A stretch of 43,732 bases of DNA, taken from Oligoflexia bacterium (GTDB lineage: Bacteria > Bdellovibrionota > Bdellovibrionia > JABDDW01). The DNA lies in the NCBI GenBank assembly GCA_034439615.1, contig JAWXAT010000047.1, positions 197,984 to 241,715 on the forward strand, read 5' to 3'. A program made the position numbers and the translations under genes. Numbering within the stretch: the stretch's first letter is position 1; each line of letters starts with the position of its first letter. Of this stretch, positions 1 to 43,732 are shown one piece after another. Below the pieces are notes generated by a model. It was not told where the DNA came from and did no database searches. It saw nothing but the letters and a program-made list of their open reading frames with translations.

Positions 1-663
1 TGCACTTGAAAGTTCGTTTAGTTTTTCGATAGCAGGTGGATTTTCGACATCCCAAACACTCACGACTTTTTCTTGAGAAAGATCAACTGTTACGACTACA
101 CCTTCAATAGGGCGAGAGTAGAAATTTTTGCCTGCACCTTTGTAATAAGAAAGTGCACGAAGCAGTCTCTTCTCAGTTCCTTTTTCAGATTTGCTCAATA
201 AACCTGGCGCCCAAATATCGACAAACACATTTGATAAATCTTTTATTCCTCGAGCATGCATACTTTTTTGCCAAGAGGTATTCGCCCGCACAAGTGCCCG
301 TGCTCGGTCATACTCTTCAATTAAAACGGGAGGTTTTAGCCCTGGAAGGTCTTTAATTTTTAGAATTTTTGAAGTTGTAAGATCAATAGTTAATTCGCTC
401 ATCAAAGATTTTTTGTAATCAAACACAACAACATTAGCTTGCCTGAATTTTTCTGCTTTTCCACCAAGCCAATCAGCCTTTAAAGGCTCTTGACGTTTTA
501 CGATGGGAAATCTTATTCCATCAGCAAACTTTCCTGAGTCTTTGACAATTTGGATAGCTTTTACAACTTCATCAGAACTGAGATCATCAAAGGGATGTAC
601 CGCCCAAGCTGTATTGATCAATGAACATACTAGAAAAAAACTGAGCAATGGGTGTGACTTCAT
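1..663 (-). CDS. Copper amine oxidase (primary-amine oxidase), N-terminal part, cut by window edge
   Basis: The reading frame is open for 221 codons from the ATG at 663 to base 1 and continues outside the window. The first 21 residues (MKSHPLLSFFLVCSLINTAWA) form a signal peptide, so export to the periplasm is expected. The next part matches the copper amine oxidase N2 domain (HPFDDLSSDEVVKAIQIVK, then ADGIRFPIVKRQEPLKADWL) and the N3 domain (EEYDRARALVRAN, MHARGI, FVDIWAPG, YSRPIEGVVVTVDL). Enzymes of this family oxidise primary amines to aldehydes with release of ammonia and hydrogen peroxide, using copper and topaquinone. The catalytic domain with the topaquinone tyrosine and copper-binding histidines would lie beyond the edge and cannot be checked. 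GAGG before the ATG supports this start. Amine catabolism is also encoded about 9 kb away (eutBC); a link is only a guess. Confidence 0.88.
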   Translation of the reverse strand, partial: MKSHPLLSFFLVCSLINTAWAVHPFDDLSSDEVVKAIQIVKDSGKFADGIRFPIVKRQEPLKADWLGGKAEKFRQANVVVFDYKKSLMSELTIDLTTSKILKIKDLPGLKPPVLIEEYDRARALVRANTSWQKSMHARGIKDLSNVFVDIWAPGLLSKSEKGTEKRLLRALSYYKGAGKNFYSRPIEGVVVTVDLSQEKVVSVWDVENPPAIEKLNELSSA

Positions 664-750
664 CTATGCCTCAATTCAGATTTTAAAAGTTGTGATTTTG
701 AAAATGATATATGCCACAGAAAATATTAGAGGCCAAGCTTACAATTGCAG

Positions 751-782
751 AAAATAAAAACCGCATTTTTTTCAATGGCGGT
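751..782 (-). terminator. Rho-independent terminator of the lipoprotein gene
   Basis: Read on the minus strand, ACCGCCATT pairs with AATGCGGT (one bulged C) and is followed at once by TTTTTATTTTC. It lies just beyond the stop of the minus-strand lipoprotein gene, as expected for its terminator. Confidence 0.7.
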
Positions 783-795
783 CCGTTGGTTCACC

Positions 796-1431
796 CTATA
801 GAACGTCCCAATAGAATCCACCTGTAAGTGTGGCCGTACCCAGGCCATTAGTGACCTGAATAATAAATGTATGTCTACCAGTTGAAAGGTTGGAAAGTTG
901 GACACCTGAAGTGCACGGCGCAAAACTTCCTGAATCTAATTTACATTGAAATGTTGGTGCGTGAGCATCTGAATTAAATGTAATTGTGGCCGATGTAGAA
1001 GTTGAAGTAGTGGGTGGGTTTGACGTGTTTAAGTTTATGAAATTTTCATCGACATTCCAGTTGAAATTTTCTGAAGCCCACATGGTACCTGCATTGTTTG
1101 TTGCAAAAACTGTAAAGTAGTGAATCCCGTCAGTGAGATTTGTATAGTTAAATGGCGATGTGCAGGGTACAGCGGCTCCTGCATCTAATTTACATTGAAA
1201 AGTAGAGCCTGATTGTAGAGTCGAAAAACTAAATGAAGCTGATTTTAAACCTGCAAATTTAAGCGGTTTGTTTGTAATAGTTAGTGCGTCTATAGGGTCA
1301 GTGATAGGGGGTTTGACAATGTTTATTTTAGCATCTGTCGGGCTACTAGAATTTTGTGTGGTAGAATTTTGTTTTGCACAGCCAATATTAAGAATTATTA
1401 ATACATATAGAAGATTTTTTAAATGAAACAT
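796..1431 (-). CDS. Lipoprotein with two Ig-like/adhesin-type repeats
   Basis: 211 residues from the ATG at 1431, chosen because AGGGG lies 7 bases upstream and the protein then begins with a lipoprotein-type signal (MFHLKNLLYVLIILNIGC); a longer frame reaches 1572 without a better start. The lipobox (NIGC) is imperfect. After a Ser/Thr/Asn-rich linker there are two repeats of about 80 residues, each with F-Q-C-K-L-D, then P-C-T-S, then a G-x-H-x-F strand and a T-N-x-x-G-T turn. This resembles the small beta-sandwich repeats found in bacterial surface proteins. The paired cysteines in each repeat could form a disulfide. A terminator follows. Function is unknown; a surface-exposed or periplasmic binding role is possible. 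Confidence 0.7.
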   Translation of the reverse strand: MFHLKNLLYVLIILNIGCAKQNSTTQNSSSPTDAKINIVKPPITDPIDALTITNKPLKFAGLKSASFSFSTLQSGSTFQCKLDAGAAVPCTSPFNYTNLTDGIHYFTVFATNNAGTMWASENFNWNVDENFINLNTSNPPTTSTSTSATITFNSDAHAPTFQCKLDSGSFAPCTSGVQLSNLSTGRHTFIIQVTNGLGTATLTGGFYWDVL

Positions 1432-1727
1432 ACCACGGCCCCTTTTGTAAGTTCTTTTGCCCATTGGTTTATTACACTCTAAGTATTGCGAAGCTGATGC
1501 CAGGGCAAAAAAATTAATGCTTTCAAGGAGATCCTTAATATTTGAGAATTTACATATAAAAATGAACGTCAAAAATATGCGATAAATGACCTACAATTGC
1601 TGCTTAAGTCTTGAATTTAAACTGTTTATTAAACAAATGATCATTAGCTGTGCAGCTGCCAATAACGTAGAGATAACAACCCCACTGATTGAGGCTGAAA
1701 TTTAACATTGAAGAATCCAGGATCGTG

Positions 1728-1749
1728 ACCAGAGTATTTTTGCTCTGGT
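1728..1749. repeat. 7-bp inverted repeat downstream of the secreted-protein gene
   Basis: ACCAGAG and CTCTGGT flank an 8-base T-rich spacer. It is about 60 bases past the stop of the minus-strand gene ending at 1812. No T-run follows on the minus strand, so it is not a standard terminator. Confidence 0.4.
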
Positions 1750-1811
1750 ATGCTAAGCCTGATGGTTTGCTTACAAGGTAGGGGCTGGAATAAAAGTGAT
1801 TTAATTGTTAA

Positions 1812-2471
1812 CTAATGATCAAACATGCAACGAACTGTGCATATATCAATTTCGTGATTAAAGGTTACAGCATCAACAACACGGGCACTATTATAACCAC
1901 TACGAAAGTAATATTCGAAATGGCTATAATCGTTGCTATAAGACGATGTGCAATATTCTCTGCTTGGTCTTCCATAATAAATATCAACATCAATATCTGC
2001 GCTTCTATAATCGTTATTATAATTTTTATCAAAAAGGTGAATTACGTAAAAATTGTCATATGACCCATCTTTATTCCATACGGGAATCCTAGATACGTTT
2101 GCTGATGATTTGGGATGATAGAACTCTGGATCATAAACATAATATATTTTTAATTTCTCGAAACGTGAATAGTGATCAGGCACCTCATTTGGCTCCATAA
2201 TATGAAGGCCGCACCAGTCTTTTCCGATTATGTCAGACGTACAAGGTCTAGTCGCATGCTGAAACAACTCTCTTAAGGTTGGCAAACGACCACCTTTTTC
2301 AGCACAATACTTTGTGGCATTTGGAAATCCATTATTTGAATAATTAGTAAACATGTAAATAATTTTTCCGTCAGGATATTTCTCTACTGGGCCAAGTTCT
2401 TTATGTGCAAAAACTTTAACGGGAATAAAAAATAAAATAGAAACTATAAAAAATATTTTTTGTACGTACAT
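1812..2471 (-). CDS. Secreted protein with a GGRLPTxRE motif (FISUMP/DUF1566-like), function unknown
   Basis: 219 residues from the ATG at 2471; a TTG at 2477 is too close to the GGAGG ribosome site, which sits 9 bases before the ATG. A signal peptide (MYVQKIFFIVSILFFIPVKVFA) is clear. Around residues 45-70 the sequence AEKGGRLPTLRELFQHA resembles the lectin-like fold motif (xGxRLPTxxE) seen in DUF1566/FISUMP proteins, where it sits beside a conserved tryptophan; DWCGLH follows here. The C-terminal half is rich in Tyr, Asp, Asn and Ser. Six cysteines in the mature part suggest disulfides. A 33-codon ORF lies 30 bases upstream in the same direction and may be cotranscribed. Exact function is not recognisable. 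Confidence 0.65.
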   Translation of the reverse strand: MYVQKIFFIVSILFFIPVKVFAHKELGPVEKYPDGKIIYMFTNYSNNGFPNATKYCAEKGGRLPTLRELFQHATRPCTSDIIGKDWCGLHIMEPNEVPDHYSRFEKLKIYYVYDPEFYHPKSSANVSRIPVWNKDGSYDNFYVIHLFDKNYNNDYRSADIDVDIYYGRPSREYCTSSYSNDYSHFEYYFRSGYNSARVVDAVTFNHEIDICTVRCMFDH

Positions 2472-2501
2472 AAACAAGGTCCTCCACTGAATGCTAAAGT
2501 T

Positions 2502-2603
2502 CTAAACACTGAGCTTATTGTGGATCTCAGCAAAAGATTCTATGCTTGAAATTGTTATAAAAAGTAGTCCTAAAAGTGGCAACAAAATTCGTTTTAACAA
2601 CAT
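2502..2603 (-). CDS. Small ORF encoding a signal peptide plus an 8-residue tail
   Basis: 33 codons from an ATG at 2603 with a good ribosome site (AGGAG, 5-6 bases upstream). The product has a basic start, a long Leu/Ile core and a likely signal peptidase site after SFA, leaving only EIHNKLSV. It lies 30 bases upstream of, and in the same direction as, the 219-residue secreted protein, whose own start after cleavage (HKELGPV) has a similar feel. It may be a real small secreted peptide, a translated leader, or the broken beginning of a former paralogue. No family is recognised. Codon evidence alone cannot prove expression. Confidence 0.4.
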   Translation of the reverse strand: MLLKRILLPLLGLLFITISSIESFAEIHNKLSV

Positions 2604-3172
2604 ATTAACTCCTAAAAGTAATCCTGTAATAACCATAGCAATTCAGGGGCCACCGTTCACATGACTAATGAAAAACAGGTGCTCTCCGGGCTTCTGAGTT
2701 GGCGATTTCAAGGCGTCATTTTAGGGCTCTGGGCCGTTTTGCTCGTTTAACTGAGAATAGATAGTTTTATTGATCCCTAAGACAGGCAAATTCATAACTT
2801 ACAATATATTCGATCTGTCGCCTGAACCTTGATGGTCAAAGATTGGCTCTTTGAGTTTACTTTGATGACTACTGATCAATTTTTTATTTCTCTTAAATCA
2901 TTATTTTTTTCATTATTTTTTCTTGACGTGAAATTCTAATTTCTAAAGCAGCGGTCGCTAGCTTTTTAATTATCAAAATATCAAAAATGTTAAAGCTCTT
3001 GAGTTTCTTTGCCTGACATGCCTTTTAGAGCGCCAGATTCATCACGCAAAACGGGTCTGATCTTGATTTGAAAAGTCTTTTTAAAACCCATGCTAATGTG
3101 TGCGCAGTTCGAACTTAGATTGAAAAATCAAAGTGGTTATTTATTTAAAACTTCTATTTTATCAGGGGGCTT
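2604..3172. other. 569-base AT-rich gap without a convincing gene
   Basis: The gap separates the minus-strand secreted-protein pair from the plus-strand HNH gene. It is strongly AT-rich between 2880 and 3000 and contains a 12-bp tandem repeat (listed separately). A 29-codon plus-strand ORF (2661-2750) has no ribosome site. AGGGGG directly precedes the HNH start. No clear promoter could be assigned. Confidence 0.5.
2898..2921. repeat. 12-bp tandem duplication
   Basis: Two perfect adjacent copies of TCATTATTTTTT in the AT-rich segment upstream of the HNH gene. Confidence 0.75.
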
Positions 3173-4183
3173 ATGAATACAAAGCTGATTCAAAAGTTAA
3201 TGAAAGAAGAATCAAAACACGTTGTCAGCGGACTTAAAAATCTCGTTTCAATCGAACGCAAAAACACGGGCGAAATTCTTCATTACTTCTATGTTATTCA
3301 AAAGCGAAGAATCTTTGCTGATTATGGATACTCAAATATTTATAAATTTGGAATAAAAGAGTTAGGCTACACCGAAGCTGAAACTCAAATCAGGGTTACA
3401 AGTTCGAGGCTTTTGGGTGAAATTCCAGAATTAGAATTAAAACTTAATGAAGGTAAGTTGTCTTTATCTACTGTCTCAATGGCAAATACTTTATTTAATC
3501 GAGAGAAAAAAGCAGAGAATGCGTTTACTTTAGATAAGAAAATCGAGGTTCTTAAGAATTTTGAGAATAAATCAGTAAAAGAATGCGAAAAAGAGATCTT
3601 TAAAGTTGCGACTGTGATCCCCGTTCCACCTGAAAAGGTCAGGCAAGTTTCAAATGAAACAGCACAAATGACGATCAATGTGCCTTTAGAGTTTTTAGAT
3701 GAAATTGAAACACTTAAAAATATTTATTCTAAAAGTCATCCTGGGATCACCACTGCTGAGCTTTTAGCTTTGCTTGTTAAAAAAGAGACTCAAAAGCTTG
3801 ATCCTGCTCGTGAGCCTCGAAAGTACAAGCAAACGAAGGTTCAAGATAATGTTCAAGGTGGGGGTCAAACTGATTTTCAAGCTAAAGTTCAACGCGGTGT
3901 TTCTGGTACGTACGAGAAATTCGGTGCGCCCACTGCTTTTCAAAAGCGACAAGTTTGGCAGAAGTATCAGTCCCAATGCTCATTTCAAACCTTTGATGGT
4001 AAACGCTGTGATTCAAAATATGGTCTTGAGATCGATCATATCCAGCCAAAAGCTTTGGGTGGGGACACTTCTCTCGAAAATCTCAGGCTTCTTTGCAAAG
4101 CCCATAATCAAAAAGCAGCCATTGATATATTTGGCTTCACGCATATGAATCGATTTATTAACGGTCATGAAGTGAGTACTTAG
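3173..4183 (+). CDS. HNH endonuclease-domain protein
   Basis: 336 residues. The C-terminal part holds an HNH fold: Cys269 and Cys279 as one metal-site pair, the catalytic-type Asp288-His289 in LEIDHIQP, Asn303 in LENLRLLC, then Cys308 and His311. The pair of cysteine knuckles around the HNH core is typical of HNH nucleases. The N-terminal 160 residues are a charged helical region of the sort found in DUF222-like HNH proteins, and residues 165-205 look like a short helical segment. Such proteins occur as families in Bdellovibrio-like genomes; their role is not established and they may be mobile. AGGGGG precedes the ATG. The gene stands alone in AT-rich DNA between unrelated neighbours, which fits an acquired element, but no terminal repeats or target duplication were seen. 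Confidence 0.8.
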   Translation: MNTKLIQKLMKEESKHVVSGLKNLVSIERKNTGEILHYFYVIQKRRIFADYGYSNIYKFGIKELGYTEAETQIRVTSSRLLGEIPELELKLNEGKLSLSTVSMANTLFNREKKAENAFTLDKKIEVLKNFENKSVKECEKEIFKVATVIPVPPEKVRQVSNETAQMTINVPLEFLDEIETLKNIYSKSHPGITTAELLALLVKKETQKLDPAREPRKYKQTKVQDNVQGGGQTDFQAKVQRGVSGTYEKFGAPTAFQKRQVWQKYQSQCSFQTFDGKRCDSKYGLEIDHIQPKALGGDTSLENLRLLCKAHNQKAAIDIFGFTHMNRFINGHEVST

Positions 4184-4566
4184 GTGGCTACGGTGAGGAT
4201 GATTGGGATTTGGTTTTAGACAAACTTAATATGAGCACTTAACTACATACCGTGAAGCTGAGAAATATTTTTCTATTTTCCGATCGCCGTGCTCATCTTT
4301 TTCACATGAGTTAAATCAGATTAACTCAGTGATTTCTTGATGGTGCTCGTTAGTCGGTTTTTATATTCTTAGGGATGAGTGCCGTTGACGCATGGATTCC
4401 ACGTGGCTTCTTTGAACATGGTCTGTTTTACGTAATTCATTTTTAAAAACTGATTATTCAAATGTTCAAAGCTGTACAGATTCTGCCCGATTTGCTCCAC
4501 GATAACTCGTTCGTAAAGACGAACTTGACCGGGTACTGTAGTGCTGTCGCTAAAATCAAAAAAAAA
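4184..4566. other. 383-base gap between the HNH gene and tRNA-Ser
   Basis: No open frame with a ribosome site was found. The segment contains one 8-bp inverted repeat (4307-4328, listed separately). A run of nine A at 4558-4566 gives a T-run directly after the tRNA on the minus strand. Confidence 0.5.
4307..4328. repeat. Perfect 8-bp inverted repeat with 6-base spacer
   Basis: TGAGTTAA and TTAACTCA flank ATCAGA. No T-run follows on either strand, so a protein-binding site or the remnant of an element end is as likely as a terminator. Confidence 0.5.
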
Positions 4567-4660
4567 TGGAGGAGAGAGAGGGATTCGAACCCTCGATACG
4601 GCTTTTCAACCGTATAACGGTTTAGCAAACCGCCGCCTTCGGCCACTCGGCCACCTCTCC
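4567..4660 (-). tRNA. tRNA-Ser (anticodon GCU)
   Basis: Read on the minus strand the sequence folds as a class II tRNA. The acceptor GGAGAGG pairs with TCTCTCC (one G-U pair). The D arm has GCCGAGTGGCCGAAGGC. The anticodon stem closes the loop TTGCTAA, giving GCT and reading AGC/AGU codons. A long variable arm (TACGG with CCGTA) is present, as is a GAGGG-TTCGAAT-CCCTC T arm. CCA is encoded and followed by nine T. The base before CCA is T, whereas bacterial serine tRNAs usually have G there. Confidence 0.95.
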
Positions 4661-4719
4661 AACAGCTAGTTCAATTAGATCGTCCAATCAAACATAGCCG
4701 AGCCCAAGAATCAACGGGA

Positions 4720-4771
4720 TATAATACAAAAAAGGAATTGAGACTCCGCCCCAACCTTGTGTAAATACAAG
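4720..4771 (+). promoter_or_regulatory. Possible pyrD promoter (-10) and leader hairpin
   Basis: A perfect TATAAT lies at 4720-4725, but no good -35 is visible at the right spacing. At 4756-4771 CTTGT and ACAAG flank GTAAAT and form a small hairpin ending 4 bases before the pyrD ATG. No ribosome site lies next to that ATG. This arrangement recalls leader hairpins that control some pyrimidine genes, but it is only a suggestion. Confidence 0.3.
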
Positions 4772-4775
4772 TGCA

Positions 4776-5798
4776 ATGTATGACTTAATCAAACCCTTTA
4801 TTTTCCTTCTGCCAGCTGAAACCGCCCATTCTCTTGGAATGCTTTGCGTAAAATTTATCGGCTTTCTGCACCGCTTTGGAATTTGGCCCCGCCCTCATTG
4901 GGCAAAGCACCCCAAACTTCAAACCAACACACCCTTTGGTAAGATTTCCTCTCCCCTAGGCTTAGCCGCCGGGCTCGATAAAAACGCCCAAGGCCTTTGG
5001 GGTTGGCAAGCCCTCGGTTTTGGATTTGTTGAAGTCGGAACCGCCACCCCTGTAGCACAACCCGGAAACCCAAAGCCCCGGCTTTTTCGGTACGTTAGGC
5101 ATCAAGCCATCGTCAATCGCATGGGTTTTAACAACATTGGTGTGAAGGCAATTGCTGAAAATGTAAGGCGTGCAAAAAAAAATGGCCTGCAAATAAAAAT
5201 TGGCGGGAATATTGGTAAAAACTTTTCCACACCTAGTGATCAAGCTGGGGAAGATTACAAACGAGCCGCCATCGAATTTTCTGACTGTGTTGATTACCTG
5301 GTAATAAATGTCAGCTCCCCAAACACACCCGGGCTTAGAGATCTGCAGAGTGAAAAAAATCTTGATGAACTTGTTTCTGCAGTTAGATCTGTGGTTACCG
5401 ACATCCCACTTTTTATTAAAGTGGCACCTGATAACCAAGCGAAATTCATCGATGGGGTGCTTAATGTCGCACGTAAACACATGGTATGCGGGATCATCTG
5501 CGGAAACACTTTAGCTAACCATGCTTCAGCTTATGGCTTAAGTGACCGCGAAATTCTCGTACTCCCCAACGGTGGGCTCAGTGGACGCCCCGTATTTTCT
5601 ACAAATCTTGCCCTCACCCAAGCTTATGTCGAAAAATCAAATTCAATGCTTATTATCGGAGTTGGCGGAATTGCTGATACCAAGCAAGCCATGAGTTATT
5701 TTCAGGCTGGAGCGGGACTTATTCAGGTTTATACAGGTTTTATCTTTGGCGGCCCTCGCTTAATTAAAAATATTTTAAAAGATTTGGCGAAAGCTTAA
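4776..5798 (+). CDS. pyrD: Dihydroorotate dehydrogenase (quinone), class 2
   Basis: 340 residues, the usual length for the membrane-associated class 2 enzyme that oxidises dihydroorotate to orotate with FMN and passes electrons to quinone in pyrimidine synthesis. The N-terminal 45 residues (LIKPFIFLLPAETAHSL) form the amphipathic helices that dock on the membrane. Visible motifs are GLAAGLDKN (62-70), FVEVGTATP (84-92), QPGNPKPRLFR (95-105), MGFNN (116-120) and INVSSPNTPGLR (177-188) with the catalytic serine, followed by FIKVAPD and the glycine-rich FMN phosphate-binding end (GVGGI, then GAGLIQVYTG). The start codon lacks an obvious ribosome site and follows a small hairpin. The gene precedes the ABC-eut run by 62 bases in the same direction but is functionally separate. 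Confidence 0.95.
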   Translation: MYDLIKPFIFLLPAETAHSLGMLCVKFIGFLHRFGIWPRPHWAKHPKLQTNTPFGKISSPLGLAAGLDKNAQGLWGWQALGFGFVEVGTATPVAQPGNPKPRLFRYVRHQAIVNRMGFNNIGVKAIAENVRRAKKNGLQIKIGGNIGKNFSTPSDQAGEDYKRAAIEFSDCVDYLVINVSSPNTPGLRDLQSEKNLDELVSAVRSVVTDIPLFIKVAPDNQAKFIDGVLNVARKHMVCGIICGNTLANHASAYGLSDREILVLPNGGLSGRPVFSTNLALTQAYVEKSNSMLIIGVGGIADTKQAMSYFQAGAGLIQVYTGFIFGGPRLIKNILKDLAKA

Positions 5799-5860
5799 GC
5801 TTCTTGCTCTTTTTCAGGGGCAAGGCTATCTCCTTGGAGTATCTTTTTGGGAGGTTCACT

Positions 5861-6829
5861 ATGACTATTTTGAATTTGATTTTTAACAAAAGAAACGCGG
5901 TAGCTTTTGTTACCTTTTTTTTGAGTTTGCAACTGCAAGCAGCGCCGAAGCAAATTTGGATTTACACTTCGATTTATAAAGAATTTGCTGAGCCGATTAA
6001 AAAAGCGTTTGAAGCCAATAATCCTGATACTGAAGTTCAAATTTTTCAAGGTGGTTCAGAAAAAATTCAAGCCAAAGTTGAAGCTGAACTTATTGCACAA
6101 AAACCTCAAGCCGATGTCATTCTCACCTCTGACGCTTTTTGGAGCGCTGATCTCGGAAAACGAAATCTCGCACATTCTCATAAAGGAAAACTTACAGAGA
6201 CTAATTATCATTCATTGATGATTTTAGTAGCCCACAAAGATCTCCCACTTGATCAACGACCAAAAAGCTTTAGTGATCTTACAAAACCTCAATACAAAAA
6301 TCTTATTCAAACAGGAAGCCCGCTAGAATCAGGCACTATGTTTTCAACAGTGGCTTACCTAAGCCGAAAATATGGTTGGGATTATTTTAAAAAACTCAGA
6401 GAAAACAATGTAGCCTCCAGCGGGGGGAACTCTACAGTTATTCAAAAAATTGAATCTGGTGAGAAAAAAGTCGGATGGGTTCTTTTAGAAAATGCTTTGG
6501 CTTCGCAAAAACGTGGAAGCCCCATTGAAATTATTTATCCAATCGATGGAGCAATACCAATACCAAGTGTGCAAGTAATATTAAAAGACAGTAAACAAAA
6601 AGAAACGGCTGAAAAATTTGCTGAATTTATTTTATCAAAAGAAGGCCAAGAGCTATTGCGTAATGGTTTTATGTACAGTGTACGTAAAGACGTAACAGCT
6701 CCAGAGGGTGCAAAACCAATCAAAGAAGTTACAAAAAAATCCACCCCCTGGACAGATAAAATAATCGCTGAAGTGGCTGCCGACGCAAAGAATATTAAAA
6801 AACAATTTAGCCTTATTATTTTGGAATAA
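5861..6829 (+). CDS. ABC transporter periplasmic binding protein, iron/aminoethylphosphonate type
   Basis: 322 residues from the ATG at 5861, chosen for GGGAGG six bases upstream; the longer frame from 5804 has no ribosome site. A signal peptide ends near LQLQAA. The mature protein has the class II binding-protein pattern: WIYTSIYKEFAEPI at the start, ADVILTSDAFW, then IIYPIDGAIPIPSVQVILK near residue 235, and AEKFAEFILSKEGQELL. This matches the family that includes ferric-iron, thiamine and 2-aminoethylphosphonate binding proteins. The paired tyrosines typical of ferric-binding members are not evident, and the GAIPIPS stretch is closer to organic-substrate members. The permease follows after 3 bases. 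With eutBC downstream, ethanolamine or a related C2 amine is a plausible substrate; that is inference. Confidence 0.8.
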   Translation: MTILNLIFNKRNAVAFVTFFLSLQLQAAPKQIWIYTSIYKEFAEPIKKAFEANNPDTEVQIFQGGSEKIQAKVEAELIAQKPQADVILTSDAFWSADLGKRNLAHSHKGKLTETNYHSLMILVAHKDLPLDQRPKSFSDLTKPQYKNLIQTGSPLESGTMFSTVAYLSRKYGWDYFKKLRENNVASSGGNSTVIQKIESGEKKVGWVLLENALASQKRGSPIEIIYPIDGAIPIPSVQVILKDSKQKETAEKFAEFILSKEGQELLRNGFMYSVRKDVTAPEGAKPIKEVTKKSTPWTDKIIAEVAADAKNIKKQFSLIILE

Positions 6830-6832
6830 AAT

Positions 6833-8449
6833 TTGAATTGGATTTTCATTTTCCTATTAGGAGTTTTTTTTCTTGCTCCTCTGACTGGGCTTTTAAGTCA
6901 AGTCAATGCCGAGGTGTTGCGCGAAATCTATCAAAGCCCGTCATTTCTAAAATCATTGGGTGTGACTTTATCGTCTAGTATCTCTGCAAGTCTTATTTCA
7001 GTAATAATTGGAATGCTCTTCGCAAGACAATTTGCTCACAACCTGTGGCGCTTTAAGCGCCTCCAACGTCTTATGCTACTGATTCCATATCTTGTGCCTA
7101 ATTTTATCTTAGCCATTGCCTTTGTAGTCGCGTGGAACCCAACGACGGGGCTTCTTAATTATTGGGCAGTGTTTCCGGGCGGTCTCTATGGTCTTTTCGG
7201 AATGATTTTTCTATTTTCGATCACCCATATGCCGGTGGCATTTTTACTTTTTGAAGAAAAACTCAAACGCATTGATTCATCACTCAGAGAGGCAGCAAGA
7301 CTTTCTGGTGCTTCTAATTTTAAAGTTTTTTTAAAAATTGAATTACCTCTCTTACGCCCCGCGATCATCGGCGCCTGCGGACTTTGTTTTGCTCTTAATA
7401 TCTCAGCATTTGCAATACCTGCATGGATCGGTGCACCAGAAAAAGTTTATCCCCTCACCTACAAAGTTTATCAAGCTATCCAACTTGGCGGTCTTGAAGG
7501 TCTTCCCCAAGCTGCAAGTTATTCAGTTATTTTATTTTTACTTTCACTTATCCCGTTATTTTTAGGATTTTGGCTTCAAGGAAACGAAAAGAAATATGTT
7601 CTTTTATCTGGTAAAACGGCAAAAGAATCTTCAGAGAAACAAGGCATCATTGGTTTTTTAAGTTTTCAAATATGGTTTTTTATTTCACAAACGATATTTT
7701 GGATTGCTCCACTCATGTGTTTATTCCTAAGCACAATAGTTAAGCCCGGTTGCCTTCAATCTATTGGAGTTAAGTGCTTAAATGAAATATCTTTTAGCCA
7801 TTATAAATACGTAGTTTTTGATCTTGCCGAAACAAAAGCAGGACTTCATGGAAGTTTACTTTATGGTTCATTAAGCGCACTTGTCATTGTACTCATGGCA
7901 ATTGTGAGCCTTGCCCTATTTTCTAAAAAAAATGCGCAACTAAAAACGGTAGAGACTATTCTCACTATTCCCTTAGCCACGCCAGGGGCGATTATCGCAC
8001 TAGGTTTAATTGTTGTTTATTCAGGCAAATATGGCGTGAATCTTTACAACACCCCATGGATCATCATGACAGCCTTTATTATTAAACATGCTAGTCTTGC
8101 TTTTCAGCCGTTAAGAACAGGGCTTTCAAATATTTCCCCATCACTTTTTGAAGCCGCAAGACTCAGCGGCGCAAGTTCAGCCGGTGTTTGGAGAAAAATT
8201 GTATTACCGATATTAAGACCTGAGTATTTAGGTGGGTTTTTTCTCGTACTTATTCCAATATTAGGTGAATTAACAATGTCTGTGTTTTTAACGAGTCCTT
8301 CGTTTCAATCTATCGGAACAGTTTTATTTGATCTTCAAGATTACGCCGATCATGCGTCAGCCGGAGCATTAGCAATATTACTTGTTCTACTTATTTTAAG
8401 TTTAAATGAATTAAGTCGTTTTTTAAGTCGTGGAAAATTGGGGTACTAA
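6833..8449 (+). CDS. ABC transporter permease, two fused membrane domains
   Basis: 538 residues from a TTG start, 3 bases after the binding-protein stop. Two binding-protein-dependent permease domains are fused in one chain. Each has about six hydrophobic segments and an EAA loop that contacts the ATPase: EAARLSGAS at residues 153-161 and again from residue 440, each followed by a K-I-x-L-P-x-L-R-P motif. This fused form is typical of the iron/thiamine/aminoethylphosphonate transporter family (FbpB, ThiP, PhnV-type). It would form the inner-membrane channel for the importer. The ATPase gene starts on the very next base after the stop, so translation is probably coupled. The sequence does not reveal the substrate. 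Confidence 0.88.
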   Translation: MNWIFIFLLGVFFLAPLTGLLSQVNAEVLREIYQSPSFLKSLGVTLSSSISASLISVIIGMLFARQFAHNLWRFKRLQRLMLLIPYLVPNFILAIAFVVAWNPTTGLLNYWAVFPGGLYGLFGMIFLFSITHMPVAFLLFEEKLKRIDSSLREAARLSGASNFKVFLKIELPLLRPAIIGACGLCFALNISAFAIPAWIGAPEKVYPLTYKVYQAIQLGGLEGLPQAASYSVILFLLSLIPLFLGFWLQGNEKKYVLLSGKTAKESSEKQGIIGFLSFQIWFFISQTIFWIAPLMCLFLSTIVKPGCLQSIGVKCLNEISFSHYKYVVFDLAETKAGLHGSLLYGSLSALVIVLMAIVSLALFSKKNAQLKTVETILTIPLATPGAIIALGLIVVYSGKYGVNLYNTPWIIMTAFIIKHASLAFQPLRTGLSNISPSLFEAARLSGASSAGVWRKIVLPILRPEYLGGFFLVLIPILGELTMSVFLTSPSFQSIGTVLFDLQDYADHASAGALAILLVLLILSLNELSRFLSRGKLGY

Positions 8450-9418
8450 ATGGCACATCTAAAAATAAATAATCTTACGAAATCTTATGGAGCCAATAAA
8501 ATCCTCCACGGGATTTCGCTTGAAGTACAACAAGGAGAATTTGTTTCTTTTCTTGGACCTTCGGGGTGCGGAAAAACCACAACACTTAGATGTATCGCTG
8601 GCCTAGAAACACCAGATAGTGATAGCGGAGATATTACTGTTGGCGACAAAACTCTTTCGTCACAAAAAATTTTTGTAAAACCTGAAGATAGAAATCTTGG
8701 AATGGTTTTTCAAAGCTATGCAGTTTGGCCACACATGAATGTATTTGAGAATGTGGCATTCCCCTTGAGAATGAAAAAACGATTTAATGATCTTGGGCAT
8801 AATGAAATTTCAAAAATTGTCTCCGATTCATTAGCACTAGTTCATCTCTCAGGTCTTGAAAAACGATTTGGCAATGAGCTCTCAGGTGGACAACAACAAC
8901 GTGTAGCACTTGCAAGAGCTTTGGCGATGTCACCTCAGATACTTCTTCTTGATGAACCTTTAAGTAATTTAGATGTGATTTTGCGTGAAGAATTGAGAGC
9001 GGAAATTCAAAAACTTCAAAGACATCTCAAAATGACGACCATTCTTGTGACCCACGATCAACGTGAAGCCCTTTCATTGTCAGATCGTATATTTCTCATG
9101 AACAAAGGTAAAATCGAAGCTGTGGGTACACCTGAAGAACTCTACACACGTCCTCCAACGGTCTTTGCTGCAGAGTTTTTAGTGGGTGGGCAAACCTTTA
9201 ACGACAAATCAGGAAAGCCACAGAGTTTTATTCCACGACGCTGGAAACATTACCCAAAGCCTGGTTTAGGCAGTTATGAAACACAAGTGGTTTCAAGACT
9301 CTATTTAGGGTCAGAATATGAGTATTGGGTAGAAAGCTCCCAACTCCAGGGTACTGTTAAGTTTTTTTCAGCCGAAAAACTCGAACCAGGATCCAAAGTT
9401 TATCTCACCTACCAATGA
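8450..9418 (+). CDS. ABC transporter ATP-binding protein (FbpC/PotA-like)
   Basis: 322 residues with a complete ABC ATPase core: Walker A GPSGCGKTT (36-44), Q-loop Gln88 in VFQSYAVWP, signature LSGGQ (144-148), Walker B ILLLDEP (164-170), D-loop SNLD and H-loop His202 in LVTHDQREAL. The C-terminal 80 residues after YTRPPTVFAAEFLVG look like the regulatory TOBE-type domain of importer ATPases. It powers uptake by the preceding binding protein and permease, with which it is co-directional at zero spacing. The eutB start follows 39 bases later with no terminator visible between, so the importer and eut genes are probably one transcript. Confidence 0.92.
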   Translation: MAHLKINNLTKSYGANKILHGISLEVQQGEFVSFLGPSGCGKTTTLRCIAGLETPDSDSGDITVGDKTLSSQKIFVKPEDRNLGMVFQSYAVWPHMNVFENVAFPLRMKKRFNDLGHNEISKIVSDSLALVHLSGLEKRFGNELSGGQQQRVALARALAMSPQILLLDEPLSNLDVILREELRAEIQKLQRHLKMTTILVTHDQREALSLSDRIFLMNKGKIEAVGTPEELYTRPPTVFAAEFLVGGQTFNDKSGKPQSFIPRRWKHYPKPGLGSYETQVVSRLYLGSEYEYWVESSQLQGTVKFFSAEKLEPGSKVYLTYQ

Positions 9419-9457
9419 AATGAATTCTAGACAAAACCCTTTAAAATCATGTAATTA

Positions 9458-10828
9458 ATGCGGCTTGTGAAACTCTCAACTGAACTCAAAGGTACACATT
9501 ATAATTTTCAAACCGTCAAAGAGGTTTTGGCTAAAGCCAATGAACCAAAATCTGGCGATCAGATGGCCGGTCTTGCCGCAAAAGATGCTCGTGAAAGAGT
9601 CGCAGCCAAGATGGTTCTCTCTGATATTACACTTGGTGAATTACGCGAACATCCAGTTGTGCCCTATGAAAAAGATGAGATCACGCGCCTTGCTGAAGAC
9701 AGTTTAGATCTAGATGCTTTTAATAAAATTAAAAACCAAACTGTTTCACAATTTCGAGAATGGATACTTCAAGACACAGTGAGTGGCCAAAACATTCTTG
9801 ATATTTCTCCAGGCCTAACACCCGAGATGACCTCTGCAGTTACAAAACTCATGACTAATATGGATCTTGTCGTGGGTGGTCGAAAAATTCGCGTCGTAGT
9901 AAAATGTAATTCAACACTCGGGTTAGAAGGTCGCATTTCATCACGCCTTCAAACAAATCATCCCACCGACGATGTAAAAGGAATTATCGCCGGAGCCAAA
10001 GAAGGTCTATCTTATGGCACAGGTGATGCTGTCATCGGAATCAATCCATCAACTGATCGCGTTGATAGTTGTTATGATATTTTAAAAGCTACAAAAGATA
10101 TGATGGAGCGTTGGCGCATTCCGACTCAAAATTGTGTTCTTGCACACGTGACAACACAAATGCGTGCACTTGAAAAAGGGGCTCCACTTGATTTGATGTT
10201 TCAAAGTATCGGCGGGAGCCAAATTTCAAACGAAGAATTTGGTGTAAGCATAAAACTACTTGATGAAGCCTATGACATGACACTTAAAAAAGGCACAGCA
10301 CGTGGTGATAATGTAATGTATTTTGAAACCGGTGAAGGTACAGCCTTAAGCGCAAACGGACATCATGGCGCTGATCAATTAACCATGGAAGCAAGATCTT
10401 ATGCACTCGCACGTCGTTATAAACCATATCTTGTAAATTCAGTTGTCGGATTTATTGGCCCTGAATATCTCTATGATTCAAAACAAATCATTCGCGCAGG
10501 GCTCGAAGATCACTTCATGGGGAAACTCATGGGGATCAGCATGGGTTGTGATGATTGTTACACTAACCACGCGGTGGCTGATCAAAATGATCAAGAAGAT
10601 TTAGCAGTACTCTTGGCTGCAGCCGGAGTGAATTATCTCATGAGTCTTCCCATGGGGGATGACGTCATGCTTAATTATCAATCAACAAGTTTTCATGACA
10701 ACGCAACACTGAGAACAATTTTTGGATATAAACCAACACCCGAATTTGAAACGTGGATGGAACGCATGGGTATTTGGGAAAACGGCCGCCTCACAGCAAA
10801 AGCCGGTGACCCCAGTATTTTCATGTAA
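9458..10828 (+). CDS. eutB: Ethanolamine ammonia-lyase, large (catalytic) subunit
   Basis: 456 residues, near the usual 453. With EutC and adenosylcobalamin it splits ethanolamine into acetaldehyde and ammonia. Residues known to hold the substrate in the E. coli enzyme are all present with a constant +3 offset: Arg163 and Gln165 (SSRLQTN), Asn196 (AVIGINP), Glu290 (YFETGEG) and Asp365 (SMGCDDCYTNH). Other family blocks are VLAHVTTQ, VGFIGPEYLYD, IIRAGLEDHFMGKL and LPMGDDVMLNYQ. The ATG has no strong ribosome site. No cobalamin riboswitch could be recognised in the 39 bases upstream. eutC starts 10 bases after the stop. Confidence 0.97.
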   Translation: MRLVKLSTELKGTHYNFQTVKEVLAKANEPKSGDQMAGLAAKDARERVAAKMVLSDITLGELREHPVVPYEKDEITRLAEDSLDLDAFNKIKNQTVSQFREWILQDTVSGQNILDISPGLTPEMTSAVTKLMTNMDLVVGGRKIRVVVKCNSTLGLEGRISSRLQTNHPTDDVKGIIAGAKEGLSYGTGDAVIGINPSTDRVDSCYDILKATKDMMERWRIPTQNCVLAHVTTQMRALEKGAPLDLMFQSIGGSQISNEEFGVSIKLLDEAYDMTLKKGTARGDNVMYFETGEGTALSANGHHGADQLTMEARSYALARRYKPYLVNSVVGFIGPEYLYDSKQIIRAGLEDHFMGKLMGISMGCDDCYTNHAVADQNDQEDLAVLLAAAGVNYLMSLPMGDDVMLNYQSTSFHDNATLRTIFGYKPTPEFETWMERMGIWENGRLTAKAGDPSIFM

Positions 10829-10838
10829 GTGAGAACTT

Positions 10839-11816
10839 GTGACTGAAATAGATAAAACTCAATTATCAGAATTGGTGCGAAAAGTTCTCGCTGAAGTATT
10901 AAGCGATAAGGTCACACACACTGAGCCTGTTTTAGAAAAAAAGCCAACCAGAAACTTAGCTCAAGAAAATATTGCGCGCTGGTTAGGTCATAGTTTGCAA
11001 AAAACTCAAACTCGTAACTCCACAGCTTTAAAACTACCAATCATCACATCACAAGATGATGCGAAGGCAAAAACTCAAACTCCTTCTGATAATGAGAATT
11101 TAATTCCTAATCCCAGAAAACCTGAAAAACTAACGGCCGCTTTAGAACATTCTCCCGCACGACTTGGTGTTTGGCGTGCGGGTACTCGTTACCTCACAAG
11201 TGTAGCTTTAAAATTACGAGCTGATCATGCCATTGCAAAAGATGCCGTGTATGCTGAAATGCCAGCTCACTTTGCTGAAAAAAATAATTGGGTGCCGCTT
11301 ACAACCAAGGCCACCAATAAAGAGAAGTTTTTACTACGCCCTGATTTGGGTCGACAACTCGATGATAAGAGCCTTTTACTAGTTCGCGAAAAAGCGATTA
11401 AGAACCCTGATATTCAAATAACAGTGGCTGATGGTTTGAGTTCATGGGCGGCAGAAAGATTTGCCCCTGCGATGGTTGCAGAACTTCAAAAACTTTTTTC
11501 TGAAGCTAAAATGACTGTGGGCACAATTTATTGCGTGAGATTTTCGCGCATTGCCGTTCAAGATGTCATTGGTGAAGCTGTGGGTGCAAAAGTAAGTATG
11601 ATTTTATTGGGTGAACGCCCAGGCCTTGGCACCGGCGACTCATTATCAAATTATATGATCTACGGGCCAAAAGTGGGCACTGTAAATGCCAATAAAAGTA
11701 TGATTTCAAATATTCACGCTACAGGACATACTCCCATAGATGCCGCACGCTTGACTTTTAGCATGGTAAAGAAAATGTTTGAACAAGGTTGCAGTGGAGT
11801 TAAATTAAAAATTTAA
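10839..11816 (+). CDS. eutC: Ethanolamine ammonia-lyase, small (cobalamin-binding) subunit
   Basis: 325 residues from a GTG start. The C-terminal two-thirds match EutC: SPARLGVWRAGTRYLT, DHAIAKDAV, then IAVQDVIGEAVGAKVSMIL, GERPGLGTGDSLSNYMIYGP and ISNIHATGHTPIDAARL, which build the B12 site and the contact with EutB. The protein is about 30 residues longer than the E. coli form. The extra length lies in residues 25-95, a linker rich in Thr, Gln, Lys and Asn. An amphipathic start (DKTQLSELVRKVLAEVL) could be a microcompartment-targeting helix, which is notable because eutL follows 40 bases downstream. Confidence 0.95.
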   Translation: MTEIDKTQLSELVRKVLAEVLSDKVTHTEPVLEKKPTRNLAQENIARWLGHSLQKTQTRNSTALKLPIITSQDDAKAKTQTPSDNENLIPNPRKPEKLTAALEHSPARLGVWRAGTRYLTSVALKLRADHAIAKDAVYAEMPAHFAEKNNWVPLTTKATNKEKFLLRPDLGRQLDDKSLLLVREKAIKNPDIQITVADGLSSWAAERFAPAMVAELQKLFSEAKMTVGTIYCVRFSRIAVQDVIGEAVGAKVSMILLGERPGLGTGDSLSNYMIYGPKVGTVNANKSMISNIHATGHTPIDAARLTFSMVKKMFEQGCSGVKLKI

Positions 11817-11856
11817 TGTCAGCCCCTCATGGAGCTGTAAGCTTTAAGGATACACT

Positions 11857-12513
11857 ATGGAACTCGTACCGTTAAAACCAAAAGTACTCAGCCGCCAAGT
11901 AATTCATCAAATCACTCCACAACTGGCAAAACAGTATGGCGTGAAAAATTCTAAACATGAAAGTCTGGGTCTTATTACTTGTGACTTTGATGACGCCCTT
12001 TATGTCGCACTTGATGAAGCCACCAAACACGCCAATATCGAAGTGATCTATGCGAAATCATTTTATGCAGGCAGCGGGCACTCGAGTGGCCCACTTTCAG
12101 GTGAAGTCATCGGCGTGATTTCAGGTAGTGATCCTTCTGAAGTAAAAGAGGGGCTTGATGCTACTGAAGATTGTCTTTTAAAAGAGGCTTGGTTTTACAC
12201 ATTACTTCCTGAGCAAAAAACCAACTTCTTTCCCCACGTAGTCTCAAGTGTAGGGCACTATCTTTCAAAAGTTGCAGAGGTGCCCGTTGGTTCTTCACTT
12301 GCCTATCTTATTGCTACACCAATAGAAGCTATGATTGGCCTTGATGCCGCCATGAAAGCTGCGCGAGTAGAACTTGCCAAATTTTATGGTCCACCAACTG
12401 AAACAAACTTTGCTGGGGGGCTCTTGAGCGGTGATCAAACAGAATGTGAACAAGCTGCACGAGCATTTGCTGAAGCTGTGGCTCAAGTTGCTCAAAACCC
12501 TATTACTAGATAA
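11857..12513 (+). CDS. eutL: Microcompartment shell protein EutL (tandem BMC domains)
   Basis: 218 residues, almost exactly the EutL length, with two circularly permuted BMC domains in tandem that form a pseudohexameric trimer with a gated pore. Family blocks are SLGLITCDFDDALYVALDEATK, shortened here to SLGLITCDFDDALYVALDE (about 36-54), EVIYAKSFYAGSGHSSGP, GLDATEDCL, FPHVVSSVGHYLS, SLAYLIATPIEAMIGLDAA and the PPTETNFAGGLLSG end. AAGGAT precedes the ATG. It is the last eut gene of the run, and no other shell gene (EutM, EutN, EutK, EutS types) is visible in the window. A full shell would need genes elsewhere; otherwise EutL may have a different role, such as an ethanolamine-gated scaffold. 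Confidence 0.95.
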   Translation: MELVPLKPKVLSRQVIHQITPQLAKQYGVKNSKHESLGLITCDFDDALYVALDEATKHANIEVIYAKSFYAGSGHSSGPLSGEVIGVISGSDPSEVKEGLDATEDCLLKEAWFYTLLPEQKTNFFPHVVSSVGHYLSKVAEVPVGSSLAYLIATPIEAMIGLDAAMKAARVELAKFYGPPTETNFAGGLLSGDQTECEQAARAFAEAVAQVAQNPITR

Positions 12514-12539
12514 ATTATTTATGAAACGAGTATTTTAAA

Positions 12540-13217
12540 GTGAGTAGTCAGTTATCTGCTGTAGCAAAAAATCTTGAGATTGTTTTTGAAAAAACGGGCA
12601 TCACCCTATCATTGACAAATGAAATGCTCGAGCAATTCGCAAAGTTTTATAAATTTTTACTTGAGTACAATAAAAAATATAATCTCACCCGCCTTACAAC
12701 TTTTGAAGAAGTTGCTGTAAAACATTTTGTTGATTGCATCTATGTTGCTCAAATTACAAAACTACCTGAGAGGCTTTTAGATTTGGGCACAGGCGCTGGG
12801 TTTCCTGGTGTTCCCCTTAAAATCGTATCCCCATCAACACGGATATTTTTAGCCGAAGGGGTTCAAAAGAAAGTTGAATTTCTAAAAGAGCTTCGCGAAC
12901 ATTTAGACCTTAAGAATTTAGACATCATCGGGAGAAATGTTGATCCTAAGATGCAGTATCCGGTCACAGGGGTTATCACGCGCGCTGTAGAACTCACCAA
13001 TGCCACACTTAAAAACGTCGTAAACTGCCTACAAACCGGTGGAAAAGTTTTATTAATGAAAACACCGGGGATTGATTCTGAAATTGATGCTGCTGTCAAA
13101 GAAATGGGACATCAGTTTAAGCTTTTAGAAAACATCGACTATCGCTTAGGCAATACAAGTCATGGACGAAAACTTGTGATTTTTGAAAAAATTAAAATAT
13201 CACCGAATATTAACTGA
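12540..13217 (+). CDS. rsmG: 16S rRNA (guanine-527-N7)-methyltransferase
   Basis: 225 residues from a GTG start. RsmG (GidB) methylates G527 of 16S rRNA using S-adenosylmethionine. The AdoMet-binding motif is LLDLGTGAGFPGVPLKI (about 79-95); upstream is FLLEYNKKYNLTRLT and VKHFVDC, and downstream are AEGVQKKVEFLKEL and the VITRAVE motif, all characteristic. The gene begins 26 bases after eutL, so it may share its transcript, although function is unrelated. Its last 18 bases overlap the end of the opposing SpoIID gene. Confidence 0.94.
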   Translation: MSSQLSAVAKNLEIVFEKTGITLSLTNEMLEQFAKFYKFLLEYNKKYNLTRLTTFEEVAVKHFVDCIYVAQITKLPERLLDLGTGAGFPGVPLKIVSPSTRIFLAEGVQKKVEFLKELREHLDLKNLDIIGRNVDPKMQYPVTGVITRAVELTNATLKNVVNCLQTGGKVLLMKTPGIDSEIDAAVKEMGHQFKLLENIDYRLGNTSHGRKLVIFEKIKISPNIN

Positions 13218-15059
13218 AGAGCCGTAATAGAAATGAAGAATATCTGAATATCGCTTACCCGCTTTTGCAAGTACAGCGGCTCCTACTTGACTTAAACCAA
13301 CACGATGACCATTGCCGTAAAGATAAAAAGTTACAATGCCTGTGGGCTGGATTTTCACATCAAAATAGTCAGAGTCATTGATTTTAATATTTGTGTGGGC
13401 ATAAAAAGCGAGAAGATTTTTTCCGGCAAGAATCACTGAACTTGTTGGGCCCGCGATCTCAAGTGCCGTAACTTCTGATGAAGAGTTTCGATCTTTTACA
13501 ACAACACGTGTAATTGATTGGTCAGAAAAACTAATACGTAAATTTCGTAGAGTACTAATGATTATCTGCGGTTTCAGCTCACGCTTACGAGTACCACCGA
13601 TTCCACTTCTCACTGCTGTGACATCATATTCATTCACAGGCACGAGATAGGGAAATTCAGCTTCTGGTCTGCCCCTGCCCCAATGTTTGATTGATTTTGT
13701 CTGGCCACCACTATTGCCATGAAAGTTAGCTTGAATCACCTTGCCCTGATAATAAACTAATCGCCCTGCGGTTGCTTGAATTGCTCGCGTTGCTCGAATT
13801 GTTTCAATTTCGTAGCCGAGGTATTGTTGATCGTCAGTTGTGGGTTTTACATCTGCACAACCGGTAAGTGGTGCATCGCTATTTGATTTCCAATTTTTAC
13901 GAATAAGCACTTTATATGTCGCATAGGTGCGAGCTGCCACACTTTGAGCCTTTAATGCTTCATCGCCAAACATAGCGTATTTTTCGTCTTTACCCGCCGA
14001 CCCCATTTCTGCAGGTACTACACCAAAAAGATAATCTTCTAGATCGACAACATTCATTACACGAATATGAGGTGATGAAACTGAGCTTTCATCTGAGCAG
14101 GCTCCATGAGTTTTTTGTGTTTCGTAACTGACAACAAATGTACCGCGATAAGCATGACATCTCCCATCACCGCAAACTTCGATAACCGTCGAAACCCCAG
14201 GTACAATATGATAAGCCGCTAAAGGAAGTGAATACTTATCGTCAATGATCATTTTCTTTAATTTAAGACTAAACGAAATTTTCTTCGCACTCGCAATAGC
14301 AACACCGTCACTTAACCGTGCGATAATGAGTTCTCCACCAATTGCCTTAAGAACGGCTGAATCTAGTTTTACAGTTTGTTTGTAGGCATCTGTGTGATGA
14401 GATTTTGAAATTGGAAAAATCTTAACCCAGATAGCATCATGGGTGCGAACAGGCTTTGGAATAATTGAATCATTTTTTGATACTGGCACTGGGGACTTTT
14501 GTTGATCTGGTGGTAATGTTGGTTGTGGCAAAGGTTGCGGCCCCTCAGGCAGTGCTGTGGGCGCAGGAGTTGGCGTTGATGCAGCCGGTGTTACTGGTAC
14601 AGTTTGTGTCGATTGCTCTTTGGGTTTAGGAGCTGCTGTTTCAGGAGTTTGAACTTTCAATGGCAGGTAATTTCTTATTGGTGCACGGTCTTTCACAGGG
14701 CTTTCTGTAAATGTTTGTTGACCAATTTTTAAAACACGTAGGCGTTTAACTTTACTCTCTTTAGATTTTGACTCAGGAGGAGTTTCAACACTCACAGTAA
14801 CAATTTCTTCTAGCGCAGGTTGATAACGTGTCTCCCAGTCTTTTTTGTAATCTTCTGGAATTTCAACTGCCCCTGGCCCATCAATGATGCGAGTGCTATG
14901 AGGGGCTCCACTCACTTTACCAGCAGCAATTAAAGGTGAGGCGTCATCTCTGCTGTTAGGATTTCTTCCACAACCAACAACTAATAACACAAGTGCAAGT
15001 GCGCTTATTGTTCGTGAAATATTGAGAATAGAATTAAAAATCAAGCCTCTCATAGACAT
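13200..15059 (-). CDS. SpoIID/LytB-domain lipoprotein with long proline-rich linker
   Basis: About 619 residues from the ATG at 15059. A TTG at 15098 and an ATG at 15053 are alternatives; none has a clear ribosome site. The lipobox is LVVGC (LALVLLVVGC), so the protein should be membrane-anchored. Residues roughly 20-210 are low-complexity, rich in Pro, Thr, Lys and Gln. The SpoIID domain is clear: DLEDYLFGVVPAEMG, ALKAQSVAARTYA, YQGKVIQANFHGNSGGQT and the end GHRVGLSQVGAAVLAK. SpoIID proteins in spore formers are lytic transglycosylases acting on denuded peptidoglycan; the glutamate of PAEMG is present. In a non-sporulating Gram-negative cell it likely remodels the wall. It converges with rsmG, overlapping it by 18 bases. 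Confidence 0.88.
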   Translation of the reverse strand: MSMRGLIFNSILNISRTISALALVLLVVGCGRNPNSRDDASPLIAAGKVSGAPHSTRIIDGPGAVEIPEDYKKDWETRYQPALEEIVTVSVETPPESKSKESKVKRLRVLKIGQQTFTESPVKDRAPIRNYLPLKVQTPETAAPKPKEQSTQTVPVTPAASTPTPAPTALPEGPQPLPQPTLPPDQQKSPVPVSKNDSIIPKPVRTHDAIWVKIFPISKSHHTDAYKQTVKLDSAVLKAIGGELIIARLSDGVAIASAKKISFSLKLKKMIIDDKYSLPLAAYHIVPGVSTVIEVCGDGRCHAYRGTFVVSYETQKTHGACSDESSVSSPHIRVMNVVDLEDYLFGVVPAEMGSAGKDEKYAMFGDEALKAQSVAARTYATYKVLIRKNWKSNSDAPLTGCADVKPTTDDQQYLGYEIETIRATRAIQATAGRLVYYQGKVIQANFHGNSGGQTKSIKHWGRGRPEAEFPYLVPVNEYDVTAVRSGIGGTRKRELKPQIIISTLRNLRISFSDQSITRVVVKDRNSSSEVTALEIAGPTSSVILAGKNLLAFYAHTNIKINDSDYFDVKIQPTGIVTFYLYGNGHRVGLSQVGAAVLAKAGKRYSDILHFYYGSSVNIR

Positions 15060-15157
15060 AGAATTTAACACATCGCCATAGTTCGCACTAGACCGCAAGA
15101 AACGTCACCGATTTTACATTTTTACTTTGTGTATATGCGAGCTTAAGTCAAATTCGT

Positions 15158-15922
15158 CTAGAAAGTAGACACTTCTACTGACCAAGCATACAGCGCGATG
15201 GCCGTAGCAACTGAAGCATTGAGTGATTCAACCTGATTTTTCATAGCAATACTGACCATAAATTGAGGCTTAAAACCCTCAGGAAACCCCGGGCCTTCAA
15301 CGCCAGGAACAAGCACAAACCGCTTTGGAAATTTAAACTTAGAAATCTCTAATCCGGTACTGTCGAGAGCAACAACTGGTAATGTTCCAAAATTAATTTT
15401 ATCTAAAGAATCAGCTCGATAATATTCATGATTTAAAAGAGTTCCACTTGCAGCGCGGCTACTCTTAGGATGACAAGGATGGGCACAACCTTTTGAAATA
15501 ATAATTTTTGAAACACCAAAGGCAGCTGCAGAACGTAACACGGCACCCACGTTACTTGGCTCTTGAAACGCAATTAGCAGCTGACAACCGTCACTTGCTG
15601 ATTCTGGAGACCAGGGTAAAAATTGTGGGGGCGTAATCAATAGAATCGGAAACCGATTACCAAAAACATCAAGATTTTTAAAAAGAGCTTTATCTAAACG
15701 ATAAATCGTCAAATTCGAACTTTGAGTAAAAGTTGGAAGTTCCATCTCCGGTGTCAGGATAATCCCCAAGCAGCTTTTGGTATGATGCTCTAATGTCTCA
15801 CGCACGGTTTTTTTGCCAAATAAAAGTGCTTGGTCGTTAGCCATGATCCCCGAAGAGGTCAAAAGGCTTTCAAATACTTTATAGGTCTCGTTTTGAGGAC
15901 TTTGAATTTCGTAAGTTTTCAT
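15158..15922 (-). CDS. RNA 2'-O-methyltransferase, SpoU/TrmH family
   Basis: 254 residues with the three knotted-fold motifs of the family: FQEPSNVGAVLRSAAAFG (119-136), LVPGVEGPG (204-212) and SIAMKNQVESLNASVATAI (224-242). The fold binds AdoMet in a trefoil knot and methylates ribose in rRNA or tRNA. The N-terminal 95 residues have a substrate-recognition character rather than a clean L30-like domain, so it is best called an rRNA/tRNA methyltransferase without assigning the exact target. AAGGA precedes the ATG. It is divergent from the LivJ-like gene with only 29 bases between starts, so their promoters must overlap coding sequence or each other. Confidence 0.88.
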   Translation of the reverse strand: MKTYEIQSPQNETYKVFESLLTSSGIMANDQALLFGKKTVRETLEHHTKSCLGIILTPEMELPTFTQSSNLTIYRLDKALFKNLDVFGNRFPILLITPPQFLPWSPESASDGCQLLIAFQEPSNVGAVLRSAAAFGVSKIIISKGCAHPCHPKSSRAASGTLLNHEYYRADSLDKINFGTLPVVALDSTGLEISKFKFPKRFVLVPGVEGPGFPEGFKPQFMVSIAMKNQVESLNASVATAIALYAWSVEVSTF

Positions 15923-15951
15923 GAATTTGTTCCTTGCACCAAGTACTTATT

Positions 15952-17106
15952 ATGAATAATTTAACATTCATGAAGATACTAGAAAATAAATGGTTTGGGT
16001 TATTCTTGGTTTTAGCTCTCATAGTCACGAGCCCTGTATCCATGGCTCGTGTTGAATCGACTGCTAAATCTAAAAAAGCCTCAATTGTCATGCTTTACAC
16101 AGTACACGCCAGTGATGACGCCGAACAATTTGATAACCTCAACGAGGTGGCGCAATTTTCAATTGATCAATATGACCTTGAAAATAAAACCAAATCAGAT
16201 TTTAAACTATTCACCGTTGATGACAAAGATAATCCACAGCACGCTCAAAAAGTTTTAAAAAAAATCGTTGAAGATGAAAAACCTATTGCCATTGTAGGCC
16301 CTCTTTATTCAAACGTCGCTTTGGGTTTAAAAGACTTTATTAATGAATCTCAAATTCCAATGGTATCGATTTTTGCCACTCATAATGATTTAACTAAAAA
16401 TAGCGCATTTATGTTTAGAATCTGTGCATCGAATCGCCGACTTGTGAAATCCATGGCTGATTATTTAATTCCTGAAGTGCAAAAACATGGCTTAAGTGTC
16501 ACAACTTTTAAAGACGTATCTGATGACTACTCAACTGATCTTGCAGATACTTTTAGAATTAATATCTCTGGTGCAAAAATTAACACCAACGAAATATTAT
16601 TCAGAGGCTTAAGTGGTATTGAGCGACTTAAAGATATCAACGCAAAACTTTGGCGCCCCACGAAGAAAGATGTTTTGTTTTTACCCACACGAGATATCGT
16701 CGCTGGTAAAATCATTACGGCTATGGAATCAGAACCATATATGGTCGCTGCAATTGACACTGTTAATTTTTTAGGTCTGATGAAAAAAATTAAATCACAA
16801 AAAACACATATAAAATTAGTAACCACTTCACAGTGGTTACCTGGAAAATCTGAATTCAGTAAAAAAATTGAAGCCGCCTATCAAAAACGCTTTCGAAAAG
16901 CGATGAACATCACATCAGCACTTACGTTTGATGCCACATATGCTGTTGTTGCCGCCCACTACCGCGCACAATCCAAAACCGTTCCTCTGGCGGTAGCTCT
17001 ACGTGATGCCAGTAAAGTCACAGGTGTGACTGGTCTTATTCTCATAGGCCAAGACGGTGAACGTGTATTTAGTGACCAATTTTTAAAAGAAGAATTTATC
17101 GAATAA
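15952..17106 (+). CDS. Periplasmic ligand-binding protein, LivJ/amino-acid type 1 fold
   Basis: 384 residues from the ATG at 15952; ATG at 15970 and TTG at 15934 are alternatives without clear ribosome sites. A signal peptide ends near VSMARV. The mature part resembles branched-chain amino-acid binding proteins: AIVGPLYSNVALGL, IPMVSIFATHNDLT, FMFRICASNRRLVKSMADYL and a C-terminal LTFDATYAVVAAHYRA. No permease or ATPase gene is adjacent. Instead, four two-component genes follow after 207 bases, so it may serve as a sensory receptor rather than a transporter component. A hairpin at 17146-17163 could end or punctuate its transcript. The ligand is unknown. Confidence 0.72.
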   Translation: MNNLTFMKILENKWFGLFLVLALIVTSPVSMARVESTAKSKKASIVMLYTVHASDDAEQFDNLNEVAQFSIDQYDLENKTKSDFKLFTVDDKDNPQHAQKVLKKIVEDEKPIAIVGPLYSNVALGLKDFINESQIPMVSIFATHNDLTKNSAFMFRICASNRRLVKSMADYLIPEVQKHGLSVTTFKDVSDDYSTDLADTFRINISGAKINTNEILFRGLSGIERLKDINAKLWRPTKKDVLFLPTRDIVAGKIITAMESEPYMVAAIDTVNFLGLMKKIKSQKTHIKLVTTSQWLPGKSEFSKKIEAAYQKRFRKAMNITSALTFDATYAVVAAHYRAQSKTVPLAVALRDASKVTGVTGLILIGQDGERVFSDQFLKEEFIE

Positions 17107-17145
17107 TTCAATGTTTGCGGTGTGGTCACGCCTATAACCTAAAAT

Positions 17146-17163
17146 ACTAGTCTTGAGACTAGT
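17146..17163. repeat. 7-bp hairpin between the binding-protein and response-regulator genes
   Basis: ACTAGTC and GACTAGT flank TTGA, followed by TTTCGGTT. It lies 40 bases past the LivJ-like stop. It could be a weak terminator or an operator. Confidence 0.4.
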
Positions 17164-17313
17164 TTCGGTTAATAAACACACGTCTTTGGCACTGACGAAA
17201 CCCCTTAAACCCTTACAATTTCTTAGTTATATTCCGATAACAACTATGAAAACAGATGCTTGTAAACGCGCTTGCCCCAATAAGGCAAAGCCAAAGGTTA
17301 TGGAGAATTTCAA

Positions 17314-18033
17314 ATGACCAATGTGAATGTTTTGATTGTTGATGATGATCAAGACTTACTTCGAGTCGTTCAAAAAATTCTTGAAGCAAATGGATACACC
17401 GTCACCACCGCTTTGAACCCGATTGAAGGTATGGATAAATTCTTACAAGAATCATTTGATTTGGTTTTGTCAGATGCAAACATGCCGTATAAATCAGGTT
17501 TTGAACTTATCAAAACAATACGTTCACACACTCACGCACCCCATGTTGCCATTGCACTTCTCACCGGTCGTCGAGATAAAAAAGACGTCCAACATGGTCT
17601 TGATTGCGGAGCCGATGATTATATTATCAAACCCGTCGATCCTGATTTATTCATTGCTAAAGTAGAAAGTCTTTTAAGAAAACGCCCTCCTCAATTTAAG
17701 GCGGAAGTAAATTTTGCAGAAAGCCCCGTTCGCATGCCCGCACAGTGGGACATCGCCAATGAAATTGTAAGCGTATCTGAGCAGAGCATCACAATTGTTG
17801 GCCCTGTAGCCACTGCCCCTAATTCAAAAATGAAAATAGAAAGCCCACTTTTTGACATTATCGGAATCGAAACACCAACCATGCGCGTTGTTCACTGCAA
17901 CGTAAAGACTGATGCGCGGTTTCAATTTTTAACCAAAGCTACTTTTATTGGTCTCACTGATAGTGAAAGACAAAAAATACGTTTTTGGGTGAATGCTCAT
18001 ACAGGTATTCATAAGAGCGCAAAAAGCTCATGA
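17314..18033 (+). CDS. Response regulator: receiver plus C-terminal domain of uncertain (PilZ-like?) type
   Basis: 239 residues. Residues 1-125 are a complete receiver: acidic cluster Asp10-Asp11-Asp12, phospho-acceptor Asp54 in VLSDANMP, Thr84 and Lys106 in IIKPVD. The C-terminal 110 residues are predicted to be mostly beta-strand, with NEIVSVSEQSITIVGP and TDSERQKIRFW, a layout reminiscent of PilZ domains. However, the c-di-GMP motifs RxxxR and (D/N)xSxxG are not seen, so it is either a degenerate PilZ-like domain or something new. GGAGAA precedes the ATG. It begins a four-gene overlapping operon with a receiver, a kinase and an HPt protein, and is the natural output of that relay. Confidence 0.82.
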   Translation: MTNVNVLIVDDDQDLLRVVQKILEANGYTVTTALNPIEGMDKFLQESFDLVLSDANMPYKSGFELIKTIRSHTHAPHVAIALLTGRRDKKDVQHGLDCGADDYIIKPVDPDLFIAKVESLLRKRPPQFKAEVNFAESPVRMPAQWDIANEIVSVSEQSITIVGPVATAPNSKMKIESPLFDIIGIETPTMRVVHCNVKTDARFQFLTKATFIGLTDSERQKIRFWVNAHTGIHKSAKSS

Positions 18034-18428
18034 AAATTTTATTAGCCGAAGATGATCCCAGCATTCAGATCATTGCCAAACTCACTTTGCAAAAAGTGGG
18101 TGGGCATGAAGTTGTTATTGTTAATAATGGTGAAGAAGCAATCAATCGCACACAAACTGAAATATTTGATCTGATCTTACTTGATGGAATGATGCCTGTA
18201 ATGGATGGCCTTGAGGCCTGTCGACAACTTAAAAAAAATCCCCAAACAAAAAATATTCCCGTAATCTTTATGACTGCCAAAAATCAACAATCAGATATTG
18301 ATGAGGGGTTCAAAGCTGGGGCTATCGGATATCTTGTGAAACCTTTTGATGCAAAAGAGTTATGCAACGAGCTGTTAAAAATTTACAACAAATATCTCTT
18401 TGATCATAACAATGAGAATGCAGCATGA
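18030..18428 (+). CDS. Single-domain response regulator (CheY-like)
   Basis: 132 residues consisting only of a receiver: Asp8-Asp9, phospho-acceptor Asp52 in LILLDGMMPVMDG, Thr82 in IFMTAKN and Lys104 in YLVKPFD. Its ATG overlaps the previous stop (ATGA) and its own end overlaps the kinase start by 4 bases, so the genes are translationally coupled. With no output domain, it may carry phosphate between the kinase and the HPt protein or bind a partner directly. Confidence 0.92.
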   Translation: MKILLAEDDPSIQIIAKLTLQKVGGHEVVIVNNGEEAINRTQTEIFDLILLDGMMPVMDGLEACRQLKKNPQTKNIPVIFMTAKNQQSDIDEGFKAGAIGYLVKPFDAKELCNELLKIYNKYLFDHNNENAA

Positions 18429-19858
18429 AAACCCTGCAAAAACAACTCAGCAGACTTTTAATTGCACTCTTACTTGTCACCGGTCTTAATTCTGTATTTC
18501 TATGGAAAACACTTACAAATCTTTATCAAGCCTCTGAAAAATTACAAAAAAACCAAAGAGTCATAGCACTCGCCACTGATCTTGAGCGTGGTTTTTTTGA
18601 AGAAGATAAACTACGAAGCATTGAGCCTGATGAAAGAGAGAAAAAACAACTCAATAATGTTCGCAATCAAATTAAGAGTGATCTTAATGAGATTTTAAAT
18701 TTAATCGACGACAAACAAGGTGTTGCAAAAATTCGAGAGATTCAAAATTTTTGGAAAAGCTCAAAAGATCATCACGGCACAACACAACTTATGATTTTTG
18801 TTCGCTCTTTTATTGCAAACCAACAAAAGTTTTTAAAGCCCCTCGAAGAGGGCGCAAATGATGCCACAAAAGCTACAACTATATTTGCCGCTATTTATTT
18901 TATAGTTTTTGGCGTCATACTTTTAATCTTGAATAGTTTTTTACAGCACAGGCTTTTTATTCCGATGGGCAGGCTTTCAGAAAAAATGAAAGACTATCAA
19001 GCTGGCAATTATCAACTTCCACCACCCGATTCTAATGAAGATGAAGTGGGGCAACTTGAGGCGCGATTTTATGAAATGGCAGGGCGTGTAGGTCAAACAG
19101 TTACAGAACTTAAAGAAATTGATCGCGTGAAAACAGATTTTATTTCTATTGCCAGCCATGAACTCCGTACACCAATGACCTCCGTGAAAGGTTCACTGAG
19201 TTTAATCTTAAGTGGCACTGTCAGTGATGTGAACCCAGAGGTAAAAGATCTACTTACTATTGCAGAAAAAGAAACAGATCGTTTGATTCGACTTATCAAT
19301 GACATTTTAGATCTCACAAAAATGGAAAGTAAAAAACTTTCAATAGATAAAAAATGGCACATGCTCAATGAAGTTGTTGAAACCGCCGTTTCTGCAATTC
19401 AAGGGTTACTTGAAATTACAAAAGTAAAAATACAAATGACATTTCCAAATGTGCAATACAAAGCATTTATGGATCGCGATCGCATCACACAAGTCATCAC
19501 AAACTTACTTTCAAACGCTGCGAAATTTAGCCCCGCAGGTTCTATGGTCACCATTGGTTATGAACCTTATGAAAATGGCATCATGATTTACGTCAGCGAT
19601 CAGGGCCCTGGCATTGCCAATGAACATAAAGATCATGTTTTTGAAAAATTCAGAAGCACCGATGCTGGGAAATCAAAAATTATTAGAGGCACAGGGTTAG
19701 GTTTACCCATCTGTAAAGCACTCGTAGAACAACACGGTGGCCGCATAGGCCTTGAATCAGAATTTGGAAAAGGCGCAACATTTTATTTTATATTAACAGA
19801 AGCTGTGGCTACCACCCAATACACCAGCAATGACGTCACCAACGAGGAGGCCGCATGA
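18425..19858 (+). CDS. Membrane sensor histidine kinase (HAMP, non-hybrid)
   Basis: 477 residues. Transmembrane segments at about 11-30 and 152-172 enclose a 120-residue helical periplasmic domain of the four-helix-bundle type. A HAMP region follows (about 172-226), then the dimerisation and phospho-acceptor helix with His245 in SIASHELRTPM. The ATPase domain has N-box Asn360/Asn364 (NLLSNAAKF), G1 DQGPGI (392-397) and G2 GTGLGL (422-427). It has no receiver of its own, although an HPt gene follows, so the separate receiver at 18030 probably fills that gap. Overlaps of 4 bases link it to both neighbours. Confidence 0.93.
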   Translation: MKTLQKQLSRLLIALLLVTGLNSVFLWKTLTNLYQASEKLQKNQRVIALATDLERGFFEEDKLRSIEPDEREKKQLNNVRNQIKSDLNEILNLIDDKQGVAKIREIQNFWKSSKDHHGTTQLMIFVRSFIANQQKFLKPLEEGANDATKATTIFAAIYFIVFGVILLILNSFLQHRLFIPMGRLSEKMKDYQAGNYQLPPPDSNEDEVGQLEARFYEMAGRVGQTVTELKEIDRVKTDFISIASHELRTPMTSVKGSLSLILSGTVSDVNPEVKDLLTIAEKETDRLIRLINDILDLTKMESKKLSIDKKWHMLNEVVETAVSAIQGLLEITKVKIQMTFPNVQYKAFMDRDRITQVITNLLSNAAKFSPAGSMVTIGYEPYENGIMIYVSDQGPGIANEHKDHVFEKFRSTDAGKSKIIRGTGLGLPICKALVEQHGGRIGLESEFGKGATFYFILTEAVATTQYTSNDVTNEEAA

Positions 19859-20154
19859 AGGCATTACCACCAGACATTTTAGCAGAACTTCAAGTTGAGT
19901 ATATAAAAGGCTTTCCCCAAAAAATTACAGACATTGATGAAGCTCTTATGAATAAACAATGGCCAACATTGATAGAATTACTGCACAAATTAGTAGGCTC
20001 GGGAGCAACCTATCAAATGCCCGAAATCACCGATCATGCTCGCGAAGCAGAAACTTACCTAGAAAAAAATCCATCGCCTGATCTAAATAAAATCACAGCA
20101 CTTGTGAAATCGTTAACGGCGATTTTGAAAAATCATATTCTCGAAGCTGCATAA
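19855..20154 (+). CDS. Histidine phosphotransfer (HPt) protein
   Basis: 99 residues with the HPt core ELLHKLVGSGATYQMPEI, where His44 is the expected phospho-acceptor (family pattern HxLKGSAATFG). The remaining sequence is helical and acidic, as in a four-helix HPt bundle. It overlaps the kinase stop by 4 bases and ends the four-gene operon. It would shuttle phosphate between receivers. A terminator stem shared with the opposing cspA gene follows. Confidence 0.82.
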   Translation: MKALPPDILAELQVEYIKGFPQKITDIDEALMNKQWPTLIELLHKLVGSGATYQMPEITDHAREAETYLEKNPSPDLNKITALVKSLTAILKNHILEAA

Positions 20155-20160
20155 TTATAC

Positions 20161-20198
20161 TAAAAAATAAAAGGGCCGAGTTTTTCAACTCGACCCTT
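20161..20198 (-). terminator. Terminator between convergent HPt and cold-shock genes
   Basis: AAGGGCCGAGTT pairs with AACTCGACCCTT (one mismatch) around a TTTC loop. On the minus strand it is followed by TTTTATTTTTTAG, so it is a good terminator for the cold-shock gene; the plus-strand side lacks a T-run. Confidence 0.8.
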
Positions 20199-20222
20199 GG
20201 CAAATTTCAACTCTAAATAAGA

Positions 20223-20420
20223 TTAGTTCGTGATGCGAACTTGAGCTGCCTGAGGACCTTTACGGCCATCAACAACTTCAAATTCCACTTGATCACCTTC
20301 TTGAAGCTGAACACCAGCAAGATCATTCGCGTGAACGAATACATCTTTGCCGCCATTTTCAGGAACGATGAAACCAAAACCTTTTGAAGCATTGAAAAAT
20401 TTGATTGTACCTTTTTGCAT
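20223..20420 (-). CDS. Cold-shock domain protein (CspA family)
   Basis: 65 residues, a single cold-shock domain. The RNA-binding motifs are KGFGFIV (RNP1) and DVFVHAND (RNP2), with the family end GPQAAQVRI. Such proteins melt RNA secondary structure, either constitutively or on cold shock. AAGGG lies 8 bases before the ATG. The leader between it and tgt is about 95 bases and AT-rich, so it probably has its own promoter. The strong terminator described above ends the transcript. Confidence 0.95.
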
Positions 20421-20516
20421 TTGTTTAACCCTTTATAAAAAATTAAAAACATTAACAGCAAAAACGCTGCCGAGAAAATAAGTAATCTACTTGGTTAATC
20501 ATTACGAGAAAAATCG

Positions 20517-21716
20517 TTATTGATTTATAAATTGTCCACGGGTTTTTTTCTTGACATGAATTATTACTGACGGTTCGCGAGAAAATTCTACGTCGAGAAC
20601 CTCTTCACTTCCGTGCCAACTTGCAAGGCATGATCGGTAATACTCAATAAACCGGTTTTCAGCAATTGACACACGAATATTTTTCATCAACTTCTGATAA
20701 AAATAAATATTATGTAAGGCAAGTGCACGCCACCCCAATGTCTCACGACATTTTGTGAGATGATGTAGGTATCCACGACTATAAGTTTTGCAAGTGCTAC
20801 ATTCACACTGAGAATCAACAACTTCATCTGACAAACGATACTGGGCTTGAGATAACTTTACTTCTCCATGAGAAGTATAAACATTCCCTTGTTGAGCCAT
20901 CTTCGTAGGAATAATACAGTCAAACATATCAACGCCACGCTTAACTGCCTCTAATAAATCAATCGGTGTTCCCACACCCATAAGATAGCGCGGTTTATTT
21001 TTAGGCAAAAGTTCTGCGACAAGCTCGGTGAAATCTTCTCGCTGAGCTTTAGTTTCTCCCACGGCGAGCCCACCAATAGCTAAGCCATCAAAATCATGTT
21101 GAGTTAAAAAATCAGTACTTTGACGTCGAAGATCTTCAAACACACCACCTTGTACGATTCCAAAAAGAGCCTGATGTGAATTCACATTTGCAGCCAAACT
21201 TCTCAAAGCCCATCGATGAGTGAGCTCCATAGCTTTTTTTGTTTCAGCATGTTCAGCAGTAGATGTGATGCATTGATCAAGAACCATCATGATGTCTGAA
21301 CCAATAGCGTTTTGCATAGCGATACTGCTTTCAGGTGTAAGCTTGTACTCATTACCTTCAACGTAACTTTGAAACACAGCACCTTCTTCAGTAATTTTTC
21401 GAGAACGTGGAAGTGAAAATATTTGAAAACCACCTGAGTCAGTAAGCACTGGTTTATTCCAACTCATAAATTTATGAATACCACCAAATTTTTGAAACAC
21501 CTCAATGCCGGGTCTTAAAAGTAGATGGTAGGTGTTGCCTAAAATGATTTCGCTGCCAGTAGATTCAATTTCAGGAGTATCTAAGGTCTTCACAGTAGCA
21601 AGTGTACCCACTGGCATAAATGCAGGGGTATTCACATCACCATGAAGTGTTGAAAACCGACCTAGTCGCGCCTTTGAATGGGTGTCTGTTTTAAAGAGTT
21701 CAAACTTAAACTTCAT
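20517..21716 (-). CDS. tgt: Queuine tRNA-ribosyltransferase
   Basis: 399 residues. Tgt exchanges guanine 34 for the queuosine precursor preQ1 in tRNAs with GUN anticodons. The sequence shows TPAFMPVGT, Asp93 in LTDSGGFQIFSL as general acid/base, the nucleophile Asp267 in MFDCIIPTKMAQQG, and zinc ligands Cys305, Cys307, Cys310 and His336 (QCECSTC, then ALHN). YLHHLTKCRETLGWR fits the family C-terminus. It is slightly longer than usual at the end. It is divergent from the FMN-reductase gene and separated from the cold-shock gene by 96 bases. Confidence 0.96.
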   Translation of the reverse strand: MKFKFELFKTDTHSKARLGRFSTLHGDVNTPAFMPVGTLATVKTLDTPEIESTGSEIILGNTYHLLLRPGIEVFQKFGGIHKFMSWNKPVLTDSGGFQIFSLPRSRKITEEGAVFQSYVEGNEYKLTPESSIAMQNAIGSDIMMVLDQCITSTAEHAETKKAMELTHRWALRSLAANVNSHQALFGIVQGGVFEDLRRQSTDFLTQHDFDGLAIGGLAVGETKAQREDFTELVAELLPKNKPRYLMGVGTPIDLLEAVKRGVDMFDCIIPTKMAQQGNVYTSHGEVKLSQAQYRLSDEVVDSQCECSTCKTYSRGYLHHLTKCRETLGWRALALHNIYFYQKLMKNIRVSIAENRFIEYYRSCLASWHGSEEVLDVEFSREPSVIIHVKKKTRGQFINQ

Positions 21717-21851
21717 TGCTCATAACCTTTAACAACGTGTCTCTACCGTACTGTAATTCGTAGCAACCTAACCTGTTTGACGCAAAATGACAACCGCCTA
21801 TGAACATAGCTCTAGACTCTGCGAGAAAAACCAAGGATAACGCTAATCTGT

Positions 21852-22418
21852 ATGGCAAAAATACAAACCAAAATCTTAGCCTTTTGTGGAAGTTTTCGCT
21901 CTGGTTCACTGAACAAGAAACTTTTACTCATTGCTTGCGATGAACTTAAAACCCAAGAATGTGAAATAAATTATCTTGAGCTAAAGTCTTTGGAATTACC
22001 CGTATACAATGGGGATGACGAAGACGCCCTAGGTCTCCCGGCAGGGGCTCAGAAATTAATTAAAGCCCTTGAAGAGGCCAGCGCTATTTTAATCGCGACG
22101 CCTGAGTACAACGGTTCTATTCCCGGTGGCCTTAAAAACGCCATTGATTGGGCTTCGCGAGCTAATAAAAATCCCTTTAAGGGGAAGACTATTGCGCTCA
22201 TTGGTACATCTTCTGGTTGGTGGGGGGCTACGAGATCTATTACACACCTGAGAGCCAGTCTTACGCATTTACAGGCTGTTGTAATCCCGGCTCAATTGGC
22301 TCTACCTAACGGACAAGAAAATATAAAAGATTCCAAGCTTACGCAGGACGTGCATGCAAAACAATTAAAAGCTGTTTGCACTGAGCTAGTCCATTTTTCT
22401 GAAGCTTTTAAGGCTTAA
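21852..22418 (+). CDS. NAD(P)H-dependent FMN reductase
   Basis: 188 residues with the flavodoxin-like NADPH-dependent FMN reductase pattern: CGSFRSGSLNKKLL at the start (phosphate loop GSxRxxS), ATPEYNGSIPGGLKNAIDW in the middle and IALIGTSSGWWGATRSI near residue 120. Family members reduce flavins, azo dyes, chromate or quinones; the natural substrate here is unknown. AAGGA lies about 13 bases upstream of the ATG. It is divergent from tgt and is followed by a separate gene with its own possible promoter. Confidence 0.88.
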   Translation: MAKIQTKILAFCGSFRSGSLNKKLLLIACDELKTQECEINYLELKSLELPVYNGDDEDALGLPAGAQKLIKALEEASAILIATPEYNGSIPGGLKNAIDWASRANKNPFKGKTIALIGTSSGWWGATRSITHLRASLTHLQAVVIPAQLALPNGQENIKDSKLTQDVHAKQLKAVCTELVHFSEAFKA

Positions 22419-22438
22419 AAATCAAGGCCATCTTGAAT

Positions 22439-22466
22439 TTGCCTCTCAGATTAGGCACAATATAAA
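22439..22466 (+). promoter_or_regulatory. Possible sigma-70 promoter
   Basis: TTGCCT and TATAAA are separated by 16 bases, about 50 bases ahead of the GTG start at 22516. A moderate match. Confidence 0.35.
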
Positions 22467-22515
22467 AGATCAATCAGCTTCACTTATGGAGCCGATTAAA
22501 CAAGAGGTTTACGTC

Positions 22516-23004
22516 GTGAGTAACTCGCTGAAAGACGCACTGATAAAAGCAGGTGTTGTTTCAAAAGAAAAATTAGATCGAGAAAAAGAGTCAGATCGTC
22601 GCGAGAAGATTCAAAGCAAAGGTCCATTGCAACACGGAATTCATGCTCATCATATTCGTACAGATTGTGATCATTGCAAAAAGAATTCCCCTGATATTGA
22701 ATTTTACGAACACACCAATCGCAGCATTTTAGCTAAATGGCTTTGTATTCCGTGCGCAGATAAAGCGTGTATCAAAGATGATTGTCGTCAATCAGCCCAG
22801 AGCAGTTATTCAAAATCAGGGATTTTTCGCCGTGAATATGGTGCCACTAAAAAAATGGCCCCCACATCACCAGGCGTAGTTCCGCCCAAAGCTCCAGCGA
22901 CACCACCCAAGTCAGCGCAAGCTGCTGACGCAAAACCTGTCAGCAAACCCCAAACGCCTAGGCCAAAAATTCAGCCCAAAGCTTGGGTTAAAAAGCAGGG
23001 TTAA
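22516..23004 (+). CDS. DUF2058-like N-terminus joined to a cysteine-rich, possibly zinc-binding region
   Basis: 162 residues from the GTG at 22516, chosen because AAGAGG lies 8 bases upstream and the protein then begins SNSLKDALIKAGVVSKEK, like the start of YaiL/DUF2058 proteins; an ATG at 22486 has no ribosome site. Residues 45-105 contain cysteine pairs (DCDHC, then LCIPC, then C and C in KACIKDDC) and a few histidines, suggesting a small zinc-binding domain. The last 45 residues are rich in Pro, Lys, Ala and Gln and likely disordered and basic, compatible with RNA or DNA binding. Its role is not known. Confidence 0.65.
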   Translation: MSNSLKDALIKAGVVSKEKLDREKESDRREKIQSKGPLQHGIHAHHIRTDCDHCKKNSPDIEFYEHTNRSILAKWLCIPCADKACIKDDCRQSAQSSYSKSGIFRREYGATKKMAPTSPGVVPPKAPATPPKSAQAADAKPVSKPQTPRPKIQPKAWVKKQG

Positions 23005-23026
23005 ATTTAATAGCCCAATCATTTCA

Positions 23027-23055
23027 TTGACCTATCGCGTTAATTCAACTATAAG
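23027..23055 (+). promoter_or_regulatory. Sigma-70 promoter of the small secreted-protein gene
   Basis: TTGACC and TATAAG are separated by 17 bases. Transcription would start near 23062, about 45 bases before the GTG start at 23107. Confidence 0.6.
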
Positions 23056-23106
23056 TAGCCCACAATATTGGCAAATGTCTGCCATTAGTAATTGAGGAGT
23101 AATCCG

Positions 23107-23556
23107 GTGAAACTTTTAATTATCGCTTTGAGCACGGTATTTCTGAGCACTGCAAATGCAGCAAAACTTGAGTGTCAATTAGAAGCTGGACAACTTGTTC
23201 CAAACCAACCCAAACAACTTATGACCGATGTTGTTTGGAGTGAAAAAATTCCACTTGAAAAATCAACTTACGAAAGAGCCGAAGTTAAACTCTCAGCAAA
23301 TGACACTATTTATATCACCATTAGCATTGAAGAAACTTCTGGTGGTCGCATCATCGAAGCAGCCATCAGTCGATTTGATACCGTTGGACAACGCAAATGG
23401 CATAACTGGGGTGTGGGAAATTCATCTTACAGAGGTATGATGCCCACTGTGCTTCCCGCTAATTTTTCATTAACCGCACCACTTACCGGTACAGTTGATA
23501 ACAACAAAGAAATTACTGGTTTTGATGGATTACTTCTGGAATGTGACCTTCGCTAA
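23107..23556 (+). CDS. Small secreted protein, function unknown
   Basis: 149 residues from the GTG at 23107, which has GAGGAG 7 bases upstream; the TTG at 23092 overlaps that site. A clean signal peptide (MKLLIIALSTVFLSTANA) is followed by a mature protein of about 130 residues with two cysteines, one near each end (LECQLE and LLECDLR), which could be joined. The sequence alternates in a beta-strand manner. A sigma-70-type promoter lies upstream. No family is recognised. It converges with the beta-propeller gene with one base between the stops. Confidence 0.7.
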   Translation: MKLLIIALSTVFLSTANAAKLECQLEAGQLVPNQPKQLMTDVVWSEKIPLEKSTYERAEVKLSANDTIYITISIEETSGGRIIEAAISRFDTVGQRKWHNWGVGNSSYRGMMPTVLPANFSLTAPLTGTVDNNKEITGFDGLLLECDLR

Positions 23557-23557
23557 A

Positions 23558-24451
23558 TTATTTATTAATCGGCTTAGTTAAATCATAAGCTGTGATTAAA
23601 TTTTCTGCCATGCGTGGAACAATCAACATTTTTTGTTTTGCGATATAGCCAATATCAGCCGAGCCTTTCATACCTGATAGCATGACACTCACATTTCCCG
23701 ATGGTGTGATTGAAAAAACTTTTCCAGCCATCCAGTCTGAGACTAAATAATTACCCAATTCATCTATTTCAAGACCATCAAGATTACCCGCAGGTTTTTT
23801 AGTAATAAGAGTTTTCTTTTTTGTTTTTAAATTAAGTTTATAGAGATTTCCTGGGATTTTTGTTTTCCAATTTGCATCGGGTATCCCCCACGCCGCAACA
23901 ATGAGATCATCTCCATTAATAAGTAACCCATTTGGCGCTTCGAGATGATTGCCTTGAGCAAATACAGAAACTGTGCCATCAGGATTTATCTGATATATTT
24001 TTGAGCCAAATGTGTCAGATACATAAATAGTTCCGTCATTTGTAATTGCGATATCATTTAGAAATTTAGAATCACCAATATTGATTTTTTTAAGTATTTT
24101 CCCAGTGGCAATATCGATAACAAGAACATCGTGGATATCTGAAACATACAAAGTGCTTTTGTGTGAACGCATGCCTTTTGGAGCATTAAGGCCTTCAATC
24201 CATTTCGTACTTGTCATTTTTCCTGATTCAGAAATTTTTTGAATCCAGCCTTGTCCATCAGCTTTATCTGGCTGACCAACTACGTTTGAAATGAAAATCG
24301 TTTTTGTTTCGACATCATGATAAACACTCTCAGGCTCGCTACATTGATCACATAATTCCCAACTTACATAATAAGATGACTTTTTTTCTTTCACCGCAGC
24401 GAAACAAAAAGTTGAGAGCATGAGTAGTGTAATAGATAAAATAATCTTCAC
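23558..24451 (-). CDS. Secreted beta-propeller protein, SMP-30/gluconolactonase/NHL-like
   Basis: 297 residues from the GTG at 24451, which has AGGAG 5 bases upstream and gives a clean signal peptide (MKIILSITLLMLSTFCFA). Repeated strands such as LNAPKGMRSHKSTLYVSD, FLNDIAITNDGTIYVSDTFG, LEAPNGLLINGDDLIVAAWG and NLDGLEIDELGNYLVSDW mark a six-bladed propeller like SMP-30 or strictosidine synthase-like proteins. The Asn and Asp at the turn ends could bind a metal. Such proteins are lactonases or simply binding scaffolds; the substrate is not evident. It is the last gene of a minus-strand run with MFS, greB and the YciO-like gene. Confidence 0.75.
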   Translation of the reverse strand: MKIILSITLLMLSTFCFAAVKEKKSSYYVSWELCDQCSEPESVYHDVETKTIFISNVVGQPDKADGQGWIQKISESGKMTSTKWIEGLNAPKGMRSHKSTLYVSDIHDVLVIDIATGKILKKINIGDSKFLNDIAITNDGTIYVSDTFGSKIYQINPDGTVSVFAQGNHLEAPNGLLINGDDLIVAAWGIPDANWKTKIPGNLYKLNLKTKKKTLITKKPAGNLDGLEIDELGNYLVSDWMAGKVFSITPSGNVSVMLSGMKGSADIGYIAKQKMLIVPRMAENLITAYDLTKPINK

Positions 24452-24473
24452 GAGTTCTCCTATTTTTTTTAAT

Positions 24474-25091
24474 TTACATTGAGCGAAAGAAATTAACTGG
24501 GCCAACACCTTCGCGAATAACACGTACTGAATTTTCGCTAAGGTCTACAACACTGGTAATGCGTGGAGCAATAGCTCCACCATCAACGATGCCATCAACT
24601 TTTCCGTGATACCAACGTGCGATTGAAAGTGGATCAACAGGACCGCTTTCCATTCGAACTGTTGAACTCAAAAACGGGCTCTTTAATGCACGAATTAAAT
24701 CTAAAGTGGTCTCATGCTCAGGAATACGAATACCAACAGATTCTCGTTTCATTCCAGCCAATGGCGGAACTTTATCTGTAGCACGTAAGATAAAAGTATA
24801 TGGCCCGGGTAAATGCTGTTTTAAGAAAAATTCAGCAAATTCATCAATCACGGCATATTCACGCACCATCTCTAAATCTGAACACATAACTGTATAGGGT
24901 TTATCAACAGGACGTAATTGAATTTGGGTGATGCGCTCTGTTGCTTTTTCGCTGTGAAGAGCACAGCCAATGGAATAACCCGTATCGGTTGGGTAAACCA
25001 CAACCGCGTCGTTCTTTATGAACTTTACTGTGTCGGTGAATTCTTTTGTATTACGAGGATCATCCCCGTCGTGAAATATGGCTAAAAACAT
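24474..25091 (-). CDS. YciO/YrdC/Sua5-family protein (threonylcarbamoyl-AMP synthase-like)
   Basis: 205 residues of the YrdC fold. Motifs are AVVVYPTDTGYSIGCAL near residue 30, RPVDKPYTVMCSDL, LPGPYTFILRAT, KRESVGIRIPEH and SPFLSSTVRMESG. True TsaC/Sua5 makes threonylcarbamoyl-adenylate for tRNA t6A37. The YPTDTGYSIGC and RPVDKP forms are closer to YciO, whose activity is weaker and less certain. Only this copy is in the window, so whether it provides t6A cannot be told. It lies between greB and the beta-propeller gene in one direction. Confidence 0.85.
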   Translation of the reverse strand: MFLAIFHDGDDPRNTKEFTDTVKFIKNDAVVVYPTDTGYSIGCALHSEKATERITQIQLRPVDKPYTVMCSDLEMVREYAVIDEFAEFFLKQHLPGPYTFILRATDKVPPLAGMKRESVGIRIPEHETTLDLIRALKSPFLSSTVRMESGPVDPLSIARWYHGKVDGIVDGGAIAPRITSVVDLSENSVRVIREGVGPVNFFRSM

Positions 25092-25132
25092 GTTCTTGAT
25101 TAAACACCAAGTTTAATAAAAGTCTAGTGGAT

Positions 25133-25711
25133 TTAGCTTGTTCCGTCTTCTGGGTACTCAATTTTAAGAATTTTCAGCTCAGTCTCACCATTGGGTCGTT
25201 GCACAATGACGTGTGAGCCCTTTTGGGCATTCATCAAAGCCTTAGCCACAGGTGACACCCAGCTAATCTTACGACTTTCGATATCGATTTCATCCTCGCC
25301 TACGATTTGATAGCTAAGTTTACGGCCATCTTCATCTTCAACGGTTACCTTTGCGCCAAACAAAACCTGCTCTTTGGATTGTTTTCCAAGCTCAACTACG
25401 ACTGCACTGGCCATACGTTTACCCAAGAATTTTAGCCTTCGGTCGATTTCGCGTAGTCTTCGCTTTCCATAAATGTAATCACCATTTTCTGAGCGATCAC
25501 CGTTGCTCGCGGCCCAAGCGATTGTTTCTACAAGTTTTGGACGCTCGTCATGAAAGAGCTTTTGATATTCAGTTTTTAATTTTTGAAAACCATTGGGCGT
25601 GATGTAGTTTTTGTAACCATCGGGTGAGCTGCCACCTTCGTCGCCATCTTCATCGTTATCTAAATCAGAATCAGTGAGGTCATCTTCTTCATTATGCAAC
25701 ATTGATTTCAC
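25133..25711 (-). CDS. greB: Transcription elongation factor GreB
   Basis: 192 residues from a GTG at 25711; an in-frame ATG at 25702 is an alternative, and the start overlaps the MFS stop. The coiled-coil carries SNGDRSENGDYIYGKRRL and IDRRLKFLGKR, the GreB form of the motif with its basic patch and acidic tip, and the C-terminal domain has VSWVSPVAKAL-like sequence (WVSPVAKALMNAQKG). GreB stimulates RNA cleavage in backtracked polymerase. About 30 residues at the start are very acidic (runs of Asp and Glu), an extension not found in E. coli GreB. It follows the MFS gene and precedes the YciO-like gene by 41 bases. Confidence 0.9.
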   Translation of the reverse strand: MKSMLHNEEDDLTDSDLDNDEDGDEGGSSPDGYKNYITPNGFQKLKTEYQKLFHDERPKLVETIAWAASNGDRSENGDYIYGKRRLREIDRRLKFLGKRMASAVVVELGKQSKEQVLFGAKVTVEDEDGRKLSYQIVGEDEIDIESRKISWVSPVAKALMNAQKGSHVIVQRPNGETELKILKIEYPEDGTS

Positions 25712-26894
25712 CGCTCGTTCTTTCTTTAAAGAATATCAAAAGAATAACTCCAAGTAGGGCAAAAGTAGCTGAGGCCCAAAATGCCCATTGCACTCCGTAA
25801 GAATCAAAAATACTAGCAAAAATAATATTTGCTGGAACTATTCCCAGTGCATTAACCACACTGAGCCACCCATAGCTTTCACCTTTATTATCTTTATTCA
25901 CGTAATCGGCCACCAGAGCTTTTTCTACACTCTCAGTGAATCCGTAAAAGAGTCCGTAAAGACAAACTAAACCAACAAATGCATGATTCGTGAGCCCTGG
26001 TAAACCGATAAAAAAATATGACACTGCGTATGTGAGCCATCCAAAAATCATGACATATTTGCGTCCTAATTTATCTGAAATTTTTGAAATCTTGTATGAA
26101 GAATAAACGGTTACTACATTAAAAGCTGTCATGATCATGAAAATTTCACGAAGTGAAAAACCCATTTTTTTAGCTCTCAAAATTAAAAATGAATCACTGG
26201 AATTTGCTAATGCAAAAATAAAAGCGATAAAGAGGTAATGTTTGAGCTTGGGATGTAGTTTTTTAAAATTAAAAGTGAATTTTCGAGATTCAATAGCTTT
26301 ATGCACTTTAGGTTCATGAACAAATAAAGCCAGTACGATAAGTGCTAATATCCCAGCAGCGGCTGCTATCAAAAGTACTTGGGTTAAAACTACTTCGTCA
26401 TTCTCATTTAGTAAGGGCAAGATCAAAGCCAGCGTTCCCAAACCTATAACAGAACCGAGTGAATCTAAGGCGCGGTTGATTCCAAAATTTTCACCAAGAT
26501 TTTCTTTTGTGCTTAAGTCGACAATCAAAGCATCTCTAGGTGCACCTCGAATTCCTTTACCCAATCGATCAAAAACGCGAATAACGCCAATTCCAAAAGC
26601 AGAAGTACTCAGTACGATAAATGATCTGCCCACAATTGACATTGCGTAACCTAAAAAAACTAATGGTTTTCTTTTTTGAATTTTATCTGAATAGATACCT
26701 GAAAAAAGTTTTGTGATAACACTTAGTGCTTCAGAAATTCCCTCGATGAGCCCTAATCCCATAGCACTGGTGTTAAAAACAGTTACTAAATAAATGGGCA
26801 ATACTTTTGATACGACTTCACTGGAGAGGTCGTTAAAAAAACTCACCATTCCGATCCATATTACGGAGCGTCTATTTTTATCTGGTTCATTCAT
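25692..26894 (-). CDS. Major facilitator superfamily transporter
   Basis: 400 residues with about twelve hydrophobic segments. The cytoplasmic motif GIYSDKIQKRKPL between segments 2 and 3 and the stretch DRLGKGIRGAPRDALI between segments 4 and 5 mark a family of MFS proteins with an unresolved substrate range; in the second half ISDKLGRKYVMIFG repeats motif A. It is divergent from a TetR-type regulator and the intergenic region is full of inverted repeats, so the regulator may control both sides and the substrate may be a drug or toxic compound. The 3' end overlaps the greB start. Confidence 0.88.
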   Translation of the reverse strand: MNEPDKNRRSVIWIGMVSFFNDLSSEVVSKVLPIYLVTVFNTSAMGLGLIEGISEALSVITKLFSGIYSDKIQKRKPLVFLGYAMSIVGRSFIVLSTSAFGIGVIRVFDRLGKGIRGAPRDALIVDLSTKENLGENFGINRALDSLGSVIGLGTLALILPLLNENDEVVLTQVLLIAAAAGILALIVLALFVHEPKVHKAIESRKFTFNFKKLHPKLKHYLFIAFIFALANSSDSFLILRAKKMGFSLREIFMIMTAFNVVTVYSSYKISKISDKLGRKYVMIFGWLTYAVSYFFIGLPGLTNHAFVGLVCLYGLFYGFTESVEKALVADYVNKDNKGESYGWLSVVNALGIVPANIIFASIFDSYGVQWAFWASATFALLGVILLIFFKERTSGEINVA

Positions 26895-26912
26895 GGGGTC
26901 TAGGTCTAGCGG

Positions 26913-27039
26913 ATTTTAGTTTTACATGCGACTAAAATAGTGAACAGTTTCTTGCACTTAAACTGTTATCTGGCATGCCATAGGGGCTTAATAAAACAAA
27001 CGTTTAAAACAAGTGTTTGTTTTTTAAAACACTTGTTTT
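26913..27039. promoter_or_regulatory. Dense array of inverted repeats: likely operators between MFS and tetR
   Basis: Four inverted repeats lie in 127 bases: ATTTTAG/CTAAAAT (26913-26938), AACAGTTT/AAACTGTT with a 9-base spacer (26943-26967), the 10-bp palindrome TGGCATGCCA (26971-26980), and AAAACAAGTGTTT/AAACACTTGTTTT, a perfect 13-bp repeat (27006-27039). AAACAAAC and GTTTGTTT form a further overlapping pair. The last repeat abuts the -10 of the tetR promoter and is the best candidate for the TetR binding site. Confidence 0.65.
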
Positions 27040-27043
27040 ATAT

Positions 27044-27049
27044 TATAAT
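27044..27049 (+). promoter_or_regulatory. -10 element of the tetR-tolC-RND promoter
   Basis: TATAAT lies 25 bases ahead of the tetR ATG and just 4 bases after the 13-bp inverted repeat. The -35 region falls inside that repeat and is a poor match, as expected for a repressor-covered promoter. Confidence 0.45.
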
Positions 27050-27074
27050 CACAAATCATTAAGGGAAGCATTTT

Positions 27075-27725
27075 ATGCGTTTAGGTCGAATTTCAGCAAA
27101 AGCTTTAGATCCTTCTACCAGAGAAGAGATACTAAACGTTGCACAAAAGGTATTTGCCGATGTTGGCTTTAAAGAAGCTACCATTCGTCAAATCTGTAAA
27201 GCTGCAAAAGCAAATGTCTGTTTAGTCTCTTATTACTTCGGTGGAAAAGACGGCCTTTATAAAGCAATTTTTGAACGCGTCGGACAAATTCGCGCAGACC
27301 TTTCTCAAAATTTTATTAAAAAAGACCCACTTCCAGAAACGGCCGAAGCCTACCGTGAAAAGCTCGGTGTTTTTTTAGAACATATGTTTAATGAAATCGC
27401 ATCTCGCCCTGATTTTTGTAAACTTATGAATCGAGAAATTTCAGACGGAATGCCCAGAGCAGGCGAAGTAATTAAGAAATACATCGGCCAAGCAAAAGGT
27501 GCCTTTAGTGAATTTATAGCCTACGGCCAAAAAAAGAAATTCATCAATGCTCAATTAAGCCCCGATATGGTTGCTATGTCGGCAATCAATATGTTTTTGG
27601 GGTTTACCAATCAGATGAACAATCAAGTAGGATTTTTCTTTCATGATTTAAATTCGACAGATGAAATTAAAGAGGCAATTAAAAAAACAGTTACCACCAT
27701 TTTTTTTGATGGAGTGTTCAAATGA
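27075..27725 (+). CDS. TetR-family transcriptional regulator
   Basis: 216 residues. The N-terminal helix-turn-helix is typical: TREEILNVAQKVFADVGF, ATIRQICKAAKANVCLVSYY and FGGKDGLYKAIFERV (about 15-70). The C-terminal ligand domain includes NREISDGMPRAGEVIKKYI, resembling the group with CerR/DUF1956-type domains, which often control efflux operons. Its stop overlaps the tolC-like start (ATGA), so it is the first gene of the efflux operon. The perfect 13-bp inverted repeat just upstream suggests autorepression that would be relieved by an unknown ligand. Confidence 0.92.
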   Translation: MRLGRISAKALDPSTREEILNVAQKVFADVGFKEATIRQICKAAKANVCLVSYYFGGKDGLYKAIFERVGQIRADLSQNFIKKDPLPETAEAYREKLGVFLEHMFNEIASRPDFCKLMNREISDGMPRAGEVIKKYIGQAKGAFSEFIAYGQKKKFINAQLSPDMVAMSAINMFLGFTNQMNNQVGFFFHDLNSTDEIKEAIKKTVTTIFFDGVFK

Positions 27726-29146
27726 ACGCATACAAAATATTATTTACTCAGATCAGTCTCATAACTCTGTTCGGCTGGCCAACACACGCCCATGCTGAAC
27801 TAACGTTAAAAGATTATATCAATCAAGTTAAGACTCAAAACCAGGGTTACAGAGCAACACAGATTGCACAAGATGGTTTTTGGTACCGTGAAAGTGAGGG
27901 CAGTATCGATTTTATGCCATCACTTATAGGTGGAGCGAGTTACTCCGACGATAAAAAACAACAATCAAGCCCCTTGTACGGCACTCAAACTATTTCTCAA
28001 AATGCTTATCTTGGCGTTCAGACAAAACTCAGAACAGGTACTAACTTAAGTCTGACGTATAACACTACTTACGCGCAGGTAAATGGTTCAACATCAATAC
28101 CTTCTGCTGGCAACTATAGTAATGCTCCGCAAATCAGTATTTCACAACCGCTTTGGAAAGACTTCAACGCTGAACTCTCTAAAGCTTTTGAAGAAACAAC
28201 AGTTTTGTCTTTAAAAGCACAAGCTCTCTTACAAAAATTCTCATCTCATCAAATTATCTATAGCGCTGAAACAGCTTACTGGCGTTTAGCACTCTTGCGC
28301 CAAGTAGTAAATTTTGACAAAGACTCAATTGAAAGAACAAATAAAATTCTTAAATGGAATCAAAAACGTGTCAGCATGAACGTCACAGATCGCGCCGATC
28401 TACTTCAAGCCCAAGCAGCCTTAAAAGCTCGTGAGTTACAATTTCAAACAGATGAAGAATCATTAAGACAAGCTGCAAGTCTTTTTAATTCCGCACGTGG
28501 AGTTCGTGGAGATCATGTACCTGAAGTACTCACACCTATTGAAGTGGGTATAGAAAAAATGGCAGCCTCTGAAGTTAAACGACTCGCAGATCGCGCCGAT
28601 GTAACTGCCAATGTTTTAAATGCTCAAGTTCAAAAAGCACAAGCAAAGCTTGCCGCTGAAAAAGTAAAACCTGATGTTAGCCTCTACGGGACTGCGGCAT
28701 TTAACGGACGCGATTCAAATCAAAGAATAGCTACCCAACAATCTTGGAAGTCTGATTATCCAACTTATACTGTAGGTGTTAAACTTACCGTGCCATTAGG
28801 TTTGGGAATCACGAGTGACATTAAAGAAGGTTACAATGCTTCGGCTCAAGCAGCAGAGAACGCTTCATGGAGAGCACGATTTGAATTGGACCAAGATTGG
28901 TCTGATCTTCAAAAACGATTTAAAGATGCACTCACTCGTTTAGAGACAGCTCGAGATCTTGAAACGCTTCAATCAGAAAAACTTGAATATGAACGTAAAC
29001 GTTTCGGTAACGGACGCACCACCAGTTATCAAGTTTTACAATTTGAAGATCATTTCTCTGATGCACGACTCATTAGAATTAGAATTATCAATGACATCAT
29101 CTCACTTCGAGCCCTGTCTCGTCTTTACAACGGAGAATCACTGTGA
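27722..29146 (+). CDS. Outer-membrane efflux channel, TolC family
   Basis: 474 residues with a signal peptide (ending THAHA) and the outer-membrane efflux pattern: long amphipathic helices containing ETAYWRLALLRQVVNF and ADLLQAQAALKARELQ, a beta segment with YGTAAFNGRDSNQ, PTYTVGVKLTVPLG, and a C-terminal helix with RFGNGRTTSYQVLQFED. It provides the exit duct for the RND pump encoded next. Both junctions are 4-base overlaps, indicating coupled translation and a fixed stoichiometry. No periplasmic adaptor gene intervenes. Confidence 0.88.
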   Translation: MNAYKILFTQISLITLFGWPTHAHAELTLKDYINQVKTQNQGYRATQIAQDGFWYRESEGSIDFMPSLIGGASYSDDKKQQSSPLYGTQTISQNAYLGVQTKLRTGTNLSLTYNTTYAQVNGSTSIPSAGNYSNAPQISISQPLWKDFNAELSKAFEETTVLSLKAQALLQKFSSHQIIYSAETAYWRLALLRQVVNFDKDSIERTNKILKWNQKRVSMNVTDRADLLQAQAALKARELQFQTDEESLRQAASLFNSARGVRGDHVPEVLTPIEVGIEKMAASEVKRLADRADVTANVLNAQVQKAQAKLAAEKVKPDVSLYGTAAFNGRDSNQRIATQQSWKSDYPTYTVGVKLTVPLGLGITSDIKEGYNASAQAAENASWRARFELDQDWSDLQKRFKDALTRLETARDLETLQSEKLEYERKRFGNGRTTSYQVLQFEDHFSDARLIRIRIINDIISLRALSRLYNGESL

Positions 29147-32100
29147 ACTTATCTGCACTCTCAATCAGACGCCCAGTATTTTTAACCAGCATTGTGATCG
29201 TGACATTGCTCGTTGGCTTACTTGCATTGAGCAAACTCGGAGTAGATCAGTTTCCTGACGTTACATTTCCCGTAGTGGTGACAACCGTTTTATACCCGGG
29301 TGCCTCGCCCCAAGAAGTAGAAACACTTATAGTTAAACCTTTAGAAGAAAAACTTTCCTCATCTTCAGGGCTCAAGCGCCTTAATTCTGTAAGCCAAGAA
29401 GGTATGGGCTATGTCGTCTCAGAATTTGCACAAGGTGTTGATATCAAATATGCCGAACAACAAGTTCGAGATAAAGTTTCAAACGTACGTGGACAGCTAC
29501 CAAAAGATATTGAAGAACCCAGGGTTAGCCGTGTTGACGTATCTGACCAACCCATTATGAGATTTTCTCTCTCAGGTGATCTCAGTCGCGCCGAACTTTT
29601 TGATATCGCCGAGAATGACGTTAAACCACTCATTGAACAAGCAAACGGTGTTGGTCAAGTTGATATTATTGGTGGAACAAAGCGTGAAATCAAAGTTGAG
29701 GTGGATCGCAAAAAACTAAAACAACGTGAACTTTCAATTCAAACTCTAGCTCAAAAAATTGGAGCTTCAGCACAAAACGTTCCTCTAGGAAAAGTCGTAA
29801 AAGGAAATCAAGAAACAGTATTTAGAACTATTGGCGAGTTTAAGTCGATTGATCAAATTAAAAACACAGTTGTTAATTTCTTTGGTAGTGACGTCCCCGT
29901 AAGTTTATCAAGTGTAGCAAACGTCACAGACAGTGTTGAAGATGAAACAACTCGCAGTATACTTAACGGCAAAGCCGCACTTTTTATCGACGTTAGAAAA
30001 CAATCAGGCGCAAATACAGTTAGCGTAGCAGACGAAGTTATGAAAGCTGCGACAAAAATCAATAAACAATTAGCACTCAAGCAAGGCAAATTAGAAGTTT
30101 CTATACTACGCGATGGTGCCAAGTGGATTCGTGCAAACGTTGAAGACGTAAAAGGGTCAATTATAGATGGAGGCTTACTCGCCGTATTTGTCGTGTTTCT
30201 CTTCTTAGGAAATTTCAGATCAACAATCATCACAGGGCTTGCACTTCCCAACAGCATCATTGGGGCATTCATATTAATGTATCTCATGGGTTTCACCATA
30301 AACGTCATGACACTCCTTGCACTGAGCCTCGCAGTAGGCCTATTAATCGACGACGCAATTGTTGTTCGAGAAAATATATTCCGGCGTATGGAGCTAGGAG
30401 AATCAGCGCGGGTCGCCGCTGAAAAAGGAACTCAAGAAGTAACCATGGCTGTTGTTGCCACGACACTCACTGTTATAGCTGTGTTTTTACCGGTCGGTTT
30501 TTTGTCAGGTACGGTAGGACAATTTTTTAAACAATTTGGTTTAACAATTGTATTTGCAATGATCATCTCTCTTTTTGATGCGTTGACAATGGCGCCCATG
30601 TTATCTGCTTATTTCGCAGGTACGGGTCATAGCACAACAAAATTTGGAAAATTAATGGAGCGATTTTCTAAAAGTGTAGATCGAACCCATGAACGCATCA
30701 CTGGATTATACGGTAAGGTATTAAAATTCACACTCAGAAAACCTGCTGTGATTTTGGGTCTCGCACTGGTGATATTTGTTTTCAGCATGGGTTTAGCACG
30801 AAGTGTAAAAAGCACGTTCCTACCCAACTCCGACAATGGCGAATTCACGGTCAGTTTAGAAATGCCTCCAGGTACAAGTTTAGATGTCATGCAAGAGACT
30901 GCACTCAAAGTAGAAGCTGAAGTAAAAAAATTCCCTGAAATTGATCGAGTCGCAGTTACAGTGGGTAAAGGTACTGGCGAATCAAACGTAGCCTCACTTT
31001 ATGTTGCACTTACTCATTACACAAAACGTAGTTTAATGACCAATCAAGTAAAAGAACTTATACGTCCAAAACTTATTCCATATGCCTATGCGTCACCTAA
31101 AGTAACTGACGTAGATGTGGTCGGCGGAAATCAACGCCCCTTCACACTCAGTATTTCAGGAGAAAATCTTGATCAAGTTTCAGAGTATTCAAACAAGCTT
31201 GTAGCAAAGTTTAAAAAAATTCCTGGCCTCGCTGATATCGATACTAATTATCGTTTGGGAAAACCAGAATTTCAAGTGCAACTGATTCCTAATAAAGCAG
31301 AAAACTATGGAGTTCTCTCTGGAATGGTAGGTCAAGAATTACGTGGAATGCTCGAGGGTATTGTGGCTGCCAAGTATCGTGAAAATGGAAAAGAATATGA
31401 TATTCGAGTAAGACTAAAACCTGAACAAAGAGATTTAGAAAAATCTTTTAACGAACTTTACGTTCCTAATATTAACAATAATCTTGTGCAACTTGCAGAT
31501 GTATCAACGGGTGTGAAAGCAGAAGGCCCTTCAAAAATTTCACGTTATAATAGAGCGCGTACCATCATTATCTCAGCTGATCTCGCACAAGGTGGAGCAC
31601 TTGGTGATATCCGAACCGAAGCAGAGCGCATTATTGCCGAAGAAAAGCTTCCCGAAGGAATGACTTTCGCATTCTTAGGACAATCTGAAGACTTCGTCGA
31701 ACTTAGAAACAACATGCTCATCGCAGTTGGTCTTGCGGTCACTTTTGTTTATTTAATTTTAGCAAGCCTCTACGAATCTTTTGTTCTCCCATTTACAATC
31801 ATGCTTGCCTTACCACTGGCTATCGTCGGAGGACTCATCGCACTTTTCTTATTTGATGAGTCACTTAATATTTTCTCAATGATCGGTATGATCATGCTGC
31901 TGGGGCTCGTTACAAAAAATTCAATATTGCTAGTCGACTATACCCTTCAGCTCATTAAGGGAGGAATGACACGTAATGAAGCATTGCTTGAATCAGGAAT
32001 AAAACGATTGCGTCCAATCTTGATGACGACCGTTGCACTTATCGCTGGTACATTACCGATTGCTCTTGGGCTTAGTGAAGCTGCCAGGTCAAGAACCAGT

Positions 32101-32247
32101 ATGGGAATTGCAATTATCGGAGGTCTCATCAGCTCAACACTACTCACACTAGTAGTTGTACCCGCTGCATTTGGTTATATTGATGATTTCAGAAACTGGG
32201 GCGGAAGACTTCTCACAAAAATTTTCAGGCCTAAGCAAGAAGTTTAA
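29143..32247 (+). CDS. RND-family efflux pump (HAE1-type, AcrB-like)
   Basis: 1034 residues from a GTG overlapping the tolC-like stop. The architecture is that of AcrB: a first transmembrane helix, porter domain with FPDVTFPVVVTTVLYPGASP, then helices with MTLLALSLAVGLLIDDAIVV (proton-relay Asp pair), VATTLTVIAVFLPVGF, a second porter half and the terminal bundle with LLGLVTKNSILLVDY and RLRPILMTTVALIAG. It should use the proton gradient to drive export of drugs, lipids or other toxic amphiphiles through the TolC-like channel. The lysine in VTKNSILLVD matches the relay lysine. The membrane-fusion protein normally cotranscribed is absent. Confidence 0.95.
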   Translation: MNLSALSIRRPVFLTSIVIVTLLVGLLALSKLGVDQFPDVTFPVVVTTVLYPGASPQEVETLIVKPLEEKLSSSSGLKRLNSVSQEGMGYVVSEFAQGVDIKYAEQQVRDKVSNVRGQLPKDIEEPRVSRVDVSDQPIMRFSLSGDLSRAELFDIAENDVKPLIEQANGVGQVDIIGGTKREIKVEVDRKKLKQRELSIQTLAQKIGASAQNVPLGKVVKGNQETVFRTIGEFKSIDQIKNTVVNFFGSDVPVSLSSVANVTDSVEDETTRSILNGKAALFIDVRKQSGANTVSVADEVMKAATKINKQLALKQGKLEVSILRDGAKWIRANVEDVKGSIIDGGLLAVFVVFLFLGNFRSTIITGLALPNSIIGAFILMYLMGFTINVMTLLALSLAVGLLIDDAIVVRENIFRRMELGESARVAAEKGTQEVTMAVVATTLTVIAVFLPVGFLSGTVGQFFKQFGLTIVFAMIISLFDALTMAPMLSAYFAGTGHSTTKFGKLMERFSKSVDRTHERITGLYGKVLKFTLRKPAVILGLALVIFVFSMGLARSVKSTFLPNSDNGEFTVSLEMPPGTSLDVMQETALKVEAEVKKFPEIDRVAVTVGKGTGESNVASLYVALTHYTKRSLMTNQVKELIRPKLIPYAYASPKVTDVDVVGGNQRPFTLSISGENLDQVSEYSNKLVAKFKKIPGLADIDTNYRLGKPEFQVQLIPNKAENYGVLSGMVGQELRGMLEGIVAAKYRENGKEYDIRVRLKPEQRDLEKSFNELYVPNINNNLVQLADVSTGVKAEGPSKISRYNRARTIIISADLAQGGALGDIRTEAERIIAEEKLPEGMTFAFLGQSEDFVELRNNMLIAVGLAVTFVYLILASLYESFVLPFTIMLALPLAIVGGLIALFLFDESLNIFSMIGMIMLLGLVTKNSILLVDYTLQLIKGGMTRNEALLESGIKRLRPILMTTVALIAGTLPIALGLSEAARSRTSMGIAIIGGLISSTLLTLVVVPAAFGYIDDFRNWGGRLLTKIFRPKQEV

Positions 32248-32253
32248 GGTTAG

Positions 32254-32682
32254 CTACTTAACCATTGTAATGCTGACCCTATAATCACGATCACGTATTT
32301 TGGCTTTGTGGACAAATGGAACATTTAGTTTAAATACGGTTTTTTTTGACCAATGAATGTCCCAAGTTGCATCCATCGGAAAATCATTTGAGTGGTACTC
32401 AACTTGTGCTGTGAGATTGCCGCCCCTGTATTTTAAGCGGTAAAGAAAAATGGTTTCCATACGAGGACCCATTTCATGCCAGTAATATGTATCGATCCCA
32501 TAGACATTCACCGGTGTTTCTTGAAGAAAATTACGCACAATAACGTAATCTACATCGGGTGCACCGGTTTTTTTAACTTCAACGATACGGCTAAGTTTTA
32601 GACCTGGCTGAATAATACCTTGAGCTTGAACTTGGTTACATAGAAATGAAATAAGAAATATAGCACCAATTAATGACTTCAT
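32254..32682 (-). CDS. Small secreted protein, function unknown
   Basis: 142 residues from the ATG at 32682, chosen over a longer frame because a GGGGGGG tract lies 4 bases upstream and a clean signal peptide results (MKSLIGAIFLISFLCNQVQA). The mature part is mixed beta, rich in aromatic residues (DTYYWHEMGPRMETIFLYRL, WDIHWSKKTVFKL), with no cysteine. No family is recognised. It converges with the RND gene at a 6-base gap and follows a lipoprotein gene in its own direction. Confidence 0.7.
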   Translation of the reverse strand: MKSLIGAIFLISFLCNQVQAQGIIQPGLKLSRIVEVKKTGAPDVDYVIVRNFLQETPVNVYGIDTYYWHEMGPRMETIFLYRLKYRGGNLTAQVEYHSNDFPMDATWDIHWSKKTVFKLNVPFVHKAKIRDRDYRVSITMVK

Positions 32683-32739
32683 AAGGCCCCCCCTAATGTG
32701 TGCAAAGAGGTAAGCCAAAAATGCAAATGTGTCTATGCT

Positions 32740-33480
32740 TTAAAAGCCCTTGCCTGCTTCTAAATGCTTTAAAGTGTCTTGCGCGTGCTGAAGTTTAATT
32801 TTTAAGAATTTATCTGATGCTTTTAAAGACAATTCCTCAGAAGCTTCTCCGTATTTAGTTAAATGAGACTGAGCTGCTAATACATAGGCTTTAAGATCTA
32901 GAATCTGCTGGGCACAGAGATCAGCGTTATTTTTGTGATTCTCTTTAGAATAAACCCAAGCGATTTTACCTTCACTAATGAAAAATTCTAAGTGACGGCT
33001 CTTCAAAGTTGATTCCATGATACTCAATAGATGACGACTTGTGATTAAGGATAATTTTTCATCGTTGATTGATTGAGCTTTTAATTGTGGGATAATTTCT
33101 TTCATTTTTTTGAGAATTTTTCTCAGATTCAAAATTTCTTCTGAATTCGGAGAAACCAACTGACCGTTAATGTAATAAACGCGATCATACTTAATAAGAA
33201 AAGTTTCAATTAAATTTATTGCGATTTGAATTTCACTTAATTGTTCTGAACTTGGAATTTTTTGATCTAAAACAATTTCAACATCAGTTTTTGAATTATC
33301 AATTCGATGTGTTTTAGCTTTTGTTAAATGACCCGCAATTGTTGTTCGATCTTTTTGAACTTCATTAACGGAATAGTGCGGAATAGAATTATTTGAAACT
33401 TGGGATTGATAGTTTTTAGCCCCACAACCAACTAAGGTAAGGGCTAAAATCAACATGCTATAAGTATTTTTTTTGTTCAT
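32740..33480 (-). CDS. Putative lipoprotein, mainly helical
   Basis: 246 residues from the ATG at 33480; ATG at 33492 is an alternative and neither has a good ribosome site. The signal MNKKNTYSMLILALTLVGC contains a good lipobox (LVGC). The rest looks helical and charged, with many Lys, Glu, Leu and Gln in LNLRKILKKMKEIIPQLKAQ and LKAYVLAAQSHLTKYGEASE. No known domain is recognised. It follows fliW in the same direction but with a gap of 118 bases, so it may have its own promoter. Confidence 0.68.
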   Translation of the reverse strand: MNKKNTYSMLILALTLVGCGAKNYQSQVSNNSIPHYSVNEVQKDRTTIAGHLTKAKTHRIDNSKTDVEIVLDQKIPSSEQLSEIQIAINLIETFLIKYDRVYYINGQLVSPNSEEILNLRKILKKMKEIIPQLKAQSINDEKLSLITSRHLLSIMESTLKSRHLEFFISEGKIAWVYSKENHKNNADLCAQQILDLKAYVLAAQSHLTKYGEASEELSLKASDKFLKIKLQHAQDTLKHLEAGKGF

Positions 33481-33541
33481 AGGTGTGTGCATGAGCAATG
33501 AGAATGCCAATTCTATAAGGCTTTTAATGACTTATAGGCGT

Positions 33542-33555
33542 ATTTCTTAAGAAAT
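33542..33555. promoter_or_regulatory. 14-bp perfect palindrome upstream of the lipoprotein gene
   Basis: ATTTCTTAAGAAAT lies about 60 bases ahead of the minus-strand lipoprotein start and could be an operator; it is AT-rich, so chance is possible. Confidence 0.3.
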
Positions 33556-33598
33556 GAGCGAATAATGAGTAAACACCCTTACAATTTTTACTAGAATC

Positions 33599-34138
33599 TT
33601 AAACGCTAAGGTCTTTGTTGGTAGCAGGAGTAAGTGGCAAACGCACCGCGACGCCCCCAGCTGTAACACTGGCTTTGAATTGCACCTGTGGGTTTTGAAC
33701 TACGCGCTTTTGAAGTTCAGCGAAAATGAGATGCTTAATTTGATAGTCATTTTCTTGAGCAACGATCTGTTTTGCGCATCGATCTTTAATATTGATCACA
33801 ACAGGGGCTTTCATATTCGCAGTCATTAAGGTGACATCTTCAGGAATTGTGACGATATTGAAAACGCGCTTTCGATCTTCAATCTTCATCGAAAGTGCTT
33901 CAAGATCATGTTTTGATAAATTCACTTTATAGTCTGTGGTAAATAGCTCGGGTTCTAAAACGGGGAAAGCTACACCAGGACGCTCACACGACTGAAGCCA
34001 CGCAAATATTTCATCGTTTGGATCATCCAAAAGAACAAACTTCCGCAGTTCAGAAAAGCCCAATAGGCCTTCTTTAAATGTTATGAGATCAGTTTCACTT
34101 ACCGTAACGAGGCCAAACCGAGTGGTTTGAAATTGCAT
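33599..34138 (-). CDS. fliW: Flagellar assembly factor FliW
   Basis: 179 residues of the FliW family: FKEGLLGFSELRKFVLL near residue 20, DEIFAWLQSCERPGVAFPV, VFNIVTIPED and MTANMKAPVVINIKDRCAKQ. FliW binds CsrA and thereby relieves its repression of flagellin translation, and it is itself titrated by flagellin. The protein has a C-terminal extension of about 40 residues compared with the 140-150 residues of the core. AGGAAAA precedes the ATG and a second GGA lies 8 bases earlier. It follows csrA after a terminator, the classic gene pair. Confidence 0.92.
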   Translation of the reverse strand: MQFQTTRFGLVTVSETDLITFKEGLLGFSELRKFVLLDDPNDEIFAWLQSCERPGVAFPVLEPELFTTDYKVNLSKHDLEALSMKIEDRKRVFNIVTIPEDVTLMTANMKAPVVINIKDRCAKQIVAQENDYQIKHLIFAELQKRVVQNPQVQFKASVTAGGVAVRLPLTPATNKDLSV

Positions 34139-34167
34139 TTTTCCTAGACCTCCATGTCCAGACTAAC

Positions 34168-34191
34168 AAAAAAAGCCGGGCCTGCAAGCCC
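34168..34191 (-). terminator. Terminator between csrA and fliW
   Basis: On the minus strand GGGCTTGCAGGCCC forms a stem (one G-U pair), followed by GG and then CTTTTTTTG. csrA transcripts may end here, with fliW receiving read-through or its own initiation. Confidence 0.65.
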
Positions 34192-34211
34192 AAAATACCG
34201 TACTTCTAACT

Positions 34212-34442
34212 TTAACCCCTCTTTAGGAGTGTAGCCACTTTTTTGGTGTTGTCAGAGCTGCTGGTGGATGCAGCCTTATTCTGTTCTTGAATGGCCAAGT
34301 AGACTTCTTCTCGATGAATTTTTGTCTCTTTTGGGGCTTCAATGCCTAAGCGAACTTGCTTTCCTTTGATTTGGACCACAACTATCTTGATGTGATCATC
34401 AATCGCAATGCTTTCGCCCAACTTCCTGGTCAATACTAGCAT
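34212..34442 (-). CDS. csrA: Carbon storage/translation regulator CsrA
   Basis: 76 residues. CsrA binds GGA motifs in hairpin loops of leader RNAs and blocks or tunes translation, here probably of flagellar genes. The conserved core is MLVLTRKLGESIAI, IKIVVVQIKGKQVRLGIEAP and HREEVYLAIQEQN, including Arg6, Leu4 and Arg44-type RNA contacts. About 18 residues (Ser/Thr/Lys-rich) extend past the core. AGGAGAG lies before the ATG; that GGA and an upstream GGA in a small hairpin loop suggest autoregulation. It is located between flgL and fliW as in many flagellated bacteria. Confidence 0.96.
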   Translation of the reverse strand: MLVLTRKLGESIAIDDHIKIVVVQIKGKQVRLGIEAPKETKIHREEVYLAIQEQNKAASTSSSDNTKKVATLLKRG

Positions 34443-34450
34443 GTTAACTC

Positions 34451-34482
34451 TCTCCTACTTCGAATGCTCGCCACTTCCTGTG
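34451..34482 (-). promoter_or_regulatory. Possible CsrA-binding sites in the csrA leader
   Basis: On the minus strand CAC-AGGAA-GTG forms a short stem with GGA in the loop (34472-34482), and a second GGA is part of the ribosome site (34451-34456, AGGAGA). Paired GGA sites, one over the ribosome site, are the usual layout of CsrA-repressed leaders. Confidence 0.4.
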
Positions 34483-34487
34483 AGTCT

Positions 34488-34511
34488 GGTCAGATTTTTT
34501 AAAACCTGACC
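34488..34511. repeat. 24-bp near-perfect inverted repeat between flgL and csrA
   Basis: GGTCAGATTTT and AAAACCTGACC form 11-bp arms with one mismatch and a 2-base centre. No T-run follows outside the stem, so it is not a standard terminator; an RNA hairpin protecting the flgL end or an operator are options. Confidence 0.5.
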
Positions 34512-34524
34512 ATGGTTAGCCGGA

Positions 34525-35628
34525 CTATCTTAAAAAGTCAAGCAAACTGGGCTGAAGTAACTTGCCAGATGTTTGCAGCGTAGCCTTCAAAGTATTTTCG
34601 TTTTTTGTTATATCTGTGAACACTTCAAAGGCATCGGCATCCTCTATTGAACTCAAGAGGCTAGCATCTTCAACTTTTTGTTTTCCTAGCCCTAAGCTGG
34701 TATTTTCTAACGAGGCAACGCGAGATCCTACTTGTGAACGTAGCAAAACGACTTGTTCATGTGCGCCATCAAGACGCTCTAATGTTTCTTGAATAGCGAC
34801 TGTGTCATTTGCACGTAAACCTGCTGACAGTGCATTTAAGGTGGTGAAAATATTTTCTCCCTCAGCATTTTCTTTAGGAGATTCTATGGTTTCATTTGCT
34901 TTTAAACTTTCGCGACGTTTTGACTCACGAGCGCTATCTGAACTGGCAGCTGACACCGAGTCATTTTCATTTGCAGGGCCACGTATTTCAATATCTTCTG
35001 GCTCTTTTGAAGCTGGAATTGGTGGATAATTAGGAGTTGTCGATCCCCTTCTTTCAGATGGTACTAGAGCAAGTTTACTATTCTTACCTAGGAAAACCTG
35101 ATCACCGGGTAAATTAATAGTGGTAAAAACACCCTTATTTACTTCAATTTTCATTCCACCCTCATCACCCCGATAATTTCCATCATTATCAAATGGAGAA
35201 TGAGTGGTCTTGTATCCACCAAAAATAAATCGCTCGCCTACTTTGCGATTGCCGATATGAACCATATCTCGAGTGAGTTGTTCAATTTCTGTGGCAACTG
35301 CAAGGCGAGCTGATGCGTTTGTGCTCGCATCACTGGCTTGGCCAAGTGCTAATTCTTTTGCACGTGCTAATACTTCTGTGGCCTCACCTAACGCAAGATC
35401 TGTGTAGCTTAAGAAGTTTCTTGCGATGTCGATATTTTTAACAAATTGTTCTGAACCAACTTTGTCAGTACGAATTCCAAGCATGCGAGATGTTCCAACA
35501 GGATCGTCAGAAGGTTTGGTAATGCGCTTCATTGACGATGCTTGATTTTGAAGGTCAGCCATCTCTGAACGATTTTTAGCTATATTGCCCTTCACTTGCT
35601 CGTAGTTCATATTATTACTGACGCGCAC
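34525..35628 (-). CDS. flgL: Flagellar hook-associated protein 3 (hook-filament junction)
   Basis: 367 residues from a GTG with GAGG 6 bases upstream. FlgL joins FlgK to the flagellin filament. The start RVSNNMNYEQ and the helices with SSMKRITKPSDDPVGTSRML and VEDASLLSSIEDADAFEVFT-like C-terminal sequence are characteristic. The central part from about residue 185 to 250 is an unusual polar, low-complexity stretch rich in Ser, Glu, Pro, Arg and Asn, longer than in most FlgL proteins, and could be a surface loop. flgK lies 8 bases upstream, in one operon. Confidence 0.92.
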   Translation of the reverse strand: MRVSNNMNYEQVKGNIAKNRSEMADLQNQASSMKRITKPSDDPVGTSRMLGIRTDKVGSEQFVKNIDIARNFLSYTDLALGEATEVLARAKELALGQASDASTNASARLAVATEIEQLTRDMVHIGNRKVGERFIFGGYKTTHSPFDNDGNYRGDEGGMKIEVNKGVFTTINLPGDQVFLGKNSKLALVPSERRGSTTPNYPPIPASKEPEDIEIRGPANENDSVSAASSDSARESKRRESLKANETIESPKENAEGENIFTTLNALSAGLRANDTVAIQETLERLDGAHEQVVLLRSQVGSRVASLENTSLGLGKQKVEDASLLSSIEDADAFEVFTDITKNENTLKATLQTSGKLLQPSLLDFLR

Positions 35629-35636
35629 TTATGACC

Positions 35637-37067
35637 TCATAATCTTTTTAAATTTAAAACGGTATCAAACATTTCATCGGCGACTTTAATAAGTCGCGCA
35701 GATGCGTCGTATGCTTTTTGAAATTTGACCATGTCCGTTGTTTCTTCATCAAGGCTTACGCCACTGATTCCTTCACGAACATTTTTCAATTGCTCGACTA
35801 TGTTTTTTTGATGCTCTAAAGCCATTGTATTTTTGCGAGTTAGAACCGCAAACTCACCAACGATGCCATTGAAGTAGTCATCTACAGAAGATGTTCCATT
35901 TTGAAAGATTGCTTTTGTCTGAACAGCTGCAATGGCGTTAGCGATTCTATTATCACCAGGGCTTCCTGGTTGAAATGCGCCAGCAATGTAGCCTGAATCT
36001 TCTTCGATTTCTTCATTGAGTTTAATATTTAGAGCTGCATTGAATTCATCTTGAACGGGCTCAAAGAAATTTCTGCCTGTTTGATCGTACCGGTCATAAC
36101 CTTGTCTATGTAATGCATTGATTTCATCAGTTACACTAAATGCGATGTGATCTAATTTGCTATGAAGATCATTGATGATACTGTCACGAGCATCAAGGGC
36201 TCCGCCGATGTGACCACCTTTAAGTTGATTGGTAACTAAAAACTCTGAACCTTTTGGTCCACTCCTGAAGAAAACATCAATATTGCCTTCGCGCTTAATA
36301 CCATCAGCTGGAGTCGACTTAGCAATGAGTTCATTGAATTCATAGCCACTCACAAGCAGAGCGTTATTTCCTGCCGTAATAGCGATTTTTCCGTTATCAC
36401 CTTCAGCGTAACGAATATTAACGAGCTCACCGAGTTTTTTCAAAAGAAGGTCACGCCTATCGCGTTCATCGTTAGCGGGAGCTCCTGAAACTTCAACCAT
36501 TTGGATTTTTTCATTAAGTGTGGCGATCTCTTTTGAATAACCATTGATCTGTGAGACTTGCGCACGAATCTGAGCATCAACATCTTTTTGAATAGAATCG
36601 AGTTGATTATGAATACGATGAAAGTCTTCGGTAAGAATTTTAGCACTTTCTTTTACAAGAGCGCGTGTCGCTTGTGACTCGGGATTATTTGCAAATTCTT
36701 TAAAAGCGTTGAAGAAATTTGCCAAAAATCTGTTCAGACCTTTATTAATACTTTCGTTGTAAACTTGTTCAACCCGGTCGAGTGAACCCTGACGACCACT
36801 TGAGGTTCCCAGCTTCGTTGTTTCATCTTGAATTTGTTTATTGAGATAACTATTAACGACACGAGTAACGCCGACAGTTTTTGAACCTTGGCCTATTCTT
36901 AATTTTCCCGAGCCAATGGGCTCAGCGGATTGTTGTTCAATGCGCTGACGAGTGTACCCTTCAGTGTTGGCATTAGCGATGTTATGAGATGTTGTTTGCA
37001 AAGCAGTTTGGCTATTTGCCATAGCTTGCTTGCCAACAGTCATTATTGAACCAATGCGTGGGGACAT
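35637..37067 (-). CDS. flgK: Flagellar hook-associated protein 1
   Basis: 476 residues. FlgK is the first hook-filament junction protein. The flagellar rod/hook N-terminal motif is QTALQTTSHNIANANTEGYT, the D1 helices contain FFNAFKEFANNPES and the C-terminal motif is SLDEETTDMVKFQKAYDASA with DEMFDTVLNL. AAGGA lies close to the ATG. The gene has flgN upstream (42 bases) and flgL downstream (8 bases). Length is near the shorter end of the family, with no large inserted domain. Confidence 0.95.
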   Translation of the reverse strand: MSPRIGSIMTVGKQAMANSQTALQTTSHNIANANTEGYTRQRIEQQSAEPIGSGKLRIGQGSKTVGVTRVVNSYLNKQIQDETTKLGTSSGRQGSLDRVEQVYNESINKGLNRFLANFFNAFKEFANNPESQATRALVKESAKILTEDFHRIHNQLDSIQKDVDAQIRAQVSQINGYSKEIATLNEKIQMVEVSGAPANDERDRRDLLLKKLGELVNIRYAEGDNGKIAITAGNNALLVSGYEFNELIAKSTPADGIKREGNIDVFFRSGPKGSEFLVTNQLKGGHIGGALDARDSIINDLHSKLDHIAFSVTDEINALHRQGYDRYDQTGRNFFEPVQDEFNAALNIKLNEEIEEDSGYIAGAFQPGSPGDNRIANAIAAVQTKAIFQNGTSSVDDYFNGIVGEFAVLTRKNTMALEHQKNIVEQLKNVREGISGVSLDEETTDMVKFQKAYDASARLIKVADEMFDTVLNLKRL

Positions 37068-37109
37068 CCTGTCCTTTCAACAACCCGCAATCATTGCGAG
37101 CTCTAAAAC

Positions 37110-37610
37110 TTAAACTTCTTTGCTAACGAAGTGGCCTGCAACTTCGTTTTTTTTCACTTCACCCGATTGAGCATATGTAGATCGAGGTTGAAGTGTATCT
37201 TTAATTGCACCGAGAGCCCCATTCACCATCTTCAATGACGATTGAATGAGAGCCTCGTTGTTTTCATTGATTTCTTTTATGCGCCTAATGAGTAAATCTA
37301 ATGTTGAATGTATGCTGCGCAATTTTGAATTATACGGATCAACAACTTTTGAAGCTATTTCTAAAAGTCTCGGACTCTCGGTACTTGCACCAACAGCCGC
37401 AGCTAAGTCACGGGCTGCTTTTTCACGCACGCGCTCTAGGGCTCTGATTTTAAGAACCATCGCTTCTTTTGATTTATTGTTTTCATTGAGTTCGTCTATT
37501 TTTGCCGAGATGAGAACTTCTTTCTCACGGCGTACGAGATCAAGCAGAGCCCTATAGACTTTAATTTCGTCTTCGAGAACGATTTCTAAACTTTTATAGG
37601 CCTCATGCAT
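37110..37610 (-). CDS. flgN: Flagellar export chaperone FlgN
   Basis: 166 residues, almost entirely helical and charged, with heptad-like Leu, Ile and Val spacing (LVRREKEVLISAKIDELNE, MVLKIRALERVREKAARDLA). FlgN protects FlgK and FlgL before export. The family is poorly conserved in sequence; the assignment rests on the coiled-coil character, length and position directly before flgK and after flgM. AAGGAAG precedes the ATG. Confidence 0.82.
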   Translation of the reverse strand: MHEAYKSLEIVLEDEIKVYRALLDLVRREKEVLISAKIDELNENNKSKEAMVLKIRALERVREKAARDLAAAVGASTESPRLLEIASKVVDPYNSKLRSIHSTLDLLIRRIKEINENNEALIQSSLKMVNGALGAIKDTLQPRSTYAQSGEVKKNEVAGHFVSKEV

Positions 37611-37653
37611 TTTCGCTTCCTTGCAAATTGCTCTTAGGCTTTAGAGAATTATT

Positions 37654-37992
37654 TTATCCGTCTGTCTTCGTTAAAAAATCATTGTATGCGTGTTCATCAA
37701 CCATCTTGTCTGCGGTTTTTGCTGAGTCAGGTTTATATTCACCTTTTGCAATCATAGCTTTGAACTTTGCAACTTTTGCTTCGTCAACATCAGGAACGCT
37801 ATTCACAACATCTTTAACTTTTTTCATGTCTTGTGCGCGTTCAGAAAGTTTTACTTTTGCTGATGCAAGTTGATCTGATGACGAAACATTCCCAGTTTGT
37901 TGGGCTGAGCTTGCTGCACCTTTTCTTTTTGAGCCTTGTGCTTTGGCTGTTCCATCTAACTGATCAATAGAAGTTTTATCGGTTACCTTCAT
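37654..37992 (-). CDS. flgM: Anti-sigma-28 factor FlgM
   Basis: 112 residues. The N-terminal half is polar and likely disordered, suitable for export through the flagellum. The C-terminal sigma-binding region is recognised by VKDVVNSVPDVDEAKVAKFK followed by AMIAKGEYKPDSAKTADKM, close to the family pattern (R/K-x-x-I-x-x-G-x-Y-x-x-D). FlgM holds the flagellar sigma factor inactive until the hook is complete. A perfect AAGGAGG lies 5 bases before the ATG. It sits between flgJ and flgN. Confidence 0.9.
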   Translation of the reverse strand: MKVTDKTSIDQLDGTAKAQGSKRKGAASSAQQTGNVSSSDQLASAKVKLSERAQDMKKVKDVVNSVPDVDEAKVAKFKAMIAKGEYKPDSAKTADKMVDEHAYNDFLTKTDG

Positions 37993-38019
37993 AGTAGCCT
38001 CCTTAGTATATACTTTATT

Positions 38020-38742
38020 TTATTCGGTTTTCTGCTCTCTACGCAACCCGAAAAACACCTGAGCACCTTCTCCACGTTGAGATGCCGGGAGCTCTGCTAT
38101 AACTGATCCCGCATCAACCCTTTGTCCATTTTTTACGCGGTTGTTTCCTGAATGTACCATTTGTGTCACCAGGCCTTGGTCGTGTTTCACAACAACCATC
38201 TGACGACCATCTTCTAGAGCTGCAGATTGAAGAACAATCCCAGGGTAAGGGCTGTGCAAATCTACACGCTCGGGTAAAGGTTCAACAGATTTTAAAACAT
38301 ATCCACCTTCAGATGCTTTCGCCATAAAAAGACTGCCGTCTGATTTTCTCAAAATATCTCGAGGGCGATCATTCTGAGCTGATCCCCCCGGAGGTAATCT
38401 TAAAGCTTCTCCAGGACTCTTACGGGGAAGAGTAGCAGCGTTTCCGTATTTATCTTGAAGCTGATCGTAAATAATATCAGCCAACCCGATACCGCCACGC
38501 TCCACCCAACTATCTGCATATTTATTATCAAGTTCTTCACGGAAAATTCTTTCTCCCATTCCCTCGGGAACAAGTTCGTTTCCCGGAACTGTCTTTCGCA
38601 TTTCAGAAATCATTTGTCGGATAAATTGATTTTCAAAATTTTGCGCAGCTTCGAGCATGCGCGGATCACGTTGATCTTTTTTTGATTGAGCCCGATGTAG
38701 CGATGACTGCGTAACATCGAGTGGTTTTTCTTTGATCTTCAT
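38020..38742 (-). CDS. flgJ: FlgJ-type rod protein fused to a degenerate M23 (LytM-like) domain
   Basis: 240 residues. Residues 26-98 match the rod-cap domain of FlgJ: LEAAQNFENQFIRQMISEMR, ERIFREELDNKYADSWVERG and GLADIIYDQL. FlgJ guides rod assembly. In gamma- and betaproteobacteria the C-terminus is a glucosaminidase; here residues 160-236 look like an M23 peptidase fold instead: SPYPGIVLQSAALEDGRQ, VVVKHDQGLVTQMVHSG and VKNGQRVDAGSVIAELP. His187 and His197 are in the usual places, but HxxxD is missing and the final HxH is VFF, so it should not bind zinc or cleave peptide bonds. It may bind peptidoglycan or a partner hydrolase. Confidence 0.82.
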   Translation of the reverse strand: MKIKEKPLDVTQSSLHRAQSKKDQRDPRMLEAAQNFENQFIRQMISEMRKTVPGNELVPEGMGERIFREELDNKYADSWVERGGIGLADIIYDQLQDKYGNAATLPRKSPGEALRLPPGGSAQNDRPRDILRKSDGSLFMAKASEGGYVLKSVEPLPERVDLHSPYPGIVLQSAALEDGRQMVVVKHDQGLVTQMVHSGNNRVKNGQRVDAGSVIAELPASQRGEGAQVFFGLRREQKTE

Positions 38743-38900
38743 TTAACCACACGATTTAAAAAAAAAGGGGCGATGGACCAATGAGTTCGCGCTTCCTGCG
38801 CCTCATTCTGCAAAATGGGCATCGAGCCAATCCTTGGCTACGAGCCGACATCCTGCACCTGTTTCCTGCAAGAAACCAGTATTCAGCCTATCCATGGCAA
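38743..38900. other. Noncoding segment between flgI and flgJ with short hairpins
   Basis: This part of the 265-base flgI-flgJ gap is richer in G and C than its surroundings and holds three hairpins (listed separately). A T-run of nine on the minus strand at 38758-38766 lies shortly before flgJ. flgI and flgJ are usually adjacent, so the gap looks inserted. Confidence 0.45.
38780..38876. repeat. Cluster of three short inverted repeats
   Basis: AATGAG/CTCATT with inner GCGC/GCGC (38780-38807), AGCCAA/TTGGCT (38825-38839) and GTTTC/GAAAC (38861-38876). TCCTGC occurs three times within the cluster, which resembles a small extragenic palindromic element. Confidence 0.45.
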
Positions 38901-39011
38901 TCAACCTATGGCCCACCTAACCCCCGACTGCACACGCAACACATCCATGTGTCGCGATACTATAAATTTATTGTAATCCATTTTCATAAAAACACCGATA
39001 ACCATTTTCAT
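38901..39011 (-). CDS. Possible 36-residue ORF coupled to flgI
   Basis: The ATG overlaps the flgI stop (ATGA) and GAGG lies 4 bases upstream, so translation could be coupled. The first 16 residues hold an 8-residue internal repeat (MKMVIGVF, MKMDYNKF) that comes from a 24-base duplication. No similarity is recognised. It could equally be a chance ORF in noncoding DNA that separates flgI from flgJ. Confidence 0.25.
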   Translation of the reverse strand: MKMVIGVFMKMDYNKFIVSRHMDVLRVQSGVRWAIG

Positions 39012-39015
39012 AAAA
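38978..39015. repeat. 14-bp direct repeat, 24-base period
   Basis: CCATTTTCATAAAA occurs at 38978 and again at 39002, the second copy overlapping the end of flgI. Confidence 0.65.
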
Positions 39016-40072
39016 CCTCAAGCTCGCCTTGCAATGCGCCGGCTGCTTTTATGGTTTGCAAAATTGTGATCAGGTCTTTTGGCGTAACGCCCAACGCGTT
39101 CAACGCTTTTACAAGATCTCCAACACTTGCTGACTTTTGAAAAAGTGCAACGCGATTTCCCTTGGTTTTACCAGATGTTGAAGCGGGCCCGCGAATTTCT
39201 GGACTCTCTTCTTGATTTGAACTTGTGGCCTTCACTTGTACAGAAAGATTTCCGTGACTGATTGCAACTGTTTGAATTTGCACACGTTCGCCGATTACCA
39301 CAGTGCCAGTGCGTTCATTCACAACAACGCGCGCTTTTGTATCACTACTCACGTCTAGGTTTTCAATACTAGCCATGAGTTCAACGGCATCGCCTTCATA
39401 ATTAAAAGGAACCACAATATCAATTGTGCCTGCATCTTTTGCAGATGCAAATTTTCCACCCAAGTCTTGATTTATGGTCTTAACCACTCGAGATGCGGTT
39501 GTGAAATCAGCATCAAACAAAGTGAGTCTAAACATTTTGCGATTTGAAAAATCACTCGCCGAATCTGTTTCAATCATCGCTCCATGGGGAACACGAGCAA
39601 CTGTAGGGTGACCTTTTTCACTGGTTCCACCACCAGTTGATGGGAGCCCCACAAGTACTCCACCTTGAGCTACAGCGTAAACTTGCTGATCTGAAGCACG
39701 TAGAGGTGTTTGAAGAAGTGTTCCACCCACCAAACTTGAAGCGCTTCCGATGCTATTAATAGTGACATCAATTTTATTACCAGCACGCGCAAATGCTGGC
39801 AGTGTTGCCGTCACCATAACAGCAGCGACATTTTTACTTTCAATATCAGCTGTACTAAGTTTCATTCCCATTGTGTCAAGCATGCGGGCAATACTTTTTG
39901 AAGTGAATTCAGCTTTACCGTCACCGGTTCCGTTAAGACCCACTACGAGACCATAACCAACTAACTGATTCTCTCGAACACCACGAATGTTTGTAATATC
40001 TTTTAGTCGTGCTGCTTCAGCAACACCACTTATCAAAATCATGAAAAACATTATTTTAGCGGATGATATCAT
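39008..40072 (-). CDS. flgI: Flagellar P-ring protein
   Basis: About 354 residues from the ATG at 40072, chosen because AAGGA lies 8 bases upstream; ATG at 40081 lies within that region and overlaps flgH further. A signal peptide (MISSAKIMFFMILISGVAEA) directs it to the periplasm, where it forms the ring around the rod in the peptidoglycan layer. Family blocks include RLKDITNIRGVRENQLVGYG, LVVGLNGTGDG, ARMLDTMGMKLS, VMVTATLPAFARAGNKIDV and VVNERTGTVVIGERVQI. The start overlaps the flgH stop region and the stop overlaps a small ORF. Confidence 0.95.
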   Translation of the reverse strand: MISSAKIMFFMILISGVAEAARLKDITNIRGVRENQLVGYGLVVGLNGTGDGKAEFTSKSIARMLDTMGMKLSTADIESKNVAAVMVTATLPAFARAGNKIDVTINSIGSASSLVGGTLLQTPLRASDQQVYAVAQGGVLVGLPSTGGGTSEKGHPTVARVPHGAMIETDSASDFSNRKMFRLTLFDADFTTASRVVKTINQDLGGKFASAKDAGTIDIVVPFNYEGDAVELMASIENLDVSSDTKARVVVNERTGTVVIGERVQIQTVAISHGNLSVQVKATSSNQEESPEIRGPASTSGKTKGNRVALFQKSASVGDLVKALNALGVTPKDLITILQTIKAAGALQGELEVL

Positions 40073-40874
40073 TTCTTGCATCCTTGCTTGAAGCTATTAA
40101 ATCAAACTTTCCATCAATGATTTTTGTCGAAGAAATATTATCTGCCGTGATGTCATCTGCACGAAGATTTCCGGTAACAATTATTTTATATTCTCTTCTG
40201 CCAATTAATACAGTCTGTTGCCCTTTAACACGATACGAGCCATCAGAGTTTTTCTCAACGATACGACAGGGCACTTGATCAAACTTTGCATCGTCTTTTT
40301 CTTTTGTGTTGTCAGCTGAATTTTTATCATTATCTTTATTTTCATCAGTATTGTTAGCATCATTGGCTTGCGCCGGTGGAGGTGGTGGGGTTCCTTGTCC
40401 ACGATCAGGCGTTGGCTTACCTGCAGTTGCAACTCTGCGAATAATTTTTACTTGAGGTTTATCAAATTTTGCCCAGGCTGTTCTAATTAATTTTATTTTT
40501 GTCGAAAGATTATCGCCAGTGCGACCCTCAATGTTGACATTTACAACATCACCAAGAACCCTTAAATTATTCTGACTGAATAAATATGACCCCTGGCCTT
40601 CTTTTCTCCAGAGCGATCCAGAATTTTCTTCTAGTGATTGTTCATCTGAAAAATTTTCTTTTGTAACACGTTTGTACTTACGCTCTTTACCCGTCATGAC
40701 ATTTGGCTGTGATGCAAAACTAGGTGATTGTGGCCCTGGTGGCTTAGCCGGTGCACTCGAAGTTCCGCCACCAACAAGGTTCTTCCATTTTCGACCAAGA
40801 CTTGCACACCCCACAAGATTTACAAGTAGGGCTGACAAAATAAGAATGGAGAAAATATTTTTAATAGTTAACAC
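40056..40874 (-). CDS. flgH: Flagellar L-ring protein (lipoprotein)
   Basis: About 272 residues from the GTG at 40874, which has AGGGG 8 bases upstream; a GTG at 40883 is too close to that site. The lipobox is LVGC (LLVNLVGCASL). Core features are SLWRKEGQGSYLFSQNN, LGDVVNVNIEGRTGDNLSTK and the end YKIIVTGNLRADDITADN followed by ISSTKIIDGKFDL. FlgH forms the outer-membrane ring. Between residues about 155 and 200 there is an insertion of Pro, then Asn, Asp and Lys (PPPPPAQANDANN onward) that ordinary FlgH lacks. The C-terminus is shorter than usual. flgA overlaps at the start, flgI at the end. Confidence 0.88.
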   Translation of the reverse strand: MLTIKNIFSILILSALLVNLVGCASLGRKWKNLVGGGTSSAPAKPPGPQSPSFASQPNVMTGKERKYKRVTKENFSDEQSLEENSGSLWRKEGQGSYLFSQNNLRVLGDVVNVNIEGRTGDNLSTKIKLIRTAWAKFDKPQVKIIRRVATAGKPTPDRGQGTPPPPPAQANDANNTDENKDNDKNSADNTKEKDDAKFDQVPCRIVEKNSDGSYRVKGQQTVLIGRREYKIIVTGNLRADDITADNISSTKIIDGKFDLIASSKDARNDIIR

Positions 40875-41820
40875 GCACCACACCCCTAGCTGTAATCACA
40901 CCACTTAAAATTTTATTTGTGTTTTGGCTCTTCACCTTGACGATGTCACCGATATAACCATTTTGTTGTGAAAACCCTTTTGTAGAAACCGAGAAGGCAT
41001 CACCACCAGCTACAACTTCTATTTCTTGACCAAACTTTACTGCTGTCTCACGAGCTAAATGCGATCTAGTAACAAGCACCCCTGGCTGTAATGAATGGCG
41101 TGTTGTTGCCGTGGGTAAATCTGCAACTTGCGCAGGTATTTCATTTAAAAAAGTAACATCTTCTTTTTGCCATTTAACATCGGCATCAGAAAGATGACTA
41201 TTAGCTTCAATGCGACGAAGAGTTTTTGCAACGGGCGCAAAATACGCCACCTTGGCATTGATCCAATGTCTTTTGATCACTTGCCCATGCTTTGAAATAA
41301 CAACCTCAAAACTTGCCGCACCTTTTGGTCGCGTGAGTGGAGGAACTACCTGGACGCTGCCGTCGGGGGGAATGTTGAGCCCTGCAGTTTGCAACTGGAT
41401 ATCCGTTAATTTAGCTTCCCACGAAGGATCCGGCAACGTCCGTAACTTTAACATTTCCTCAATTTGTGAACGTAAAGCATCGCGAGTGATAAAATCCACC
41501 GCACGCCGAATAATAATTCTATCCGGAAGCTTAAGTTGCACACCTTGAAGAACACGATTGAATGGTCTCAATCGTTTACTGATCTCAGCTGCGGTCCATT
41601 CCACAACTTTTCCAGCTTTTGGGCCTTCACCTAAGTTAAGCGCGCGCAATGCCTTATCATCGTCGATGTTTGTCGTCACAATATCGGCGATGGCGCCAAG
41701 TTCCACATTGCTTAATGCAATTTGCGCTTCATTGCGCACGTGAACTTGGTTTTGCGAAGCATGCACTCGCTCACCCAGTAAAAACAAAACTACAAATGTT
41801 AAAAACAACCTAGACAACAC
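40861..41820 (-). CDS. flgA: Flagellar basal-body P-ring formation chaperone
   Basis: 319 residues from a GTG with GAGG 8 bases upstream. A signal peptide (MLSRLFLTFVVLFLLGERVHA) sends it to the periplasm, where FlgA assists P-ring assembly. The C-terminal half has the SAF-type region: RRIEANSHLSDADVKWQKED, LPTATTRHSLQPGVLVTRSH and VKFGQEIEVVAGGDAF, ending GVITARGVVRVNY. The N-terminal half is longer than in E. coli FlgA (about 219 residues), as often seen in this type of cluster. It lies between flgG and flgH. Confidence 0.92.
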   Translation of the reverse strand: MLSRLFLTFVVLFLLGERVHASQNQVHVRNEAQIALSNVELGAIADIVTTNIDDDKALRALNLGEGPKAGKVVEWTAAEISKRLRPFNRVLQGVQLKLPDRIIIRRAVDFITRDALRSQIEEMLKLRTLPDPSWEAKLTDIQLQTAGLNIPPDGSVQVVPPLTRPKGAASFEVVISKHGQVIKRHWINAKVAYFAPVAKTLRRIEANSHLSDADVKWQKEDVTFLNEIPAQVADLPTATTRHSLQPGVLVTRSHLARETAVKFGQEIEVVAGGDAFSVSTKGFSQQNGYIGDIVKVKSQNTNKILSGVITARGVVRVNY

Positions 41821-41825
41821 TTCTC

Positions 41826-42611
41826 TTACCTCAAATTATTTGAGTTTTGCAGCATTTGGTCGGCAGCTTGAATTACTTTACTGTTCGACTCATAACTTCT
41901 CTGCGTTTGAATCATGTTAACCATTTCATCTACAATATTTACGTTTGATGTTTCTAATTGGCCTTGAGCAACCGTACCCAAATTATTCTCACCCGGGTTA
42001 CCCTGAAGTGGGGCGCCACTTGCACCGGTGGGCATATAAAGATTTTTACCCAATGATTTCAAGCCCGCAGGATTCACAAAATTCACCAATTGAATTTGCC
42101 CTACTTGTTGGGGTGCTGTGCTGCCAGCTTGTGCGACACTGACTTCCCCTAAATCAGAAATATTTATTCCTGAAGCATCTGGGGGTATAACAATTTCAGG
42201 AACTAATGGATTACCATTTTTATCAACAATTCTTCCGCCTGTGTCTTTGTGAAATGTTCCATCACGAGTGTACCCAATTTGCCCGTTAGCCATTTGAATC
42301 GGGAAAAAACCATTTCCTTCAATTTGAATATCAAGAGGGTTACGTGTGATTTTTGCCGAGCCTTCATCAAATATTTTTTGAGTTGCTCCAGTTTTTACAC
42401 CCAGACCTGTTTGCACACCTGAAGGGTGAACAGTGCCTGCTGAAAGTTGAGCCCCCGGTTCTTTGATTGTTTGATAGAGAAGATCTTCAAACTCGGCTCG
42501 TGATTTTTTAAACCCAATTGTACTGACGTTAGCCATGTTGTTGGCTGTCACATCTAATTGTGTTTGTTGAGCCTGCATTCCAGTAGCCGCGGTATTAAGT
42601 GCTTTTAACAT
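41826..42611 (-). CDS. flgG: Flagellar distal rod protein
   Basis: 261 residues, the standard FlgG length. The N-terminal rod motif is LNTAATGMQAQQTQLDVTAN with NMANVSTIGFKKSRAEFEDL, and the C-terminal motif is QLETSNVNIVDEMVNMIQTQ with RSYESNSKVIQAADQM. FlgG forms the distal rod that passes the P- and L-rings. GAGG lies before the ATG. flgF ends 12 bases upstream and flgA begins 5 bases downstream. Confidence 0.96.
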   Translation of the reverse strand: MLKALNTAATGMQAQQTQLDVTANNMANVSTIGFKKSRAEFEDLLYQTIKEPGAQLSAGTVHPSGVQTGLGVKTGATQKIFDEGSAKITRNPLDIQIEGNGFFPIQMANGQIGYTRDGTFHKDTGGRIVDKNGNPLVPEIVIPPDASGINISDLGEVSVAQAGSTAPQQVGQIQLVNFVNPAGLKSLGKNLYMPTGASGAPLQGNPGENNLGTVAQGQLETSNVNIVDEMVNMIQTQRSYESNSKVIQAADQMLQNSNNLR

Positions 42612-42623
42612 TTAATCACCTCA

Positions 42624-43454
42624 TTATTTGGGAACTTCATTGATAAGCTTCCCATCCATTTCGTCATAGGCTTTAATCACACGCTGTGCGCTTTCAAAAT
42701 TTCTTGAAGTTTGAATCATGTCAGTCATTTCTTTAACAATGTTCACGTTAGAGGTTTCAACAAAACCTTGATGCACTTCGGTTGAAGAATTAAGCACTCG
42801 AGGAATCGTCGTATCAGTAATGGAGTAAAGTGAGTGACCCATCTTTTTTAGATGTTCATTGTTTTCATATTCAACAATGCTTAGCTGGCCAAGACTTTCA
42901 CCATTTTGATAAATTTCACCTTGTTGCGTAAATGTAATTGTCCCGCCGCCACCAACAGTAATCGTGCGACTGGCGGGGTCAGATGCACCCGGTGCACCAG
43001 GTGCTGCGTTACTCGCATCTCGTTTTAAAACAGGAAAACCATCAGTTGTTGTTAAGACACCTTGAGCATTCAGACTCATCGTACCCTTACGTGTGAGCCT
43101 TGGACCTTGAGGAGTGAGGACTTCGATAAAACCTTTTCCCTCGAGTGCAACGTCAAGTTTATTTCCGGTAGCTTTCACTCCACCCTGGGTGTGATCTGTA
43201 AATGTGCCGTCGAGACTGACATAACTTTTATCAGTGCCTTGCATATCAAAAAAACTATTAAGGCTCGCGGGGATGCGGGGAACCGTATTGACGTCAGGCA
43301 TTTTTTCAAGAGTGGTGAGATATTCTTTGAAAGTATTTTTATCACCCTTAAAACCAGGAGTGTTTGCATTTGCGATATTGTTTGCAATGGTATCGAGCTG
43401 ATGACTCTGAGCCATCGCGCCTGATAATGCTGAGTAAATTCCTTTACCGCTCAT
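42624..43454 (-). CDS. flgF: Flagellar proximal rod protein
   Basis: 276 residues from the ATG at 43454 (AAGGAG six bases upstream); a longer frame to 43556 begins within the promoter region. The rod-protein motif is YSALSGAMAQSHQLDTIANN with IANANTPGFKGDKNTFKEYL, and the C-terminus is FVETSNVNIVKEMTDMIQTS with RNFESAQRVIKAYDEM. It is paralogous to flgG beside it; the position before flgG and the variable middle identify it as FlgF. It is the first gene of the minus-strand flagellar operon and has two promoter candidates upstream. Confidence 0.92.
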   Translation of the reverse strand: MSGKGIYSALSGAMAQSHQLDTIANNIANANTPGFKGDKNTFKEYLTTLEKMPDVNTVPRIPASLNSFFDMQGTDKSYVSLDGTFTDHTQGGVKATGNKLDVALEGKGFIEVLTPQGPRLTRKGTMSLNAQGVLTTTDGFPVLKRDASNAAPGAPGASDPASRTITVGGGGTITFTQQGEIYQNGESLGQLSIVEYENNEHLKKMGHSLYSITDTTIPRVLNSSTEVHQGFVETSNVNIVKEMTDMIQTSRNFESAQRVIKAYDEMDGKLINEVPK

Positions 43455-43539
43455 CACATTCTCCTTGTCGTATGCCCTCATGGCACAAGACATTTGTAGG
43501 GCCGCACTCACATAGGAGGGGACCTCTGCCATATAGCAA

Positions 43540-43555
43540 AGCACTTGATGTGCCA
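43540..43555 (-). promoter_or_regulatory. Sigma-54-type promoter before flgF
   Basis: On the minus strand TGGCACATCAAGTGCT matches the -24/-12 consensus (TGGCACG-N4-TTGCA/T) with the essential GG-N10-GC spacing. Transcription would begin near 43528, leaving a leader of about 75 bases. Confidence 0.65.
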
Positions 43556-43649
43556 CCCAGACGTGGGACTAGCAGTTGAGATGTAAGTATGCGGAATGCG
43601 GTTCGCGAGCTGGAGAATAATAATGCTAGAGCAAGAGTTGGTGCGGGAA

Positions 43650-43679
43650 ATTATGTTGGTTTTTTGACGGTGGTGTCAA
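43650..43679 (-). promoter_or_regulatory. Sigma-70-type promoter further upstream of flgF
   Basis: On the minus strand TTGACA and CATAAT are separated by 18 bases, giving a start near 43643 and a leader of about 190 bases. It could drive flgF or be used with the sigma-54 site. Confidence 0.5.
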
Positions 43680-43691
43680 GAAGTGTGGGTT

Positions 43692-43724
43692 TGGCGCAGG
43701 GGTGGCGCGGGTGTGGCGCAGGGT
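43692..43724. repeat. Three 11-bp tandem repeats
   Basis: TGGCGC recurs at 43692, 43703 and 43714 in units TGGCGCAGGGG, TGGCGCGGGTG and TGGCGCAGGGT. The period of 11 bases is close to one helical turn. The array may continue beyond the window edge. Confidence 0.7.
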
Positions 43725-43732
43725 GTGCGTGG

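What the first reader, a model, noticed from the sequence alone, without database searches (positions are those of the whole stretch)
5861..12513. Ethanolamine ammonia-lyase genes joined to their own ABC importer instead of an ethanolamine permease
The sequence shows a binding protein, fused permease and ATPase followed by eutB, eutC and eutL, all in one direction with gaps of 3, 0, 39, 10 and 40 bases. Known eut operons import ethanolamine by diffusion or the permease EutH; an importer of the iron/aminoethylphosphonate family in this position is not the standard arrangement. The binding protein lacks the obvious paired tyrosines of ferric-binding members. The inference is high-affinity scavenging of ethanolamine or a closely related C2 amine, for example from membrane phospholipid breakdown. 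This is the strongest candidate for an undescribed system here.
Basis: partly seen in the sequence, partly recalled or inferred. Interest (0 to 1): 0.72.

Follow-up and report, generated by a model that had tools for sequence, protein, structure and literature searches.

The report
ABC importer beside ethanolamine-degrading genes
A bacterium that appears related to Bdellovibrio keeps its ethanolamine-splitting enzyme and one microcompartment shell protein in the same gene row as an ATP-driven importer, which may bring in a fragment of membrane lipids; other parts of its microcompartment are encoded elsewhere.

Summary
Window 5861-12513 encodes a binding protein, fused permease, ATPase, EutB, EutC and EutL in one direction (gaps 3, 0, 39, 10, 40). 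A second genus of the family (G001) shows the same order across two contigs. A third (G002) keeps the flanking pyrD and rsmG with about 540 bp in place of all six genes, so importer and eutBCL came or went together. The ethanolamine carriers Eat and EutH were not found in G000 or G001, whereas four of 15 inspected EutB loci of the phylum have Eat nearby. Other shell genes and an acylating aldehyde dehydrogenase lie on another contig. eutBCL resembles a published "EUT module" satellite, but without a recognisable EutA and with an importer added.

Ferric and sugar-selecting residues are gone, but phosphate-gripping residues of AfuA/P5PA are kept, with Glu at a selectivity position. Similar pockets occur in two genomes without detected EutB, and in four relatives a more distant importer follows a glycerophosphodiesterase. 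A phosphate-bearing ethanolamine source fits better than free ethanolamine, but this is unproven. ABC genes of other families also lie near eutBC on plasmids. Verdict: a new variant of a known kind, of moderate interest.

The parts
5861..6829 (+). Periplasmic solute-binding protein, 322 aa, AfuA/P5PA/FbpA/PhnS2-like fold; predicted oxyanion site S66, S157-G158-T159, N190; E210-N211 at the selectivity position
   Evidence: residue mapping by sequence alignment, with residue roles from passages of PMC4546632 and PMC8427247
6833..8449 (+). Fused ABC permease, 538 aa, two BPD_transp_1 stretches; best NCBIfam match PhnU2, far below its cut-off
8450..9418 (+). ABC importer ATPase, 322 aa; best NCBIfam match PhnT2 (316.1, cut-off 457.7)
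9458..10828 (+). EutB, ethanolamine ammonia-lyase large subunit, 456 aa
10839..11816 (+). EutC, ethanolamine ammonia-lyase small subunit, 325 aa, with an N-terminal helix resembling the N-terminus of E. coli EutC, read as an encapsulation peptide
   Evidence: the N-terminal alignment there is not significant; the encapsulation reading is by eye
11857..12513 (+). EutL-type microcompartment shell protein, 218 aa

Best explanation
This is one functional row of genes: an ABC importer feeding an ethanolamine ammonia-lyase satellite module of a split microcompartment. Shown: gene content and order; recurrence in a second genus; absence of the whole block between the same flanks in a third; separate shell and aldehyde-dehydrogenase genes on another contig; no detected Eat or EutH. 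Inferred: the binding protein captures a small phospholipid-headgroup product in the periplasm, more likely one carrying phosphate plus an amine (phosphoethanolamine or glycerophosphoethanolamine) than free ethanolamine. The permease and ATPase carry it in. A hydrolase encoded elsewhere, not sought in this genome, releases ethanolamine. EutBC, targeted into the shell by the EutC N-terminal helix and supplied through EutL, makes acetaldehyde and ammonia. The CoA-acylating aldehyde dehydrogenase of the distant locus makes acetyl-CoA. If the ligand is free ethanolamine, the hydrolase step drops out and the rest stands; the 0.5 given here covers both versions.
For: Same order in G001. Empty counterpart site in G002, where EutB was not found and the best SBP match is 29% identical. 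Eat not found in G000 or G001 although strong in G118, G119 and G304; EutH not found. BMC genes at G000:C10 and G001:C66. SBP model mean pLDDT 93.6, matching sugar-phosphate, PLP-phosphate and ferric binding proteins among others. AfuA S37 and T150 map to S66 and T159, and P5PA S147-G148-T149 and S183 to S157-G158-T159 and N190, while AfuA H205 and D206 map to E210 and N211. GDPD directly upstream of the homologous importer in 4 of 14 class genomes with a strong SBP match (E <= 1e-50), G000 included.
Against: Only two genomes show the linkage, and pyrD and rsmG are conserved there too, so shared descent explains part of it. The importer clade also occurs in BJ13 (L004) and G022, where EutB was not found, with similar pockets. 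Among 19 other EutB-bearing genomes of the phylum only 5 have a strong SBP homologue. No hydrolase for a phosphorylated ligand is next to the cluster. EutA matches stayed below cut-off (23.6 bits in G000 and 25.2 in G001, cut-off 27), and no PduO-type adenosyltransferase reached cut-off, so lyase upkeep is unexplained. The same fold family also includes cation binders: spermidine/putrescine-binding protein matched weakly (E 6e-4) and a thiamin-binding protein is in the structure list. The pocket mapping is by sequence alignment at about 24% identity, without ligand modelling; AfuA Thr60, Tyr103 and Gln269 were not mapped.
Confidence: 0.5

Rival explanations
1. The importer is specific for free ethanolamine and replaces Eat/EutH. 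(This lies inside the 0.5 of the best explanation; about 0.2 is left for readings not listed.)
For: Position next to eutB, where Eat sits in G118, G119 and G307; Eat and EutH not found in G000 or G001; acidic E210 could hold an ammonium group; cation binders exist in the wider fold family.
Against: Oxyanion-site residues are retained. Similar pockets occur in genomes where EutB was not found. The top-ranked relatives with named ligands bind phosphorylated compounds, citrate-metal or iron.
Confidence: 0.2
2. The importer serves something unrelated to ethanolamine (2-aminoethylphosphonate as P or N source, glycerol-3-phosphate, citrate-metal, other) and lies beside eutBCL by chance insertion or operon crowding between pyrD and rsmG.
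For: The importer family is widespread in the class without EutB: of 13 other genomes in the relatives set with a strong SBP match, EutB was not found in 12. The run also includes housekeeping pyrD and rsmG. GDPD is the neighbour in four relatives. The best NCBIfam names are aminoethylphosphonate transporters, below cut-off.
Against: G002 lacks both parts at the same place; both are kept together in two genera although the proteins differ by 15 to 40%; Eat and EutH were not found.
Confidence: 0.27
3. The importer is a ferric iron transporter.
For: Fold matches to HitA and FbpA, HitA being Foldseek's first rank.
Against: Recalled FbpA iron ligands H9, E57, Y195, Y196 align to Y39, S90, E210 and no tyrosine: 0 of 4 kept. 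AfuA, once also annotated as ferric, binds sugar phosphates (PMC4546632, passages).
Confidence: 0.03

Closest known systems
EUT-module satellite loci of HO, SPU3 and SPU6 microcompartments (Sutter et al. 2021, PMC8217296; section on satellite loci and other passages seen)
   Same: EutB, EutC and an EutL-type shell protein encoded away from a main shell locus; here the main locus has three BMC-P-like genes, and its BMC-H and CcmP-like BMC-T match HO-5815 and HO-5816 entries among the best in the PDB
   Different: No EutA match over cut-off in the genome; an ABC importer precedes eutB; the formal type of the main locus was not assigned
Eat-eutBC and Eat-eutBCL arrangements
   Same: A membrane carrier gene beside eutB; seen in G118, G119 and G307 of the phylum, and near eutBC on plasmid stretches L141, L144, L145, L149, L151
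   Different: Those carriers are single APC-type permeases (L098 protein over the TIGR00908 cut-off); here it is a three-gene ATP-driven importer
AfuABC and P5PAB importers (sugar phosphates; pyridoxal phosphate)
   Same: Among the closest solved structures with known organic ligands; phosphate-binding residues align
   Different: Sugar-selecting H205, D206, E229 are not kept; about 24% identity
Aminoethylphosphonate importers PhnS2/U2/T2, AepXVW
   Same: Best NCBIfam matches for all three importer proteins; AepX is in pfam13343, which the SBP also matches
   Different: All below the curated cut-offs; aepXVW is typically beside phnWX or phnWAY (PMC8316502, passages), which are not in this cluster
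Other ABC genes near eutBC on plasmids
   Same: Thioclava: Ugp-like ABC cassette (below the Ugp cut-offs) with a metallophosphoesterase, divergent from eutBC-eat; Agrobacterium (ABC permease and ATPase of unstated substrate), Rhizobium (amino-acid type) and Tsukamurella (branched-chain type) upstream on the same strand
   Different: Different annotated ABC types; no EutL in these stretches' gene tables, which PLSDB calls incomplete; alphaproteobacteria and an actinomycete

Membership tests
Ethanolamine ammonia-lyase EutBC | Both subunits over curated family cut-offs | tested here: met
   NF011649 662.9 (554) and NF003971 246.7 (230); PF06751 and PF05985 far above cut-off
Ethanolamine ammonia-lyase EutBC | Active-site residues of E. 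coli EutB (recalled: R160, Q162, N193, E287, D362) | tested here: met
   Motifs RLQ at 163-165, GINP at 194-197, ETG at 290-292, GCDDC at 363-367, a constant offset of three, within stretches aligned to solved 2qez; the residue list is recalled
EutL shell protein | Curated EutL models | tested here: met
   NF011934 283.4 (198); TIGR04502 297.1, just under 300; solved EutL 4edi matches at 3.3e-63
EUT-module satellite locus (Sutter 2021) | EutB, EutC and EutL distal from the main shell locus | tested here: met
   Other shell genes at G000:C10, module at C47
EUT-module satellite locus (Sutter 2021) | EutA reactivase in the module | tested here: not met
   No EutA gene in the window cluster; PF06277 matches in G000 and G001 all below cut-off (best 23.6 and 25.2 bits, cut-off 27)
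EUT-module satellite locus (Sutter 2021) | Main locus of HO, SPU3 or SPU6 type | tested here: inconclusive
   BMC-H: best natural match 5djb/HO-5815, after a tandem fusion construct; CcmP-like BMC-T: 6n07 and 5v74 (HO-5816) best; three BMC-P-like genes; no typing tool or type tree available
Ferric-binding protein FbpA | Iron ligands H9, E57, Y195, Y196 (recalled) | tested here: not met
   Aligned residues Y39, S90, E210 and no tyrosine
AfuA sugar-phosphate binder | H205, D206, E229 (PMC4546632) | tested here: not met
   E210, N211, about P233
AfuA/P5PA-type phosphate site | S/T37, S-G-T 147-150, S183/G185 near the phosphate (PMC8427247, passages) | tested here: met
   S66, S157-G158-T159, N190 by alignment; S66, S157, G158, T159 and N190 are the same in the first 16 rows of A1. 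AfuA Thr60 was not mapped
Aminoethylphosphonate importer PhnS2 | NCBIfam equivalog cut-off | tested here: not met
   TIGR03261 115.2, cut-off 392.75
Aminoethylphosphonate importer | Binds 2-aminoethylphosphonate; phnWX or phnWAY in the genome | not tested
   No binding assay possible; phn genes were not searched genome-wide
Ethanolamine importer | Binds and transports ethanolamine | not testable with these tools
   Needs a purified protein or a transport assay

The most novel reading that the evidence does not exclude
An ATP-driven importer for a phosphorylated ethanolamine source (phosphoethanolamine or glycerophosphoethanolamine) is wired in one operon to an ethanolamine-lyase satellite module, letting a Bdellovibrio relative scavenge headgroups from other cells' membranes and pass them into a Haliangium-type microcompartment that may also process other substrates.
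Probability: 0.28. Interest if true: 0.65.

Novelty: new variant of a known kind. Interest (0 to 1): 0.45.

Why it matters
A review of bacterial ethanolamine use names diffusion and the transporters Eat and EutH for uptake (PMC5821096, passages). An ABC importer tied to the lyase and one shell protein would be a scavenging route for membrane-derived headgroups. It would also give a concrete case of a satellite EUT module that brings its own supply line to a shell encoded elsewhere. The binding protein could add a specificity class to a transporter family in which at least one member, AfuA, was first taken for an iron transporter (PMC4546632, passages).

Tried and rejected
Standard eut operon with the permease swapped: rejected, because other shell genes and the aldehyde dehydrogenase are on another contig. 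Ferric transporter: rejected on residues. Hexose-phosphate transporter: selector residues not kept. Cobalamin riboswitch control: the gathering-threshold Rfam scan of the window found only one tRNA. Promoter- and terminator-like patterns were about as frequent as in shuffles (15 against 18.6; 9 against 8.7), so transcription units were not inferred from them; one weak terminator-like site lies in the pyrD-SBP gap (5821-5836). Association of the importer with EutB across the phylum: 5 of 19 other EutB-bearing genomes have a strong SBP homologue against 12 of 57 near relatives without an EutB match; the samplings differ, so no claim is made. Searching plasmids with the SBP gave only matches under 60% identity (433 records, 30 listed) and was not followed up. 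A PDB search with the GDPD-linked G033 binding protein gave the same kinds of iron and sugar-phosphate binders. Ligand docking was not done: no model coordinates were in the script box. Papers: in the listings of searches, and in the passages of the papers opened, I saw no report of an ABC importer for ethanolamine. The listings were capped (for example 20 of 110), most listed papers were not opened, and only an open-licence library is held.

Full report
What is there. The binding protein most likely starts at the ATG at 5861, behind a GGGAGG stretch; the mechanical ORF begins at a TTG at 5804. The row is flanked on the same strand by pyrD (62 bp) and rsmG (26 bp), so it need not be a closed transcription unit. 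The window lies in a 3.0 Mb, 70-contig assembly of 96% completeness. The organism's name is not given. One class member (G033) appears to be a Bdellovibrionaceae assembly: its contig has the same length as that of L006 and an identical GDPD gene. I infer that the window is from the phylum Bdellovibrionota.

Is the linkage conserved? EutB was found in 2 of 59 genomes of the relatives set, G000 itself and G001. G001 belongs to another genus of the same family. Its contig C116 (3.8 kb) holds pyrD, SBP, permease and the first ATPase residues; its contig C117 begins within the ATPase gene and continues eutB-eutC-eutL-rsmG. The natural reading is one locus broken by assembly. G002, the third family member in that set, has pyrD and rsmG as neighbours with about 540 bp between them, holding a small opposite-strand ORF without a Pfam match, and none of the six genes. 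Its best SBP match is 29% identical. Importer and eutBCL were therefore gained or lost together at one site. This is a single event in a small sample, and the conserved flanks show that vertical descent alone keeps much of the order.

Where is the rest of the pathway? A BMC-domain search of G000 and G001 found shell genes at G000:C10 and G001:C66, besides EutL. G000:C10 encodes three BMC-P-like proteins, a PduT-like BMC-T, an aldehyde dehydrogenase over the NCBIfam PRK15398 cut-off, an EutM-like BMC-H (132.9, cut-off 133) and a CcmP-like BMC-T; apart from the dehydrogenase these names are below their curated cut-offs. The CcmP-like BMC-T and the BMC-H match entries named HO-5816 and HO-5815, of Haliangium ochraceum, among the best in the PDB. 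G001:C66 has the same set. In the distant relative G304, homologues of EutBCL, BMC-H, one BMC-P, the aldehyde dehydrogenase and both BMC-T proteins lie together, with a protein that looks PduS-like by eye and an Eat-type permease. The window cluster is thus one half of a split system. Sutter et al. 2021 (PMC8217296; the satellite-loci section and passages seen) describe EUT modules of EutA/B/C plus an EutL-type protein as satellites of HO, SPU3 and SPU6 compartments. The present cluster matches except that no EutA reached cut-off and an importer is attached. EutC begins with a helix that HMMER aligns, without significance, to the E. coli EutC N-terminus, and the distant aldehyde dehydrogenase begins similarly by eye; I read both as encapsulation peptides.

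Is the importer in the place of a known carrier? EutB was found in 21 of 368 genomes of the phylum. I examined the neighbourhood in 15 of the 21, the window included, with the importer genes, GDPD and one Eat protein as queries (some stretches end at contig ends, that of G278 after 5 kb). An Eat-type permease adjoins eutB in G118, G119 and G307 and lies about 5 kb beyond eutL in G304. A distant APC protein (24%) is upstream of eutB in G326. The ABC importer of this finding is next to eutB only in G000 and G001. G353 has a lone 27% binding-protein homologue 2 kb from eutL on the other strand. In the remaining seven none of these queries matched a carrier. Eat was not found in G000 or G001 at E <= 0.001 (six genomes searched), and EutH had no match in either (the same six). 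Both assemblies are about 95-96% complete, so absence is probable, not certain.

What does the importer carry? The binding protein model is confident (pLDDT 93.6). Its best structural and sequence matches include HitA/FbpA (iron), AfuA and VcA0625 (glucose-6-phosphate), P5PA (pyridoxal phosphate), MctA (citrate-metal), Salmonella stm0429 and an Agrobacterium protein, 3c9h, with no ligand stated in its title. Weaker matches include cation binders: spermidine/putrescine-binding protein (E 6e-4) and thiamin-binding protein. None of four recalled FbpA iron ligands is kept. AfuA's sugar selectors H205, D206 and E229 are not kept, but its phosphate contacts S37 and T150 align to S66 and T159. P5PA's S147-G148-T149 and S183 align to S157-G158-T159 and N190. 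E210 and N211 occupy the positions of AfuA H205 and D206. A site that grips an oxyanion and faces a glutamate suits a small compound with both phosphate and amine; this step is inference from alignment.

Evidence that cuts across a dedicated ethanolamine role. In the tree the binding protein forms a clade (support 100/100) with G001, BJ13 (L004) and G022. Neither BJ13 nor G022 gave an EutB match. At 41 positions that I chose around the pocket motifs, the window differs from eut-linked G001 at 3, from BJ13 at 4 and from G022 at 7 (D91, F93, H117, S191, W206, D229, P233). A second supported clade, of eleven, keeps S66, SGT, GGNS and EN but has RR for Q195-K196 and Q, mostly S, N for I234-P235-S236. 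In four members of that clade (G003, G020, G033, G045), of 14 class genomes with a strong SBP match including G000, a glycerophosphodiester phosphodiesterase sits directly upstream (Pfam GDPD checked for the G033 protein only). L006 is the same contig as the G033 case and is not counted twice; L042, L054 and L055 lie close to contig ends. Five other EutB-bearing genomes with strong SBP matches had the importer away from eutB and no GDPD match in the 14 kb taken. This suggests an ancestral role in uptake of phospholipid breakdown products, with eutBCL added in one family.

Precedents. Twelve plasmid regions around EutB were read, of 40 listed and 149 matching records. Five carry an annotated eat gene (L141, L144, L145, L149, L151). 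In Thioclava (L141) a Ugp-like ABC cassette with a metallophosphoesterase diverges from eutBC-eat. In Agrobacterium (L142), Rhizobium (L146) and Tsukamurella (L149) ABC genes of other kinds lie upstream on the same strand, and three further stretches have ABC genes on the other strand (L145, L147, L150). Such genomes are rich in ABC genes (recalled), so some of this is chance. ABC-lyase proximity as such is not unique; the family of importer, the EutL link and the phylum are what differ.

Conclusion. I commit to an importer that feeds an ethanolamine-lyase satellite module, with a phosphate-bearing headgroup fragment more likely than free ethanolamine, at about even odds overall.

Noticed in passing
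L048, L049, L051, L052 (G020, G033, G045, G003): A glycerophosphodiester phosphodiesterase lies directly upstream of the homologous ABC importer in four class relatives; the G033 protein matches Pfam GDPD and, below cut-off, the NCBIfam model PRK11143.
   Followed up: partly
L092 7772-11626 (G000:C10) and L093 (G001:C66): A compact seven-gene shell locus with three BMC-P-like genes and one acylating aldehyde dehydrogenase; no signature enzyme was evident by eye among the ORFs listed.
   Followed up: partly
L044 6764-9356 (G022): The binding protein and fused permease lack an adjacent ATPase gene; the next gene is on the opposite strand.
   Followed up: no
L105 3925-4890 (G353): A lone, divergent binding-protein homologue without a permease match nearby, about 2 kb from eutBCL on the other strand.
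   Followed up: no
L118 1926-2486 (G002): A small ORF with a possible signal peptide (by eye) occupies the pyrD-rsmG interval where the importer and eutBCL are absent; no Pfam match.
   Followed up: partly
L084, L085, L087-L090 (G273, G275, G285, G238, G276, G072): EutB homologues of 34-43% identity in open frames of about 700-750 aa, possibly EutB fused to another domain; Sinorhizobium plasmids have a 33% type, 782 aa in L143.
   Followed up: no
window 4570-4660 (-): A single tRNA match upstream of pyrD, after an ORF (3173-4183) that looks like an HNH endonuclease by eye.
   Followed up: no
window 34525-43556 (-): ORFs that look like flagellar hook, rod, P-ring, L-ring and FlgA genes in one run, read by eye from the translations.
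   Followed up: no
L141 1642-6680 (Thioclava plasmid): A Ugp-like ABC cassette and a metallophosphoesterase diverge from eutBC-eat: a possible independent pairing of phosphodiester uptake with ethanolamine breakdown.
   Followed up: partly

What the first reader, a model, noticed from the sequence alone, without database searches (positions are those of the whole stretch)
11857..12513. EutL present without any other microcompartment shell gene in the run
EutL normally forms part of a shell with EutM, EutN, EutK and EutS. Here it directly follows eutC, and rsmG comes next. Also missing are the EutA reactivase and the aldehyde and alcohol dehydrogenases. Either the rest of the shell is elsewhere, or EutL works outside a shell, for example as an ethanolamine-sensing scaffold for EutBC.
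Basis: partly seen in the sequence, partly recalled or inferred. Interest (0 to 1): 0.6.

Follow-up and report, generated by a model that had tools for sequence, protein, structure and literature searches.

The report
Ethanolamine add-on to distant microcompartment
The seemingly stray shell gene eutL and its enzyme partners eutB and eutC form a small add-on cluster; the rest of the protein shell and the aldehyde-processing enzyme are encoded elsewhere in the same genome, a split layout already described for other bacteria.

Summary
A genuine EutL (218 aa) follows eutB and eutC, and no other shell gene lies on this contig. The idea that EutL works without a shell is not supported. The same genome carries a 7-gene shell locus on contig C10: CcmP-like BMC-T, EutM-like BMC-H, EutN-type pentamer, EutE-like aldehyde dehydrogenase, PduT-like BMC-T and two more pentamers. 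Its nearest solved relatives are mostly Haliangium ochraceum ("HO") shell proteins. Of 144 genomes searched in the class, only three have any shell gene. All three (three genera, two families) have the same split: an identical 7-gene order plus a distant eutBCL. EutC and the aldehyde dehydrogenase carry the same kind of encapsulation-peptide-like helix in all three. In two of the three so does DeoC (deoxyribose-phosphate aldolase), whose syntenic orthologues in shell-less relatives lack it. Best reading: eutBCL is a satellite "EUT module" that feeds ethanolamine-derived acetaldehyde into an HO-type metabolosome. Such modules are published (Sutter 2021, PMC8217296), and 15 of 16 other genomes chosen for an apparently lone eutBCL also have pentamer genes. 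This is a new member of a known kind. Moderately interesting extras are the lineage (Bdellovibrionota/Oligoflexia) and the likely second substrate, DNA deoxyribose.

The parts
9458..10828 (+). eutB, ethanolamine ammonia-lyase large subunit (456 aa)
   Evidence: Pfam EutB 686.8 bits over the full profile; NCBIfam PRK15067 above cut-off
10839..11816 (+). eutC, ethanolamine ammonia-lyase small subunit (325 aa) with an N-terminal extension
   Evidence: Pfam EutC 229.8 bits from residue 101 on; NCBIfam PRK05465 above cut-off
10863..10901 (+). encapsulation-peptide-like helix of EutC (LSELVRKVLAEVL, residues 9-21)
   Evidence: phi-x-x-phi-phi-x-x-phi-phi spacing shared with E. coli EutC and EutE and with EutC and the aldehyde dehydrogenase of all three shell-bearing genomes; absent from EutC of shell-less G069 (alignment)
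11857..12513 (+). eutL, permuted tandem BMC-domain shell protein (218 aa)
5861..9418 (+). ABC transporter (binding protein, fused permease, ATPase) directly upstream and co-directional; possible but unproven ethanolamine uptake
   Evidence: SBP, BPD_transp_1 and ABC_tran; nearest NCBIfam models are the putative 2-aminoethylphosphonate set phnS2/PhnU2/PhnT2, all well below cut-off; the ATPase also precedes eutB in G001 but not in G100

Best explanation
eutBCL is a satellite 'EUT module' of one consolidated bacterial microcompartment whose main locus (7 genes: shell proteins plus aldehyde dehydrogenase) lies on another contig, C10. EutBC, carried into the lumen by EutC's N-terminal helix, splits ethanolamine with adenosylcobalamin into acetaldehyde and ammonia. 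The co-encapsulated EutE-like aldehyde dehydrogenase oxidises the acetaldehyde to acetyl-CoA. EutL adds a tile to the shell that passes ethanolamine (or other cargo) through its gated pore. DeoC, which also has an encapsulation-like tail in this genome, probably supplies a second stream of acetaldehyde from deoxyribose-5-phosphate. Shown by sequence: gene identities, the split arrangement, its conservation and the tails. Inferred: co-assembly, encapsulation, transport role and flux.
For: (1) A full shell locus exists in the same genome: one BMC-H, three pentamers, CcmP-like and PduT-like BMC-T and a EutE-family aldehyde dehydrogenase in one operon. (2) Only 3 of 144 class genomes have BMC genes, and all three have both parts, split, with the same main-locus order. 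EutB without BMC occurs in two others, so shell and EutL go together while EutB alone does not require them. (3) The main loci of G000 and G100 (different families) share neighbours (NAD synthase, DUF2203-like protein, exonuclease), so C10 is not a contaminant. (4) EutC and the aldehyde dehydrogenase have the same tail pattern in all three genomes (6 of 6, matching E. coli EutC and EutE), and DeoC has it in the two genomes where deoC was found. The shell-less orthologues (EutC in G069, DeoC in G002 and G069) lack it, and the background rate is 3 of 37 window proteins. (5) A CobO/BtuR adenosyltransferase, to make the cofactor, is present. (6) 15 of 16 other genomes with an apparently lone eutBCL encode EutN-type pentamers, at least three each. 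(7) The arrangement is described in PMC8217296.
Against: No EutA reactivase above cut-off, no PduL phosphotransacylase, and the only PTA-domain protein is a malic enzyme, so reactivation and luminal CoA recycling are unexplained. No riboswitch at either locus and no other sign of co-regulation. In G100 the tail-like helix of EutC lies inside the extension (residue 64 of the longest ORF), not at its start. The pattern for the tails was fixed after looking at some of them. DeoC was not found in G001.
Confidence: 0.86

Rival explanations
1. Two independent systems: the HO-like shell serves DeoC (DNA sugar catabolism) only, and EutBC works in the cytosol with EutL a passenger or decaying leftover.
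For: DeoC with an encapsulation-like tail exists in the same genome, in an operon with nucleoside phosphorylases; EutB without any BMC gene exists in G069 and G110; no EutA.
Against: EutL is intact and 70-77% identical across genera; EutC keeps its tail in all three shell-bearing genomes and lacks it in the shell-less G069; EutL was not found in any shell-less class genome searched; DeoC was not found in G001, where both eutBCL and the shell persist.
Confidence: 0.08
2. EutL acts outside a shell, as an ethanolamine-sensing scaffold for EutBC.
For: EutL is separated from the other shell genes; ethanolamine binding is reported for EutL (Thompson 2015, as cited in PMC5853799).
Against: A complete shell locus is present; every shell-bearing genome of the class has both parts; most lone-eutBCL genomes elsewhere have pentamer genes too; the eutB-eutC-eutL order is also that of the E. 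coli shell operon.
Confidence: 0.03
3. The shell locus on C10 is a binning contaminant, so the genome really has a lone EutL.
For: The assembly is a 70-contig draft with 1.5% estimated contamination.
Against: G+C of C10 (38-43%) equals that of the window (36-43%); two relatives, one in the same family and one in another family, have the same two parts, and G100 shares gene neighbours of the main locus.
Confidence: 0.02

Closest known systems
Satellite 'EUT modules' of HO, SPU3 and SPU6 microcompartments (Sutter et al. 2021, PMC8217296)
   Same: EutB, EutC and a EutL-type permuted BMC-T away from the main shell locus; main locus with a pentamer triplet and a double-trimer BMC-T
   Different: EutA, named there as part of the module, is absent here; the lineage (Bdellovibrionota/Oligoflexia) is not mentioned in that paper's main text
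Haliangium ochraceum (HO) microcompartment
   Same: best solved matches of the CcmP-like BMC-T, BMC-H (among natural proteins) and first pentamer are HO shell proteins; three pentamers; aldehyde dehydrogenase in the locus
   Different: the other BMC-T is closer to PduT than to the HO one; all three pentamers sit in one locus; no class II aldolase beside pentamers 2 and 3, as confirmed in L146 and, by sequence appearance only, in some other satellite genomes
Classical eut operon (E. coli K-12)
   Same: eutB-eutC-eutL order; EutC and EutE tails; EutE-type aldehyde dehydrogenase
   Different: there the enzymes, EutA, EutG, EutH, EutJ and the other shell genes lie together; no CcmP-like BMC-T and no pentamer triplet
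SPU (sugar phosphate utilising) microcompartments
   Same: DeoC with an encapsulation-like tail as a probable acetaldehyde source
   Different: DeoC here lies in a separate nucleoside-catabolism operon; no DeoC or RpiB in the main locus

Membership tests
EutL | full-length match to EutL models and structures | tested here: met
   PRK15405 above cut-off; TIGR04502 297 vs cut-off 300; aligned residues 6-216 with 4edi and 3u27
EUT module satellite | EutB, EutC and EutL-type BMC-T together, no other shell gene, shell locus elsewhere in the genome | tested here: met
EUT module satellite | EutA present | tested here: not met
   best EutA hit 23.6 bits, below cut-off 27, partial. No EutA-sized gene was evident immediately upstream of eutB in several other lone eutBCL loci, by eye only
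HO-type microcompartment | pentamer triplet | tested here: met
   three EutN_CcmL genes in the main locus
HO-type microcompartment | double-trimer BMC-T and BMC-H of HO type | tested here: met
   best PDB hits HO-5816 (E about 1e-83) and, among natural proteins, HO-5815 (E 1e-45)
HO-type microcompartment | HO single-type BMC-T | tested here: inconclusive
   3nwg and PduT chains score above 5dih (126 vs 85 bits)
HO-type microcompartment | aldehyde dehydrogenase in the HO clade of the published tree | not tested
   no tree was built; only PRK15398 membership
Classical EUT1/EUT2 microcompartment | shell, EutA and enzymes in one locus | tested here: not met
SPU microcompartment | DeoC-type aldolase and RpiB in the main locus | tested here: not met
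   main locus has only shell genes and aldehyde dehydrogenase; DeoC is elsewhere; RpiB not searched for genome-wide
Metabolosome core | phosphotransacylase for CoA recycling | tested here: not met
   no PduL; PTA domain only in a malic enzyme
Metabolosome core | alcohol dehydrogenase for NAD recycling | not tested

The most novel reading that the evidence does not exclude
In this Bdellovibrionota-type lineage a single HO-type microcompartment is a dual-fuel acetaldehyde reactor: EutBC feeds it from ethanolamine (membrane phospholipid) and a tailed DeoC feeds it from deoxyribose phosphate (DNA), without a recognisable phosphotransacylase. That would give the HO shell, whose function is called enigmatic, a concrete role in consuming the remains of other cells.
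Probability: 0.45. Interest if true: 0.5.

Novelty: new member of a known kind. Interest (0 to 1): 0.3.

Why it matters
It removes a possible claim for a shell-free EutL. It documents a microcompartment in a lineage for which no report was found in the held literature, and it offers a natural control: EutC and DeoC carry the tails in shell-bearing genomes and lack them in the shell-less relatives examined. HO shells are a main structural model of unknown function, so tying two acetaldehyde-making enzymes to one makes that function testable.

Tried and rejected
A hydrophobic-moment test of the tails was not convincing against shuffles (fractions 0.03-0.24 for the candidate cargo); the spacing pattern was used, which is partly post hoc. 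PTA hits looked like a phosphotransacetylase but are malic enzymes. A second PF01791 hit (C15, 308 aa) is an aldolase shared with shell-less G002, with no extension. PF01923-type adenosyltransferase is absent, but the CobO/BtuR type is present. No riboswitch above Rfam cut-offs at either locus. Promoter and terminator scans are at chance level. Thompson 2015 is not held, so conservation of EutL's ethanolamine site was not tested.

Full report
What is there. The window is part of contig C47 of a 3.0 Mb, 70-contig draft genome. A co-directional run carries eutB (9458-10828), eutC (10839-11816), eutL (11857-12513) and then rsmG (12540-13217). All three Eut proteins match curated models; for EutL one of two models, TIGR04502, falls just short (297 against a cut-off of 300). 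EutL aligns end to end with solved EutL structures at E 3e-52 or better.

The rest of the shell. A search of the whole genome with the BMC domain and the EutN/CcmL domain finds a second locus at C10:22789-26199, minus strand. Its order is CcmP-like BMC-T (205 aa), EutM-like BMC-H (102), pentamer (89), EutE-family aldehyde dehydrogenase (477), PduT-like BMC-T (189), pentamer (92), pentamer (89). The closest solved chain for the CcmP-like BMC-T and for the first pentamer is a Haliangium ochraceum shell protein. So is the closest natural chain for BMC-H. The PduT-like BMC-T is nearer to PduT than to the HO protein.

Is the second locus really from this organism? Base composition is the same. Of 144 genomes searched in the class, only G000, G001 (same family) and G100 (another family) have any BMC-domain gene, and each has both parts on different contigs: the 7-gene locus in the same order and a separate eutB-eutC-eutL. 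The eutL contigs of G001 and G100 correspond, by length and match position, to records named Oligoflexia bacterium nzgw168 and Bdellovibrionales bacterium ND5_Bin_38_2. Around the main locus, G000 and G100 share an NAD synthase, a DUF2203-like gene and an exonuclease gene (identified by sequence appearance, not by a profile search). EutB also occurs in two class genomes that have no BMC gene, G069 and G110.

Cargo tails. Encapsulation peptides are short amphipathic helices. E. coli EutC and EutE carry the spacing phi-x-x-phi-phi-x-x-phi-phi near the N-terminus. The same spacing is present in EutC and in the aldehyde dehydrogenase of all three shell-bearing genomes. It is absent from EutC of G069 and occurs in 3 of 37 other window proteins; per-protein shuffles give about 1-10% (alignment). 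The pattern was fixed after some of these sequences had been seen, so it is supportive rather than a blind test. A separate hydrophobic-moment test was not convincing. In G100 the match lies at residue 64 of the longest EutC reading frame.

A second probable cargo. The genome has a DeoC (C31, 284 aa) whose Pfam match starts only at residue 69, after an extension with the same kind of helix; it is followed by pyrimidine and purine nucleoside phosphorylase genes. The syntenic DeoC of G100 has such an extension too, whereas the syntenic DeoC of shell-less G002 and G069 does not. DeoC was not found in G001, which may be a gap in that draft. Sutter and colleagues noted the same for some HO genomes: a DeoC-type enzyme elsewhere in the genome, sometimes with an encapsulation-like extension.

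Other parts of the pathway. A CobO/BtuR adenosyltransferase that could make EutBC's cofactor is present in G000 and G001, and also in G002, which has no EutB. EutA is not found above cut-off, PduL is not found, and the only PTA-domain protein is a malic enzyme. Axen and colleagues noted that the Haliangium locus and others lack recycling enzymes and proposed that recycling is not strictly required (PMC4207490). Alcohol dehydrogenase and the EutH transporter were not searched for. The ABC transporter directly upstream (5861-9418) resembles the putative 2-aminoethylphosphonate set but far below cut-off. Its ATPase also precedes eutB in G001 but not in G100; ethanolamine uptake by it is only a guess.

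How common is the arrangement? A scan of public genomes with the EutL alignment returned 80 loci. Most have aldehyde dehydrogenase or shell genes close by. A set from Myxococcales, Leptospiraceae, Planctomycetota and other deltaproteobacterial records has eutBCL (or its remnant at a contig end) with no shell gene in the flanking DNA held. Of 16 such genomes, chosen for this reason, 15 encode at least three EutN-type pentamers; the exception is G157. Several of the 16 loci lie on short contigs, so 'no shell gene nearby' is firm mainly for L055, L060, L089, L099, L100 and L101, which have about 10 kb on each side. Two of the genomes, G159 and G154, have the same 7-gene order as here. Others have pentamers 2 and 3 apart from the rest; beside them in L146 lies a class II aldolase confirmed by Pfam.

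Judgement. The eutBCL cluster is best read as a satellite EUT module of an HO-type microcompartment, a kind already published (PMC8217296). Gene identities, the split, its conservation and the tail pattern are shown by sequence. Co-assembly, encapsulation, the transport role of EutL and flux through the pathway are inferred. Within the held library no report of a microcompartment in this lineage was found from titles and abstracts of the papers that mention both; subscription papers are mostly missing from it.

Noticed in passing
L167:4997-5851 (G000:C31) and L168:4525-5325 (G100:C3): DeoC with an N-terminal encapsulation-like extension in shell-bearing genomes; the syntenic DeoC in shell-less G002 (L169) and G069 (L170) lacks it
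   Followed up: partly
window 5861-9418: ABC transporter resembling the putative 2-aminoethylphosphonate set (below cut-off), directly upstream of eutB; possible ethanolamine uptake
   Followed up: partly
L034:9009-11179 (G069): eutBC without eutL, shell or EutC tail in a shell-less class genome
   Followed up: partly
L146:8132-8950: class II aldolase (PF00596) beside pentamers 2 and 3 in a lone-eutBCL genome, as reported for type I HO satellites
   Followed up: partly
L111 (record CAMBIK010000086.1): record titled Klebsiella pneumoniae holds a satellite eutBCL, and its genome has the 7-gene HO-like locus (L143); the title looks wrong
   Followed up: no
L094 (genome G157): the one genome of the 16 with no EutN-type pentamer found; the locus lies on a short MAG contig, probably an incomplete genome
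   Followed up: no
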